Source: a virus
DNA length: 39,122 nucleotides
Reading direction: 5' to 3' (one strand)
Virus record (IMG/VR): IMGVR_UViG_3300045911_000217
Coordinates: 1 to 39,122 of that record
Part shown: one piece after another, positions 1 through 39,122 of the stretch
How positions within the stretch are numbered: position 1 is the stretch's first letter
Layout of the letters: every line of letters starts with the position of its first letter
Program-made: the position numbers and the translations under genes
The notes under the pieces: generated by a model
Seen by the model: the letters and a program-made list of their open reading frames with translations, nothing else
Told to the model about the DNA's origin: nothing
The model's database searches: none

Positions 1-332
1 CTATACTGTACAGGCTGAGTCTCAATCTTATGCACATTAGCTAGAATTTGTGCTTCCAAGACCTGAGCGTCGGCCATCTCCTTACAGTGTACAGGGATAG
101 TGTCTAGTCCAGCATCTTTCGCTGCTGAGAAGCGATGCAAGCCGTCTACGAGAGAGTAAAAGGTCTCACCCGTTTCTGGGTCTTTGCACTCGCGTACAAC
201 GATAGGGTTGAGGATTCCGTCCCTTTTAATTGAAGATACCAAACTAAGGTACTCTTCTGTTTGACGGTTAACGGGACGCAGAGCATTGGGGTTTTCCCGA
301 ATGTCACTAATTTTCAGTGTGAGCAATGACAT
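1..332 (-). CDS. ParB-like N-terminal domain protein, 3' part outside the window
   Basis: Reading leftward from ATG at 332, about 110 codons are open to the window edge, so the C-terminal part is missing. The visible protein begins MSLLTLKISDIRENPNALR, has a PIVVRE strand, and then DGLHRFSAAKDAG, which is the G-x-(H/R)-R-x-x-A signature of ParB/Sulfiredoxin-fold domains (CTP-binding in true ParB). A GGAGAAAG ribosome-binding site lies about 10 nt upstream of the ATG. It is divergent from the primase operon across the repeat-filled 333-1058 region. It may be a partition protein, or a DNA-modification or regulatory ParB-domain protein as is common in phages; the helix-turn-helix that would separate these lies outside the window. 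Confidence 0.85.
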   Translation of the reverse strand, partial: MSLLTLKISDIRENPNALRPVNRQTEEYLSLVSSIKRDGILNPIVVRECKDPETGETFYSLVDGLHRFSAAKDAGLDTIPVHCKEMADAQVLEAQILANVHKIETQPVQY

Positions 333-503
333 CTTAAGATACTTTCTCCAGTTTTGAGATTTCGGATAATTTCGACCGATCGCCAAAAATCGGCCGCTAC
401 CCTATATGCTCGTCGAATCGACCGAAAGTTTCAAGTATACAGACGTATAGTAGTACAGTAGTAATATACAGGCGTATAGTGGTAGTGGTAGTGGTAGTGG
501 TAG
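333..503. promoter_or_regulatory. Leader and upstream region of the leftward ParB-like gene, with GTA/GTGGTA simple repeats
   Basis: This stretch holds the leader of the gene ending at the left edge. At 397-411 (read on minus) is GAGCATATAGGGTAG, the same 15-mer found on plus at 1037-1051 before the primase gene. From about 435 to 506 the sequence degenerates into GTATA/GTAGTA and then four to five GTGGTA units. No gene is visible. Confidence 0.5.
397..411 (-). promoter_or_regulatory. Promoter-like or operator element, left copy
   Basis: GAGCATATAGGGTAG on minus, 64 nt upstream of the ParB-like start. The identical 15-mer sits in opposite orientation before the divergent primase operon, so the two outward transcription units share the element. 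CATATAGGGT could carry a -10 box, but I see no convincing -35, so the promoter role is an inference. Confidence 0.4.
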
Positions 504-670
504 TGTACAACTGTATAATCGAAAAAATCGCTAAAGGGGAAATAGAGAGACCAATAGTTGAATAGGATGGTAGGATAGTAAGTTAAGGGATTACTATTCT
601 ACTGTTCTATTCAACTATTGGCCTTTTCTATTTCCCCTTTGGCGATTTTTTTCAATTATACACCTGTTCA
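504..670. repeat. 167-bp foldback (long inverted repeat) element, copy 1
   Basis: It starts TGTACAACTGTATAATCGAA and ends with the near-complement TTCAATTATACACCTGTTCA. The two arms of roughly 78 nt pair imperfectly (AATCGCTAAAGGGGAAATAG with CTATTTCCCCTTTGGCGATT, and CCAATAGTTGAATAG with CTATTCAACTATTGG), leaving a short AGTTAAGGGATT-like centre. It is followed by CTGCATCTGG and then by an identical second copy. It could be a MITE-like element, a strong RNA hairpin or an origin structure. Confidence 0.9.
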
Positions 671-680
671 CTGCATCTGG

Positions 681-847
681 TGTACAACTGTATAATCGAA
701 AAAATCGCTAAAGGGGAAATAGAGAGACCAATAGTTGAATAGGATGGTAGGATAGTAAGTTAAGGGATTACTATTCTACTGTTCTATTCAACTATTGGCC
801 TTTTCTATTTCCCCTTTGGCGATTTTTTTCAATTATACACCTGTTCA
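681..847. repeat. 167-bp foldback element, copy 2 (identical to 504-670)
   Basis: By eye it is base-for-base identical to 504-670, at a 177-bp period. Such identity with no coding constraint points to recent duplication or active homogenisation. Its final ACCTGTTCA is also the start of the adjacent 33-bp array, so that array seems to have grown out of the element's end. Confidence 0.9.
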
Positions 848-1012
848 GTACTACCGCTACCGTTACTATTCACCTGTTCAGTACTACCACTACCGTTACT
901 ATTCATTTGTCCAGTACTACCACTACCGTTACTATTCATTTGTCCAGTACTACCACTACCGTTACTATTCATTTGTCCAGTACTACCGCTACCGTTACTA
1001 TTCACCTGTTCA
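841..1012. repeat. 33-bp tandem array, 5 copies plus a partial sixth
   Basis: Units start at 841, 874, 907, 940 and 973, with a partial unit at 1006. The type sequence begins CTGTTCAGTACTACCGCTAC and ends CGTTACTATTCAC, with CTGTTCA/TTGTCCA variants. Its reverse complement carries GTAGTGGTAGT, matching the GTGGTA repeats left of the foldbacks, so the whole block has a rough mirror symmetry. Confidence 0.95.
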
Positions 1013-1036
1013 GCTGAAATTTCTCGATCGGTCGGT

Positions 1037-1051
1037 GAGCATATAGGGTAG
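1037..1051 (+). promoter_or_regulatory. Promoter-like or operator element, right copy
   Basis: GAGCATATAGGGTAG lies 37 nt upstream of the primase-helicase ATG, preceded by CGATCGGTCGG. It is the inverted partner of the element at 397-411. Confidence 0.4.
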
Positions 1052-1088
1052 GCGGATAGTGTGGTTTCATATTATCAGGAATCTAAAA

Positions 1089-3728
1089 ATGCCAAGCAAG
1101 ACTGAGGCGATCAAATTATTTTTAGATACTTACGCCATTCGTGAGTTGGCGAAGCTCTACTCTTATGAAATGGAGGTACAGGTAACAGTATCTCAAAATA
1201 ACGGTGAGCGTATCTCGGGTGATTTCAAAGGCAGACACTGGCACGGGTTCACTGATGGTATCCAAACATGGAAGCCTATACGCGTACCATATCGCGCAAT
1301 GACCGATCCTGAGTATACAGATACGCCCATGACATGGGACATGACAGCGCATGCTGAGGGAATCGGCATGACGGGTTGGAACTGGGTGAGGAAACAAAGT
1401 ATATGGGTAGCTTTTGACTTTGACGCTATCACTGGCCATTCGGATAGGCACGCGAAAAAACTGTCCGACGAAGAGATGAAAGAGGTTTTGGAGAAACTAA
1501 AAGGGCTAGACTGTGTCACAATAAGAAAGTCAAAGAGTGGTAAAGGACTACATGTGTATGTGTTCCTTGAGCCAGTATCTACAAATAATCACACTGAGCA
1601 TGCAGCGGTCGCTCGCGCTATCCTTAGTTACTTATCTGCGTTAGCTAATTTCGATTTCAACCTTAAGGTAGATGTCATCGGCGGTAATATGTGGGTGTGG
1701 CACAAGCACGCATCCACTGACGGTTTTCAGTTAATTAAAGAGGGCACTAGGCTATGTAAAGTCCCTTCCAACTGGAAAGATTATCTTAGTGTAATGAGTG
1801 GGCGTAAGAAGAAAAGCTATCCGAGCTTCGTCATGCCGGAGGAAGAAAACACCTTTTCCCAATTGACTGGAAGGAGATTAAGAACTCCACTTGACGACCA
1901 ACACAAGAGACTACTATTGTGGTTGACAGATAATTATCCGTCCTGCAACTGGTGGGACGCTGAGCATCATATGATGGTCACCCACACATTCTTACTTAAA
2001 AAAGCTCATGAGCAGCTGAAGTTAAAAGGGTTGTTTGACACAGTTGCAAAAGGTACAGAAGAAGGACACGATATCAACTGCTTCATGTTCCCTCTGCCTG
2101 AGGGTGCTTGGAAAGTATATAGATATAATAGAGGGTTTCAAGAGAACCCATTGTGGCAACATAAGGAGTGGACTACTATATACTATAACCGGTTACCTGA
2201 GCTTGAGAATATAGCTGACTATTTCGGAGGTGTGGAGCGAAAGTCTGGAGGGTTCGCTTTCTCTGCACAAGCATCTAAAGATGTTATTTCTGCCTTGGGT
2301 GCCAAGGTTCCTGGCTCATGGACAGCACCAACTAATTTATCTATACACAAGAGTGGCAAACTCCTAGTCGAGGTTGAGCAGAAGGTAGAAGGGTGGGTTC
2401 AAGAAGGCAAGAAAAGCCGCTATATGGCCGCTCTTCCAACTCTCCCTCAATCCAATTGTGAGTTGGAGAGTTTGGATGATCAATTACGTCATCTTGTGAC
2501 AGAAACGGGTGAAGATTGTGGTTGGGTGATTAAAACACAATACAAATGGAATAGTGAGCCTTTTCAGCACGTCCGTATGTATGTAAGAGGGTTAGGATAT
2601 GGGCCGAAGGAAGAGTCTCACATACTTGGTAATAATGTCACAAATTGTTGGACACTTGTCAATGAGCCTTTCAAAGATGAATATCTTAAAGACAGGAAGT
2701 GGAACAAGTATTCCGCCCAGTTCAGTGTTATACCTTCCGCTAACAGGGAAGACTTATCCTACCCAACCTGGACAAAAATCTTAGATCACATTGGGAAGAA
2801 TCTAACTCCCGGTGTGCTTGAGAATGAATGGTGCCGGAAGCATCAAATAATTAATGGTATGGACTGGCTCAAGTGCTGGATTGCTAGCATGTTTCAGTAT
2901 CCAAGTGAGCCTTTACCTTATCTGTTCCTTTATGGCCCACAAAATACTGGCAAGAGCATCTTTCATGAGGCTTTATCTTTACTTTTAGATAGGGGTGTTG
3001 CTAGGGCTGACACTGCTTTGTTAAATAACTTCAATGGTGAGTTGGAGGGAGCGGTTTTAGCTGTTATCGAAGAGACAGATATGTCTAAAAATAAGGTGGC
3101 CTATAATCGCATCAAAGACTGGGTCACAAGCAGACATATTAACATCCATAAAAAAGGCAGACAGCCTTACTTAATAAAAAATACTCTACACTTTGTTCAT
3201 GCAAGCAACAGTTACTTAGCTTGTCCTATCTTCCCTGGTGATACCCGTATAACTATTATCCGTGTAGACTCACTGGAGCAAGCTATACCTAAGCGTGATA
3301 TGATTGACAAGCTAATGGCAGAAGCTAGTGACTTCCTTGCAGAGATTATTTCTCTTGAGCTTCCGCCGCCTTGTGACCGCTTGAACATACCTTGTATTTC
3401 TACTGAAGATAAAATCTTTGCTGAGGATGCACACAAAACGTCTTTGGAAGAATTTATCGAAAATAACTGCACTTACGCCCCAGGGTATATTGTTACACTT
3501 GCTGAGCTTCGGAGGGCTTTGTGGGACGTTATCGAACCAGATGAAACTAGAGTATGGACCTCTCGCCGTATATCTAAAGAACTGCCACTGCCATTCATAA
3601 AAGGTAGAGACCCTCAGACTAATGATGTTATTGTTGGTAACATAATTCTTGAATCCAATGCAACTTTTGAAACAAGGAAACCGTGCTTCGTCAAGAATGG
3701 CAAACTTTATAAAGGGGATGATTTGTGA
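1089..3728 (+). CDS. Primase-helicase: AEP-type primase fused to SF3/D5-type helicase
   Basis: An 879-aa replication protein that would prime and unwind phage DNA. The N-terminal third has archaeo-eukaryotic primase motifs: a metal-binding FDFD (about residues 109-112) and a SGKGLHVYVF block (about 150-160) matching the sxH nucleotide-binding motif. The C-terminal half is an SF3 AAA+ helicase with Walker A GPQNTGKS near residue 617, an acidic Walker B stretch (GAVLAVIEE), and a later HASNS that fits the polar sensor/motif C, followed by DTRITII. The start is placed at ATG 1089 because AGGA lies 8 nt upstream; an in-frame GTG at 1059 would add 10 residues with a poorer site. It is first in a three-gene operon and its TGA overlaps the next start. 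The architecture resembles phage and plasmid P4-type replication proteins. Confidence 0.88.
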   Translation: MPSKTEAIKLFLDTYAIRELAKLYSYEMEVQVTVSQNNGERISGDFKGRHWHGFTDGIQTWKPIRVPYRAMTDPEYTDTPMTWDMTAHAEGIGMTGWNWVRKQSIWVAFDFDAITGHSDRHAKKLSDEEMKEVLEKLKGLDCVTIRKSKSGKGLHVYVFLEPVSTNNHTEHAAVARAILSYLSALANFDFNLKVDVIGGNMWVWHKHASTDGFQLIKEGTRLCKVPSNWKDYLSVMSGRKKKSYPSFVMPEEENTFSQLTGRRLRTPLDDQHKRLLLWLTDNYPSCNWWDAEHHMMVTHTFLLKKAHEQLKLKGLFDTVAKGTEEGHDINCFMFPLPEGAWKVYRYNRGFQENPLWQHKEWTTIYYNRLPELENIADYFGGVERKSGGFAFSAQASKDVISALGAKVPGSWTAPTNLSIHKSGKLLVEVEQKVEGWVQEGKKSRYMAALPTLPQSNCELESLDDQLRHLVTETGEDCGWVIKTQYKWNSEPFQHVRMYVRGLGYGPKEESHILGNNVTNCWTLVNEPFKDEYLKDRKWNKYSAQFSVIPSANREDLSYPTWTKILDHIGKNLTPGVLENEWCRKHQIINGMDWLKCWIASMFQYPSEPLPYLFLYGPQNTGKSIFHEALSLLLDRGVARADTALLNNFNGELEGAVLAVIEETDMSKNKVAYNRIKDWVTSRHINIHKKGRQPYLIKNTLHFVHASNSYLACPIFPGDTRITIIRVDSLEQAIPKRDMIDKLMAEASDFLAEIISLELPPPCDRLNIPCISTEDKIFAEDAHKTSLEEFIENNCTYAPGYIVTLAELRRALWDVIEPDETRVWTSRRISKELPLPFIKGRDPQTNDVIVGNIILESNATFETRKPCFVKNGKLYKGDDL

Positions 3729-4279
3729 TAGTGATTGGATTAGGCCATCGTAGACAATCAGGCAAAGATACTGCTGCTAAAGCTCTTCAGCAGTATTTAA
3801 ATGTGAATAAGAATCTGAAAGTAAAAATTGAAAGTATGGCTACTAAATTAAAAGAAGTAGCTACATACTTATTCAGTTATGCTGGTATGAAGGCTCCAAG
3901 ATTCTATGACCAGAACCGGAAGCTAAGGTCTGAGAATTTATCTATAGGTAAAAGTCCAAGAGAAATCTGGATCAGCATCGGTATGGCAATGAGAGACATT
4001 GACCCCAATGTTTGGGTAGAGAATGTCTTTCATCACAATCACAATTGTGACGTTCTTATCATACCTGACATTAGGTTTCACAATGAAGCGGAAGCGGTCA
4101 AGAAAAATGGTGTACTGATCAAGGTGACACGACCAGGCGTAACACAGTATGACGATGTAGCAGACTCTTGTCTTGCAGATTATTCTGACTGGGATGAGGA
4201 AATTGTCAATGATTCTACTATTAAAGAATTAAGCAACAAAATTATCGCTATTTGGGAAAAGCATTATCCTGGAGTGTAG
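3725..4279 (+). CDS. Deoxynucleoside monophosphate kinase-like P-loop protein
   Basis: A 184-aa protein that begins at a GTG overlapping the primase stop codon (GTGA, 4 nt), with AAGGGG just upstream, so it is translationally coupled. The N-terminus IGLGHRRQSGKDTAAKAL is a P-loop of the type seen in phage dNMP kinases. The later block VLIIPDIRFHNEAEAVKKNG followed by VLIKVTRPG is the family's typical core strand, Asp-x-Arg and lid region. The family phosphorylates dNMPs to dNDPs for phage DNA synthesis in the cytoplasm. The substrate cannot be read from the sequence. Confidence 0.8.
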   Translation: MIVIGLGHRRQSGKDTAAKALQQYLNVNKNLKVKIESMATKLKEVATYLFSYAGMKAPRFYDQNRKLRSENLSIGKSPREIWISIGMAMRDIDPNVWVENVFHHNHNCDVLIIPDIRFHNEAEAVKKNGVLIKVTRPGVTQYDDVADSCLADYSDWDEEIVNDSTIKELSNKIIAIWEKHYPGV

Positions 4280-4280
4280 C

Positions 4281-4907
4281 ATGAAAGGTGGTAGAAACCT
4301 AGGCATGGATCACCTAAATGGTAATCTGATCTGTGCTGTGTCTATAGTAGCAACCGGCACCAACGCTCAAGAGTCAGAACTTCTCAGCGTTGCTTTTGTG
4401 CCGATTAATTATATGTTGAAACAGTGGAAAGATTACAAACCATTTATTGCAACATTGAGGCCCAAGTTTCCAGAAAATTTTTATGAAATGGACTTCAAAA
4501 GGAATATCAAAAATGCGTACAAGAATTCTGCTATTTATGGTATTGATCCTTATTTTGCTGCTGATCTTTTCGAAGAGTGGTTAAAGCAATTTAATTTTGC
4601 CTACGGTAAAAAAGTTACTTGTCTAGTGTATGATTGGCCATATGTGAAGAGTCACTTAGTTGAGTGGTTGGGACACGCTGCCTTCTCTCACTTTATTTTA
4701 GATACTGCTAGAGATATTTCTGTCGTAGCGCAGTATCTAAATGATGCGACCAATTTCAAAAATGAACCCGCTCCTTTTACAAGGACCGGGTTCAGAGATT
4801 TATGGAGGTTGTCTAACTTAGAAAATCCTGATCCTACTGACCCATTTTGTAATGCAGTGATGACGGCTGAAGTGTATAGACTAATGGTTTCCAAATATAA
4901 GTTTTAA
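4281..4907 (+). CDS. DEDD-type exonuclease-like protein with degenerate catalytic motifs
   Basis: A 208-aa protein starting at ATG 4281 with GGAG 6 nt upstream, one base after the previous stop. The overall pattern fits phage 3'-5' exonucleases of the RNase H fold: an N-terminal ATGTNAQESELLSVAFVP strand-turn-strand, a central VYDWPYVKSHLVEWLG block, and a C-terminal DPFCNAVMTAEVYRLM helix. The acidic residues expected in these blocks are not where they should be: the D-x-E of the first motif reads S-I-V, the Asp after the central WP reads Tyr, and the final Asp position reads Asn. It may be a non-catalytic nucleic-acid-binding relic or a partner of the primase. Its 3' end overlaps the convergent gene by 4 nt. 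Confidence 0.6.
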   Translation: MKGGRNLGMDHLNGNLICAVSIVATGTNAQESELLSVAFVPINYMLKQWKDYKPFIATLRPKFPENFYEMDFKRNIKNAYKNSAIYGIDPYFAADLFEEWLKQFNFAYGKKVTCLVYDWPYVKSHLVEWLGHAAFSHFILDTARDISVVAQYLNDATNFKNEPAPFTRTGFRDLWRLSNLENPDPTDPFCNAVMTAEVYRLMVSKYKF

Positions 4908-5809
4908 GGAGTGACTTCCTCATAGAGAGCACTATACTTTTCTCTTAAGGCTTCTACAAACCCAGAAAACCCAAAAGCGAATGCTGTTGTGATATCACCG
5001 TAGTATATACCATATTCACCTATACTGTTGAAAGCCGCTACCTTTGCATCGTTCAATGGACCAATATTCAACACTTGTTCTGATACGTCGGTTTCGTCAC
5101 CCGTGTTGACTAACACATTAATAAAAGGTGGTCCTTCGCCTAGATTCACTTCTTTGCATACAACAAACAAAGGTACTTTAATTGGCTCAACATCAATCGG
5201 GATAGAATCAGTGCCACAAAGTACTATTCGCCGATAATTGGGAGCTTTTTCTAAAAACTCTTCTAAATCTTCATCAAACCCAGGTTCTGGCACTGACGGG
5301 TAGTCAGCATACCCACTATTTAATTCTACTGTTACCGGCATACCAACATCTCCAGGACCGAAGGGACAATATTCCGGACCTCCTGGAGATGCAGTGTATG
5401 TGAAGAAAACAGGCTCTTCACTCGGTGGAGCGTTACTTAAATAAGGGTTAAGAATAAAAGGATCAATAACAGTTAAAAACCCGCCTACGAAGTCTCCTTT
5501 TGGCAGAAACTTTTTCAAAGATTCTCCAAAAACACCTTCCCTAGGCTCTTCGTCCTCAATTTTACTTACAATTAAAAGTGGTACTCTATTGAGGAACTCA
5601 TCAAGCTCAAACTCGGCGTCAGCTACAAGAACATTCTGTAACTTCAACGCAGTGCCTTTTTTACCAAACCTATCACTGGAGTAATAAATATCTTCCTCTG
5701 GGAAGAATTCTTTCTGCCAAGGTATTGGTAGGTTAGGATTTTTTCTAATAATTTTTCCCCGCCACGTTGTAGGGTTCCCATGAATATCATTATTCGGGAG
5801 CTTTGGCAT
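4904..5809 (-). CDS. Unknown protein, last gene of the late operon
   Basis: A 301-aa acidic protein that I do not recognise. It is rich in Pro, Gly, Glu and Asp, with no transmembrane segment and no clear motif. Two similar-looking stretches (FLNRVPLLIVSKI and IKVPLFVVCKEV) suggest an internal duplication of a small beta unit. It overlaps the upstream Cys-rich gene by 20 nt and is the 3'-most gene of the leftward operon, after the tail-tip genes, so a virion-associated or receptor-related role is possible. Its stop overlaps the stop of the rightward operon, leaving no room for a terminator. Confidence 0.7.
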   Translation of the reverse strand: MPKLPNNDIHGNPTTWRGKIIRKNPNLPIPWQKEFFPEEDIYYSSDRFGKKGTALKLQNVLVADAEFELDEFLNRVPLLIVSKIEDEEPREGVFGESLKKFLPKGDFVGGFLTVIDPFILNPYLSNAPPSEEPVFFTYTASPGGPEYCPFGPGDVGMPVTVELNSGYADYPSVPEPGFDEDLEEFLEKAPNYRRIVLCGTDSIPIDVEPIKVPLFVVCKEVNLGEGPPFINVLVNTGDETDVSEQVLNIGPLNDAKVAAFNSIGEYGIYYGDITTAFAFGFSGFVEALREKYSALYEEVTP

Positions 5810-6083
5810 CTTTACACTCTTTACAAGTCATCGGGAACACATCTATCTGTTTTAGTTTGCAAACCCAAACTCTTCTTTGTTTGCCACACCCACTACAATT
5901 GTTTGCTTTTCTCAATTCTGTATCTCTATACTGACAAGGTTGAAAGTCTGGTATAAATGCCCCAGGTATTGTTGGATGTCTAGTGAAGTAAGGGAGATTT
6001 TGTGGAATATAGTCTGAAAACTGAAGAATCATTTGCCCGTCAACCCACATTACTTTTGGGTATGTCACACTTGCTACACTCAT
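5790..6083 (-). CDS. Small protein with a C-terminal zinc-ribbon-like CxxC pair
   Basis: 97 aa. Residues C63/C66 (NNCSGCGK) and C87/C90 (MTCKECKD) form two CxxC knuckles, as in zinc ribbons. The N-terminal part (SVASVTYPKVMWVDGQMIL) looks like beta structure and the middle is Pro- and aromatic-rich. Two Cys-rich small proteins side by side at the end of the tail module may be minor virion components. An AAGGA precedes the ATG at 11 nt. It overlaps both neighbours. Confidence 0.7.
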   Translation of the reverse strand: MSVASVTYPKVMWVDGQMILQFSDYIPQNLPYFTRHPTIPGAFIPDFQPCQYRDTELRKANNCSGCGKQRRVWVCKLKQIDVFPMTCKECKDAKAPE

Positions 6084-6282
6084 GTTGATCTACATCCTTA
6101 AGATAAATCCCACAATAGTTATTTTCACAACGGAACACACAAGCTACCCAATCTTTCACAAAAGCAAATGGGTTTCCTGGTTCTGGGATATATCCTGGTG
6201 GACATTCTGGTGGCCGTCCCCGATTAGGGAAACAGATTCTATTGCCAGACTGGCGGTTGCATATAATATTCAAAGGGATCAT
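6040..6282 (-). CDS. Small Cys-rich protein
   Basis: About 80 aa from ATG 6282, chosen because AGGAG (about 6287-6291) lies just upstream of it and would be inside the coding sequence if the in-frame ATG at 6294 were used. It contains eight cysteines including ECPPGYIPEPGNPF, VACVFRCENNYCGIYL and HECSKC, so it likely binds zinc or forms disulfides. It overlaps the 3' end of the tail-tip gene by about 44 nt and the next gene by 44 nt. I do not recognise the family. Confidence 0.6.
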   Translation of the reverse strand: MIPLNIICNRQSGNRICFPNRGRPPECPPGYIPEPGNPFAFVKDWVACVFRCENNYCGIYLKDVDQHECSKCDIPKSNVG

Positions 6283-8965
6283 CACTCTCCTCATTCGCTT
6301 TTACTTTGACTACAATAACTCCGGTTCCTTCTTCCCAAGTCTCAGTAGGGTCCACTTGTAACACTTTAACGTTGCTTATCCTTTCAGGCGGCTGATTCAG
6401 CCCTCTAGGGTAAATATCAACAACATAAGTGTCACCACTTTCTTTAGAAATAATATACCCGGGTAATGCACTAGAATCTACAGTATCATCTGGGAACGGT
6501 TCTATGTTAGTGTCAAAAGGTTCTTCTGTTTCATATACATAAGTAGACACGTCTGGCGCTGTGTTCCCACCAAAATCTGGCGGTTCTGGAATGTCTTCCT
6601 CTAGTGGTGGTTCTGTTTCTTCCCTCTGGGATCTTTGACCCCAAGAAGCAGGTTGAGACCTTGGTAGATTACCTGCACCAGAAAATGGTGCTGACACTAC
6701 TTCGGACTCAACATTAACAGGTGGTTTCACGTCACTTGTTGATGGGGTTTTCTTACCCGCTCCTGGTCTGCCTTTTCGAATATCATCTGGAGTAGGGAAT
6801 ACATTTTGCACTTCTAGATCAGCTGGATAGGCAAACAGGTATTCAGTCATTTCACCCGCTCTAACCGGGCACCAACACAAGAAGGTAATAGAATAATTGT
6901 CTGAATCAATCTTTGCTTCTTCAACGAAACAATCTATTGGTGTATTCGCTAGCAACCCGCCTAAGTCTAGTGTCACAGTGTCCATAGCTTCAATATTTAA
7001 TTTAGACAAGTTAGTAGTGAACCTAACTTTTTTATATACGTTTGCTTTTCTTATTAGCCAAAATGTTGCCGCTTTTTCTACAAATTGCTGACGGTTGTAG
7101 ATGAACCAGTTTGTTCTCTCTTCTTGCACTCCGTAATAATCAATATTGTATCTTAAGATAACTAGGTTAGGTTTGCTTTGCCTATTGTTAGACCTCCACT
7201 CTGCAATTAACTTAGTAACTACATCTTCAGTGTCGGTATACATTATTTCCAAAGTATTTTCTTCGATATCGTCTAAAGTAATTGTTGCAACAGGTGGGTC
7301 TTTCTTCGGTAAAAACTTAAGGTAGAAAACATTGTTTTTCAACCATATCATACACCTTGCACGGTATGCAATATCTTTAAGCAGATTCAGCACATTGGGC
7401 CTATCTGTAATAGCGAAGCTAGACGGGTATGGTTCAAGGAGTTCACGAACTGTATTAAAACTCTGTTCATCAATTTGACAGTCAGTATAATTCTCTATCA
7501 GCCAACGCATGATATCTACAGTGTTTGGTCCTACCGAAGATCGAACAGTTGCATACACATCATCTTGCCAACCTTCTGACTCTCCGTTTGAATTTTGTCT
7601 CAATGATAGTGGGGTAGGGAACACTACCATTGTGCCACTCATTGTGCCATACTGGACGGGGTATACAACATAATAGCTTGAAGGTATGGTTGCAACTACA
7701 CCGTTTCTAGTTGCTGATAGAGATAAAACTGTAACTGGTACTGTGCCAGCAATGATGTAACGAATAGGGTTCGTAGCTGTCAACAATGGATTAGTTATTG
7801 TTGTTGGCGAAGGAGTTACATATATTAATTTTACACTTGCACCTTTACCAATAAAGTGAAAATCGTTTCTTGGTATAACTGGTTGTCCTCTTTTAACATA
7901 TGTATTAAGTCCTCTATATTGTCGCTCTGCCGGGTGCTGAGCACTCTCAATTAAGAACTTGTTAGGTATAAATGTGCCTGTGAAGATTGTACCGTTGATA
8001 TTTATTTGAACCCTTTTGTACAAAGGAAACTTACTTGTGTCAGAAATACCAATCTCGGTTGTGCTATAAGATTCTTGTCGGCCTAGAACATTTTGTAAAA
8101 CTCCAGTCTTTCCAACCAGTTCAGAATTTTTTCTTAGAACTTCATTACCTTTATCTAGATATTGTTGAGCCAAACTACTATAGGGTCCAGCTTTAGGATC
8201 TAACGGCCTGAGTGGGTGTTTTTCCCCGACAGACTCAGCTGTGAATGCAGCTTGAAGATAGCCTATGAAATAGGCCCTAGCCATTGCACCGTAATCTTGA
8301 ACAATAGACAAATTGTCATTAATTTTTGGTCTGAGAGAAGGGTCTGGCACCCCGTAGTTTGTCGTAGTGTATACGTCAGAAGCTGATCCTTGATCATCAC
8401 CACTGCCTGAATCAGCAGACTTGCCTTTAATCTCATCTACAAGAACTGCTGAAACACCTGATACAGTTCCGAAAACTAGAGGCCAAGCCTGTCCTATCAG
8501 CTTCTGTGGAACGTCTAAATTCCCGTCTTCAGCAGAGAATCCAACCTCCCTTGCGTTAGTATCTGTAAGCACATTCAGTGTTAGTGTTCGGTCACCCTCT
8601 TTCCAAATAACTGGCGAGACAATTACTCCGGAAAAAATTAAAATACGATCACTGTAGGCTAGAGTAGGAAACCATTGGTATATCCAAACTTTTTTCCTGT
8701 GCATATCTACATTGTTAAAGATAGTTTTTAACGCCCCGTCTGAATCGTCCAAGGTAAAGCTAGCAGATTGACTGACAGAGCTTGATGAAATATTGACTAA
8801 GTCATCAAGCCCGTCTATTGATAGAATTCTGCCTTCACAACCTTCAAAGGCACGATCAGCGTATCTAAAAATATTTTCCTGCCACTGTATTTCTACAATA
8901 ATTATTGGCTCTGTTCCATAATTTGTAGACAGTTCATTCAATGCTGCTTGTGGAATTGTTCTCAT
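6239..8965 (-). CDS. Tail-tip / baseplate hub protein
   Basis: A 908-aa protein. The first ~200 residues follow a pattern common in siphophage tail-tip proteins: IVEIQW..., SFTLDDSDGALKTIF, then an IFSGVIVSPVIWKEGDRTL strand and the PQKLIGQAWPLVFGTVSGV block. The middle has CQIDEQSFNTV and IAYRARCMIWLKNN blocks, like hub proteins that include a catalytic or carbohydrate-facing domain. The last ~200 residues are Pro/Glu-rich and low-complexity (linker), ending in a small beta domain. It lies downstream of the tape measure, as tail-tip genes usually do, and overlaps the preceding gene by 4 nt (ATGA). It probably closes the tail tube and contacts the host envelope. Confidence 0.75.
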   Translation of the reverse strand: MRTIPQAALNELSTNYGTEPIIIVEIQWQENIFRYADRAFEGCEGRILSIDGLDDLVNISSSSVSQSASFTLDDSDGALKTIFNNVDMHRKKVWIYQWFPTLAYSDRILIFSGVIVSPVIWKEGDRTLTLNVLTDTNAREVGFSAEDGNLDVPQKLIGQAWPLVFGTVSGVSAVLVDEIKGKSADSGSGDDQGSASDVYTTTNYGVPDPSLRPKINDNLSIVQDYGAMARAYFIGYLQAAFTAESVGEKHPLRPLDPKAGPYSSLAQQYLDKGNEVLRKNSELVGKTGVLQNVLGRQESYSTTEIGISDTSKFPLYKRVQININGTIFTGTFIPNKFLIESAQHPAERQYRGLNTYVKRGQPVIPRNDFHFIGKGASVKLIYVTPSPTTITNPLLTATNPIRYIIAGTVPVTVLSLSATRNGVVATIPSSYYVVYPVQYGTMSGTMVVFPTPLSLRQNSNGESEGWQDDVYATVRSSVGPNTVDIMRWLIENYTDCQIDEQSFNTVRELLEPYPSSFAITDRPNVLNLLKDIAYRARCMIWLKNNVFYLKFLPKKDPPVATITLDDIEENTLEIMYTDTEDVVTKLIAEWRSNNRQSKPNLVILRYNIDYYGVQEERTNWFIYNRQQFVEKAATFWLIRKANVYKKVRFTTNLSKLNIEAMDTVTLDLGGLLANTPIDCFVEEAKIDSDNYSITFLCWCPVRAGEMTEYLFAYPADLEVQNVFPTPDDIRKGRPGAGKKTPSTSDVKPPVNVESEVVSAPFSGAGNLPRSQPASWGQRSQREETEPPLEEDIPEPPDFGGNTAPDVSTYVYETEEPFDTNIEPFPDDTVDSSALPGYIISKESGDTYVVDIYPRGLNQPPERISNVKVLQVDPTETWEEGTGVIVVKVKANEESDDPFEYYMQPPVWQ

Positions 8966-9321
8966 ACCCTGTTTCCTTCAAGCTCCAAGGTAAATCCTAC
9001 ATTTTTTATTCCAGCTTCTACAATTTCCGCTGCTGGGGTTAGGATGAAGCCACTCCAAGTAACGCCTTCATGATCTACCCAAGTTACTTCTTTTCCAAGT
9101 GTTTCGATTAGAAACGGAATTATGTTTTCTGAGTAAGAGAATGTATAGACAAATTTTTCATACTTTGGCCAGTTAGGGTTACGATATATTTTGATATCGC
9201 CACCTCTGGTCTTTCTGAAAATTCGTCTGCTTTCAACGGAGTGACTATTCCCAAAATCATAATTTCTAAGAGTAATACTTTTAGTAACGCCCAAGGATGA
9301 CACATATGAAATTGTTACCAT
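8962..9321 (-). CDS. Minor tail protein, short version of the C-terminal domain of the 492-aa tail protein
   Basis: 119 aa, coupled to the tail-tip gene by a 4-nt ATGA overlap. The sequence pattern R-I-F-R-K-T-R-G-G, a KYEKFVYTFSYSE strand, a FLIETLGKE helix, VTWVDHEG and a final VGFTLELEG can be laid over the last ~120 residues of the protein at 21347-22825 (TYVKRSRTNTLNYTFNLWSE, LRDFILNYND, RMHNWKGETW, YTVRLQFEG). These look like paralogous distal-tail-type beta domains. The location between tape measure and tail tip fits a distal tail adaptor. Confidence 0.65.
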   Translation of the reverse strand: MVTISYVSSLGVTKSITLRNYDFGNSHSVESRRIFRKTRGGDIKIYRNPNWPKYEKFVYTFSYSENIIPFLIETLGKEVTWVDHEGVTWSGFILTPAAEIVEAGIKNVGFTLELEGNRV

Positions 9322-9322
9322 G

Positions 9323-9835
9323 TCAACACTCCGGTGTATTTAGATTAGGAATCTGTATATTGATAATGTATTTATTATTCTGGTAAGAGGATACAAAGTT
9401 ACCTAAAAGTATTGTTTGAGTAAGTTGTCTAGTGAAGTTAAAATTGTAATTAACTTGTTGTGAGAACGTCAACAAAGAAGACACACCTTTAGTGTTGTTT
9501 GCAGATAAAGATTGAAGCAGAGAAAGTAGCTGCTGTAACGTTTCGTACTCTACACTTTTAGCAGTGCCAAACATTGTAAGAAAATCAGTGTATGAGCCAA
9601 ACTCTGTATCATTACCAGTTGATGTTATATCAAGATAGTCGTTGATTGTTATATTCTTAACACTATATTGACTTCCTACACTCTGCCCTAGATTGACAAA
9701 TTGTGTAACACGCTCAAAGACAAAATTACTTTTCTCTTCGTTAGCAAATTGCAAGCTGTCAGTAATTAGTAGAAAATATGGCCTAACTGTTATTTCTTGA
9801 GTAAATAAAAGGTAATCAGCCATAAATTTATTCAT
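9323..9835 (-). CDS. Tail protein with short repeating beta pattern
   Basis: 170 aa with AGGAG 6 nt before the ATG. It is rich in Asn, Gln, Ser and Phe and shows repeated alternating hydrophobic units (SLQFANEEKSNFVFERV, TQFVNLGQSVGSQYSV, LTFSQQVNYNFNFTRQLTQ). The same kind of I-x-Q-x-L-x-L repetition occurs in the middle of the 492-aa protein at 21347-22825. Together with the following 119-aa gene it looks like a split counterpart of that protein. No enzymatic motif is visible. Confidence 0.6.
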   Translation of the reverse strand: MNKFMADYLLFTQEITVRPYFLLITDSLQFANEEKSNFVFERVTQFVNLGQSVGSQYSVKNITINDYLDITSTGNDTEFGSYTDFLTMFGTAKSVEYETLQQLLSLLQSLSANNTKGVSSLLTFSQQVNYNFNFTRQLTQTILLGNFVSSYQNNKYIINIQIPNLNTPEC

Positions 9836-9851
9836 GGGCTGCTCCTAGGCA

Positions 9852-10340
9852 TCAAGTGTTGAGCGTGTAGGTTATTTTAAGTTCGTCGCCGTTAACAACG
9901 GGCAAATCCGCTGAAAACAACCCCGTAGACCAAAGAAGCCCAGTAGTACCGCTCTTGACATTGTTACTTGTGATAAAGATTCCTTTCAAAGTTGCGGTAG
10001 ATGTTACATTAAAAGTAGCTGGTGTACTGTTCGTAATAGACTGGGCAACAGGTGTTCCTTGGCCCCAGGGTACTCTATTACTTTGAGAATAGCCTGTGAA
10101 CTCAATCCATCCACTGTGTGAAGCCATAGTGTCCGTATCGGCCAAAGCAGAGTACCCACTATTATTTATCAAACCGATGAACCAACTTGTTTTAGCAATT
10201 TGAGCAGCATCATCAAACATTACTCCAAGAATTCGTAGCTTACCTTCATTAACAATACCGTTGTTAAATTGATATCTATTTAGAAGTTTGCCATCCCGAA
10301 TATGATCGACAGAAAATTGACCTTTGAGTTCTAGTCCCAT
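9852..10340 (-). CDS. Virion-associated beta protein, paralogue of the gene at 20866
   Basis: 162 aa. It shares an obvious scaffold with the 163-aa product at 20866-21354: both have W(F/Y)(I/V)GL, then DTDTMASHS or ATDTMASHS, a following W-x-E, SNR, an ATFNVTSTAT or AVFDINATAT strand, (I/L)TSNN or TNNN, KSGTTG, and a final NGDELKITYT or NGDTLSITVT. Such proteins are common among phage structural genes; a decoration or tail-fibre-associated role is plausible but not shown. It overlaps the tape measure by 10 nt. The start has GAGGG upstream. Confidence 0.65.
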   Translation of the reverse strand: MGLELKGQFSVDHIRDGKLLNRYQFNNGIVNEGKLRILGVMFDDAAQIAKTSWFIGLINNSGYSALADTDTMASHSGWIEFTGYSQSNRVPWGQGTPVAQSITNSTPATFNVTSTATLKGIFITSNNVKSGTTGLLWSTGLFSADLPVVNGDELKITYTLNT

Positions 10341-13300
10341 TTCATTGTCCCTCGTTTGAGTTCCCGACGCAAACCCTTTCCGATTTCTCTTATGGTTTGC
10401 TGACTATTACTTCCACCGTTGACAGTTACGTTCACATCACCAATGTTTGTTATTGAGCCACCACGGCTTGTTAGCTCTGGTGACAAATTATTCATAGCAC
10501 GAAGTATTGGGGCAAATCTTTTAGTTGCTTCACTAGTTACAATGAACTCATTTTTATTAATCATTGCTGGCACATTATCACTGCCCCTAGGCACAAACGA
10601 CATTTGCCCACCAAAGAATTTACCCTCCGCTCTCTCAGAGCGTATTGGTGGTAGATCAGTTTTTAGTTGATTAAGTTTTTGTATAGCGATATCGAGATTA
10701 GTAATTAGTTCAGAAGCAGATGCAGTGATTGTATTGATATTTTGAGCAGCAAGAGGAGCACTGTTACCTGCTGCCTCAGCAAGTAGTTGGAACCTTTGTG
10801 GGATATTGTCTAGGGCAGCACCAATATTTTTCCCTGCTTGCTCAACATCTAGCAAACCTTGGAGTCCTATACTTCTAGTTTGGAAAGAGGCTTCTAGTCT
10901 TTCAACCTGATTAAGGAGGTCTTGTATTCGCTGTGCTTGATCATCTGGAACTACTTGATTAACACGTTTGGCATACTTTTCATAGTTCAAAGTAAAATCA
11001 AGGTATGCCTCTTTGAGTCTTTTAAGATTTTCTACGCTGCGATCAGTGTTGAAATCAACAACTGCCTGTTGAAATTCTGCACCTAATTTTTTAACATTTT
11101 CAACTTGTCTTTCGGTTTCTTGTTTGCGTACTCTCCAATTCAAGTTTCTGTCTTCAGGTGAGAATCCTGGTTCAATTTTTTTAGTATCTAAAGTTAAAAT
11201 TGAATCAAGCGTTTTCTGTAGTTCAGTCGCTCGTTGAGTTATTTGAGCGTTACCTTCGTCAAACCTTTCTTTAGCAAACGTAATTTGATCCTGAGAATAT
11301 TTCTTTGCAATTTCTAGTTTCTGAGCTTCTTCTTTAATTTTATTTTCAATCGAGAATGCACTAATTTGTTGCTCCAGCGCTTTTCTTTGAGTAAAAATTG
11401 TGTTAGATACCTGAGCAGCTGTAGCAATATCTACGTCACTAGTATTTTTACGAATGATTTCTGCTTGTCTATCAAAGTCTGCTAGGAGCCGAGAAGGATC
11501 TTTCTTATATATCTCAGGGACATTCATGTCCTTGTCAACAAAACTTAATTTTTGTATTGCAGCAAATGCTTCTTGCACCGCTTTTAGCTTAGATCGTTCA
11601 CGAAGTTCCTCTTCTTCAGCACTCTTCCTACGTTCTTCCTGAATCTCTTGCAAACGACGTTCAGCTTGTATCTGCTGATTTTTAACTGAAAGTAGCCTTC
11701 GTTCCAACTCTCCGGTGTCTACAGCCAGTTCATACCGTTTTTGTAGCTGGCCAGTCACTGGATCAAAGAAAGTAGATGTAGGCATCACTGCCCCGCGTCT
11801 TACTTTTTCTTGGAACTCTCGCTTTCTTATAGCAACTTCTGCTTCAAACAAGGATGTTTGTTGCTGACGAATCTCATCATATATTCGTCGAGCATCCTCA
11901 ACAGACTCTCTAGATCCTTCAGCAAACTTTTCTCTAGCTAGTTTTTGAAGAGATATAATTCTTTCTTTAATGATAGCGGTTTTCTGCTCACCAAAAACCA
12001 ACCCTTGTTCGTTGATAAAACCTTCTGAAGCAAATTGTAGTCTCTTACCAAATAGATCACTACCAATTTGTCTATCAAGTCCTTCGATCGCTTTAGCACT
12101 ACCACGGATAATTTCTTGACTTTCTATGCTGACTCGCCGGAGTTCAGACAATTTTTTATTGACAAGATCGGTGTAGCTTGAAGCAGAAACCTTAGTAGCT
12201 TCAGTAACGTCATTCAAATTTTGTATTGATCGGTTTCTTACTTCTGTTGCGAGACGCTGTTGCTGAGAATAATAGGTTAAAGCTAGTTGGAACCGGGATT
12301 CAAAATTTCTTCGGATAACTTCCGTAACATCGTTTGCAGCAATAGTTTCTGGATCTTTAGCAGCATCTCGACCAAATTTTATTTCTGTTTCCTTACCCCG
12401 AGACTCAATACCTTTCTTAATTCTTTCTGCTTTTTCCTGGAGAGTTTCTAACGCGCCACTAAGCCTTAAGACTTCCCCTACTGCAAAACCGACACCAAAA
12501 GCCCCAAGATAAAGTGTCCATGCTGCCCTAGCAGCGGCAGCTTTGGCAGCAGCTATATCTGTTGCTGTTGACAAAGCATTTGTTTGAGCCGCTGCTACAG
12601 CAGAACGAGCAGCTGTTAAAGCAAGAATAGAATTATAGGCACCGAACACTGTGTTCAATGCAGTGAAAGAAGCGCCGACTGTTATACCGACTTTGCCTAT
12701 ACTGAATAGTATATTAACTACGTTTCTTACAATATTATCTAGCCCACCAAACGCATCACTGATTCTTACAATACTTCTAATTATAGAGTCACCGAACTCT
12801 TCTGTAAAATATACTTTTACCTTATTCATTTCGATTTCAAATCTTTGACCAAAACTTTTAGTAACAATTTCAGCAGCATTATCATAAGTAACTTTTGCAT
12901 TTCTAATTTCTTCTAGATTAGCGGTGAAGTCACCGAAAGCTGAGCCAGAAAGGCTAAAAGCACCTCGAACTGCTCGAATTTGGTTAAAGAGATCACCGAG
13001 TCTTGTACTACCTTTTTGTGCTTCAATCTCAAGTCTTTTCAATACACCAGAAAAACCAAAAGTAGCAACAGCAGCTGTACCACTAGCAACGCCCCACTCT
13101 TCCAACAAAGATTTCATTTCGTCTGTAGGACGAATCAGTTTCAGCATAATATTGTTAACAAGAGTCATTGCTTCTGCTGGAAGAATACCACGAATAGTGA
13201 TAGTAGCAAGAGCGGCATTGACTTCATCAAGAGATACACCAACTTGATTTGCAGTAGCAGCAACTCGACCAAAAGTATTTGCAATGTCGCTAGCTTTGAT

Positions 13301-14404
13301 TCGACCTAATTCAATTGTTTTGAAGAATGAAGCAAATACTCTTTCTGCACTTGAAACAGGTAAATTAAATGCCTTCAACGCTGACGAACCCAAGTTAACA
13401 GCGTCAGTCAAAGTAGATACTGAAGCTAAAGCAAACTTAGATGACTTTTCTAGAAATTGAAATACGTCAGCACCTTTGGCGACTTGGTTACTTAAAGTTA
13501 CATAGGCAGCGTTTGCAGTATCTATTTGTGAAAAGCCGAAAGAGGAAGATATAGCTCGGAGAGAACTTGCCCAACGGTCTGTAGATAGAGAAACCTTTTG
13601 TGAAATAGTTTCTACTCTAGCAATCGCTATAGAGTATTCTTTTGCAGCATTTATACTTTGAGATAATTCACCAATTAATGCTGTGACCCCTCTAGAAGTT
13701 ATATTTCCAACAAAAGACGCTAGAGAGTTGCTAAGTAAAGTTCCAATCTTCCCAGCAAATAGGCTTATTTCTTGATTCTGAGAAGTAAGTACGTCTTTTA
13801 GTTTCGCTTTAGTTTTTTCTGCTTCATTACTAACTTCTTTATTGACTTCTTTAGTAGCTGTTACTATCCTCCTTAGAGAAGCAACTAAGGAAGACTCTTC
13901 ACTAGTTAAATTAGGGATCAGTGATTTAGGGTTTGTACTTATCTGAGCATACAGTTCTTGAAAGCGTTTTAAAGATACTTTTCCAGACTCAATTGAGTCT
14001 CTAACTCTTTTCAACGATGCTTCAATACTGTTAGCTTGAGAAATAGATATTGGTGAAAAGTTTTGAACCTCAGTTATGCCCTTGATAGCAACATTAGCTT
14101 CTGATTTCAAAGCCTCTTTCTTAGCTTCTTTTAACTTCTGCATAGCAGCAGCTGTAGTATTAACTGTAGCTTTAACTACTTCTAACTTTTCTTTAGTTTT
14201 ATTTAAGACCGCAGTGAATTTGATTCCTTCACTGCTCATTTGTTTGTATGTTGCAGCTACTGCTTCACCACTTTTATTGAAACTAACAACAGCGGCACCT
14301 AAATCAAGAATATTTTTCTTTTGCTGCATCAGCGTTTCAAGAAATGTTTGTGCAGCCTGTTTGGCATTTGGTGCAAGGTCAAAGCCTAGCTGAACTGTAC
14401 TCAT
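10331..14404 (-). CDS. Tail tape measure protein
   Basis: 1357 aa, the longest gene here. Residues ~230-500 match the phage minor-tail/TP901 tape-measure core (ASSLRAISSSFGFSQIDTAN, DAVNLGSSALKAFNLP, IKASDIANTFGRVAATANQV). Two hydrophobic segments follow at about 540-600 and 615-650, then long Gln/Glu/Lys-rich coiled-coil helices at roughly 700-1200. The C-terminus has the common RGSDNVPAMINKNEFIVTSE block and a Gly/Asn tail. It sets tail length and is ejected with the DNA; at about 0.15 nm per residue this would suggest a tail near 200 nm (rule of thumb). It lies downstream of the frameshifted chaperone, as expected, but with one gene in between. Confidence 0.95.
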   Translation of the reverse strand: MSTVQLGFDLAPNAKQAAQTFLETLMQQKKNILDLGAAVVSFNKSGEAVAATYKQMSSEGIKFTAVLNKTKEKLEVVKATVNTTAAAMQKLKEAKKEALKSEANVAIKGITEVQNFSPISISQANSIEASLKRVRDSIESGKVSLKRFQELYAQISTNPKSLIPNLTSEESSLVASLRRIVTATKEVNKEVSNEAEKTKAKLKDVLTSQNQEISLFAGKIGTLLSNSLASFVGNITSRGVTALIGELSQSINAAKEYSIAIARVETISQKVSLSTDRWASSLRAISSSFGFSQIDTANAAYVTLSNQVAKGADVFQFLEKSSKFALASVSTLTDAVNLGSSALKAFNLPVSSAERVFASFFKTIELGRIKASDIANTFGRVAATANQVGVSLDEVNAALATITIRGILPAEAMTLVNNIMLKLIRPTDEMKSLLEEWGVASGTAAVATFGFSGVLKRLEIEAQKGSTRLGDLFNQIRAVRGAFSLSGSAFGDFTANLEEIRNAKVTYDNAAEIVTKSFGQRFEIEMNKVKVYFTEEFGDSIIRSIVRISDAFGGLDNIVRNVVNILFSIGKVGITVGASFTALNTVFGAYNSILALTAARSAVAAAQTNALSTATDIAAAKAAAARAAWTLYLGAFGVGFAVGEVLRLSGALETLQEKAERIKKGIESRGKETEIKFGRDAAKDPETIAANDVTEVIRRNFESRFQLALTYYSQQQRLATEVRNRSIQNLNDVTEATKVSASSYTDLVNKKLSELRRVSIESQEIIRGSAKAIEGLDRQIGSDLFGKRLQFASEGFINEQGLVFGEQKTAIIKERIISLQKLAREKFAEGSRESVEDARRIYDEIRQQQTSLFEAEVAIRKREFQEKVRRGAVMPTSTFFDPVTGQLQKRYELAVDTGELERRLLSVKNQQIQAERRLQEIQEERRKSAEEEELRERSKLKAVQEAFAAIQKLSFVDKDMNVPEIYKKDPSRLLADFDRQAEIIRKNTSDVDIATAAQVSNTIFTQRKALEQQISAFSIENKIKEEAQKLEIAKKYSQDQITFAKERFDEGNAQITQRATELQKTLDSILTLDTKKIEPGFSPEDRNLNWRVRKQETERQVENVKKLGAEFQQAVVDFNTDRSVENLKRLKEAYLDFTLNYEKYAKRVNQVVPDDQAQRIQDLLNQVERLEASFQTRSIGLQGLLDVEQAGKNIGAALDNIPQRFQLLAEAAGNSAPLAAQNINTITASASELITNLDIAIQKLNQLKTDLPPIRSERAEGKFFGGQMSFVPRGSDNVPAMINKNEFIVTSEATKRFAPILRAMNNLSPELTSRGGSITNIGDVNVTVNGGSNSQQTIREIGKGLRRELKRGTMKWD

Positions 14405-14405
14405 T

Positions 14406-14963
14406 TTATCTCCTGAAAGAAATTTCTATCTCACGAATAATTTCTTCGTAACTACCTTGAGTCTCAGAAACTACTCGGTTGTTGACAATTCTAGCTGTAC
14501 CAAGTACACCAGCCATTTTAGGAAACCGCTTAGGCGATTCTTCCTCTAGAAATTTCTTTGCTTCTTCCAATCCTCTGCTCAAGTTTTCCTGAATTATGTG
14601 AACATAGCGAATCTCGTTATTAATCATAAATCCACTACCAAACTCCCCTACTGTATAGAAAGGATCAGTATTGACGAATTGTGTACCAGAAGTTGGGGTT
14701 TTCAATGTTCGCTGCTTCCTTACATGATAGTAGTATATATTGCCTTTATATATAGGGACGTAAAATTGGTTATTAGTATAACGTCTCGCAACTTCCCTAA
14801 ATGATCCTCGAAGAAAGCCTGTTCGTATAGGTGTATTCGCAAGCCCTACATCTAAAAATATTCTATATGCGTTTCTCATATGAACGCCAATAAAATCACT
14901 TACCATGGTTTTAAATCTTTTAGTGTCACCAACGTCTATTAATGCTTCCAGCGATAATCGCAT
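14406..14963 (-). CDS. Minor head-tail or tail completion-like protein
   Basis: 185 aa with GGAGGAG just before ATG 14963; the start lies inside the end of the -1 frameshift extension of the previous gene. The pattern LANTPIRTGFLRGSFREV followed by a short beta region and MINNEIRYVHIIQE resembles HK97 gp10-like or minor-capsid proteins, which carry 'TPVDTGxLRxS' and 'YAxxxExG' motifs. That family joins head and tail, yet here the gene sits between the chaperone and the tape measure. The assignment is tentative. Confidence 0.6.
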   Translation of the reverse strand: MRLSLEALIDVGDTKRFKTMVSDFIGVHMRNAYRIFLDVGLANTPIRTGFLRGSFREVARRYTNNQFYVPIYKGNIYYYHVRKQRTLKTPTSGTQFVNTDPFYTVGEFGSGFMINNEIRYVHIIQENLSRGLEEAKKFLEEESPKRFPKMAGVLGTARIVNNRVVSETQGSYEEIIREIEISFRR

Positions 14964-15126
14964 CTATCTCCTCCATTTGTCGAATTTGATCGTAAGATAA
15001 CAACTCAGCTTGAGTCATAACTGAGTTGTCATCCCACTTTTGCCTGACCCCAGGAGGCAACAGAGCGAATCTTTCACAAGCTCGCCACACGGCATATAAT
15101 TCTGTCCTACCAGTAGGCAGAATTAT
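14926..15126 (-). CDS. Tail chaperone -1 frameshift extension (GT-type product)
   Basis: This frame has no start of its own. It is open for 66 codons from the slip site at the end of the preceding gene to TGA at 14926-14928. It encodes IILPTGRTELYAVWRACERF, then ALLPPGVRQKWDDNSVMTQA, then ELLSYDQIRQMEEIDAIIAG. The PPGV...W...TQAELLSYDQIR pattern is typical of the small alpha-helical T-type domains of tail chaperones. The shift would occur on A_AAA before UAA, giving a product of about 223 aa. Together with the unshifted 157-aa form it would chaperone the tape measure during tail assembly. Confidence 0.75.
   Translation of the reverse strand: MILPTGRTELYAVWRACERFALLPPGVRQKWDDNSVMTQAELLSYDQIRQMEEIDAIIAGSINRRW
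15096..15126 (-). promoter_or_regulatory. Frameshift-stimulating hairpin next to an A5-UAA slip site
   Basis: On minus, CAA-GAA-AAA-TAA is immediately followed by ATAATTCTG-CCTA-CTGG-TAGG-A-CAGAATTAT: 13 base pairs with one bulged A and a 4-nt loop. P-site tRNA-Lys can slip from AAA to AAA in the -1 frame. With the bottom of the stem melted by the ribosome, the remaining stem would sit at a normal 5-8 nt spacing. Confidence 0.65.
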
Positions 15127-15596
15127 TTTTCTTGAGCCTGCGACAGAGTTCGTAAAAAACGGTCCCGAGCCTCATCCAATTTTTCTTGATCCAAACCGTT
15201 CACAGAAAGCATAGCATTATATAATCGAGCTAGCTCACCTTCAGTGATGCCAGAGTCTCTTAATTCTTTTTCAAAATTGTCCCAAGTGTCAGGAGAGTTA
15301 AGATCAACAGTTTCCCACTCAAGCCCTTCAGTGTACTTATAAGTTTCAAGAAAAGTAAAGCTCCAACTTCTTTTCTTCTTAACAGCTACAGACTCAAGAT
15401 AATCAGAATCACTGTAGTCATCAACAGTTTTCCCGCCGGGTAACATTTTCTTCGGCGGCTCAGGATCTGGACAAAGTTTGTGAAAAGTATCTTTATCCAA
15501 AATTGCTGTTGCTTTGAATACGAGATCTCCATCCGGGCGAGGGAGAACAACGTATTCAACATTAGCTCCGTGAATTTTTCGACCGTTAATTTTCAT
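15123..15596 (-). CDS. Tail assembly chaperone, unshifted form (G-type)
   Basis: 157 aa, starting with a 4-nt ATGA overlap on the major tail protein. Features are VVLPRPDGDLVFKATAILD, a PDPEPPKKMLPGG linker, LEWETVDLNSPDTWDNFEKE, and a helical end with LNAMLSVNGLDQEKLDEARD-like content. I associate this layout with the tail-chaperone family found between major tail and tape-measure genes. The stop codon UAA directly follows five As, and the -1 frame continues for 66 codons of convincing protein. The lambda G/GT system is the functional model. Confidence 0.8.
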   Translation of the reverse strand: MKINGRKIHGANVEYVVLPRPDGDLVFKATAILDKDTFHKLCPDPEPPKKMLPGGKTVDDYSDSDYLESVAVKKKRSWSFTFLETYKYTEGLEWETVDLNSPDTWDNFEKELRDSGITEGELARLYNAMLSVNGLDQEKLDEARDRFLRTLSQAQEK

Positions 15597-16321
15597 TGAT
15601 TGACTCGTGTGACATCTGCTGAAACTACGTTACACTTACCTGATACTGAAATAGTACCAGCTGACAAATCCTGTGCCAACTCTTCCCAACGGAAATCATG
15701 CAAAGTATAAATTTCCATCTTAGTGCCAGTACAAGGAGGAACATATTCAATAACAATATCGACAGCATAAGGTTCGCAAGGATCGGCTGAGCTTGTAACC
15801 CAGTCAGCAGCTTCACCCCGCCGTTTCATAGCGTCCTCAACAGTTGGTGGTTCACCAGTATCGGCAGTTAAAAACTCCCAAGTCATATCTAGTTTGACTT
15901 CTACAGGTTCTTGGTCACCTTCTCGGACAGTGTCAAGCAACCCTCGATCCTTGACATAGACCACCGGTCGCTTTTCCGTCCAAGTAACATTACCTTCACC
16001 AACTCTTACTTTAAGATAATGTGGGACAAAAGTAAGTGGATCATTATCGGCAGCGGCAACTTTCAATCCTGGAGTAAAAGTAACAGAAACTGTATTACCT
16101 AAGTTGAGAGTTTGTGCAGTTACACGGTAGCGATGCCGCGATGTCCCTACACGAAATAGATCACCAACTGTAAGGCTACCGGTAATCCCATCAACAGTCA
16201 TTTGTGTGGTGCCGATCGAATACCCACCTGTATTGTCTACAGCTGCATTGGCGGCACCACTAGGCCCAGTATAGCCGTCACGAATATACACATCGCAGTT
16301 TTTGATATCAATTTGTGCCAT
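15593..16321 (-). CDS. Major tail (tube) protein with an inserted beta module
   Basis: 242 aa, GGAG 7 nt before ATG. It begins MAQIDIKNCDVYIRDGYTG, and the C-terminal part has YAVDIVIEYVPPC, EIYTLHDFRWEE and GTISVSGKCNVVSADVTRVN, the beta-sandwich style of siphophage tube proteins. Residues ~26-101 are an inserted module (GGYSIGTTQMTVDGITG ... LGNTVSVTFTPGL) that is clearly related to a module present twice in the major capsid protein at 17976-19361. Position (after a terminator-like gene, before the chaperone) agrees with a tube protein. Confidence 0.8.
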   Translation of the reverse strand: MAQIDIKNCDVYIRDGYTGPSGAANAAVDNTGGYSIGTTQMTVDGITGSLTVGDLFRVGTSRHRYRVTAQTLNLGNTVSVTFTPGLKVAAADNDPLTFVPHYLKVRVGEGNVTWTEKRPVVYVKDRGLLDTVREGDQEPVEVKLDMTWEFLTADTGEPPTVEDAMKRRGEAADWVTSSADPCEPYAVDIVIEYVPPCTGTKMEIYTLHDFRWEELAQDLSAGTISVSGKCNVVSADVTRVNQ

Positions 16322-16784
16322 AGCTGTCTCCTATCTCAAGATACATCACATAAGGTGCCTGAACAATAGCTTGCATCTGTTTCATGTCAGGCGTGAGTTG
16401 GCCAATATGAGATATATCTACTTCTCTTTTATCTTTTCTCGTCAACTGTAGGCACCCTACGAATGTAGGTGGGTCGGTATCATAGTTATAGATCGGTATA
16501 GCTTTTGGGAATGTTGATGCTACCAATCCTGAATAACGATGAATACCTAAAATATTTTTACTATCTTGATTGACACAAACAAGTATATTGATAGTTAGGT
16601 GTAATTTGTAGTATCCGCTTAGAGTGTATATGTTTGGTCCATTCAACCGGAACTCAACATAGTTTTTAAGGTTATTAATCCCTTGATCTTCACCTTCAAC
16701 AAAGAACGCAATCTCACTATTAAGTCTAGTTTTGAAGTATTGGCTGGTTGATGAGAATATCCATCGCGACCAATTAGGGTCCAT
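16308..16784 (-). CDS. Putative tail terminator/completion protein
   Basis: 158 aa, overlapping the major tail gene by 14 nt. It has an N-terminal helix-like stretch (SRWIFSSTSQYFKTRL), a central FRLNGPNIYTLSGYYKLHLTIN beta pair, and a C-terminal DISHIGQLTPDMKQMQAIVQA. I do not recognise a family. The gene directly upstream of the major tail protein usually encodes the tail terminator or a connector, so this is a context call. Confidence 0.5.
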   Translation of the reverse strand: MDPNWSRWIFSSTSQYFKTRLNSEIAFFVEGEDQGINNLKNYVEFRLNGPNIYTLSGYYKLHLTINILVCVNQDSKNILGIHRYSGLVASTFPKAIPIYNYDTDPPTFVGCLQLTRKDKREVDISHIGQLTPDMKQMQAIVQAPYVMYLEIGDSYGTN

Positions 16785-17262
16785 AATTGTTCCTTTCTGT
16801 AATTCTTAAGGTGTCAATAATAGTTTTTTGTAAAATCTGTTCTGGATTGCCTCCAACCAAATGAACGGCTATTATTTGATAACCTATCTTATCTTCCAGT
16901 TGCTCAACATATTTTATCTCAAACCGTTTCTCTTTATACACTATAAAGTGATCTGGTTCAATAAAGGTGTCTTTAGGTAGATCTTTACCATAAATGATAA
17001 AGCGTTTGGTTTCTGTTTCTTGATGACCACCGTACGCAAAATCTCTAGCAAACTTCAAATATGCTGCCGAGTAAAAAGCGACTGACTCAAATTTTACCGG
17101 CAGCACAACAGCACGTCTTATATTGTGGACAATTCGAGTAACATCCTTCTCACCAGTCAACAAGTTTGACTGGTTAACCACCCGCTCATACAGAGCTATT
17201 GGCCACCCATACTCTCTCATCAACGTGTATAGTTGGACACGAAGAAATCGAGTATGGTTCAT
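16774..17262 (-). CDS. Putative head-tail connector protein
   Basis: 162 aa, begins with a 4-nt ATGA overlap on the preceding gene and ends overlapping the next by 11 nt. Blocks include REYGWPIALYERVVNQSNLL, RRAVVLPVKFESVAFYSAAY and FIIYGKDLPKDTFIEPDHFI. That mixture (an N-terminal helix with a small beta-barrel containing 'DTFIEPDHFIVYKEKRFEIK') fits stopper-type connectors, which often carry a 'D.I......Y.I' pattern. It is a tentative functional call, but the coding status is strong. Confidence 0.5.
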   Translation of the reverse strand: MNHTRFLRVQLYTLMREYGWPIALYERVVNQSNLLTGEKDVTRIVHNIRRAVVLPVKFESVAFYSAAYLKFARDFAYGGHQETETKRFIIYGKDLPKDTFIEPDHFIVYKEKRFEIKYVEQLEDKIGYQIIAVHLVGGNPEQILQKTIIDTLRITERNNYGP

Positions 17263-17591
17263 TTTAGCTTCTCCCGAAGTTTTTCAACTTCTTGAGTAAT
17301 GTTTCCAACTTTCTCTGCCAAGACAGAGACCGCTGCAACAGTTTCTCGATTAACTGCCAACAAAGAGTTGACAATCTCTTGATTTTGAAGTCTAGCAGCT
17401 CTCACTTCAGTCAAGAATTCTGTTTTCCAGTTATCCAGATAGGTTTGGTTTGCTTTAGTGATAGAATCAATTCTATCTACTATTTGCTTCATCTCGTTAT
17501 CCCGGTGTCGGATATAATCGAGAAAATAAAACATGACTACCAGAGAAGCGGCACCACTACCAATTGCAGGAAGCCATTCTGACACATTCAT
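17259..17591 (-). CDS. Small membrane-anchored coiled-coil protein
   Basis: 110 aa. One transmembrane segment at about residues 9-27 (AIGSGAASLVVMFYFLDYI) is followed by a charged helical region through the C-terminus (DNEMKQIVDRIDSITKANQT, VGNITQEVEKLREKLK). It starts with an ATGA overlap on the preceding membrane protein. The layout is like holin-accessory or hemolysin-XhlA-type proteins but reversed in order, so a lysis role is only a suggestion from the pair of adjacent membrane proteins. Confidence 0.65.
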   Translation of the reverse strand: MNVSEWLPAIGSGAASLVVMFYFLDYIRHRDNEMKQIVDRIDSITKANQTYLDNWKTEFLTEVRAARLQNQEIVNSLLAVNRETVAAVSVLAEKVGNITQEVEKLREKLK

Positions 17592-17974
17592 TCCATGCTC
17601 CTTATATAGTTCTGGAGCAAAGCTACTTGCTCCAGAAGTTCCTTTGTGTTGCCTTTCAAAGGTTGCGGAGCCAGCTTATCACTAAGCTGATTTTTTAAAT
17701 TATCTATTTCCAAGTCTCTAGAGGCTATCACCTCTTTCAACTTATTAATCTCCGAATTCACTTTTGGGTCAACAAGAATAAGGTATTTGTACACCATAGC
17801 TAGTATAAAAACTACTAGCCCTGACATAGTTATACCTAATTCAGAGTTGCCGAACTGAATCAACACCATGAATTGTAAGGAGTTGAACAGAACAGCAACT
17901 CTAACTTTAGATAACTTATGTGGTTCATACACTAGGATTAACAGAATATAGCAACACAAAATTATTGTTAGCAT
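17588..17974 (-). CDS. Multi-span membrane protein, holin candidate
   Basis: 128 aa from ATG 17974, placed there because the capsid stop reads TGAG-ATG with GGGG just upstream; an in-frame TTG at 17998 would add 8 residues. Three hydrophobic segments at about 1-16, 26-41 and 47-66 (MLTIILCCYILLILVY, VLFNSLQFMVLIQF, SGLVVFILAMVYKYLIL) are followed by a charged coiled-coil tail. Size, three spans and the charged C-terminus fit a holin. The position between capsid and connector genes is unusual for one. Confidence 0.6.
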   Translation of the reverse strand: MLTIILCCYILLILVYEPHKLSKVRVAVLFNSLQFMVLIQFGNSELGITMSGLVVFILAMVYKYLILVDPKVNSEINKLKEVIASRDLEIDNLKNQLSDKLAPQPLKGNTKELLEQVALLQNYIRSME

Positions 17975-17975
17975 C

Positions 17976-19361
17976 TCACCCCAAGAGTACGGCTCCAAGA
18001 TCAGTATCTAGAACTTTGACGCCACAAAGCATATCCAAAGTTACTAGAGTACCCTGTTTGGTGCCGTTGTAACTCATGGTTACTCGCATGGAGTAGCCAT
18101 TAGCATTCACAACCGCACTAACAGCACCCGTTCCGGGGCGAACCGGGGCGAGAGGACGAACAACCAGAGCCATTGCGTTCCGATGGAACGCAAGATTATA
18201 GCCTCCGGCTGGGCCAATATTGACAGCTGCATTGTTGACTAGAGCAGTTTCCAACGGACGATCCAAAAGGATGCTCGTAGTTGTTGCTTCTAGGATACTA
18301 TACACTTCGTCCGTGCTAGTAGTCCCGAAAGTAACAAGCTGACCAACTCGCGGAGCAACCGAGAAACCAGAAACTGTAATTTCTTTGCTGTAACCAGCAG
18401 GATATCCCGAAGCATTGTTCACTGCACCCGGGGTGTATCTTGTGATAACAGCATTATCAAGAACAGGATTACGCAACCCTGGAGAAATAACCATACTGGT
18501 TGTATTGCCCAGAGTTGGAGTCTGAGACACAACCCGTTGTGGAGTCATATCTCCGGCAATTGTAATCCAAGTGTTGACACCAACCAAACCAGTGATGCCG
18601 TTAACAGTGATGTTGGTAGTACCTTTTGGATAACCACCAGCATTATTGATTGCACCACCGGCAGTTGTGCTACCAGCAGCAACGTCAGGAGTATTTTGAT
18701 CTAGATAATGGGTAAAGCCAAACTTGGTTCCGATCAAACCAAGTTTGAATGCCTCACCGTTATCACCAACACTTTCTGCATTAGTAAAGTTCGGGTCAGC
18801 AAGAACGATAGTTTCGCAACGACTGTTCCAAACCAAGTTACGGTTATCCATGAATGCTAAATTGTCATTCATGATTCCGCGAACACCTAGGATACGATCA
18901 CGAACATTGCTAGAAGTTAGCCCGTTGAGCGTACCGTAGGCATTACGCAGAAAATGTGGATATTGGCCAAGCAAGATAGAATCTAAGTGCTTGACCAAAC
19001 TCATAACAGCCGGTTCAAGATAAATTGAAACAAGATCTTGGAAAGAGTAGCTTTCTTCACCGTCTCGAATCATGAATGAAGTATGAACGAACTGGTCCAA
19101 CTTTACTGGAACATTAACAGCTTCAGCGTTTTGAACAACGACATCATCATTAATTGTTTTACGCTTAGCTAGAAACTTAACTGGTTGTCGAGTGTTAACA
19201 ATATCTCCAAATCGGGAAACGCTAGAGTCAAAATCTCGATGTACCAAATTACCCATGATGCAGTTTTCATAAAGCAGAGCAATTGCTTCATTAGCCCACA
19301 ATTCTGGGACATAGGCATCGAGGCTATTGTTATAGAAACCCTTAAAGATTTTCTTCTTCAT
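17976..19361 (-). CDS. Major capsid protein, P22 coat-like, with two inserted beta modules
   Basis: 461 aa. The N-terminal part matches the P22-type coat pattern: PELWANEAIALLYENC, LVHRDF, FGDIVNTRQP, AKRKT, VPVKLDQFVHTSFMIRDGEE, SIYLEPAVMSL. Residues ~236-312 and ~313-387 are two consecutive copies of a Gly/Thr-rich module (NNAGGYPKGTTNITVNGITG and NNASGYPAGYSKEITVSGFS) related to one in the tail tube protein. The C-terminus resumes with AFHRNAMALVVRPLAPVRPG, the usual end of this coat family. It lies directly after the scaffold gene with a 4-nt overlap. Confidence 0.93.
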   Translation of the reverse strand: MKKKIFKGFYNNSLDAYVPELWANEAIALLYENCIMGNLVHRDFDSSVSRFGDIVNTRQPVKFLAKRKTINDDVVVQNAEAVNVPVKLDQFVHTSFMIRDGEESYSFQDLVSIYLEPAVMSLVKHLDSILLGQYPHFLRNAYGTLNGLTSSNVRDRILGVRGIMNDNLAFMDNRNLVWNSRCETIVLADPNFTNAESVGDNGEAFKLGLIGTKFGFTHYLDQNTPDVAAGSTTAGGAINNAGGYPKGTTNITVNGITGLVGVNTWITIAGDMTPQRVVSQTPTLGNTTSMVISPGLRNPVLDNAVITRYTPGAVNNASGYPAGYSKEITVSGFSVAPRVGQLVTFGTTSTDEVYSILEATTTSILLDRPLETALVNNAAVNIGPAGGYNLAFHRNAMALVVRPLAPVRPGTGAVSAVVNANGYSMRVTMSYNGTKQGTLVTLDMLCGVKVLDTDLGAVLLG

Positions 19362-20116
19362 CGCAAACCTTTCAATTTCTTACGGAACTTGAGATATTCT
19401 TCATGCGTCATTTTAGACACATCAAGATTATTAGTGGTACGATCATTCGTACCGCCAATACCACCTGTCAAGCCGGACTTAAAGAGGTTGCCGTAATATT
19501 CGGTTTGCTCTTTCATCCGTTTCAAAGCCTCTTGAACCGTGAGATCAAGAGTAATAGGCTTCCCTTCTTTGTCTGTATCAGGGAATTTGATCCTTGCCAC
19601 AAACTGTCCGGGAATAGGGTTTCCTTCATTATCCGTCACCTCGGCTAGCCGAGTAGCTGGCTTGAGTAAAGCAACAATTTGAGCAGGGTTAAAAGCCTCA
19701 TTACGAATAGCTTCATCCATAATAGCTCGTTCAATAGTACTTGTAGCAAATAAGTTTTTCCAATTTTCTAATTCTGAATTAAGATTGCTGATTGTTTTAG
19801 AATATTCTTCAGTTAATTTTTTCTTTTCTTTCTCTGCAAGCTGTTCTTTAGTTAGTGATAGGTTAGTAAGCTCTTCAATCTTTGCTTGCAAATCCGCCTT
19901 TTCTTTGTCTGATAGACTTTTACTTTGCTTCAACTCTTCCAGTTGAGCAATCTGTTGCTCAGTTTGTTTCTTTAATTTTCGCTTTTCTTCTGCAAGAAAG
20001 CTATTCACTTGTTCTTGAGTGAATAGTTTTTTCTCTTCAGGCGGCGATGATTCAACCGGCTGTTCGTTGTCATTGAAATAAGATTTCCAAACCTTAAATG
20101 CTGGCTTCATTAGCAT
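19358..20116 (-). CDS. Capsid scaffold protein
   Basis: 252 aa, highly charged, with an almost continuous coiled coil from about residue 35 to 120 (LNSFLAEEKRKLKKQTEQQ-type content, KIEELTNLSLTKEQLAEKEK). The end carries a small basic region (MTHEEYLKFRKKLKGLR), as in scaffolds that bind coat protein through a C-terminal helix-turn-helix. It sits immediately upstream of the coat gene and overlaps it by 4 nt. Scaffolds direct procapsid assembly and leave before packaging. Confidence 0.85.
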   Translation of the reverse strand: MLMKPAFKVWKSYFNDNEQPVESSPPEEKKLFTQEQVNSFLAEEKRKLKKQTEQQIAQLEELKQSKSLSDKEKADLQAKIEELTNLSLTKEQLAEKEKKKLTEEYSKTISNLNSELENWKNLFATSTIERAIMDEAIRNEAFNPAQIVALLKPATRLAEVTDNEGNPIPGQFVARIKFPDTDKEGKPITLDLTVQEALKRMKEQTEYYGNLFKSGLTGGIGGTNDRTTNNLDVSKMTHEEYLKFRKKLKGLR

Positions 20117-20119
20117 ACA

Positions 20120-20869
20120 CTAACCTATCCGAGATAAAGATATCTCTCTTGCGTCCCTTAGATAAGGTCTAAGGTATCCCCAGGCGACTGCCGAGGGTAT
20201 CCCAGCAACTTTATAATCTGGGATGAAGTCCCTCTCATAATAGCTTTGTACTGATGAATACTTATTCATTTCAGTCATTAATTTTTCTGCTTCTATTTCA
20301 GGATCATAGCCGTCTAGTAACATAATTGCAATATGCCAAGTAGCTGCTTTAATCCCATCAGGCATTCCTATATTTTTTCTAGGAAACTCAAGTGGTTGTA
20401 GAGGATTTTCTTTGGAAGATATAAAAGACAAACGATCAATAAGTTGGGTAGCTGTGATCAAAGCTGAAATTTTATCTTTAGATGTTGCTTGGTTCCACGG
20501 CTCAGCATTTAATTTATTTGCAAAGAAAATATTTGCCTCTTGCAGAGTACCATAATAATCAATGCTGGTATTGCCAGAAAGTTGTGAACCAATGATAAAG
20601 GAAATTGGAAAAGTTTCTAGTGAACTAACACCTTTGTACCTTACTTGAATAACATCCCCATTTTGAAGAGGAAGCAAGTTAGTATTGAGCATAGAAACAT
20701 AGCGACCGAATCCTAAAGATATTAAAGGTGAAAGTCCGTTAGTTGTCCAAGATCCACTGTTGATCATCAATTCAGGAAAATTACCTTCTTCGCCCAGAGC
20801 GGGTTGATTAGCAGCATTCAAGACGTTAAAGATAATTTCCTTAACTTCACCCAATTCAATCGATATCAT
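20120..20869 (-). CDS. Head-tail connector (adaptor) protein, DnaT-like family
   Basis: 249 aa. After an N-terminal beta domain of ~100 residues comes the characteristic YYGTLQEANIFFANKLNAEP, WNQATSKDKISALITATQLI, DRLSF, LEFPRKN, IKAATWHIAIMLLDG, DPEIEAEKL and GIPSAVAWGYLRPYLRDA. That order is typical of a phage adaptor family sometimes annotated 'DnaT-like'. The extra N-terminal beta domain is additional. It begins with an ATGA overlap on the previous gene and precedes the scaffold. Confidence 0.75.
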   Translation of the reverse strand: MISIELGEVKEIIFNVLNAANQPALGEEGNFPELMINSGSWTTNGLSPLISLGFGRYVSMLNTNLLPLQNGDVIQVRYKGVSSLETFPISFIIGSQLSGNTSIDYYGTLQEANIFFANKLNAEPWNQATSKDKISALITATQLIDRLSFISSKENPLQPLEFPRKNIGMPDGIKAATWHIAIMLLDGYDPEIEAEKLMTEMNKYSSVQSYYERDFIPDYKVAGIPSAVAWGYLRPYLRDAREISLSRIG

Positions 20870-21354
20870 ACTGCTGCCTGGGTTAGTGTAACAGTTATAG
20901 ATAAAGTGTCACCGTTTGCAACACTACGACTAGAAGCAAAGTCACCTCCTCCATAAAGAATACCTGTTGTACCTGATTTGGTATTATTGTTTGTTAGAAA
21001 ACATCCAAAAATAGTAGCAGTTGCATTGATGTCAAACACAGCTTTATTTGCTGAGTTGTCTACTGCACCACCAGAAATAGTGCCTGGGTTAAATGCAGGT
21101 CTATTACTGTTAGAGTATGGAACTAGTTCACTCCATGTACTGTGAGAAGCCATCGTATCTGTAGCTAAAACTGTTCCACTACCTTTTAACCCAACGTACC
21201 ACAAAGGGGTTGATACACCTGTTTTGAACGTAGCATCTAAAAGATGGTTCAAGCCAGCAGTAACTACCAGGTTATGAAACGAGTCTTGCCACTTCAAATT
21301 ACCGTTAGAGTCATAGCATTCAACATCATACTTTGTACTAGCTAGACTATCCAT
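20866..21354 (-). CDS. Virion-associated beta protein, paralogue of the gene at 9852
   Basis: 163 aa from ATG 21354, chosen because GAAGGGG lies about 10 nt upstream within the end of the preceding gene; an in-frame TTG at 21372 is less likely. The shared markers with 9852-10340 are WYVGL, LATDTMASHS, SNR, AVFDINATAT, TNNNTKSGTTG and NGDTLSITVT. The N-terminus (KYDVECYDSNGNLKWQDSF) is the short lead-in strand common in this family. Function unknown; probably structural. Confidence 0.7.
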   Translation of the reverse strand: MDSLASTKYDVECYDSNGNLKWQDSFHNLVVTAGLNHLLDATFKTGVSTPLWYVGLKGSGTVLATDTMASHSTWSELVPYSNSNRPAFNPGTISGGAVDNSANKAVFDINATATIFGCFLTNNNTKSGTTGILYGGGDFASSRSVANGDTLSITVTLTQAAV

Positions 21355-22825
21355 TGATTTTGACCCCTTCAAATTGTAGTCTTACGGTGTATTTTTCCCC
21401 TCTTGGAGCTTGTCTTTCGTCAGCCGTACTTTCTATCGGGTTGTTGGTCAAATAAGTAAGCCAAGTTTCCCCTTTCCAGTTATGCATTCTAATCATTTGA
21501 TCGTTGTAATTCAAGATAAAATCTCGTAGTTCGTACCATTTTTCAGACCAAAGATTAAAAGTATAATTCAGTGTGTTTGTTCTGGACCTTTTAACATACG
21601 TCCAAGTCTGACCGGTTATAGATCTTTTAATGGTCATAGACCCTGTATTAGCTTCCGAATCACCAAACAACGGACAAGGTAACACTATTGATCTTCCTGG
21701 CACACTCAAGATAACTAGACACTTCTTTGGCTTGAGTGCAAATTGTATCGGTGTATTATAGTATTCAAACGGTAGGCGAATCAGTCTATCTAACTCTAGC
21801 TCTAGCGTTTGAATGATTACTCGATTGAACTTGGTTTCAGAAACATTGTTTTGTGACAGTGTTAGTGTTTGAAGAATATTAATATTTTTAGTTCGGACAA
21901 AATCAATACTGTCAATCATAATTAAATCGTTAACAATTTCCCTCGTAGCTATAGTCAAGTCTGTCAAAGTCAATTGTTGAATTATTGATCGGTTTCTAGC
22001 CATTTGTAACAGTACAGATTGTATGATCGAGAGTGATTGAGTAAAGAACCCTGTTAGTCTCTTACCTACTACCACTTGTTGAATAGTCAGTGTGTCAGTT
22101 ACTGTTCTAGAAAATACACAATTTGTCGATGTGAAGAAATAACTCAATGCTTCGTTAGAGTCAGAATTTCCTGTTTGTCGATGTTCAACAGAGTCAATAC
22201 CTGAAAATACATTTTCTACAATAAGGAAGTCAAACAAGTTTTCTACAAGAATTATACAACCAGCACTCAGAGTTCTACTCCCAAACTGGTCTTGAGTAGA
22301 AACAAAATCAAAGTCACTAGTTCCTGTCAAACTAAAATTTGTATTGGCAGCGTAGCCTTCCCCACTAGAAATATCAGACTCACCATCTAATGATAAAGCT
22401 GTATTTATAGTGTAGATGAAACTTGAATCAAAGTCACAAGAAGCATCTATTGTCAAGTCACGAAAGTAGCCAAACCCAGACAGCCTACTGATAGTTGATA
22501 ATACAGCAAGTTGTCGAGAGTTATTGAACGATAGCCCACCAAGAGACTCTACAAGACTAGAAGATGAAAACGTTCTTGTAGTTTGTATAAGTAGTCCTAG
22601 CAAAGATTCAAAGTCAACAGAAGTATCAAAAGATATTTCTTCATCGTAGAAAGGGAGTGCTACTTGTATTTCCGAAAAACAATCTAGATCTTTGGATAGA
22701 GAATAATTAACATTTGCAGACCTAGCAAAGTCACTGGTGCCGGATAGAGAAATATTATTCTCAAAATTACTAGAAACTTCAGGAATTGATGCTAGTGGAT
22801 CAAAACCAATTCCAGAAAAGCTCAT
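21347..22825 (-). CDS. Repetitive tail protein with C-terminal distal-tail-like domain
   Basis: 492 aa. Residues ~1-350 are Ser/Asp/Leu-rich with repeated short units, first 'SLSGTSDFA / SLTGTSDFD' type, then 'I-x-Q-x-L-T-L' type (IIQQLTLTDLTI, ILQTLTLSQN, IIQTLELELD). Residues ~370-492 form a beta domain with TYVKRSRTNTLNYTFNLWSE, LRDFILNYND, MHNWKGETWLTYL and YTVRLQFEG that resembles the separate 119-aa gene at 8962-9321. So this gene looks like a fusion of the functions split at 8962-9835. It starts directly at the stop of the sulfotransferase (0-nt gap). Confidence 0.65.
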   Translation of the reverse strand: MSFSGIGFDPLASIPEVSSNFENNISLSGTSDFARSANVNYSLSKDLDCFSEIQVALPFYDEEISFDTSVDFESLLGLLIQTTRTFSSSSLVESLGGLSFNNSRQLAVLSTISRLSGFGYFRDLTIDASCDFDSSFIYTINTALSLDGESDISSGEGYAANTNFSLTGTSDFDFVSTQDQFGSRTLSAGCIILVENLFDFLIVENVFSGIDSVEHRQTGNSDSNEALSYFFTSTNCVFSRTVTDTLTIQQVVVGKRLTGFFTQSLSIIQSVLLQMARNRSIIQQLTLTDLTIATREIVNDLIMIDSIDFVRTKNINILQTLTLSQNNVSETKFNRVIIQTLELELDRLIRLPFEYYNTPIQFALKPKKCLVILSVPGRSIVLPCPLFGDSEANTGSMTIKRSITGQTWTYVKRSRTNTLNYTFNLWSEKWYELRDFILNYNDQMIRMHNWKGETWLTYLTNNPIESTADERQAPRGEKYTVRLQFEGVKING

Positions 22826-23554
22826 TTATATAACTCCATATTGATCTATGAATTCACCTATTTCTAACGGAAGAACAGACTGCCAAGGCGGGGACCGTCT
22901 AGCTTCAGGTTGTAGTTCATGCAAAGTCACCCCAAACGTATCTAGATCCTTTGAGAAGTCATAATTGTTACAATAAGTGATATCGTCAAACGGTATATTC
23001 ATTTTCTTTAAAACATTATATGCGGCTGCTTTTGGATCAGAAAGTATCTCTCTATAATGAACAGGAATAATACCGTAGCGACACTCATTTAGTTTGCCTA
23101 ATATAGAACCGATCATACCGTCAGGCTCTAAGAGATTTTTAGCACGCTCAAAGATTGTATTGCCTGAGAATTGATGAGTCCATGGATTTTGTAACCTCAA
23201 CCTTTCAAAACTTGCAACAATTTCTTTCAAGTCACGCATGGGAAAAATTATCTTTAGATCCGAACCATATAGATCTAGAAGAAGCTCATAACACTTTATC
23301 CATGTCCTAGACTTATCTATTACAGTTTTACCACCATGAAAAGATGAAATAAAACCTTTAATCCCTTCTTTAAGTTTGGGTACAACTGAACTATACCCTT
23401 GTGCTTGAAAGTTTGTGTTAGCAGTCCACTTTTCCCGAATGTCGAAAATTAATTGTGACAGGCCGTTTGTTGGCGTAACTGGGATTACCGAATTCAAGTA
23501 GGCTGATAATAGCGTTGACCCTGAACGAGGGAGTCCAGCCATAAAATAAATCAT
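22826..23554 (-). CDS. Sulfotransferase family protein
   Basis: 242 aa with the P-loop-like PAPS-binding signature GLPRSGSTLL at residues 7-16. A second family block is FPMRDLKEIVASF (104-116), where the R and following residues fit the 3'-phosphate-binding loop, and HYREILSDP (166-174) matches the VVRYEDLLxxP-type motif. The family transfers sulfate from PAPS to hydroxyl or amine groups. No signal peptide, so it acts in the cytoplasm. It lies between tail-fibre and tail genes with 4-nt coupling, which suggests it modifies a host surface glycan precursor or a virion component; that is inference. Confidence 0.85.
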   Translation of the reverse strand: MIYFMAGLPRSGSTLLSAYLNSVIPVTPTNGLSQLIFDIREKWTANTNFQAQGYSSVVPKLKEGIKGFISSFHGGKTVIDKSRTWIKCYELLLDLYGSDLKIIFPMRDLKEIVASFERLRLQNPWTHQFSGNTIFERAKNLLEPDGMIGSILGKLNECRYGIIPVHYREILSDPKAAAYNVLKKMNIPFDDITYCNNYDFSKDLDTFGVTLHELQPEARRSPPWQSVLPLEIGEFIDQYGVI

Positions 23555-24774
23555 GTATTCACCTCTATAGCCCTATAAATAGCAACCCAACGAATCGTAG
23601 TTGACGCAGCGCCTGTTACTTGAATACCGAATCGACCGTTTGAAGTATCCACATTAATATCAGCGTCCCAGGAAGCAACATCTCTATGATAGATTTCTTT
23701 ACTTGATGTTCCTAAAATAGCTAAAGAAGCGTTTGTTGTGTTTCTCCGGATAACAAACTTAAAGAAAAATATTGCATTGTCACCAGTTGTAGACCGACTA
23801 ATAACTTGTGCATTAACATAATAGAGATTATTGTTTGCAGGGGCAAAAGTACCAGTACCACCAGCTAACAGAACAAGAGGAGTTGCATTAGTGGTAGTGC
23901 CGCGAAAAAGGGTATAAGCATATCTGTTGTCATTGTTTGCAGCAAAACCACCAAGTGACCTAATCATTCTTGCGGATAAATTAGTTGTACTACCTACACC
24001 CCAAGTTAAGGCATTTGCTGCACCTGAACTACAATTGCTACCAACAGTTATGGTGGATGAACCATTTATACTATTAGAATCACCAAACAAAAAACTAAGC
24101 AAAGAAGGACTTTGATTTTTACCAAAATTAAAACCGTTAGTTATAGGTCCAACGTCATCACCCATAGTAAAGTTAGATGTACTATAAGCGGTTACTTTAC
24201 CGGGAAAGCCTATATATACGCCTGTTGCAGAAGTAGAAGTTAATCTACCACTCATATATAAAGCATATTGAGACACAGTAGTTTGAGTTCTATTAATATT
24301 TTCGCAACCAATTGCTGTACCGCCACGATCCACCGTATTATCAGCTCCTCCTATGCAAACAGATCGTTCACTTAGAGGGATGCGGGTTGTATTATTTTTC
24401 TTCAGCTGAAGGTCAACGCTATAATTACCGGTTGAATCCAAAGGTATTGTTGGTCGAATAGCAGTCCCGTCATAGCGGAGAAAAATACCCTTTTGACTCG
24501 GAGCGTAGCAGAAGACTCTTTTAGTCCCTGAAGAAAAATTAACTAGAGAGTTCGAGTTTGAACTACTCAAAACAGTATCTCTAGATAACTGATCGGGAGA
24601 GGTGAAAGTACCCTCTCCGGTTTCCCACTCGGTCCCAAACTCTATACAATAATAGACTTTAGAGCCTGATGTGAAAACAGAGTTAAAAGTAAAATATGCT
24701 CCAAAAGCACCATCGAGTGTAATTGTCCCGGTGCCAGTTGAGGTTGAAGCCTCAATAACACGATCAAAGATCAT
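23551..24774 (-). CDS. Tail fibre/adhesin protein B
   Basis: 407 aa from ATG 24774, which makes a 4-nt ATGA overlap with the stop of fibre A. The N-terminal ~100 residues (DRVIEASTSTGTGTITLDGA, YYCIEFGTEWETGEGTF, LSRDTVLSSSNSNSLVNFSS) are the virion-attachment domain shared with the next gene. A Gly/Ser/Asn-rich middle with adhesin-head-like turns follows, and the C-terminal ~110 residues (TTRNASLAILGT-like strand, ASWDADINVDTSNGRFGIQV, TGAASTTIRWVA) are shared with fibre A too. The two look like duplicated fibres with divergent central domains. Confidence 0.75.
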   Translation of the reverse strand: MIFDRVIEASTSTGTGTITLDGAFGAYFTFNSVFTSGSKVYYCIEFGTEWETGEGTFTSPDQLSRDTVLSSSNSNSLVNFSSGTKRVFCYAPSQKGIFLRYDGTAIRPTIPLDSTGNYSVDLQLKKNNTTRIPLSERSVCIGGADNTVDRGGTAIGCENINRTQTTVSQYALYMSGRLTSTSATGVYIGFPGKVTAYSTSNFTMGDDVGPITNGFNFGKNQSPSLLSFLFGDSNSINGSSTITVGSNCSSGAANALTWGVGSTTNLSARMIRSLGGFAANNDNRYAYTLFRGTTTNATPLVLLAGGTGTFAPANNNLYYVNAQVISRSTTGDNAIFFFKFVIRRNTTNASLAILGTSSKEIYHRDVASWDADINVDTSNGRFGIQVTGAASTTIRWVAIYRAIEVNT

Positions 24775-26012
24775 GTCTTCACCTCCACTGTTTTGACATT
24801 GGCTACCCAACGTATTGTAGTAGAAGCGGCCCCAGTAGCCTGCAACCTTAACCTGCCACTTGTGAAGTCAACCGAGAAGTCCCAAGCAGAATTATCTTCA
24901 TATACTACGGTTTTAACCGGAGTACCAAGAATACCAGAACTTGTGACAGCACCATAAAAATGATATGCTGCATTTTGATCCGTACCTACTCGTCTTGCAC
25001 AAACTAAAATATCAAACGCCCACAAAGAGCCTGAATCTATAGTCAATACCTCACTAGAGCCATCGAGAAATAACTCTGTAGGTGTGGCGTTACTCGTAAC
25101 AGTTCTTAAGATAAAATCAGAATGCTGAGCATCTCCGGCTGAGCTAAATTGTCCACTAGCTCTAGCTATCTGACCATACTTGTTTGCCAAAGCATTGTTG
25201 GATGCAAGAATCATTGAATAGGGTGCAGATGCAGTACAAGTGTTTGAGCCTAATACAATAGAATGTAAGCCCGATGCGGTAACACCACTCCCTTGAGCCA
25301 TACTATAATTACCGCTAGCAGTAACATTAGTACCGACAGCGAACGAATGAAGACCAGATGCAACGGCATTATTACCACAAGCGAAAGAATAATTACCACT
25401 TGCAGTAGAACTGCTTGACCCATGGACGAAAGTGTAGTCACCACTGGCAGTGCTACCATTCCCAGCTGCTACGGAATGCTTACCGCTTGCCAGGTTAGCA
25501 AACCCACCTAAGCATACGGCAAAATCGTTTGTAGCTCGGTTCCTAGCACCACCACAAATGACGCTATAATCACCGCTAGCTACCTGGTTAGAGTTATTAC
25601 GTTCCCCTTGCAGGTCAACCGCATAAGCTCCCCGAGTACCGCCAGCTGTGGAGCCACCAATAGTTTGGTTACGCCAAATGATAGCAGTACCGGAAACTAT
25701 CAACGGATAATGTATAGACACGTTTGGCGTAGTGAACACATCTTTGATACCGGCAGAAAAGGTAACTAAGTTATTATTGTTTGAGCTACTATATACTGTA
25801 GTTCGTGATAAAGTATCTGGAGAACCTGAAGTCACTGTGCCCAACCCAACTTCCCACTCGTTTGCACTTTGGTGGGCTATACAATAATAGCAAGGGTTCC
25901 CACTGCCAATTGCTGAAACAAAACCTCTAGCACCATCAGGAATTACTGTATCAAAACTAATTGTTCCAGTGCCAGTGGTCGTAGTTGTTTGTCTAACTCG
26001 ATCCGCTAGCAT
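24771..26012 (-). CDS. Tail fibre/adhesin protein A with YadA-head-like repeats
   Basis: 413 aa from ATG 26012 with AGGAG upstream. The N-terminal domain starts MLADRVRQTTTTTGTGTISF and includes YYCIAHQSANEWEVGLGTV. The centre has about eight 14-residue repeats of the form 'A-S-G-x-(Y/H)-S-x-x-x-G-x-x-x-x' (SGDYTFVHGSSSSTA, SGNYSFACGNNAVA, SGLHSFAVGTNVTA, SGNYSMAQGSGVTA), the left-handed parallel beta-roll of trimeric autotransporter heads. The C-terminus (SAWDFSVDFTSGRLRLQAT, TTIRWVANVKTVEV) is shared with fibre B. Expected role: trimeric host-recognition fibre. Confidence 0.8.
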   Translation of the reverse strand: MLADRVRQTTTTTGTGTISFDTVIPDGARGFVSAIGSGNPCYYCIAHQSANEWEVGLGTVTSGSPDTLSRTTVYSSSNNNNLVTFSAGIKDVFTTPNVSIHYPLIVSGTAIIWRNQTIGGSTAGGTRGAYAVDLQGERNNSNQVASGDYSVICGGARNRATNDFAVCLGGFANLASGKHSVAAGNGSTASGDYTFVHGSSSSTASGNYSFACGNNAVASGLHSFAVGTNVTASGNYSMAQGSGVTASGLHSIVLGSNTCTASAPYSMILASNNALANKYGQIARASGQFSSAGDAQHSDFILRTVTSNATPTELFLDGSSEVLTIDSGSLWAFDILVCARRVGTDQNAAYHFYGAVTSSGILGTPVKTVVYEDNSAWDFSVDFTSGRLRLQATGAASTTIRWVANVKTVEVKT

Positions 26013-27570
26013 CACCTTCTCCTCTTACCTGCCGACCTGGTTCTGTATTGGTGTCATATACTTGTTGTTTCTCTTGCTTCGCATCTCCGCCGAGATCTTT
26101 AAGACCCCTTGCGGCAGGGTTCGTAAGATGGACTCCCTGAGCTTGCGCAATGCGAGAAAGACGTTCCGCATGCTCCACCGCCGCTTTATCTATAGTATCT
26201 TTAGGATAGCCCATTAACTCAGCAGCCAATGCAAGGTCAAGGTAACCGTTTTCCACCGCTCTAGAAACCGTTGACGGGTCACTTGTGCCAGCTTTGGCTT
26301 CAAGAATTTCTTTTTCAATCTCTTCCATCTCTTCCAACTTAATATCTCTACCAATAAGTAGTTTGCAAACTTGAATCATTGCTTGTTTCTGGAAAGTCGA
26401 ACTAGGAATCTTGACAGCAATATCAGCTAATTGTTTTGCCTCTTCAATCCGGTCAGTTGTCCGCTTCAATGTAACACTGGTCGGGTAGAATACAGACGCT
26501 GGAGCTTCATTTTCATACATCGACCAATAGCGAGATATTGCCCGTTCCATTGATTCTAACTTGGTAACTATAGATAAAATCCCGGTCTCTACTGAGTTCG
26601 ATAAAGACTCTACATTAGTAAAGACCAACTCACGAATTTCTCGCTTGAGTTGTTCTTGCTTTTCCATCGAGGCCCTGAGCGGTTCTGGACTGGGGTGAAT
26701 GAACCCTGGCCGGTCCATCCCCTGAGGGTATCTCCTACCACGATTAGTACCAGTAGCCACTTCCTCTTCTAACGGCTTCAAATGTAGAGAATTTGCACGA
26801 AAATCATATTGTTCCGTATAGAATGGAAAGTTTGACGAAAGGGAGTAAGCAACATCTGCTGATGCCATGTTGAGTAGAGCAATTTGATAATTATCTACAT
26901 TACGCAACAAAGACGTTCCTAAGTCACAAACGTAGAACGGGATCTCAGGTATATCTATCAACCTAGGTTCTTCTTCTTCAATCTGAACCATGACTCCCAG
27001 TTCAGTCAGCCACATTCGCCGTGATTGTTGTTTGACACCTACAGGTAATCCATCTTTGTAGTCAAACGTATTTTCACTTAGCAAAACGTGAGTGAAAGTA
27101 GACTTCCTGTAGTCATACTCCCAGGAATGTATTTGCTCGGCAGTGTACACATAGAGATAAGGGTGCTTACCGTCGGTGTGAAGCAAAGTATTTCCAGATA
27201 ATTCTGGCATGTCCACATAGACACCTACTTTGCCCATTGGTAGCAACTCAGGCAAGATGCAATTACCAATGAAAGAGTTCATTGACGAATGATGTAAGTC
27301 AACATTGTGCTCCATTGAATGTTGATAACTTTTAGAGCCACCACGCCTTACCACATTAACTAACGAGGAGATAATGATATTCTTCACCTCGTCCACCGCT
27401 TGCTGAGCAAAGGCAGGATTATAACTAATCAACATACGTTTTTTGAAATCTTCGTCACCTTCTCGATCAGAAAATTTCTGAAGGTAGGATCGGATGAAAT
27501 AGTCCCCACCACAATATACGTCTCTCCATTTCTTCCACTGTGATAGAGACTGTAGGTAAAACGGGTGCAT
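25993..27570 (-). CDS. Portal protein
   Basis: 525 aa, directly after the large terminase. It begins MHPFYLQSLSQWKKWRDVYC and has an YNPAFAQQAVDEVKNIIISS block, LPELLPMGKVGVYVDMP, PYLYVYTAEQIHSWEY, then IPFYVCDLG and a long helical stem/wing region (QEQLKREIRELVFTNVES, ESMERAISRYWSMYE). The pattern is the one expected of the dodecameric portal that accepts the terminase. The last ~60 residues are Gln/Asp/Gly-rich and probably disordered. Confidence 0.9.
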   Translation of the reverse strand: MHPFYLQSLSQWKKWRDVYCGGDYFIRSYLQKFSDREGDEDFKKRMLISYNPAFAQQAVDEVKNIIISSLVNVVRRGGSKSYQHSMEHNVDLHHSSMNSFIGNCILPELLPMGKVGVYVDMPELSGNTLLHTDGKHPYLYVYTAEQIHSWEYDYRKSTFTHVLLSENTFDYKDGLPVGVKQQSRRMWLTELGVMVQIEEEEPRLIDIPEIPFYVCDLGTSLLRNVDNYQIALLNMASADVAYSLSSNFPFYTEQYDFRANSLHLKPLEEEVATGTNRGRRYPQGMDRPGFIHPSPEPLRASMEKQEQLKREIRELVFTNVESLSNSVETGILSIVTKLESMERAISRYWSMYENEAPASVFYPTSVTLKRTTDRIEEAKQLADIAVKIPSSTFQKQAMIQVCKLLIGRDIKLEEMEEIEKEILEAKAGTSDPSTVSRAVENGYLDLALAAELMGYPKDTIDKAAVEHAERLSRIAQAQGVHLTNPAARGLKDLGGDAKQEKQQVYDTNTEPGRQVRGEGDASGSS

Positions 27571-27571
27571 A

Positions 27572-29215
27572 TCAACTCCAGATATTCTGCGGTTTCATCA
27601 TAGTGCCTACAAATGGTAGGGCTATCTCAGCATAAGTCCTTGCATGGGCATAGTGATCTTGCCTATTTCCTTCAACGTATGCAGCTATAGCGTTACCTTT
27701 TCTATCTACACGGTAGATACGGACGGGTGCTTTTATTTGGTCACGATACTCGAAGTCAATATCTTTAGGTAACATGATTTTGTTGGTTCGGAATCGACCC
27801 AAAGCGAGATCCATCCAAGAGGTTCTATCGACAGTGATCGTTTCCTCATCTTCACTATTTACTGTAATTTGCTTACCATTCACGCTGTTACCATAGAAGC
27901 ATAACTTCACATAACCACGGAAGCGACTAGCGAAAGAAAATGCTAACCGGCGTTCCGGGTGAGCGTCAATGACACAGAAAGCCACACCGAAGGCATACAT
28001 CAATTCATCTAGCTGCTCAAAATTCAATACCTTATTTTGGTATATTACTTTAGGGATTGCATATGTATTTATGTCGTCGAAACCGTGATCTGGCAACTTC
28101 CACTCATCAATTTCCACATGAAGCCACTTGCCAACGTCAACACCCATTGTTATGAGAGTATTGGGTTCCCGACTTGTTCTCTTGAAATAGTCATGAATAC
28201 AGGAATCAATGTCGGAGTCATTAATTGAAGAGCCTTCAACAATGTGTTCCAAGCCCATTTTAGAGTTATAGAATTCTTGCTCTTCACCCCGGTCAGTTTG
28301 AGCTTTAAGATAACTTCTAGCTAGGTCAACCGGAGAAACTGTCATCGAGTATAGTTGATTGAGATAGAACCCTCTGGACGAACGATCTTTATGAGCCGGA
28401 ACCCATTCATTGTCAGATAACCATTCCGATTTCGTCCTATGATCTAGTTTCTTCTTGCAGAGACTACAAATAATATGACTGTGTATCAGTAAAGGGTCAG
28501 TAGGTGACTCACCAGTTATAACTAGAGACTCAGGAAAAGTTAATTGAGTACGTCGTGAGCACCCAGGACAAGTAAAGAAAAAATGTTCCATCGTGCTTTC
28601 ACGAAACATTTTATTGATGCCATAATTAGGTAGTGTAGGAGTGGATATAGCTAATACTTTCCTTTCCAACTGGCCAGCGGCTCGTTCAAGAGCTAGAGGA
28701 ACATTGTTTTGATCCATCTCGTCTAGCTCGTCTAAGATAATCCCTCCGGTAGGGATTGACTTCAGGCCCGACCGGGATTTGGAACCACGAATATAAAGAT
28801 TCGCGGTTCCAGCCCGTTTGTGACCTACGTTATCTACATTTGTGAATAGGTTGGAAAGGTAGGGTGACATTTCCAAAGCAGGGGCAAACCGAGCAGCAGA
28901 AAAGTCACCCGCGTCAGGAGTTTGTGCAGGTAAAATATATAAGCAATCAATACGTCGAACATCAATCAAATAAAATGTAGTATTCAACGCCCACTCAGTG
29001 AAGCCGACTTGAGCACATTTTTGCCCTACATTGACTTCTGCCTGAGAATCATGCATACCTTTTAGCCAAGGGTGATACTTAAAAGTCCAGGGACCGGGAT
29101 ACGGCTTACCCATTACACGATAAGTTTCAGCCCATTTGCTACAAGAAGTTACAGATTTTTTCCTTAAGCCGGAAGAAATCTGATTAACTAACAGTTGTGC
29201 TAAGTTCTGTTTCAT
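27572..29215 (-). CDS. Terminase large subunit, GpA-like
   Basis: 547 aa. ATPase: a deviant Walker A at about 64-74 (GQKCAQVGFTE), Walker B at 159-167 (IILDELDEM). Zinc-finger-like CPGC (216-219) and CSLC (250-253) lie between the two domains, as in lambda GpA. Nuclease: GVDVGKWLHVEI with D360, FCVIDAHPERR with D417, and DHYAHARTYAEIAL near 520, in the right order. It packages DNA into the procapsid and cuts it. It overlaps the gene upstream by 32 nt and is followed within 2 nt by the portal. Confidence 0.95.
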   Translation of the reverse strand: MKQNLAQLLVNQISSGLRKKSVTSCSKWAETYRVMGKPYPGPWTFKYHPWLKGMHDSQAEVNVGQKCAQVGFTEWALNTTFYLIDVRRIDCLYILPAQTPDAGDFSAARFAPALEMSPYLSNLFTNVDNVGHKRAGTANLYIRGSKSRSGLKSIPTGGIILDELDEMDQNNVPLALERAAGQLERKVLAISTPTLPNYGINKMFRESTMEHFFFTCPGCSRRTQLTFPESLVITGESPTDPLLIHSHIICSLCKKKLDHRTKSEWLSDNEWVPAHKDRSSRGFYLNQLYSMTVSPVDLARSYLKAQTDRGEEQEFYNSKMGLEHIVEGSSINDSDIDSCIHDYFKRTSREPNTLITMGVDVGKWLHVEIDEWKLPDHGFDDINTYAIPKVIYQNKVLNFEQLDELMYAFGVAFCVIDAHPERRLAFSFASRFRGYVKLCFYGNSVNGKQITVNSEDEETITVDRTSWMDLALGRFRTNKIMLPKDIDFEYRDQIKAPVRIYRVDRKGNAIAAYVEGNRQDHYAHARTYAEIALPFVGTMMKPQNIWS

Positions 29216-29735
29216 TACTCTTCTTCAATGCAATTGACACAATTTCCAACCCCAGCTTTTCCATAACCTGATCGTCGGTAATGTGTTCAGAAATTTTATT
29301 TACGATCTGTTGAGCCAGCAGGATCAAGTCACTTCTACTCAACAATTCAGAATTTTGTAGTTCTAAGCGATGGCAAGTACCGACTAACTTTTCCAAACGT
29401 GTAACAAGGTCTGCAATCTTCCCAGTGTTGAGGAGCAAGTCATTCTCGTCGCGGCATAACAACATTAAGTTTTCAAGCAACAATCGAACAATTCCAATTT
29501 CTTCTCGAAGAGACTTTATTTGATCATTATCAGCAAACTTATTAACCCTTGCCTGCCACTGGGACAGCTGGAAGTTCCTAACAGCTCTTTGTTCTGCTAG
29601 TTTTAATCTCCCAGCTTGAGCATGCATCATACAGTAGCCCGTATCACCTACAGACTCATAAGGGCACTGTCCGTTTTTAGCTGTCCCTTGGCACCTTTTA
29701 GGATCGTCCCAAGCTACACGTTTGAACTTCGACAT
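29184..29735 (-). CDS. Probable terminase small subunit-position protein with CCCH motif
   Basis: 183 aa. The N-terminus has a Cys/His cluster C15-C24-C35-H38 (KRCQGTAKNGQCPYESV, TGYCMMHA), the compact zinc motif seen in several phage small-terminase-like and DNA-binding proteins. The rest is largely helical (LREEIGIVRLLLENLMLLCR, LVTRLEKLVGTCHRLELQ). It sits directly before and overlaps the large terminase by 32 nt, which is the small-subunit position. I do not see a separate helix-turn-helix motif. Confidence 0.65.
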   Translation of the reverse strand: MSKFKRVAWDDPKRCQGTAKNGQCPYESVGDTGYCMMHAQAGRLKLAEQRAVRNFQLSQWQARVNKFADNDQIKSLREEIGIVRLLLENLMLLCRDENDLLLNTGKIADLVTRLEKLVGTCHRLELQNSELLSRSDLILLAQQIVNKISEHITDDQVMEKLGLEIVSIALKKSNETELSTTVS

Positions 29736-29953
29736 TATCGCCTCCGATAAATCGGAGTTGGGAAACTATAGTTAGAGGGATAATACACTGGATAACAACT
29801 TCCGCCGGAACAACTTCCGCTATAATAGGCCACGGGAGCCGGAGCCGGAGCGGGAGCCGGTTCCGGAGCCGGTTCCGGAGCCGGAGCGGGAGCCGGAGCC
29901 GGAGCCGGCAAAGACAAAGCTAATACCATAGAGGCTTCAGCTAGATAATTCAC
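29735..29953 (-). CDS. Pro-Ala/Glu repeat protein ending in a Cys-rich Tyr-rich motif
   Basis: 72 aa from a GTG start with AGGAG 7 nt upstream. A short hydrophobic N-terminus (LAEASMVLALSL) is followed by ~28 residues of alternating PA/PE, then VAYYSGSCSGGSCYPVYYPS and a basic end. The DNA under the repeat is a GGAGCC/GGTTCC-type hexamer array. The GSCSGGSC motif with Tyr around it reminds me of small secreted proteins of Planctomycetota. A rigid periplasm-spanning spacer role (as in TonB) is possible. It overlaps the next gene by 1 nt. Confidence 0.6.
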   Translation of the reverse strand: MNYLAEASMVLALSLPAPAPAPAPAPEPAPEPAPAPAPAPVAYYSGSCSGGSCYPVYYPSNYSFPTPIYRRR

Positions 29954-30114
29954 GGAATACTCCTGAATAGTTCATTCAACTGGGCAGCAATTTCTTTAAT
30001 TTTTTCTTCATGACGTTCAGGACTCAATTGTGTAGTAATTGGTCCTTCTTTAAGTAGTTGCTCTAGGATCTTCAAGACAGTCGGCCCGAACTTGATCAAC
30101 AGTTGCAATAGCAT
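29950..30114 (-). CDS. Small amphipathic/membrane protein
   Basis: 54 aa from ATG 30114, which has AAGGAG 6 nt upstream and clears the preceding peptidase stop. Longer in-frame starts up to 30291 would bury the gene in the peptidase and have no matching site. It begins MLLQLLIKFGPTVLKILEQL, a hydrophobic or amphipathic helix, then a charged helix (ERHEEKIKEIAAQLNELF). Its stop overlaps the next GTG start by 4 nt. Function unknown. Confidence 0.65.
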   Translation of the reverse strand: MLLQLLIKFGPTVLKILEQLLKEGPITTQLSPERHEEKIKEIAAQLNELFRSIP

Positions 30115-30139
30115 GGGACACTCCTTTTCAAGATACTTT

Positions 30140-31066
30140 TCAAATATACCAATCAACAATCTGTTGAGCAGGAAATCCCGAGTACTGAGAAAACGCAAAA
30201 GTTTCACCAGCTCGACAAATCCAGTCAACCTCTTGCTTCCTAACCCAGAACCCACCTTGAGGTTGTCCTGAAGGACAAGTTCCATGAGCATTCAAGCCCC
30301 ACTGGTTATGTATCCAGAAGATTTCGCCTAGTTGCGGATGCTCCCACCATGCAAGAATAGACATTTGGTGAGACCAAGTTGTCGTGCGTTGATTCATTAG
30401 GACGCCATGCTCAACCTGACAACGCATATTACCACCCCAACGAGAAGCACACGTCACAGGATAGTAATTACAGATAGCATCTCGGACGGCGTTATGGTCA
30501 CGGCAGAGAGCAGTATCTTTGACAAGATATTTTTTAGCCTCTTCCGGAGCAAACTGACCGGTCGAATAATTCAATTCGGTTTCTCTGCCCCAGACGAGAC
30601 CGTCTGAATTCTGGAACTTGGGTAAGCCTTCTTTAGTTGCCCAAAGGACGCCGTCTTCACGAACAGCACGAGCAAACGTAGCACCAGTAGAGCCATCACC
30701 CCTTGTGTGACGACCGTACAAGTAAAATCGGGATCTACCATAAGGTAACAACCAGAAAGGAACCAAGGGGTTTTCTGCTTCCTTACGAATGATAGCGTCG
30801 GCCATTGCTAAGCTAGCAATTGCATTGCCACCACCAGCACCAACACAAGAACCCGTTACTTGACGGATTCCAGGGTAAGGGAACCCATTTGCAGCTACTG
30901 TTACCGGGTGCTTCCACAAGTCAGTGATACAGATTTTCTTTTCATTATTCACGTTTGTGTATACAGTATTTCCAGAAATAGATAATTCTGGCGGAATCAT
31001 ACTGGCGACGAGATTATTCTGTTCCTCAGTTCGATCCTCTTCACTGATATAGCCGAAGAGATTCAT
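30140..31066 (-). CDS. Papain-like (C1-type fold) cysteine peptidase
   Basis: 308 aa. TGSCVGAGGGNAIA gives the active-site Cys74 in the usual 'Q-x-x-x-S-C-x-x-x-x-x-x' context, TTTWSHQMSILAWWE gives the catalytic His233, and IFWIHNQWGLNAHG gives Asn254 before Trp-Gly, matching the papain N-S-W-G element. No signal peptide. The peptide begins MNLFGYISEEDRTEEQN, a lead-in I associate with planctomycete prophage peptidases. Because it sits two genes into the late operon before the terminase, it may be a capsid maturation protease, a lysis factor or an anti-host factor; context alone does not decide. Confidence 0.75.
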   Translation of the reverse strand: MNLFGYISEEDRTEEQNNLVASMIPPELSISGNTVYTNVNNEKKICITDLWKHPVTVAANGFPYPGIRQVTGSCVGAGGGNAIASLAMADAIIRKEAENPLVPFWLLPYGRSRFYLYGRHTRGDGSTGATFARAVREDGVLWATKEGLPKFQNSDGLVWGRETELNYSTGQFAPEEAKKYLVKDTALCRDHNAVRDAICNYYPVTCASRWGGNMRCQVEHGVLMNQRTTTWSHQMSILAWWEHPQLGEIFWIHNQWGLNAHGTCPSGQPQGGFWVRKQEVDWICRAGETFAFSQYSGFPAQQIVDWYI

Positions 31067-31677
31067 TGTAACTCCTTCAGTATCTTAGAATACTTTTCAA
31101 AAACCTTGATAACTTCCGGGGTTACTGGTGCCGATGGTTGCCTAGGTAATTCTTCAAGCAGACGTTCACTCAATTTCTGTCGGAGAGGTTTCAAGGCGTC
31201 AGCCGGTAACATTGTTTGAGACGCATTCACTAGTAGAGTTCGGAGTTCACCAACGTTGGACACTTTATTAGCGAATTTGGGGACTTGAGTATATAAGGCT
31301 TCTAGTTTTTTGAGATTTTCTAATTTGTTACTTTCAGATATCGAGTCATAGATTCTTTTGAGTTCTGGGTCTGGTGTGGGAGCCGGAGCCGGAGCCGGAG
31401 CCGGAGCGGAGCCAATCTGAACCCTACAGATAGCTGGATCAGACGGCCCTTCAGTGTAAGCTAGGACACGATATGTACCTTCTTTCCTACCAAAGACAAC
31501 TTGAGTGTGTGGATCTTTTAGCTCCACGGGGAAGATGAATAAGCCACCCTCATCCATCACAACCCATTTGACTACTTTTCCGGTTGTCTTTGCTTTTATA
31601 GCTATTGGCTCCCCAACTTCACCTTTTAATAGTGGCGGGAGTTCAATAGGTAAGCAAAACAACAATACGTATATCAA
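31063..31677 (-). CDS. Secreted-type host-like protein with Pro-Ala linker, first gene of the late operon
   Basis: 204 aa from TTG 31677, chosen because AGGAG lies 6 nt upstream and the late promoter candidate is just behind it. A hydrophobic N-terminus (MIYVLLFCLPIEL) is followed by a small beta domain: GEVGEPIAIKAKTTGKVVKW, VVMDEGGLFIFPVELKD, GTYRVLAYTEGPSDPAICRV. Next is an (AP)n linker and an alpha-helical C-terminal domain (LEALYTQV, LPADALKPLRQKLSERLLEE). I associate the beta domain with Gemmata-group proteins. It could be a virion, surface or periplasmic protein. It overlaps the peptidase by 4 nt (ATGA). Confidence 0.7.
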   Translation of the reverse strand: MIYVLLFCLPIELPPLLKGEVGEPIAIKAKTTGKVVKWVVMDEGGLFIFPVELKDPHTQVVFGRKEGTYRVLAYTEGPSDPAICRVQIGSAPAPAPAPAPTPDPELKRIYDSISESNKLENLKKLEALYTQVPKFANKVSNVGELRTLLVNASQTMLPADALKPLRQKLSERLLEELPRQPSAPVTPEVIKVFEKYSKILKELQ

Positions 31678-31717
31678 AGCGTTCTCCTATTTGTTGACAG
31701 GGTACTTTACACCTTTG

Positions 31718-31746
31718 ATTTTACCATATTTCTTATATTGAATCAA
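31718..31746 (-). promoter_or_regulatory. Promoter candidate for the 27-kb late operon
   Basis: On minus, TTGATT (31741-31746), 17 nt, then TAAAAT (31718-31723), about 40 nt upstream of the first late gene start. A TTGACA at 31757-31762 lies further up and may belong to an overlapping promoter with a longer spacer. No other strong promoter is visible within the operon. Confidence 0.5.
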
Positions 31747-31781
31747 TAGATATTCTTGTCAATAGATGAGTGTGCTCATGT

Positions 31782-32060
31782 GGAACAGCGTCTAAAATAG
31801 TGAAAATAAAATAAAATAGTTGTGATATAGGGTGTCTGAAAATAATATTTAAAAAAAAATAAAACAGCACCTAAAATAAAATAGTTGTGAAACAGCATCT
31901 AAAAAATAAAATAGTTGTGAAACAGCGTCTAAAAAATAGTTGTGAAACAGCATCTAAAAAATAGTTGTGAAACAGCATCTAAAACAGTGTCTGAAAAATA
32001 AAATAGTTGTGATATAGGGTCTAAAACAGTGTCTGAAAAATAAAATAGTTGTGATATAGG
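31782..32060. repeat. AT-rich tandem-repeat region upstream of the late promoter
   Basis: Repeated units of the form AAAATAGTTGTGAAACAGCAT with CTAAA tails, interleaved with GTGATATAGGG and ACAGTGTCTGAAA variants; units are about 24-31 bp and irregular. No gene is seen. It continues without a gene into 32061-32160, which holds only a GGCC-AAAAATTT-CGGCC short palindrome. Confidence 0.8.
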
Positions 32061-32160
32061 GTGGGGAGGTCGGCCAAAAATTTCGGCCCAAAGAGTTTTA
32101 ACCACAAATAAAAAACCCCTACCGTCATTCATAAGCGAGCGTGTGGGTGGGTGTCTATAT

Positions 32161-32550
32161 ATTTATTTGCGCGGCCGGAAGAAAAACTGATGGTGAGAGC
32201 CAGATCGGCACAACGAATCCTGGCGACGGCCAACAAGAAAAAATTATCAGTGTATGTGCTTGAGCAGAAGTGAGAGGATGTGTCGCCATGGAAAGTGTTA
32301 GGCGAGTGAGCCGTGAAGATATGGGCAGAGGAACGTATGATGGGACGGTTATATGACCAACTAGAAATATGTCAAAGTGCAAAGAAATGGAAACTGAATC
32401 TGCACTTGGAATCAAAGCGACTAGAAGTGAACAGAGGGGAAGGGATGAAGTATCTAAAGATATGAGAAGTAAGGACAGATGAAATAGATATGAGATAAAG
32501 GAACGAAGGAAGCGTGAAGTTTGAAGTAGCGAACAGATAAGGGAACGTAG
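32161..32550. other. Non-coding purine-rich stretch
   Basis: About 390 bp, rich in GAA/GAG/AAG on plus, with no credible gene: the long open frames here are low-complexity readings of the bias. I see no hairpin, array or promoter that stands out. Confidence 0.4.
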
Positions 32551-32792
32551 AAGTGTGGCAAGTGTGACCAGCAAAGCAAGTGTGGCAAGTGTAGCAAGTG
32601 TAGCAAGTGAGAGAACAGAGCAAGTGTGGCAAGTGTGCCAAGTGTGCCAAGTGTGCCAACTATGCCAACTATGCCAACTATACCAACTATGCCAAGTGTG
32701 CCAAGTGTGGCAAGTGTGGCAAGTGAGAAGGTAGGCCAAGTGAGAGGATGAACCGGATGAGAGGATGAACCGGATGAGAAGATGAACCAGAT
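32551..32792. repeat. 9-bp and 17-bp tandem arrays
   Basis: From 32551 to about 32724 the unit is GTGTGGCAA with GTGTGCCAA, GTGTAGCAA and CTATGCCAA variants (9 bp, about 18 units). From 32742 to 32792 three units of GAGAGGATGAACCGGAT (17 bp) follow. GGCAA/TTGCC occurs also in the terminator stem at 32820-32848, so the terminator and array share sequence. Confidence 0.85.
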
Positions 32793-32819
32793 GAGAGAAT
32801 AGACCAAGTGACAAAAAAA

Positions 32820-32848
32820 GGACACTTGCCAATTCATGGCAAGTGTCC
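32820..32848 (-). terminator. Rho-independent terminator of the ParB-like operon
   Basis: A perfect 12-bp stem GGACACTTGCCA / TGGCAAGTGTCC around ATTCA, followed on minus by TTTTTTTGT. It ends the leftward transcript of the genes at 34550-32881, 33 nt after the stop of the 28-aa membrane peptide. Confidence 0.88.
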
Positions 32849-32852
32849 GAAT

Positions 32853-32886
32853 GAAATCGAAATCGAAATCGAAATCGGAATCAGAA
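32853..32886. repeat. GAAATC hexamer array
   Basis: GAAATC repeated about 4 times then degenerate GGAATCAGAATC; it lies between the terminator and the stop of the 28-aa gene. Confidence 0.7.
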
Positions 32887-32967
32887 TCGGGAAGCGAAGA
32901 AAGCGAAAACGGTTAGGACGATCCAAACGCCAACGATCGCGAAGCCAACAGAAGTGAACATGTCCAT
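32881..32967 (-). CDS. 28-aa single-span membrane peptide
   Basis: ATG 32967 to TGA 32881, too short for ordinary gene calls. The peptide is MDMFTSVGFAIVGVWIVLTV followed by FAFFASRF: about 20 hydrophobic residues, then a basic end, as in small inner-membrane peptides. AAGGA lies 9 nt upstream. It is last in the ParB-like operon, after a strong hairpin and before the terminator. It might be a toxin-like, regulatory or holin-like peptide; the sequence does not decide. Confidence 0.65.
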   Translation of the reverse strand: MDMFTSVGFAIVGVWIVLTVFAFFASRF

Positions 32968-32989
32968 AGAATGGTTCCTTTCGAAAAGG

Positions 32990-33014
32990 TCGGCCTACGC
33001 TTGGCGTAGGCCGA
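32990..33014 (-). promoter_or_regulatory. Hairpin between the ParB-like gene and the 28-aa gene
   Basis: An 11-bp perfect stem TCGGCCTACGC / GCGTAGGCCGA with a 3-nt loop, 11 nt after the ParB-like stop. On minus it is followed by CCTTTTCG, a weak U-tract, so it may be a partial terminator or an mRNA stabiliser that lowers expression of the membrane peptide. Confidence 0.6.
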
Positions 33015-33024
33015 GGAAGCTAGT

Positions 33025-34215
33025 TCAGAAAGCGACTTTGTCCGCAGCAGCAGCAGCAGCAGGCGAACGAAGTTCTTCTGGCATTGGAAGTCCAAACGCC
33101 AACAGAGCATCGGTTACTGCTTGTGTGTCACCATTGCCAACGATGGCAGTAAGTAGAGTAGTCAGTTTGGGTTCTGTTGAGACTCGCGAGAAAGCGAGCA
33201 GAATATGCTTCACTTTCTCATTCCTGGACAGAACCAAGTCAATCGCAGGAAGTTTGGACCCAGAGTCGGGATCGCCCATGGTAGCGGCGATTACGTCCCG
33301 AACGATATCAGAAGCGAACAACGAAGCTCGCTTTGAAGCCTCTTTAACCGACCATCGAGGGTCGGTTTTTGTACTAGGGCTGACGCCAGTATCGACACTA
33401 TGGTATTGTTCCCATAGCTTTCGCATTTCGGCCTCGCCGCCTTTTTTGAGAGCGGCGTTCAGAGCCATGATTCGGGCGCGATCAACCCTTGCATACAAGG
33501 TAACTTTTCCCCCATCCTGCTGACGGCACGTCAGCAGGAATTGTTCTTGGATGTCCTTAGGTAAGGACAAAACTCCCAAGATCATCTGTCCCAAAGTTCC
33601 GTTCAGCCAGGATTTCAAAAACGAACGACGCTTTTCTGCATCAACGATTGCTTCGTACTCCCTAGCCTTTTTCAAGTCCCCAAACTGGGCTACCAAGTTA
33701 TAGGTAGCCTGGGCTATCTGATCAAAAGATAGCCCTTGGGCGTAGAGACGCCACACTACGCGAACGGTCTCTTCGCGATTTAGGGATTTGTGACTGTTAT
33801 GATCATTGACGAGAACCTCGCGTTCCAGGGACGAGAGGGGAGGGTAGACGACACAATCGAGACGCGACAATTCCTTCTTCGTGTCGACATCTACGTCCGC
33901 ACGAGCGAGAATCGCCTGAACCGCGCGAAGCCGCCGATTGCCTTGGAGCACAAGGTATCGGCCATGCTCTGTTTCCTCGACGATCAACGGATTGGTGATC
34001 CTCCCAATAGTGAGGATCGAATCAACTAGCGGGGTTAGGTCGTAGTTGTCTGCATTGCGGACGTTTGTATTGTCGTCAGAATACAAGGAAGACGTAGCAA
34101 GCGTCTTCCTGCTTGCCTTGGTGCTGATCTTAAGGTCTACAGAAACGTTGGTGTTGTTGTTCATGGTAGTGTTGTCGTTGTTCATGGTAGTGTTGTTCAT
34201 GTTAGTGTTGCTCAT
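33025..34215 (-). CDS. ParB-like nuclease-domain protein
   Basis: 396 aa. Residues ~60-100 hold the ParB core: DLTPLVDSILTIGRITNPLI and YLVLQGNRRLRAVQAILA, with GNRR at 92-95. A helical region follows (SLNREETVRVVWRLYAQGLS, FDQIAQAT) that could be a DNA-binding helix-turn-helix. The first ~25 residues are Asn/Thr/Met-rich, produced by a short DNA repeat (ATGAACAACACTACC-type units), and the C-terminus has an Ala run from a GCA repeat. ATG 34215 is supported by AGGAG that overlaps the end of the preceding gene, so the two are coupled. It sits beside the 13-, 68- and 16-bp arrays at 34698-35690. Confidence 0.8.
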   Translation of the reverse strand: MSNTNMNNTTMNNDNTTMNNNTNVSVDLKISTKASRKTLATSSLYSDDNTNVRNADNYDLTPLVDSILTIGRITNPLIVEETEHGRYLVLQGNRRLRAVQAILARADVDVDTKKELSRLDCVVYPPLSSLEREVLVNDHNSHKSLNREETVRVVWRLYAQGLSFDQIAQATYNLVAQFGDLKKAREYEAIVDAEKRRSFLKSWLNGTLGQMILGVLSLPKDIQEQFLLTCRQQDGGKVTLYARVDRARIMALNAALKKGGEAEMRKLWEQYHSVDTGVSPSTKTDPRWSVKEASKRASLFASDIVRDVIAATMGDPDSGSKLPAIDLVLSRNEKVKHILLAFSRVSTEPKLTTLLTAIVGNGDTQAVTDALLAFGLPMPEELRSPAAAAAADKVAF

Positions 34216-34223
34216 GATTGCTC

Positions 34224-34550
34224 CTAGGTCAGCTTCTTGTACTTTCTTGTGAGAGGGTTGAAAGAGACGCTATAGGCGATCGTCCAATCGGGAAAGTGCC
34301 ATACTCGCCGACTATGGATGTTGTACACAAAGTAGCAATCCGTAGATAGGACGTAGGAGGGTTCCCAGTTGCGGACGGTATAGACGAAGGATTCATCCGC
34401 AGTATCCTTTTTTTCCGTCTCGGCGATAGGGTAACCCCTATCATCGTAGACAATTCCGTCTACGATGAACACCATTCCTTCTTCTGGATCATCAAGCCAA
34501 TTCTTAAGTGGTCCGGGTAGATCGTAGCCTCTGTAGGAGAACAGGATCAC
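34224..34550 (-). CDS. Unknown 108-aa protein, first gene of the ParB-like operon
   Basis: It starts at GTG 34550 with GAAAGGAG 7 nt upstream. A longer reading from TTG 34625 is rejected because that TTG is the first base of the TTGACA -35 box. The protein (MILFSYRGYDLPGPLKNWLD...) has DDPEEGMVFIVDGIVYDDRG, YVLSTDCYFVYNIHS and RRVWHFPDWTIAYSV, suggesting a small beta-rich fold. I do not recognise the family. It precedes the ParB-like gene by 8 nt and may be its partner or an anti-host protein. Confidence 0.65.
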   Translation of the reverse strand: MILFSYRGYDLPGPLKNWLDDPEEGMVFIVDGIVYDDRGYPIAETEKKDTADESFVYTVRNWEPSYVLSTDCYFVYNIHSRRVWHFPDWTIAYSVSFNPLTRKYKKLT

Positions 34551-34596
34551 AGTATCGCTCCTTTCGCTCTGAGAGAGAAAAACTGCCACACGAACA

Positions 34597-34625
34597 ATAG
34601 TAAGGTAGTTCAGTAGGCCTGTCAA
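34597..34625 (-). promoter_or_regulatory. Sigma70-like promoter of the ParB-like operon
   Basis: On minus TTGACA (34620-34625), 17 nt, then TACTAT (34597-34602), a near-consensus promoter about 46 nt upstream of the GTG start. The transcript passes left through the 108-aa gene, the ParB-like gene and the 28-aa peptide. Confidence 0.8.
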
Positions 34626-34697
34626 CCTAGGCGAGAGATTTTTTCGATTTGATCGTATCTTGTTTCAGGATACGCACTTAGGGAAATCGTGTGGTCG

Positions 34698-35037
34698 GAT
34701 CCTACCCACAGATCGTGCCCACAGATCGTGCCCACAGATCCTGCCCACAGATCGTGCCCACAGATCCTGCCCACAGATCGTGTGCCCACAGATCGTGCCC
34801 ACAGATCCTGCCCACAGATCGTGCCCACAGATCCTGTGGCTAGATCCTGCCCACAGATCCTGTGGCTAGATCGTGTGGCTAGATCGTGTGGCTAGATCGT
34901 GTGGCTAGATCCTGCCCACAGATCGTGTGCCCACAGATCCTGCCCACAGATCGTGCCCACAGATCGTGCCCACAGATCCTGTGGCTAGATCGTGTGGCTA
35001 GATCGTGTGGCTAGATCGTGTGGCTAGATCGTGTCTA
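34698..35037. repeat. 13-bp tandem array, about 26 units, iteron-like
   Basis: Unit GATC(G/C)TGCCCACA with a second variant GATC(G/C)TGTGGCTA; occasionally a unit is 15 bp (GATCGTGTGCCCACA). Every unit carries a GATC. The array begins about 70 bp upstream of the promoter of the ParB-like operon, which is where iterons or a centromere would lie. Confidence 0.95.
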
Positions 35038-35056
35038 ATTTACTTACAAATTCAAA

Positions 35057-35370
35057 ACCGTCTATATTAAAGAATATAATATGACAGACGGTTCATATGA
35101 TCCGTTCAACCCTTCCCATCAGTAACCGCTTGTATTAGGGAACGTAATATGACAGACGGTTCATATGATCCGTTGAACCCTTCCCATCAGTAGTGGTCTA
35201 TATTAGAAAATATAATATGACAGACGGTTCATATGATCCGTTCAACCCTTCCCATCAGTAACCGCTTGTATTAGGGAACGTAATATAACAGACGGTTCAT
35301 ATGATCGGTTCAACCCTTCCCATCAGTAGTGGTCTATATTAGGGGACGTAATATGACAGACGGTTGATAT
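35057..35370. repeat. 68-bp repeat array with ABAB higher-order structure
   Basis: Units start at 35083 (A), 35151 (B), 35219 (A, identical to the first), 35287 (B-like) and 35355 (partial), preceded by a partial B at 35057. Each contains ACGGTTCATATGATCCGT, an almost perfect 18-bp palindrome. A units carry CAGTAACCGCTTGTATTAGG, B units CAGTAGTGGTCTATATTAG. So the period of exact identity is 136 bp. Confidence 0.95.
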
Positions 35371-35690
35371 CATCCGTCTGACATATCATCCGTCGGACAT
35401 ATCATCCGTCTGACATATCATCCGTCGGACATATCATCCGTCTGACATATTATCTGACAGACATATGATCGGTCTGACATATTATCTGACAGACATATTA
35501 TCGGTCTGACATATTATCTGACAGACATATGATCCGTCGGACATATGATCGGTCTGACATATGATCCGTCGGACATATGATCGGTCTGATATATGATCGG
35601 TCTGACATATGATCCGTCGGACATATGATCCGTCGGACATATGATCCGTCGGACATATGATCCGTCGGACATATTATCCGTCGGACATAT
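35371..35690. repeat. 16-bp tandem array, about 20 units
   Basis: Unit GACATATCATCCGTCG with alternating TCG/TCT ends, then ATGATC, ATTATC and CTGACA variants. TCCGTCGGA and CATATG palindromes recur throughout. Its core CATATGATCCGTC is the same as the palindrome of the 68-bp units, so this array looks like a shortened derivative of them. Confidence 0.95.
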
Positions 35691-35736
35691 CAAGCTAGCT
35701 TGAATCCGGAAACCTGACAAAGAATTCGTAAATTAG

Positions 35737-35936
35737 GAAGCCGGAGTTGGGAAGCCGGAATCGGGAAGCCGGAATTGGGAAGCCGGAGTTGGGAAGCCGG
35801 AGTTGGGAAGCCGGAGTTGGGAAGCCGGAGTTGGGAAACACGACAAAGAATTCGCAAATTGGGAAACCTGACAAAGAATTCGTAAATTGGGAAGCCGGAA
35901 TTGGGAAGCCGGAATCGGGAAGCCGGAATTGGGAAA
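35737..35936. repeat. 14-bp GGGAAGCCGGAATT-type tandem array with AATTCG spacers
   Basis: Units GGGAAGCCGGAATT / GGGAAGCCGGAGTT interrupted two to three times by CCTGACAAAGAATTCGTAAA or similar. No gene is seen. The stretch to 36272 holds only CATATG-rich and GTACAT-rich AT sequence. Confidence 0.9.
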
Positions 35937-36272
35937 CGCGACAAAAAATTCGTAAATTGAAAATCCGGACAAGGAATTCGTAAAAAGAAAGTCACGCGCG
36001 CGATAAGAAATAAAGATGCCGGCCATGGTGGGTAATATAATATGGGAGTATAAGCGAAACTTATGACCTGTCATAAGGTAAACTTTTGTACATCTGTACA
36101 TATGTACACGCGTGCATATGAACATATCAACACATGAACACATCATCGCATAAGCAAGCGTTGATATGAAAGCCGTCAGTGAAAAAAATGCCGGGGAAAC
36201 TCGAAATTTGTCAACAAGTGAGACGGGAGTTTGGCTGGAACTTTGTCAATAGGTGAGACAAAAGTTTGTGGG

Positions 36273-36306
36273 TGAAAAATTATCTGGGCACCCAGATAAT
36301 TTTTCA
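36273..36306. repeat. Perfect 16-bp inverted repeat (hairpin)
   Basis: TGAAAAATTATCTGGG-CA-CCCAGATAATTTTTCA. It is followed by another AAAAATTATC direct copy. There is no gene nearby that it could terminate, so a structural or protein-binding role is possible. Confidence 0.8.
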
Positions 36307-36334
36307 GCCTAAAAATTATCTTGAGATTTTTTAG

Positions 36335-36676
36335 AGGGTCCAAAATTAGGGTCGGGTCAAAGCTGGGGGTCCGGAGTCCGGGGGTCCGGGGTCGGGTCCA
36401 AGGGGGTCCGGGGTCCGGGTCAGCGGTCAGGGTCGGGTCAGGGTCGGAGTCCAGGGTCGGAGTCCAGGGTCAGGGCAGGGTCAGGTCGAGGGTCAAGGGT
36501 CAGAGGTCAAAAAAAAAAATCAGGGTCAAAATAAAAATAAAGTGAAAAGTCACGTCAAAAGTTGGGTCAAAGGTCAGGGTCAGGGTCAGGGTCAGGGTCA
36601 GGGTCAGGGTCAGGGTCAGGCCAAGTGGGTCAGGTCAGGCCAAGTGGGTCAGGTCAGGCCAAGTGGGTCAGGGTCA
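36335..36676. repeat. G-rich GGGTC(A/C/G) arrays, G-quadruplex-capable
   Basis: From 36335 GGGTCC/GGGTCGGG/GGTCCGG units, from about 36569 to 36620 an almost pure (GGGTCA) array of about 8 units, then three 19-bp units GGCCAAGTGGGTCAGGTCA to about 36676. Plus is the G-rich strand. GGGTCA is a telomere-like unit with four or more close GGG runs. Confidence 0.88.
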
Positions 36677-36876
36677 ACGGTCAACGATAACTATATGGAT
36701 ATAGTAACTATAGTAACTCCAGAATGCGAACTCAAATGATTTTCAAACTCGTTTTTTGACAAAAATAAAATTAAAATTAACCCCAACACCAATCAATGTA
36801 TGCCCATGCGTATGCATATAAGTATGCGCTTATATATTAGCATATTGATAAATTAACAAGTCAACAAAAATTCATA

Positions 36877-37116
36877 CATTGATACATAAGCATATACTTA
36901 TATGTCTATGCATTGATACATAAGCATATACTTATATGTCTATGCATTGATACATCAGTATACACTTATATGTCTATGCATTGATACATCAGTATACACT
37001 TATATGTCTATGCATTGATACATCAGTATATACTTATATGTCTATGCATTGATACATCAGTATGTACTTGTGAGTCCATGTGTTGATACATCAGTATGCG
37101 CTTATAGGCTAGTAGC
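36877..37116. repeat. 34-bp tandem array, 7 units
   Basis: Units start at 36877, 36911, 36945, 36979, 37013, 37047 and 37081: CATTGATACATAAGCATATA followed by CTTATATGTCTATG, drifting to CATCAGTATACACT in later copies. Each contains the quasi-palindrome ATAAGCATATACTTAT. Confidence 0.95.
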
Positions 37117-37250
37117 TGTACAAAAGTGATCCTAGCTTCAATCGCGATTAAATCAATTCTGAGCCACTTTGACCGAAAGGCGGGGTAGGGGTCAAGTGAG
37201 GGGTGAAAGTGGCTAGGCGGGGCTTATAGGGCCAGGAAATGGCATCTGGC
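37117..37250. repeat. 133-bp module A (TGTACAAAAGTGATCC ... GGCATCTGG)
   Basis: First of four diverged copies (37117, 37584, 38236, 38645). Shared blocks: TGTACAAAAGTGATCCTAGC, CAAT(C)G..TAAATC.ATTCT, GTGGCTAGGCG..GC.TATA, GCCAGGAAA(T/C)GGCATCTGG. Copies A and B are closer to each other, as are C and D. No coding potential is evident. Confidence 0.9.
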
Positions 37251-37287
37251 TTGACAAAATTCGCACCCTCACCAGAGGAGAGGGAAA

Positions 37288-37354
37288 ACGTATAAGAAAC
37301 TGTTGATGAATATTTTATAGGGCTGTAAAAATTCATCAATGGTCACTTATACGT
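37288..37354. repeat. Foldback A, after module A
   Basis: ACGTATAAGAAACTGTTGAT opposite ATTCATCAATGGTCACTTATACGT, a 67-bp imperfect inverted repeat and the shortest of the right-side foldbacks. Confidence 0.75.
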
Positions 37355-37577
37355 CAACACGTCAGCACGTCAGCACGTCAGCACGTCAACACGTCAGCAC
37401 GTCAGCACGTCAAACACAGAGCCGGAACAGGGAGCCGGAACAGGGAGCCGGAACAGGGAGCCGGAACAGGGAGCCGGAACACAGAGCCGGAACACAGAGC
37501 CGGAACAGGGGGCCGGAACAGGGAGCCGGAACAGGGAGCCAGCACACGGAGCCAGCACACGGAGCCAGCACAGGGAG
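37351..37577. repeat. 8-bp and 13-bp arrays between modules A and B
   Basis: ACGTCAGC/ACGTCAAC units (8 bp) at 37351-37413, then GAGCCGGAACAGG units (13 bp, about 12) at 37419-37577. GAGCCGGA is the same core as in the Pro-Ala coding repeats at 29823-29905 and 31376-31410. Confidence 0.9.
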
Positions 37578-37583
37578 AATTAG

Positions 37584-37716
37584 TGTACAAAAGTGATCCT
37601 AGCTCCAATCGCGATTAAATCGATTCTGAGACACTTTGACCGAAAATAGGCCCAAGGGTCAATGAAGCGGTCAAAGTGGCTAGGCGGGGCTTATAGGGCC
37701 AGGAAATGGCATCTGG
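37584..37716. repeat. 133-bp module B
   Basis: Second copy of the module, most similar to A. It ends at GGCATCTGG and is followed by the foldback at 37763-37961. Confidence 0.9.
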
Positions 37717-37762
37717 GTCAAGATCGCAAATTTTCGCGCCCCTCACCGGAAGAGAAGGAGAA

Positions 37763-37961
37763 ACGTATAAGCAACTGTTGATAAGTACCCCTATAAAGGG
37801 AAATAAGAGTTACACGGGAACTAATAGTAGAATAGGTCAGTAGAATAGAAGATTAGGATGATCTATTCTACTATTCTACTGAACTACTCTACTACTCATG
37901 GAAAGTCGTGTATAAGTCTTATTCCCCTTATAGGGGGTTCCATCAATCATTGCTTATATTT
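37763..37961. repeat. Foldback B, 199 bp
   Basis: Arm ACGTATAAGCAACTGTTGAT, GTACCCCTATAAAGGGAAAT, AAGAGTTACAC..., facing the near-complement with CTTATTCCCCTTATAGGGGG and ATCAATCATTGCTTATATT. The centre is CTATTCTACTATTCTACT with TAGTAGAATAG, also found in the left foldbacks. Confidence 0.85.
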
Positions 37962-37979
37962 TAGCCCTGTTAAAGTTAC

Positions 37980-38222
37980 CCACTCATCCACTCATCCACT
38001 CACCCACCCACCCATTCATCCCTTCATCCCTTCATCCGTTCATCCGTTCATCCCTTCATCCCTTCATCCCTTCATCCGTTCATCCGTTCATAAGTCATGA
38101 ATGAGGTCATGAAAATAAGTCATAGGGTCAGGTCACGGGTCAGGTCACGGGTCACGGGTCACGGGTCACGGGTCAGGGTCAGGGTCGGGGTCACGGGTCG
38201 GGGACAGGGGACAGGGACAGGA
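37980..38222. repeat. 8-bp CATCC arrays and GGTCACG arrays
   Basis: (C)CACTCATC, TTCATCCC and TTCATCCG 8-bp units at 37980-38091, then GGTCAC/GGGTCA/GGGGAC G-rich units at about 38129-38222. No gene. Confidence 0.85.
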
Positions 38223-38235
38223 GTGGGAAAATTAG

Positions 38236-38368
38236 TGTACAAAAGTGATCCTAGCTCCAATCGTCATAAAATCGATTCTAAGCCCTTCGGAGCAAAAATA
38301 GGCCCAAGGGTCAATGAGACGGTCAAAGTGGCTAGGTGAGGCGTATAACGCCAGGAAACGGCATCTGG
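38236..38368. repeat. 133-bp module C
   Basis: Third copy, closest to D (TCGTCATAAAATCGATTCTA, GAGGCGTATAACGCCAGGAA). GGCGTATAACGCC forms a small perfect hairpin here and in D. It is followed by TGATGGGGAGCGG. Confidence 0.9.
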
Positions 38369-38414
38369 TGATGGGGAGCGGAAAAAATTGACCCAAACCC
38401 TGACCAAAAATAAA

Positions 38415-38592
38415 ACATATAAGCAATGGTTGATGGAACCCCCTATAAAGGGAAATAAGAGTTACACAGGAACTGATAGTAGAATAGATCAGTAGGTCAG
38501 AAGGATAGAAGGTTAGAATCATCTATTCTACTATTCTACCGTTCTAATCTACTACTCATGGGAAGTCGTGTGTATACTATATTTTGCTTATA
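38415..38592. repeat. Foldback C, about 178 bp
   Basis: ACATATAAGCAATGGTTGAT then GGAACCCCCTATAAAGGGAA, facing a degraded partner that ends TTTTGCTTATAG. Its first arm matches the second arm of foldback B read in reverse. Confidence 0.8.
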
Positions 38593-38644
38593 GCACCGTT
38601 TCATTATTAGATGCTTATCTGTTGGTGATGAGCATAGGCAGTAG

Positions 38645-38777
38645 TGTACAAAATGGATCCTAGCTCCAATCGTCATAAAATCGATTCTAAGCCCTTCAGG
38701 GTGAAAATAGGCCCAAGGGTCGATTAAGCGGTCAAAGTGGCTAGGCGAGGCGTATAACGCCAGGAAACGGCATCTGG
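38645..38777. repeat. 133-bp module D
   Basis: Fourth copy, with TGTACAAAATGGATCCTAGC at the start. In place of a foldback it runs into the 13-bp array at 38817. Confidence 0.9.
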
Positions 38778-38816
38778 TGATGGGGAACCGAAAAGTGGCC
38801 CAAAATGTCGTCCCGG

Positions 38817-38965
38817 GTGATCGGCTGCGGTGATCGGCTGCGGTGATCGGCTGCGGTGACCGGCTGCGGTGACCGGCTGCGGTGACCGGCTGCGGTGATG
38901 GGGAGCAGTGACCAGCTGCGGTGATCGGCTGCGGTGATCGGCTGCGGTGACCGGCTGCGGTGACC
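38817..38965. repeat. 13-bp GGTGATCGGCTGC array, about 11 units
   Basis: Units alternate GGTGATCGGCTGC and GGTGACCGGCTGC. One unit reads GGTGATGGGGAGCAGTGACC, close to the GGTGATGGGGAGCGG after module C, so the array probably expanded from the module's 3' flank. Confidence 0.92.
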
Positions 38966-39122
38966 ACTCCTGAGGGGTCGGTTTCGGTCACTCCTGACCA
39001 CTCCTGAGGGGTCGGTTTCGGTCACTCCTGACCACTCCTGAGGGTCAGTTTGGGGGTCAAAATGACCACTCCTGAGGGTCGGTTTGGGGGTCAAAATGAC
39101 CACTCCTGACCACTCCTGAGGG
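38966..39122. repeat. 34-bp array running off the window edge
   Basis: ACTCCTGAGGGGTCGGTTTC-type units start at 38966, 39000, 39034, 39068 and 39102, all 34 bp apart. The last is cut by the window edge. Confidence 0.9.

Follow-up and report, generated by a model that had tools for sequence, protein, structure and literature searches.

In the F plasmid, SopB and its partner SopA work with sopC, a row of tandem 43-bp units, and plasmid RK2 has, besides KorB, a ParA named IncC. ParB-family clamps outside ParABS systems are common and mostly without known sites or roles. The 16-bp operators of KorB lie upstream of promoters at a distance of either 4-10 bp or 45 to >1,000 bp (PMC11790492), and mycobacteriophage RedRock, which is temperate and extrachromosomal, encodes a ParA as well as a ParB (PMC7157519). 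Here, we describe three tandem arrays (A, B and C) in an environmental phage, best explained as belonging to a control zone built of repeats, of which they form the end nearest the promoter; the zone lies where the late operon meets the operon of a ParB-family gene, ParB1.

The window, by which we mean the whole stretch of DNA analysed, takes up an entire IMG/VR record (39122 bases) that is classed as linear and is probably a virus fragment. Its source is an environmental tailed phage, whose minus strand carries a late operon for a tape measure, a portal, a major head protein and a gpA-type terminase and whose plus strand encodes a primase-helicase and a dNMP kinase. Two ParB-family genes are present, ParB1 (33025-34215) and ParB2, which is truncated by the left record end. 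Rfam and tRNA scans gave no matches. A protein encoded at 30140-31066 resembles a papain-like peptidase by eye and has a homolog near the late-operon start of relative G062. Terminase and primase searches brought together a large family of related environmental phages, the longest records reaching about 110 kb. The features of the window are as follows.

1-332, minus strand: ParB2, left part missing at the record end (PF02195, E = 3.9e-17)
503-847, no strand: long near-perfect hairpin of ~168 bp in two identical tandem copies, between parB2 and primase
834-1013, no strand: 33-bp array, 5.5 copies, directly upstream of the primase gene (TRF)
1059-3728, plus strand: primase-helicase, used to find the phage family
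27572-29735, minus strand: gpA-type large subunit and putative small subunit of the terminase, which served to find the phage family and to mark the late-operon boundary
31862-32889, no strand: arrays flanking the ParB1 operon on the side opposite to A to C, of 25/42-, 9/27-, 17- and 6/18-bp units (TRF)
33025-34215, minus strand: ParB1, 396 aa, ParB family, N-terminal ParB fold and putative central DNA-binding region
34224-34550, minus strand: first gene of the ParB1 operon, about 108 aa, GTG start after AGGAG (start from reading the sequence)
34597-34625, minus strand: sigma-70-like promoter TTGACA-N17-TACTAT, 10 of 12 consensus positions
34705-35034, no strand: array A, 25 AGATC units spaced 13 bp apart except for two steps of 15 bp (TRF, unit list)
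35056-35377, no strand: array B, 68-bp unit in 4.7 copies, 136-bp superperiod (TRF)
35367-35690, no strand: array C, 20 units of 16 bp, ATATGATCCGTCGGAC (TRF, unit list)
35731-39109, no strand: arrays beyond C, of 14/28-, 6/7-, 19-, 34-, 8-, 13-, 8-, 7/13-, 13- and 34-bp units (TRF)
37114-38794, plus strand: 153-bp module in four dispersed copies (37114, 37581, 38233, 38642)
37761-37962, no strand: long imperfect hairpin that matches the parB2-primase hairpin at 77% identity over 69 nt
38413-38549, no strand: second copy of the preceding hairpin

The ParB1 operon comprises two genes, for the 108-aa protein and for ParB1, and the sigma-70-like promoter, a strong one, would drive both. An open reading frame listed from 34625 would begin inside the promoter, and a start at about 34550 is likelier. 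The 108-aa protein has no family match, and this partner gene of ParB1 showed no homology among the relatives. Array A lies 79 bp from the -35 box, and arrays A to C together span 79-1065 bp upstream of it; the good promoter near the arrays that an earlier, preliminary description had proposed is thus present.

That the neighbouring protein is ParB-like, as the same description held, is borne out by comparisons that point to a ParB/Noc/KorB fold. ParB1 matches Pfam PF02195 (ParB_N) just under the cut-off (E = 2e-5; 24.9 bits against 26.3), is assigned to PHROG 4715 and matches Noc/ParB in a PDB profile search (1.2e-6). Its AF2 model, of moderate confidence (pLDDT 70.6), resembles ParB, Noc, KorB and pNOB8-ParB structures, the match to ParB, Noc and pNOB8-ParB covering residues 27-282. 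Among the matching structures are 5k5d and 7nfu (both with rmsd 4.8; Z 10.8 and 9.1 over 194 and 176 aligned residues, respectively) and the ParB-parS complex 6t1f (Z 8.3, 167 aligned, rmsd 6.6). The ParB N-terminal domain fold is matched at Z 10-11, and the structure match extends to residues 144-282 (the putative DNA-binding region); the protein gave no Pfam HTH match. A GNRR motif is invariant in four close ParB1 homologs, which is only a hint that ParB1 may bind and hydrolyse CTP. Profile comparison and the predicted structure place ParB1 with ParB, Noc, KorB and pNOB8 ParB.

All three arrays first reported from the sequence (13-, 68- and 16-bp units) were recovered by TRF, with scores of 281-559, far above chance. 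The units of array A come in two forms, GCCCACAGATCsT and GTGGCTAGATCsT. Each unit of array B holds an imperfect dyad, ACGGTTCATATGATCCGT, and in the last copy TCATATGA has become TGATATCA with the palindrome retained. Array C has 8 distinct sequences among its 20 units, with nearly all variation in 4 of 16 columns; CATATG is broken in half of the units, and a symmetric double change (TCCGTCGGA to TCTGACAGA) retains the dyad. Since unit duplication confounds covariation, the symmetric, dyad-keeping changes in B and C argue weakly. The proposed common core of B and C holds for the 12-mer CATATGATCCGT (three copies in B, six in C) but not for the 13-mer originally quoted, CATATGATCCGTC, which in its exact form is confined to six units of array C. 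The first C unit is a copy of the core of the last B unit, so array C probably grew out of B by tandem amplification. An exact search of viral contigs with the array C core gave no match. Two further candidates were rejected: the 8-mer GACGGATC, common to array C and a 15-bp array of G018, was dropped because ~0.3 such matches are expected (an estimate) from the number of arrays compared, and array C as a row of sigma-70 promoters (45 promoter-like sites versus 12 expected) was judged a by-product of the CTGACA and TATGAT of its unit.

The arrays had been taken for a three-part locus; they are present, but are just 3 of about 17 arrays, mostly of unrelated units, in a larger noncoding zone. 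This zone flanks the ParB1 operon (31678-33024 and 34626-39122, 5.8 kb), with its arrays at 31.8-32.9 kb and 34.7-39.1 kb, and tandem repeat makes up 2786 of its 5845 bases (48%) versus 180 of 33278 (0.5%) elsewhere in the record. One DNA-binding protein cannot account for this whole zone with its arrays, 153-bp modules and hairpins. Copies of the 153-bp module are separated by different minisatellites, each copy lying near a different one. The module carries TGATCCTAGCTCCA...ATCGATT, also found in an inverted repeat upstream of the G062 ParB1 (L143 2530-2755) and, outside the window and G062, in no other viral contig searched.

Among relatives, 10 of 17 have arrays in the DNA upstream of terS, and most of these 10 have almost none in other places. 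They include a 13-bp array at both contig ends of G003, adjoining terS, arrays of 15, 17 and 25 bp upstream of terS in L006, L009 and L017, respectively, and, in G062, ACGTGTCACTTG-bearing arrays that separate the late operon from ParB1, with inverted copies beyond ParB1. L131, from a Pontiellaceae bin, has at 1-2900 an 8-bp array, then a gene that is ParB-like by eye, short arrays and terS; this contig is a possible host hint. A long near-perfect hairpin lies upstream of terS at L139 12107-12230 (G018). Arrays missing from close relatives that keep the operon would have counted against the first reading; G020 keeps ParB1 without arrays, and G019 and G018 have few, short repeats near it, so this objection applies in part, all three being distant relatives, and others keep repeats.

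In a sequence-tolerant noncoding zone, slippage or recombination as the phage replicates might keep making such arrays as minisatellites, with no specific protein for A to C; this is the main rival reading, which we regard as a distinct possibility though not the expected outcome. It would account for about 17 mostly unrelated arrays in one zone, for the apparent outgrowth of array C from the last B unit, for unit sequences that are not conserved between relatives and for the several relatives that keep ParB1 with few or no arrays. However, the arrays recur at the same genomic boundary, dyads are preserved by symmetric changes, and palindromic elements are common to two distant loci of the same genome. 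Neutral array growth best explains the excess of unrelated arrays and may explain A to C too.

The second of these loci is the region between parB2 and primase, where a ParB2 relative is divergent from primase at 70 of 80 primase loci. A single copy of the window's hairpin in this region folds at -97 kcal/mol as RNA. A private element is common to the parB2-primase region and the late-operon/ParB1 zone in 7 of 7 same-genome pairs versus 0 of 42 cross-genome pairs, and in near-whole-genome searches the matches concentrate in the late-operon/ParB1 zone. The G018 element also lies directly upstream of a third ParB gene (62.7 kb), and two further short matches lie elsewhere (G003, 11.5 kb; G055, 52.4 kb). 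The window's own shared element is not one of arrays A to C but the long hairpin (503-847; 37.8/38.5 kb), whose copies in the zone lie about 3 kb from them.

A palindrome class, TAAGTSSTT-N7-AASSACTTA, was derived from the palindrome of G039, which has eight exact copies of the 25-bp TAAGTCCTT-N7-AAGGACTTA between ParB1 and terS. The class has 27 matches in 41.4 kb of parB2-primase intergenic DNA versus 0 in 1.194 Mb of flanks, the matches not all being independent because some loci are near-duplicates. A profile of it has a match in 24 of 60 distinct parB2-primase intergenic regions, an optimistic count since the profile was trained on the same regions. G055 carries the 25-bp palindrome upstream of ParB1 (one exact copy and two with 2 mismatches) and close variants of it upstream of primase. 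The window held no convincing match, the best scores falling in coding DNA and within background maxima. A tie between the palindrome and ParB2 via the HTH was rejected, with no correlation found (L057 and L060 are alike in their HTH, yet the site is present in just one of the two); as site presence is independent of the ParB2 HTH sequence, no ParB is linked to this palindrome. Some shared elements (G020, G055, adjoining terS) resemble ordinary co-used promoters, and because some elements directly upstream of terS and primase read as common promoters, co-regulation is the minimum conclusion. The shared private elements and the palindrome class are additions beyond the first reading.

A replication origin in or beside the zone, with iterons bound by a phage initiator, is improbable for the arrays. 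The repeat arrays, hairpins and AT-rich stretches would suit one, as would the recurrence of a zone element beside the primase gene, but no initiator gene adjoins the arrays, their neighbours being ParB1 and the 108-aa protein, the 13-, 16- and 68-bp periods are not whole helical turns, and primase and its intergenic site lie at the opposite record end. The origin role suggested at the outset thus keeps a small chance for the arrays, but by gene content the origin-like locus is the parB2-primase region at the left window end.

About half of the relatives (L006, L007, L015, L017, L018, L139, L141, L147 and L149) carry an oriented G-rich motif, GGG(T/A)GGGTCAAA or GGGGTCAAA, upstream of terS, with 23 overlapping matches in 17.4 kb upstream versus 2 in 143 kb downstream and none on the opposite strand. 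It often occurs in two copies about 125-185 bp apart and is a possible packaging site or late promoter. This motif, and arrays that in relatives often lie directly upstream of terS, would fit a pac or cos site at which the terminase small subunit binds repeats near the late operon; for A to C such a site is decidedly improbable, as the G-rich motif occurs in the window zone only at 39.05-39.09 kb and opposite to terS, and A to C are 5 kb away from terS, on the far side of the ParB1 operon.

Because the window is the whole record and a fragment, the absence of ParA from it alone says little, and the relatives were required. Seven other records encode a ParB1 homolog (aligned at 18-33% identity), near the late-operon end in the records examined; a ParB1-only query found no relatives, and a four-member alignment query found just three that were already known. 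ParB_N matches occur in 33 of 33 larger records, with two or more in 30 of them, and most relatives have a further gene, ParB3, with HTH_ParB, at a distance of roughly 5 kb from ParB2 (G003 L040 17303-18157; G018 62.9 kb; others). ParA-type ATPases were detected in none of 33 relatives with PF13614 (AAA_31), which was negative in the window itself too, and in none of 31 records including the window with PF01656 (CbiA), records that may be incomplete. Tyrosine integrase (PF00589) was found in none of 31 records; the ParA-type and integrase models were positive in 14 of 14 control genomes. The ParA-binding motif (L/F/I)G(K/R)G(L/F/I) is absent from 8 ParB1 and 60 ParB2 proteins and from the window's ParB2 fragment, which is not decisive because P1 ParB also lacks the consensus. 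Terminase relatives occur in just two contigs of 84,980 species genomes (bin origins conflict, one being an archaeon), so these phages do not commonly turn up as residents of a host genome.

A phage-plasmid partition locus of the ParABS type, which a ParB-family gene with upstream tandem sites and the RedRock parS loci of eight direct 8-bp repeats (PMC7157519) might suggest, is barely plausible where relatives have ParB and, over 31-33 records, neither a ParA-type ATPase, a tyrosine integrase nor a consensus ParA-binding motif, and where a terminase relative is so rarely met in species genomes. Phage-plasmid segregation, one of the roles proposed in the preliminary description, is not supported; its ParB-fold neighbour stands, as do repeats or palindromes near ParB1 in several relatives. 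That the relatives keep ParB without ParA points to a gene-control or replication-control zone rather than to plasmid-style segregation.

Within such a control zone, the reading we favour, tentatively and a little short of calling it probable, is an operator or loading-site zone for ParA-less, KorB/Noc-like ParB clamps. Proteins that bind DNA as dimers, in all likelihood those of the phage's ParB family, would load on dyad sites in the zone, with arrays B and C as the best ParB1 candidate sites by position, 16-bp spacing and dyads. Loaded clamps would close and slide, could repress or time the ParB1 promoter and might keep the replication locus in step with the late one, much as KorB acts on RK2 from operators that can lie over 1 kb upstream. 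We infer binding of ParB1 to the arrays; tandem amplification, acting locally on the sequence-tolerant zone, probably gave rise to the other arrays. The clamp reading draws on the arrays upstream of the ParB1 promoter, the structural match of the ParB1 model, ParB without ParA in relatives, the palindrome class, the shared elements, the dyad-keeping changes and the KorB precedent. Against it, the element shared with the parB2-primase region is something other than arrays A to C, about 14 other arrays of unrelated units need a separate explanation, ParB1 has no Pfam HTH match and a model of moderate confidence, and the palindrome is independent of the ParB2 HTH; moreover, G020 has ParB1 without arrays, some shared elements are promoter-like, and the covariation in C is confounded. 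A wider version, which we find rather doubtful, would have this phage family, a widespread one, run a ParA-less network of two or three ParB clamps, with lineage-specific palindrome or hairpin sites at both loci timing replication and late expression and with A to C as an extreme expansion of the ParB1 branch. At minimum, this is a control zone at the late-operon boundary, its element also used at the replication locus.

The phage family offers paired ParB genes, no detected ParA and candidate sites that can be read from the sequence. Should the clamps bind the shared sites, sliding ParB clamps would serve phages to switch genes or replication, not for segregation; otherwise, the zone would be a good natural example of minisatellites growing fast at a single fixed position in a phage genome. 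Array B is like sopC of the F plasmid in layout, having tandem units with one dyad each. The OB sites of RK2 are not known to occur in tens of tandem copies. The available part of a survey of orphan ParB-CTPase-fold proteins of phages and mobile elements describes, as found here, proteins with no ParA and no ParA-binding motif, and that part gives no account of this phage family, of paired ParB genes or of shared private sites (PMC12704722). The parABS locus of RedRock likewise joins a phage ParB with direct-repeat arrays beside genes (PMC7157519), but its ParA and its temperate, extrachromosomal state set it apart from phages in which no ParA or tyrosine integrase was found. The KorB-OB system of RK2 includes a KorA partner, none being seen here, and, on the favoured reading, would share with our locus a ParB-family clamp doubling as a promoter repressor, operators upstream of promoters, 16-bp sites and several loci under joint control (PMC11790492).

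Follow-up and report, generated by a model that had tools for sequence, protein, structure and literature searches.

Baculovirus hrs are repeated units with imperfect palindromes that are scattered in non-coding viral DNA and have been proposed to act as origins and enhancers, and in phage P4 ori/crr comprises two direct repeats of ~120 bp that are bound by the alpha protein. This alpha protein carries a Toprim primase (PMC4234260). In pRN1, a 100-nt stem-loop near the AEP-SF3 replication protein is needed for replication and is conserved in structure but little in sequence, and phage BIP-1 has a counterpart of this stem-loop (PMC4234260). Borg tandem repeats are perfect and occur genome-wide, genes included (PMC9879509). 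Here we describe a repeat-rich locus in record IMGVR_UViG_3300045911_000217, the whole 39,122-nt stretch of which is hereafter the window. It derives from a tailed virus and is a genome fragment, with genes for terminase, portal, major head protein and tape measure. Because its foldbacks match the pRN1 pattern in the type of protein, in their place and in their mode of conservation, the region probably serves to control replication, rather than being a gene for an RNA or a transposon. The fuller reading, in which it would be a cis-acting region controlling replication (or replication together with genome maintenance) and a set of 133-bp modules would be duplicated companion sites, we regard as evenly poised between right and wrong.

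The left end of the record cuts a ParB gene and its right end falls inside a tandem array, and ParB-domain genes adjoin both of its large non-coding regions (Table 1). All data used here are metagenomic assemblies, in which array copy numbers are as assembled, ORFs were called mechanically and records may be incomplete. GC skew tracks gene direction in the record and was not used as origin evidence. A deoxynucleotide monophosphate kinase-like gene lies after the primase gene (3725-4279), and the head and tail genes include one for a protein that has YadA-head-type repeats (24771-26015) and a sulfotransferase-like gene (22826-23554).

Table 1. Genes, non-coding regions, modules and foldbacks of the window, in order of position.
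Feature	Positions	Strand	Remarks
ParB gene	1-332	-	ParB_N domain; truncated by the record start; divergent from the primase gene
Left non-coding region	333-1088		from the divergent ParB gene to the primase gene; contains the left foldbacks and a 33-bp array
Left foldback 1	504-672		near-complete hairpin of ~165 nt; TAG before it as in modules B-D; homologous to foldbacks B and C
Left foldback 2	681-847		tandem copy of left foldback 1; at their mutual junction GCATCTGG is followed directly by TGTACAA
Primase-helicase gene	1089-3728	+	AEP-like motifs and P4/NrS-1-type helicase domain; start probably 1089, not 1059
Terminase large subunit gene	27572-29215	-	query for finding relatives
ParB-like gene	33025-34215	-	adjoins the right non-coding region
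Right array-rich region	34626-39122		upstream of the terminase operon; truncated by the record end; non-coding except for short mechanical ORFs
Module A	37117-37249	+	133 bp
Foldback A	37288-37354		short, with ACGTATAAG and CTTATACGT as its arms; homology to left foldbacks not detected
Module B	37584-37716	+	133 bp; 88.7% identical to A
Foldback B	37763-37960		outer arms TATAAGCAA/TTGCTTATA; inner inverted repeat with TAGTAGAATAG
Module C	38236-38368	+	133 bp
Foldback C	38413-38622		homologous to B; 5' arm and core conserved, 3' arm decayed
Module D	38645-38777	+	133 bp; no foldback after it; a 13-bp tandem array follows

A sequence-only reading of the window had reported four copies of a 133-bp module in the right region, and these were indeed recovered at the same positions, ungapped, all on the + strand and with E values of 5e-46 to 4e-23 against copy A. 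As it had also claimed, every copy starts with TGTACAAAA and ends with GGCATCTGG, and the tandem arrays between successive modules differ from one another. Identity across the four copies ranges from 76-92% (A-B 88.7, C-D 91.7, B-C 85.7, B-D 84.2, A-C and A-D both 75.9%). The duplication reaches past the module, with matches of 199 bp between A and B, 352 bp between B and C and 165 bp between C and D; therefore the true repeat unit is the module together with a variable spacer and a foldback, not the module alone. Since these matches differ in length beyond the module, GGCATCTGG is the point where the AB and CD flanks cease matching and not a proven element end. Among the reading frames of all four copies, none looks like a protein that they share.

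Foldbacks with matching arms had been described after modules A, B and C, a description that holds in part: the arms GTATAAGCAA/TTGCTTATA are exact for B, but A has ACGTATAAG/CTTATACGT instead, and in C the left arm is ATATAAGCAA and the right arm is decayed. Module D has no foldback following it. Because the 5' arm of foldback C was kept though its pairing partner decayed, sequence rather than pairing is what was kept in this copy. The foldback family extends outside 37117-38777: two more copies at the other end of the record show homology to foldbacks B and C, with Smith-Waterman scores of 94 and 76 where shuffles reached at most 57 and 54. Edge motifs are shared as well: TAGTGTACAA is confined to position 501 and the sites preceding modules B, C and D, and GCATCTGG, on the + strand, to position 673 and the ends of the four modules. 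Foldback homology and shared edge motifs thus place one repeat family in two distant non-coding regions of the record. Taken as a whole, the left repeat block (458-887) forms a single large, imperfect palindrome, at 77% over 446 aligned columns.

The primase encoded next to the left foldbacks is conserved in the lineage, with 33-54% identity to that of the window in relatives whose primase sequences were covered up to the helicase domain. The AEP-like motifs DFD, SxxGxGxH and D are invariant in 21 primase sequences, whereas Pfam AEP matches are weak and limited to a few members; no Toprim match was found in the primase, which has these AEP-like motifs instead. The helicase part is of the SF3 type and matches TIGR01613, below the cut-off of that model, as well as NrS-1-type primase chains (6k9c and 6k9e, which we take to be NrS-1). 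Judged by these motifs and matches, the replication protein appears to combine an AEP primase with an SF3 helicase, as at pRN1-type origins. Beside its gene, on the upstream side, the foldbacks at 504-672 and 681-847 are large stem-loops in non-coding DNA. The ParB domain PF02195 is present in 22 of 27 relatives and the HTH domain PF17762 in 19 of 19, while only ParB_N was detected in the window, where the left gene is truncated. No match to ParA (PF13614) passed the family cut-off in any of 19 relatives, whose records may be incomplete. Two HTH-bearing ParB proteins, and often an additional ParB-like one, are encoded in the lineage (relatives G003-G050).

Terminase relatives in IMG/VR are about 46-59% identical to that of the window, and a search for nearer relatives with the primase as query gave no match. 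Nearly every record in which both genes were found has a ParB_N gene adjoining, and divergent from, a gene for a primase of ~900 aa. Inverted repeats in the ParB-primase intergenic region exceed all 20 shuffles in 19 of 21 genomes, the window included, and the regions of these 21 genomes are mostly unrelated in sequence, with five matches between them, four of which span 25-47 bp. As in pRN1, structure is kept between relatives while sequence diverges. Foldback density is 29-fold higher in non-coding gaps than in coding DNA, a contrast that partly reflects ordinary features such as terminators, some of which may be included among the non-coding hairpins. On the terminase side, the largest non-coding gap upstream of the gene exceeds that downstream in 37 of 44 relatives, and the tandem arrays of relatives lie in the upstream gaps and never in the downstream gap. 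Primase-side sequence recurs in the terminase-side gap, over 102 bp at 89% in G035 and 105 bp at 73% in G039; such cross-copies go beyond all 100 shuffles in 9 of 20 relatives, several of them being short or within predicted ORFs, and none went beyond shuffles in the other 11, many of which are fragments. The contigs of relatives L002, L003, L005, L015, L019 and L066 start inside or beside a tandem array, as the window ends in one, and arrays probably break assemblies at such contig ends. Terminase contigs of relatives L035, L036 and L037 had been binned into MAGs of Thaumarchaeota, Acetothermia and Pontiellaceae, and since these taxa disagree, binning errors are likely.

From this architecture we infer an origin function for the foldbacks. 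The virus's own primase-helicase, possibly with ParB proteins, would recognise foldback DNA, and DNA synthesis would then start or be regulated there, as has been proposed for ORF904 at the pRN1 stem-loop origin. The 133-bp modules would be companion sites that act as DNA bound by protein, not as RNA, and that owe their spread on the terminase side to segmental duplication and gene conversion, and the tandem arrays would be slippage products of the same little-constrained DNA. Such a control region would evolve fast and act in cis. The role given to the modules is putative and is read from the company they keep, the modules themselves being found in no relative. A point against an origin is that pairing is not conserved in every copy, since the arms of copy C pair poorly.

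The main rival to the origin model is that foldbacks and modules are divergent promoters or operators, bound by a viral regulator (perhaps ParB) and controlling both the early genes that diverge there and the late operon on the terminase side, with no role in replication. Palindromes in divergent intergenic regions can also belong to promoters or operators, and several relatives do carry centred palindromes of 20-40 bp. Both non-coding regions, moreover, lie at gene starts, one at the ParB/primase divergence and the other at the start of the terminase operon, and HTH-bearing ParB proteins occur in every one of the 19 relatives. However, promoters of the sigma-70-like type, to which the count applies, show no clear excess in 36700-39122 (7 found versus 4.0 +/- 2.7 expected) and none lies inside a module, and foldbacks of 160-200 nt and modules of 133 bp are large for operators. 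The scan for promoters and terminators as a whole came out near background. We consider regulation of this kind possible, if on the unlikely side.

It may also be asked whether the locus reflects only repeat turnover, that is, a change-tolerant non-coding region whose copies arose by segmental duplication and have no function themselves. Between 34705 and 39109 there are about a dozen tandem arrays, built of 6-34-bp units that match at 69-100% and are concentrated in non-coding DNA; in the non-coding stretches on the right, arrays occupy 44-87% of the sequence. Several arrays contain GGTCA, whose density in the right region is 11.5 times that in coding DNA, a point for replication control but one in which the count is inflated by arrays that possibly share descent. 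The duplications vary in length, as turnover would have it, and GGTGATGGGGAGC, from the flank of a C-type module, recurs within the 13-bp array after D. The modules were also unfound elsewhere. In IMG/VR, two core patterns had no match and GATCCTAGCTYCAATCG had five, all of them chance matches in which similarity stops at the pattern edge; nhmmer found nothing in the loci of 104 relatives, blastn found nothing relevant in phage and plasmid collections, and a covariance model run over 50 whole records of relatives gave a single match (E 0.04, 57 bases) that was judged to be chance. This absence is weak evidence, given that some records are possibly incomplete and that the collections may lack near relatives.

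Turnover fits less well with how the copies have diverged. The claim that the module is kept while spacers turn over stands for the B-C pair, where the module is 14% different and the spacer 64%, and within the B-C foldback the 5' arm and core differ by 18% and the 3' arm by 39%. This unevenness across segments of the duplicate is not random (heterogeneity, 0 of 5000 permutations), although gene conversion or a single spacer replacement, as well as selection, could yield it. In 19 of 21 genomes foldbacks recur at the site between ParB and primase, and one foldback family is common to two distant regions of the record; both points also speak against turnover, which we judge to be quite unlikely as the whole account. 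The sequence-only reading had reserved random duplication for the case that the unit was absent outside this genome and showed neither covariation nor transcription; half of that case came about, in that the unit was unfound in any other record searched. Random duplication alone fails to cover the facts, because the companion foldbacks have a recurrent counterpart across the lineage.

A structured non-coding RNA on the + strand, in which module and foldback would be RNA gene and terminator, is very improbable. Copy B does fold well (z -3.2), CCTAGC/GCTAGG is invariant, and the covariation check proposed beforehand, run on the four copies, found two-sided change in two pairs out of 26, but it gave no strand-specific support, at the low power of n=4. 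The consensus-fold z is about -2.1 on both strands alike, three of the four copies fold about like their own shuffles with only B clearly better, and neither C nor D retains the 11-bp stem of B. Among the mismatches of the foldback arms, G-T (18) is in no clear excess over A-C (14), and no Rfam family was matched at its gathering score. Matches to Rfam at a lax threshold were low-complexity, miRNA-like chance hits. Taken together, nothing favours the RNA reading, at the low power that four copies give. Least probable of all is a non-autonomous mobile element bounded by TGTACAA...GCATCTGG, for although a sharp left edge follows TAG in modules B-D and left foldback 1 and GCATCTGG abuts TGTACAA at 673-687, the right edge is not sharp, no target-site duplication was seen by eye, and no copies were found in IMG/VR (core patterns), in phage and plasmid records or in 50 relatives. 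Of the three options first offered for the module, namely protein-binding site, structured RNA and element end, the evidence is best matched by a DNA site within a control region; the RNA is weak and the mobile element unsupported.

The replication-control reading can be extended to a system common to the lineage, an extension that we hold to be unlikely. An AEP/SF3 primase-helicase and orphan ParB proteins would act on genome-specific foldbacks at the primase gene and upstream of the terminase, coupling the start of replication to packaging via fast-coevolving sites, and the modules would be a class of site added by this virus itself. If the replication-control reading itself were right, a widespread group of uncultured tailed viruses would have pRN1-like foldback origins whose sequence has changed almost wholly between genomes while place and form were kept, accompanied by ParB proteins seemingly without ParA. 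It would offer a testable case of initiator-origin coevolution, and would allow one to ask whether ParB proteins that do no partitioning can act in replication or packaging. An origin could then be proposed in many metagenomic viral genomes by position, in the ParB-primase gap, and not by sequence.

How does this locus compare with the systems described so far? Like Borg arrays, its tandem arrays are fast-evolving and independently arising, but they are mostly imperfect and concentrated in the non-coding DNA of a tailed virus. Baculovirus hrs are similar in being repeated units with imperfect palindromes in viral non-coding DNA; they belong to an unrelated virus and have no sequence relation to the units seen here, which are longer and stand at two sites. 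As in ParABS systems with their parS sites, ParB proteins with ParB_N and HTH adjoin repeat-rich non-coding DNA, whereas here no ParA passed the cut-off in 19 relatives and no parS consensus was identified. Phage P4 ori/crr shares direct repeats of similar length and a helicase domain like that of the P4 family, and differs in the Toprim primase of alpha as against the AEP-like motifs found here; as to iterons of the P4 kind, the right region is enriched in GGTCA, an enrichment driven by the arrays. There is likewise a resemblance to pRN1 and BIP-1. In pRN1 the stem-loop lies downstream of the gene, whereas here the foldback is upstream, between divergent ParB and primase genes, and, as known here from sequence alone, is present in multiple copies, recurs in another region and is linked to 133-bp modules and arrays. 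What they have in common is a replication protein with AEP-like and SF3-type parts, a foldback of ~100 nt or more in the adjoining non-coding DNA, and conservation of the foldback rather than of its sequence.
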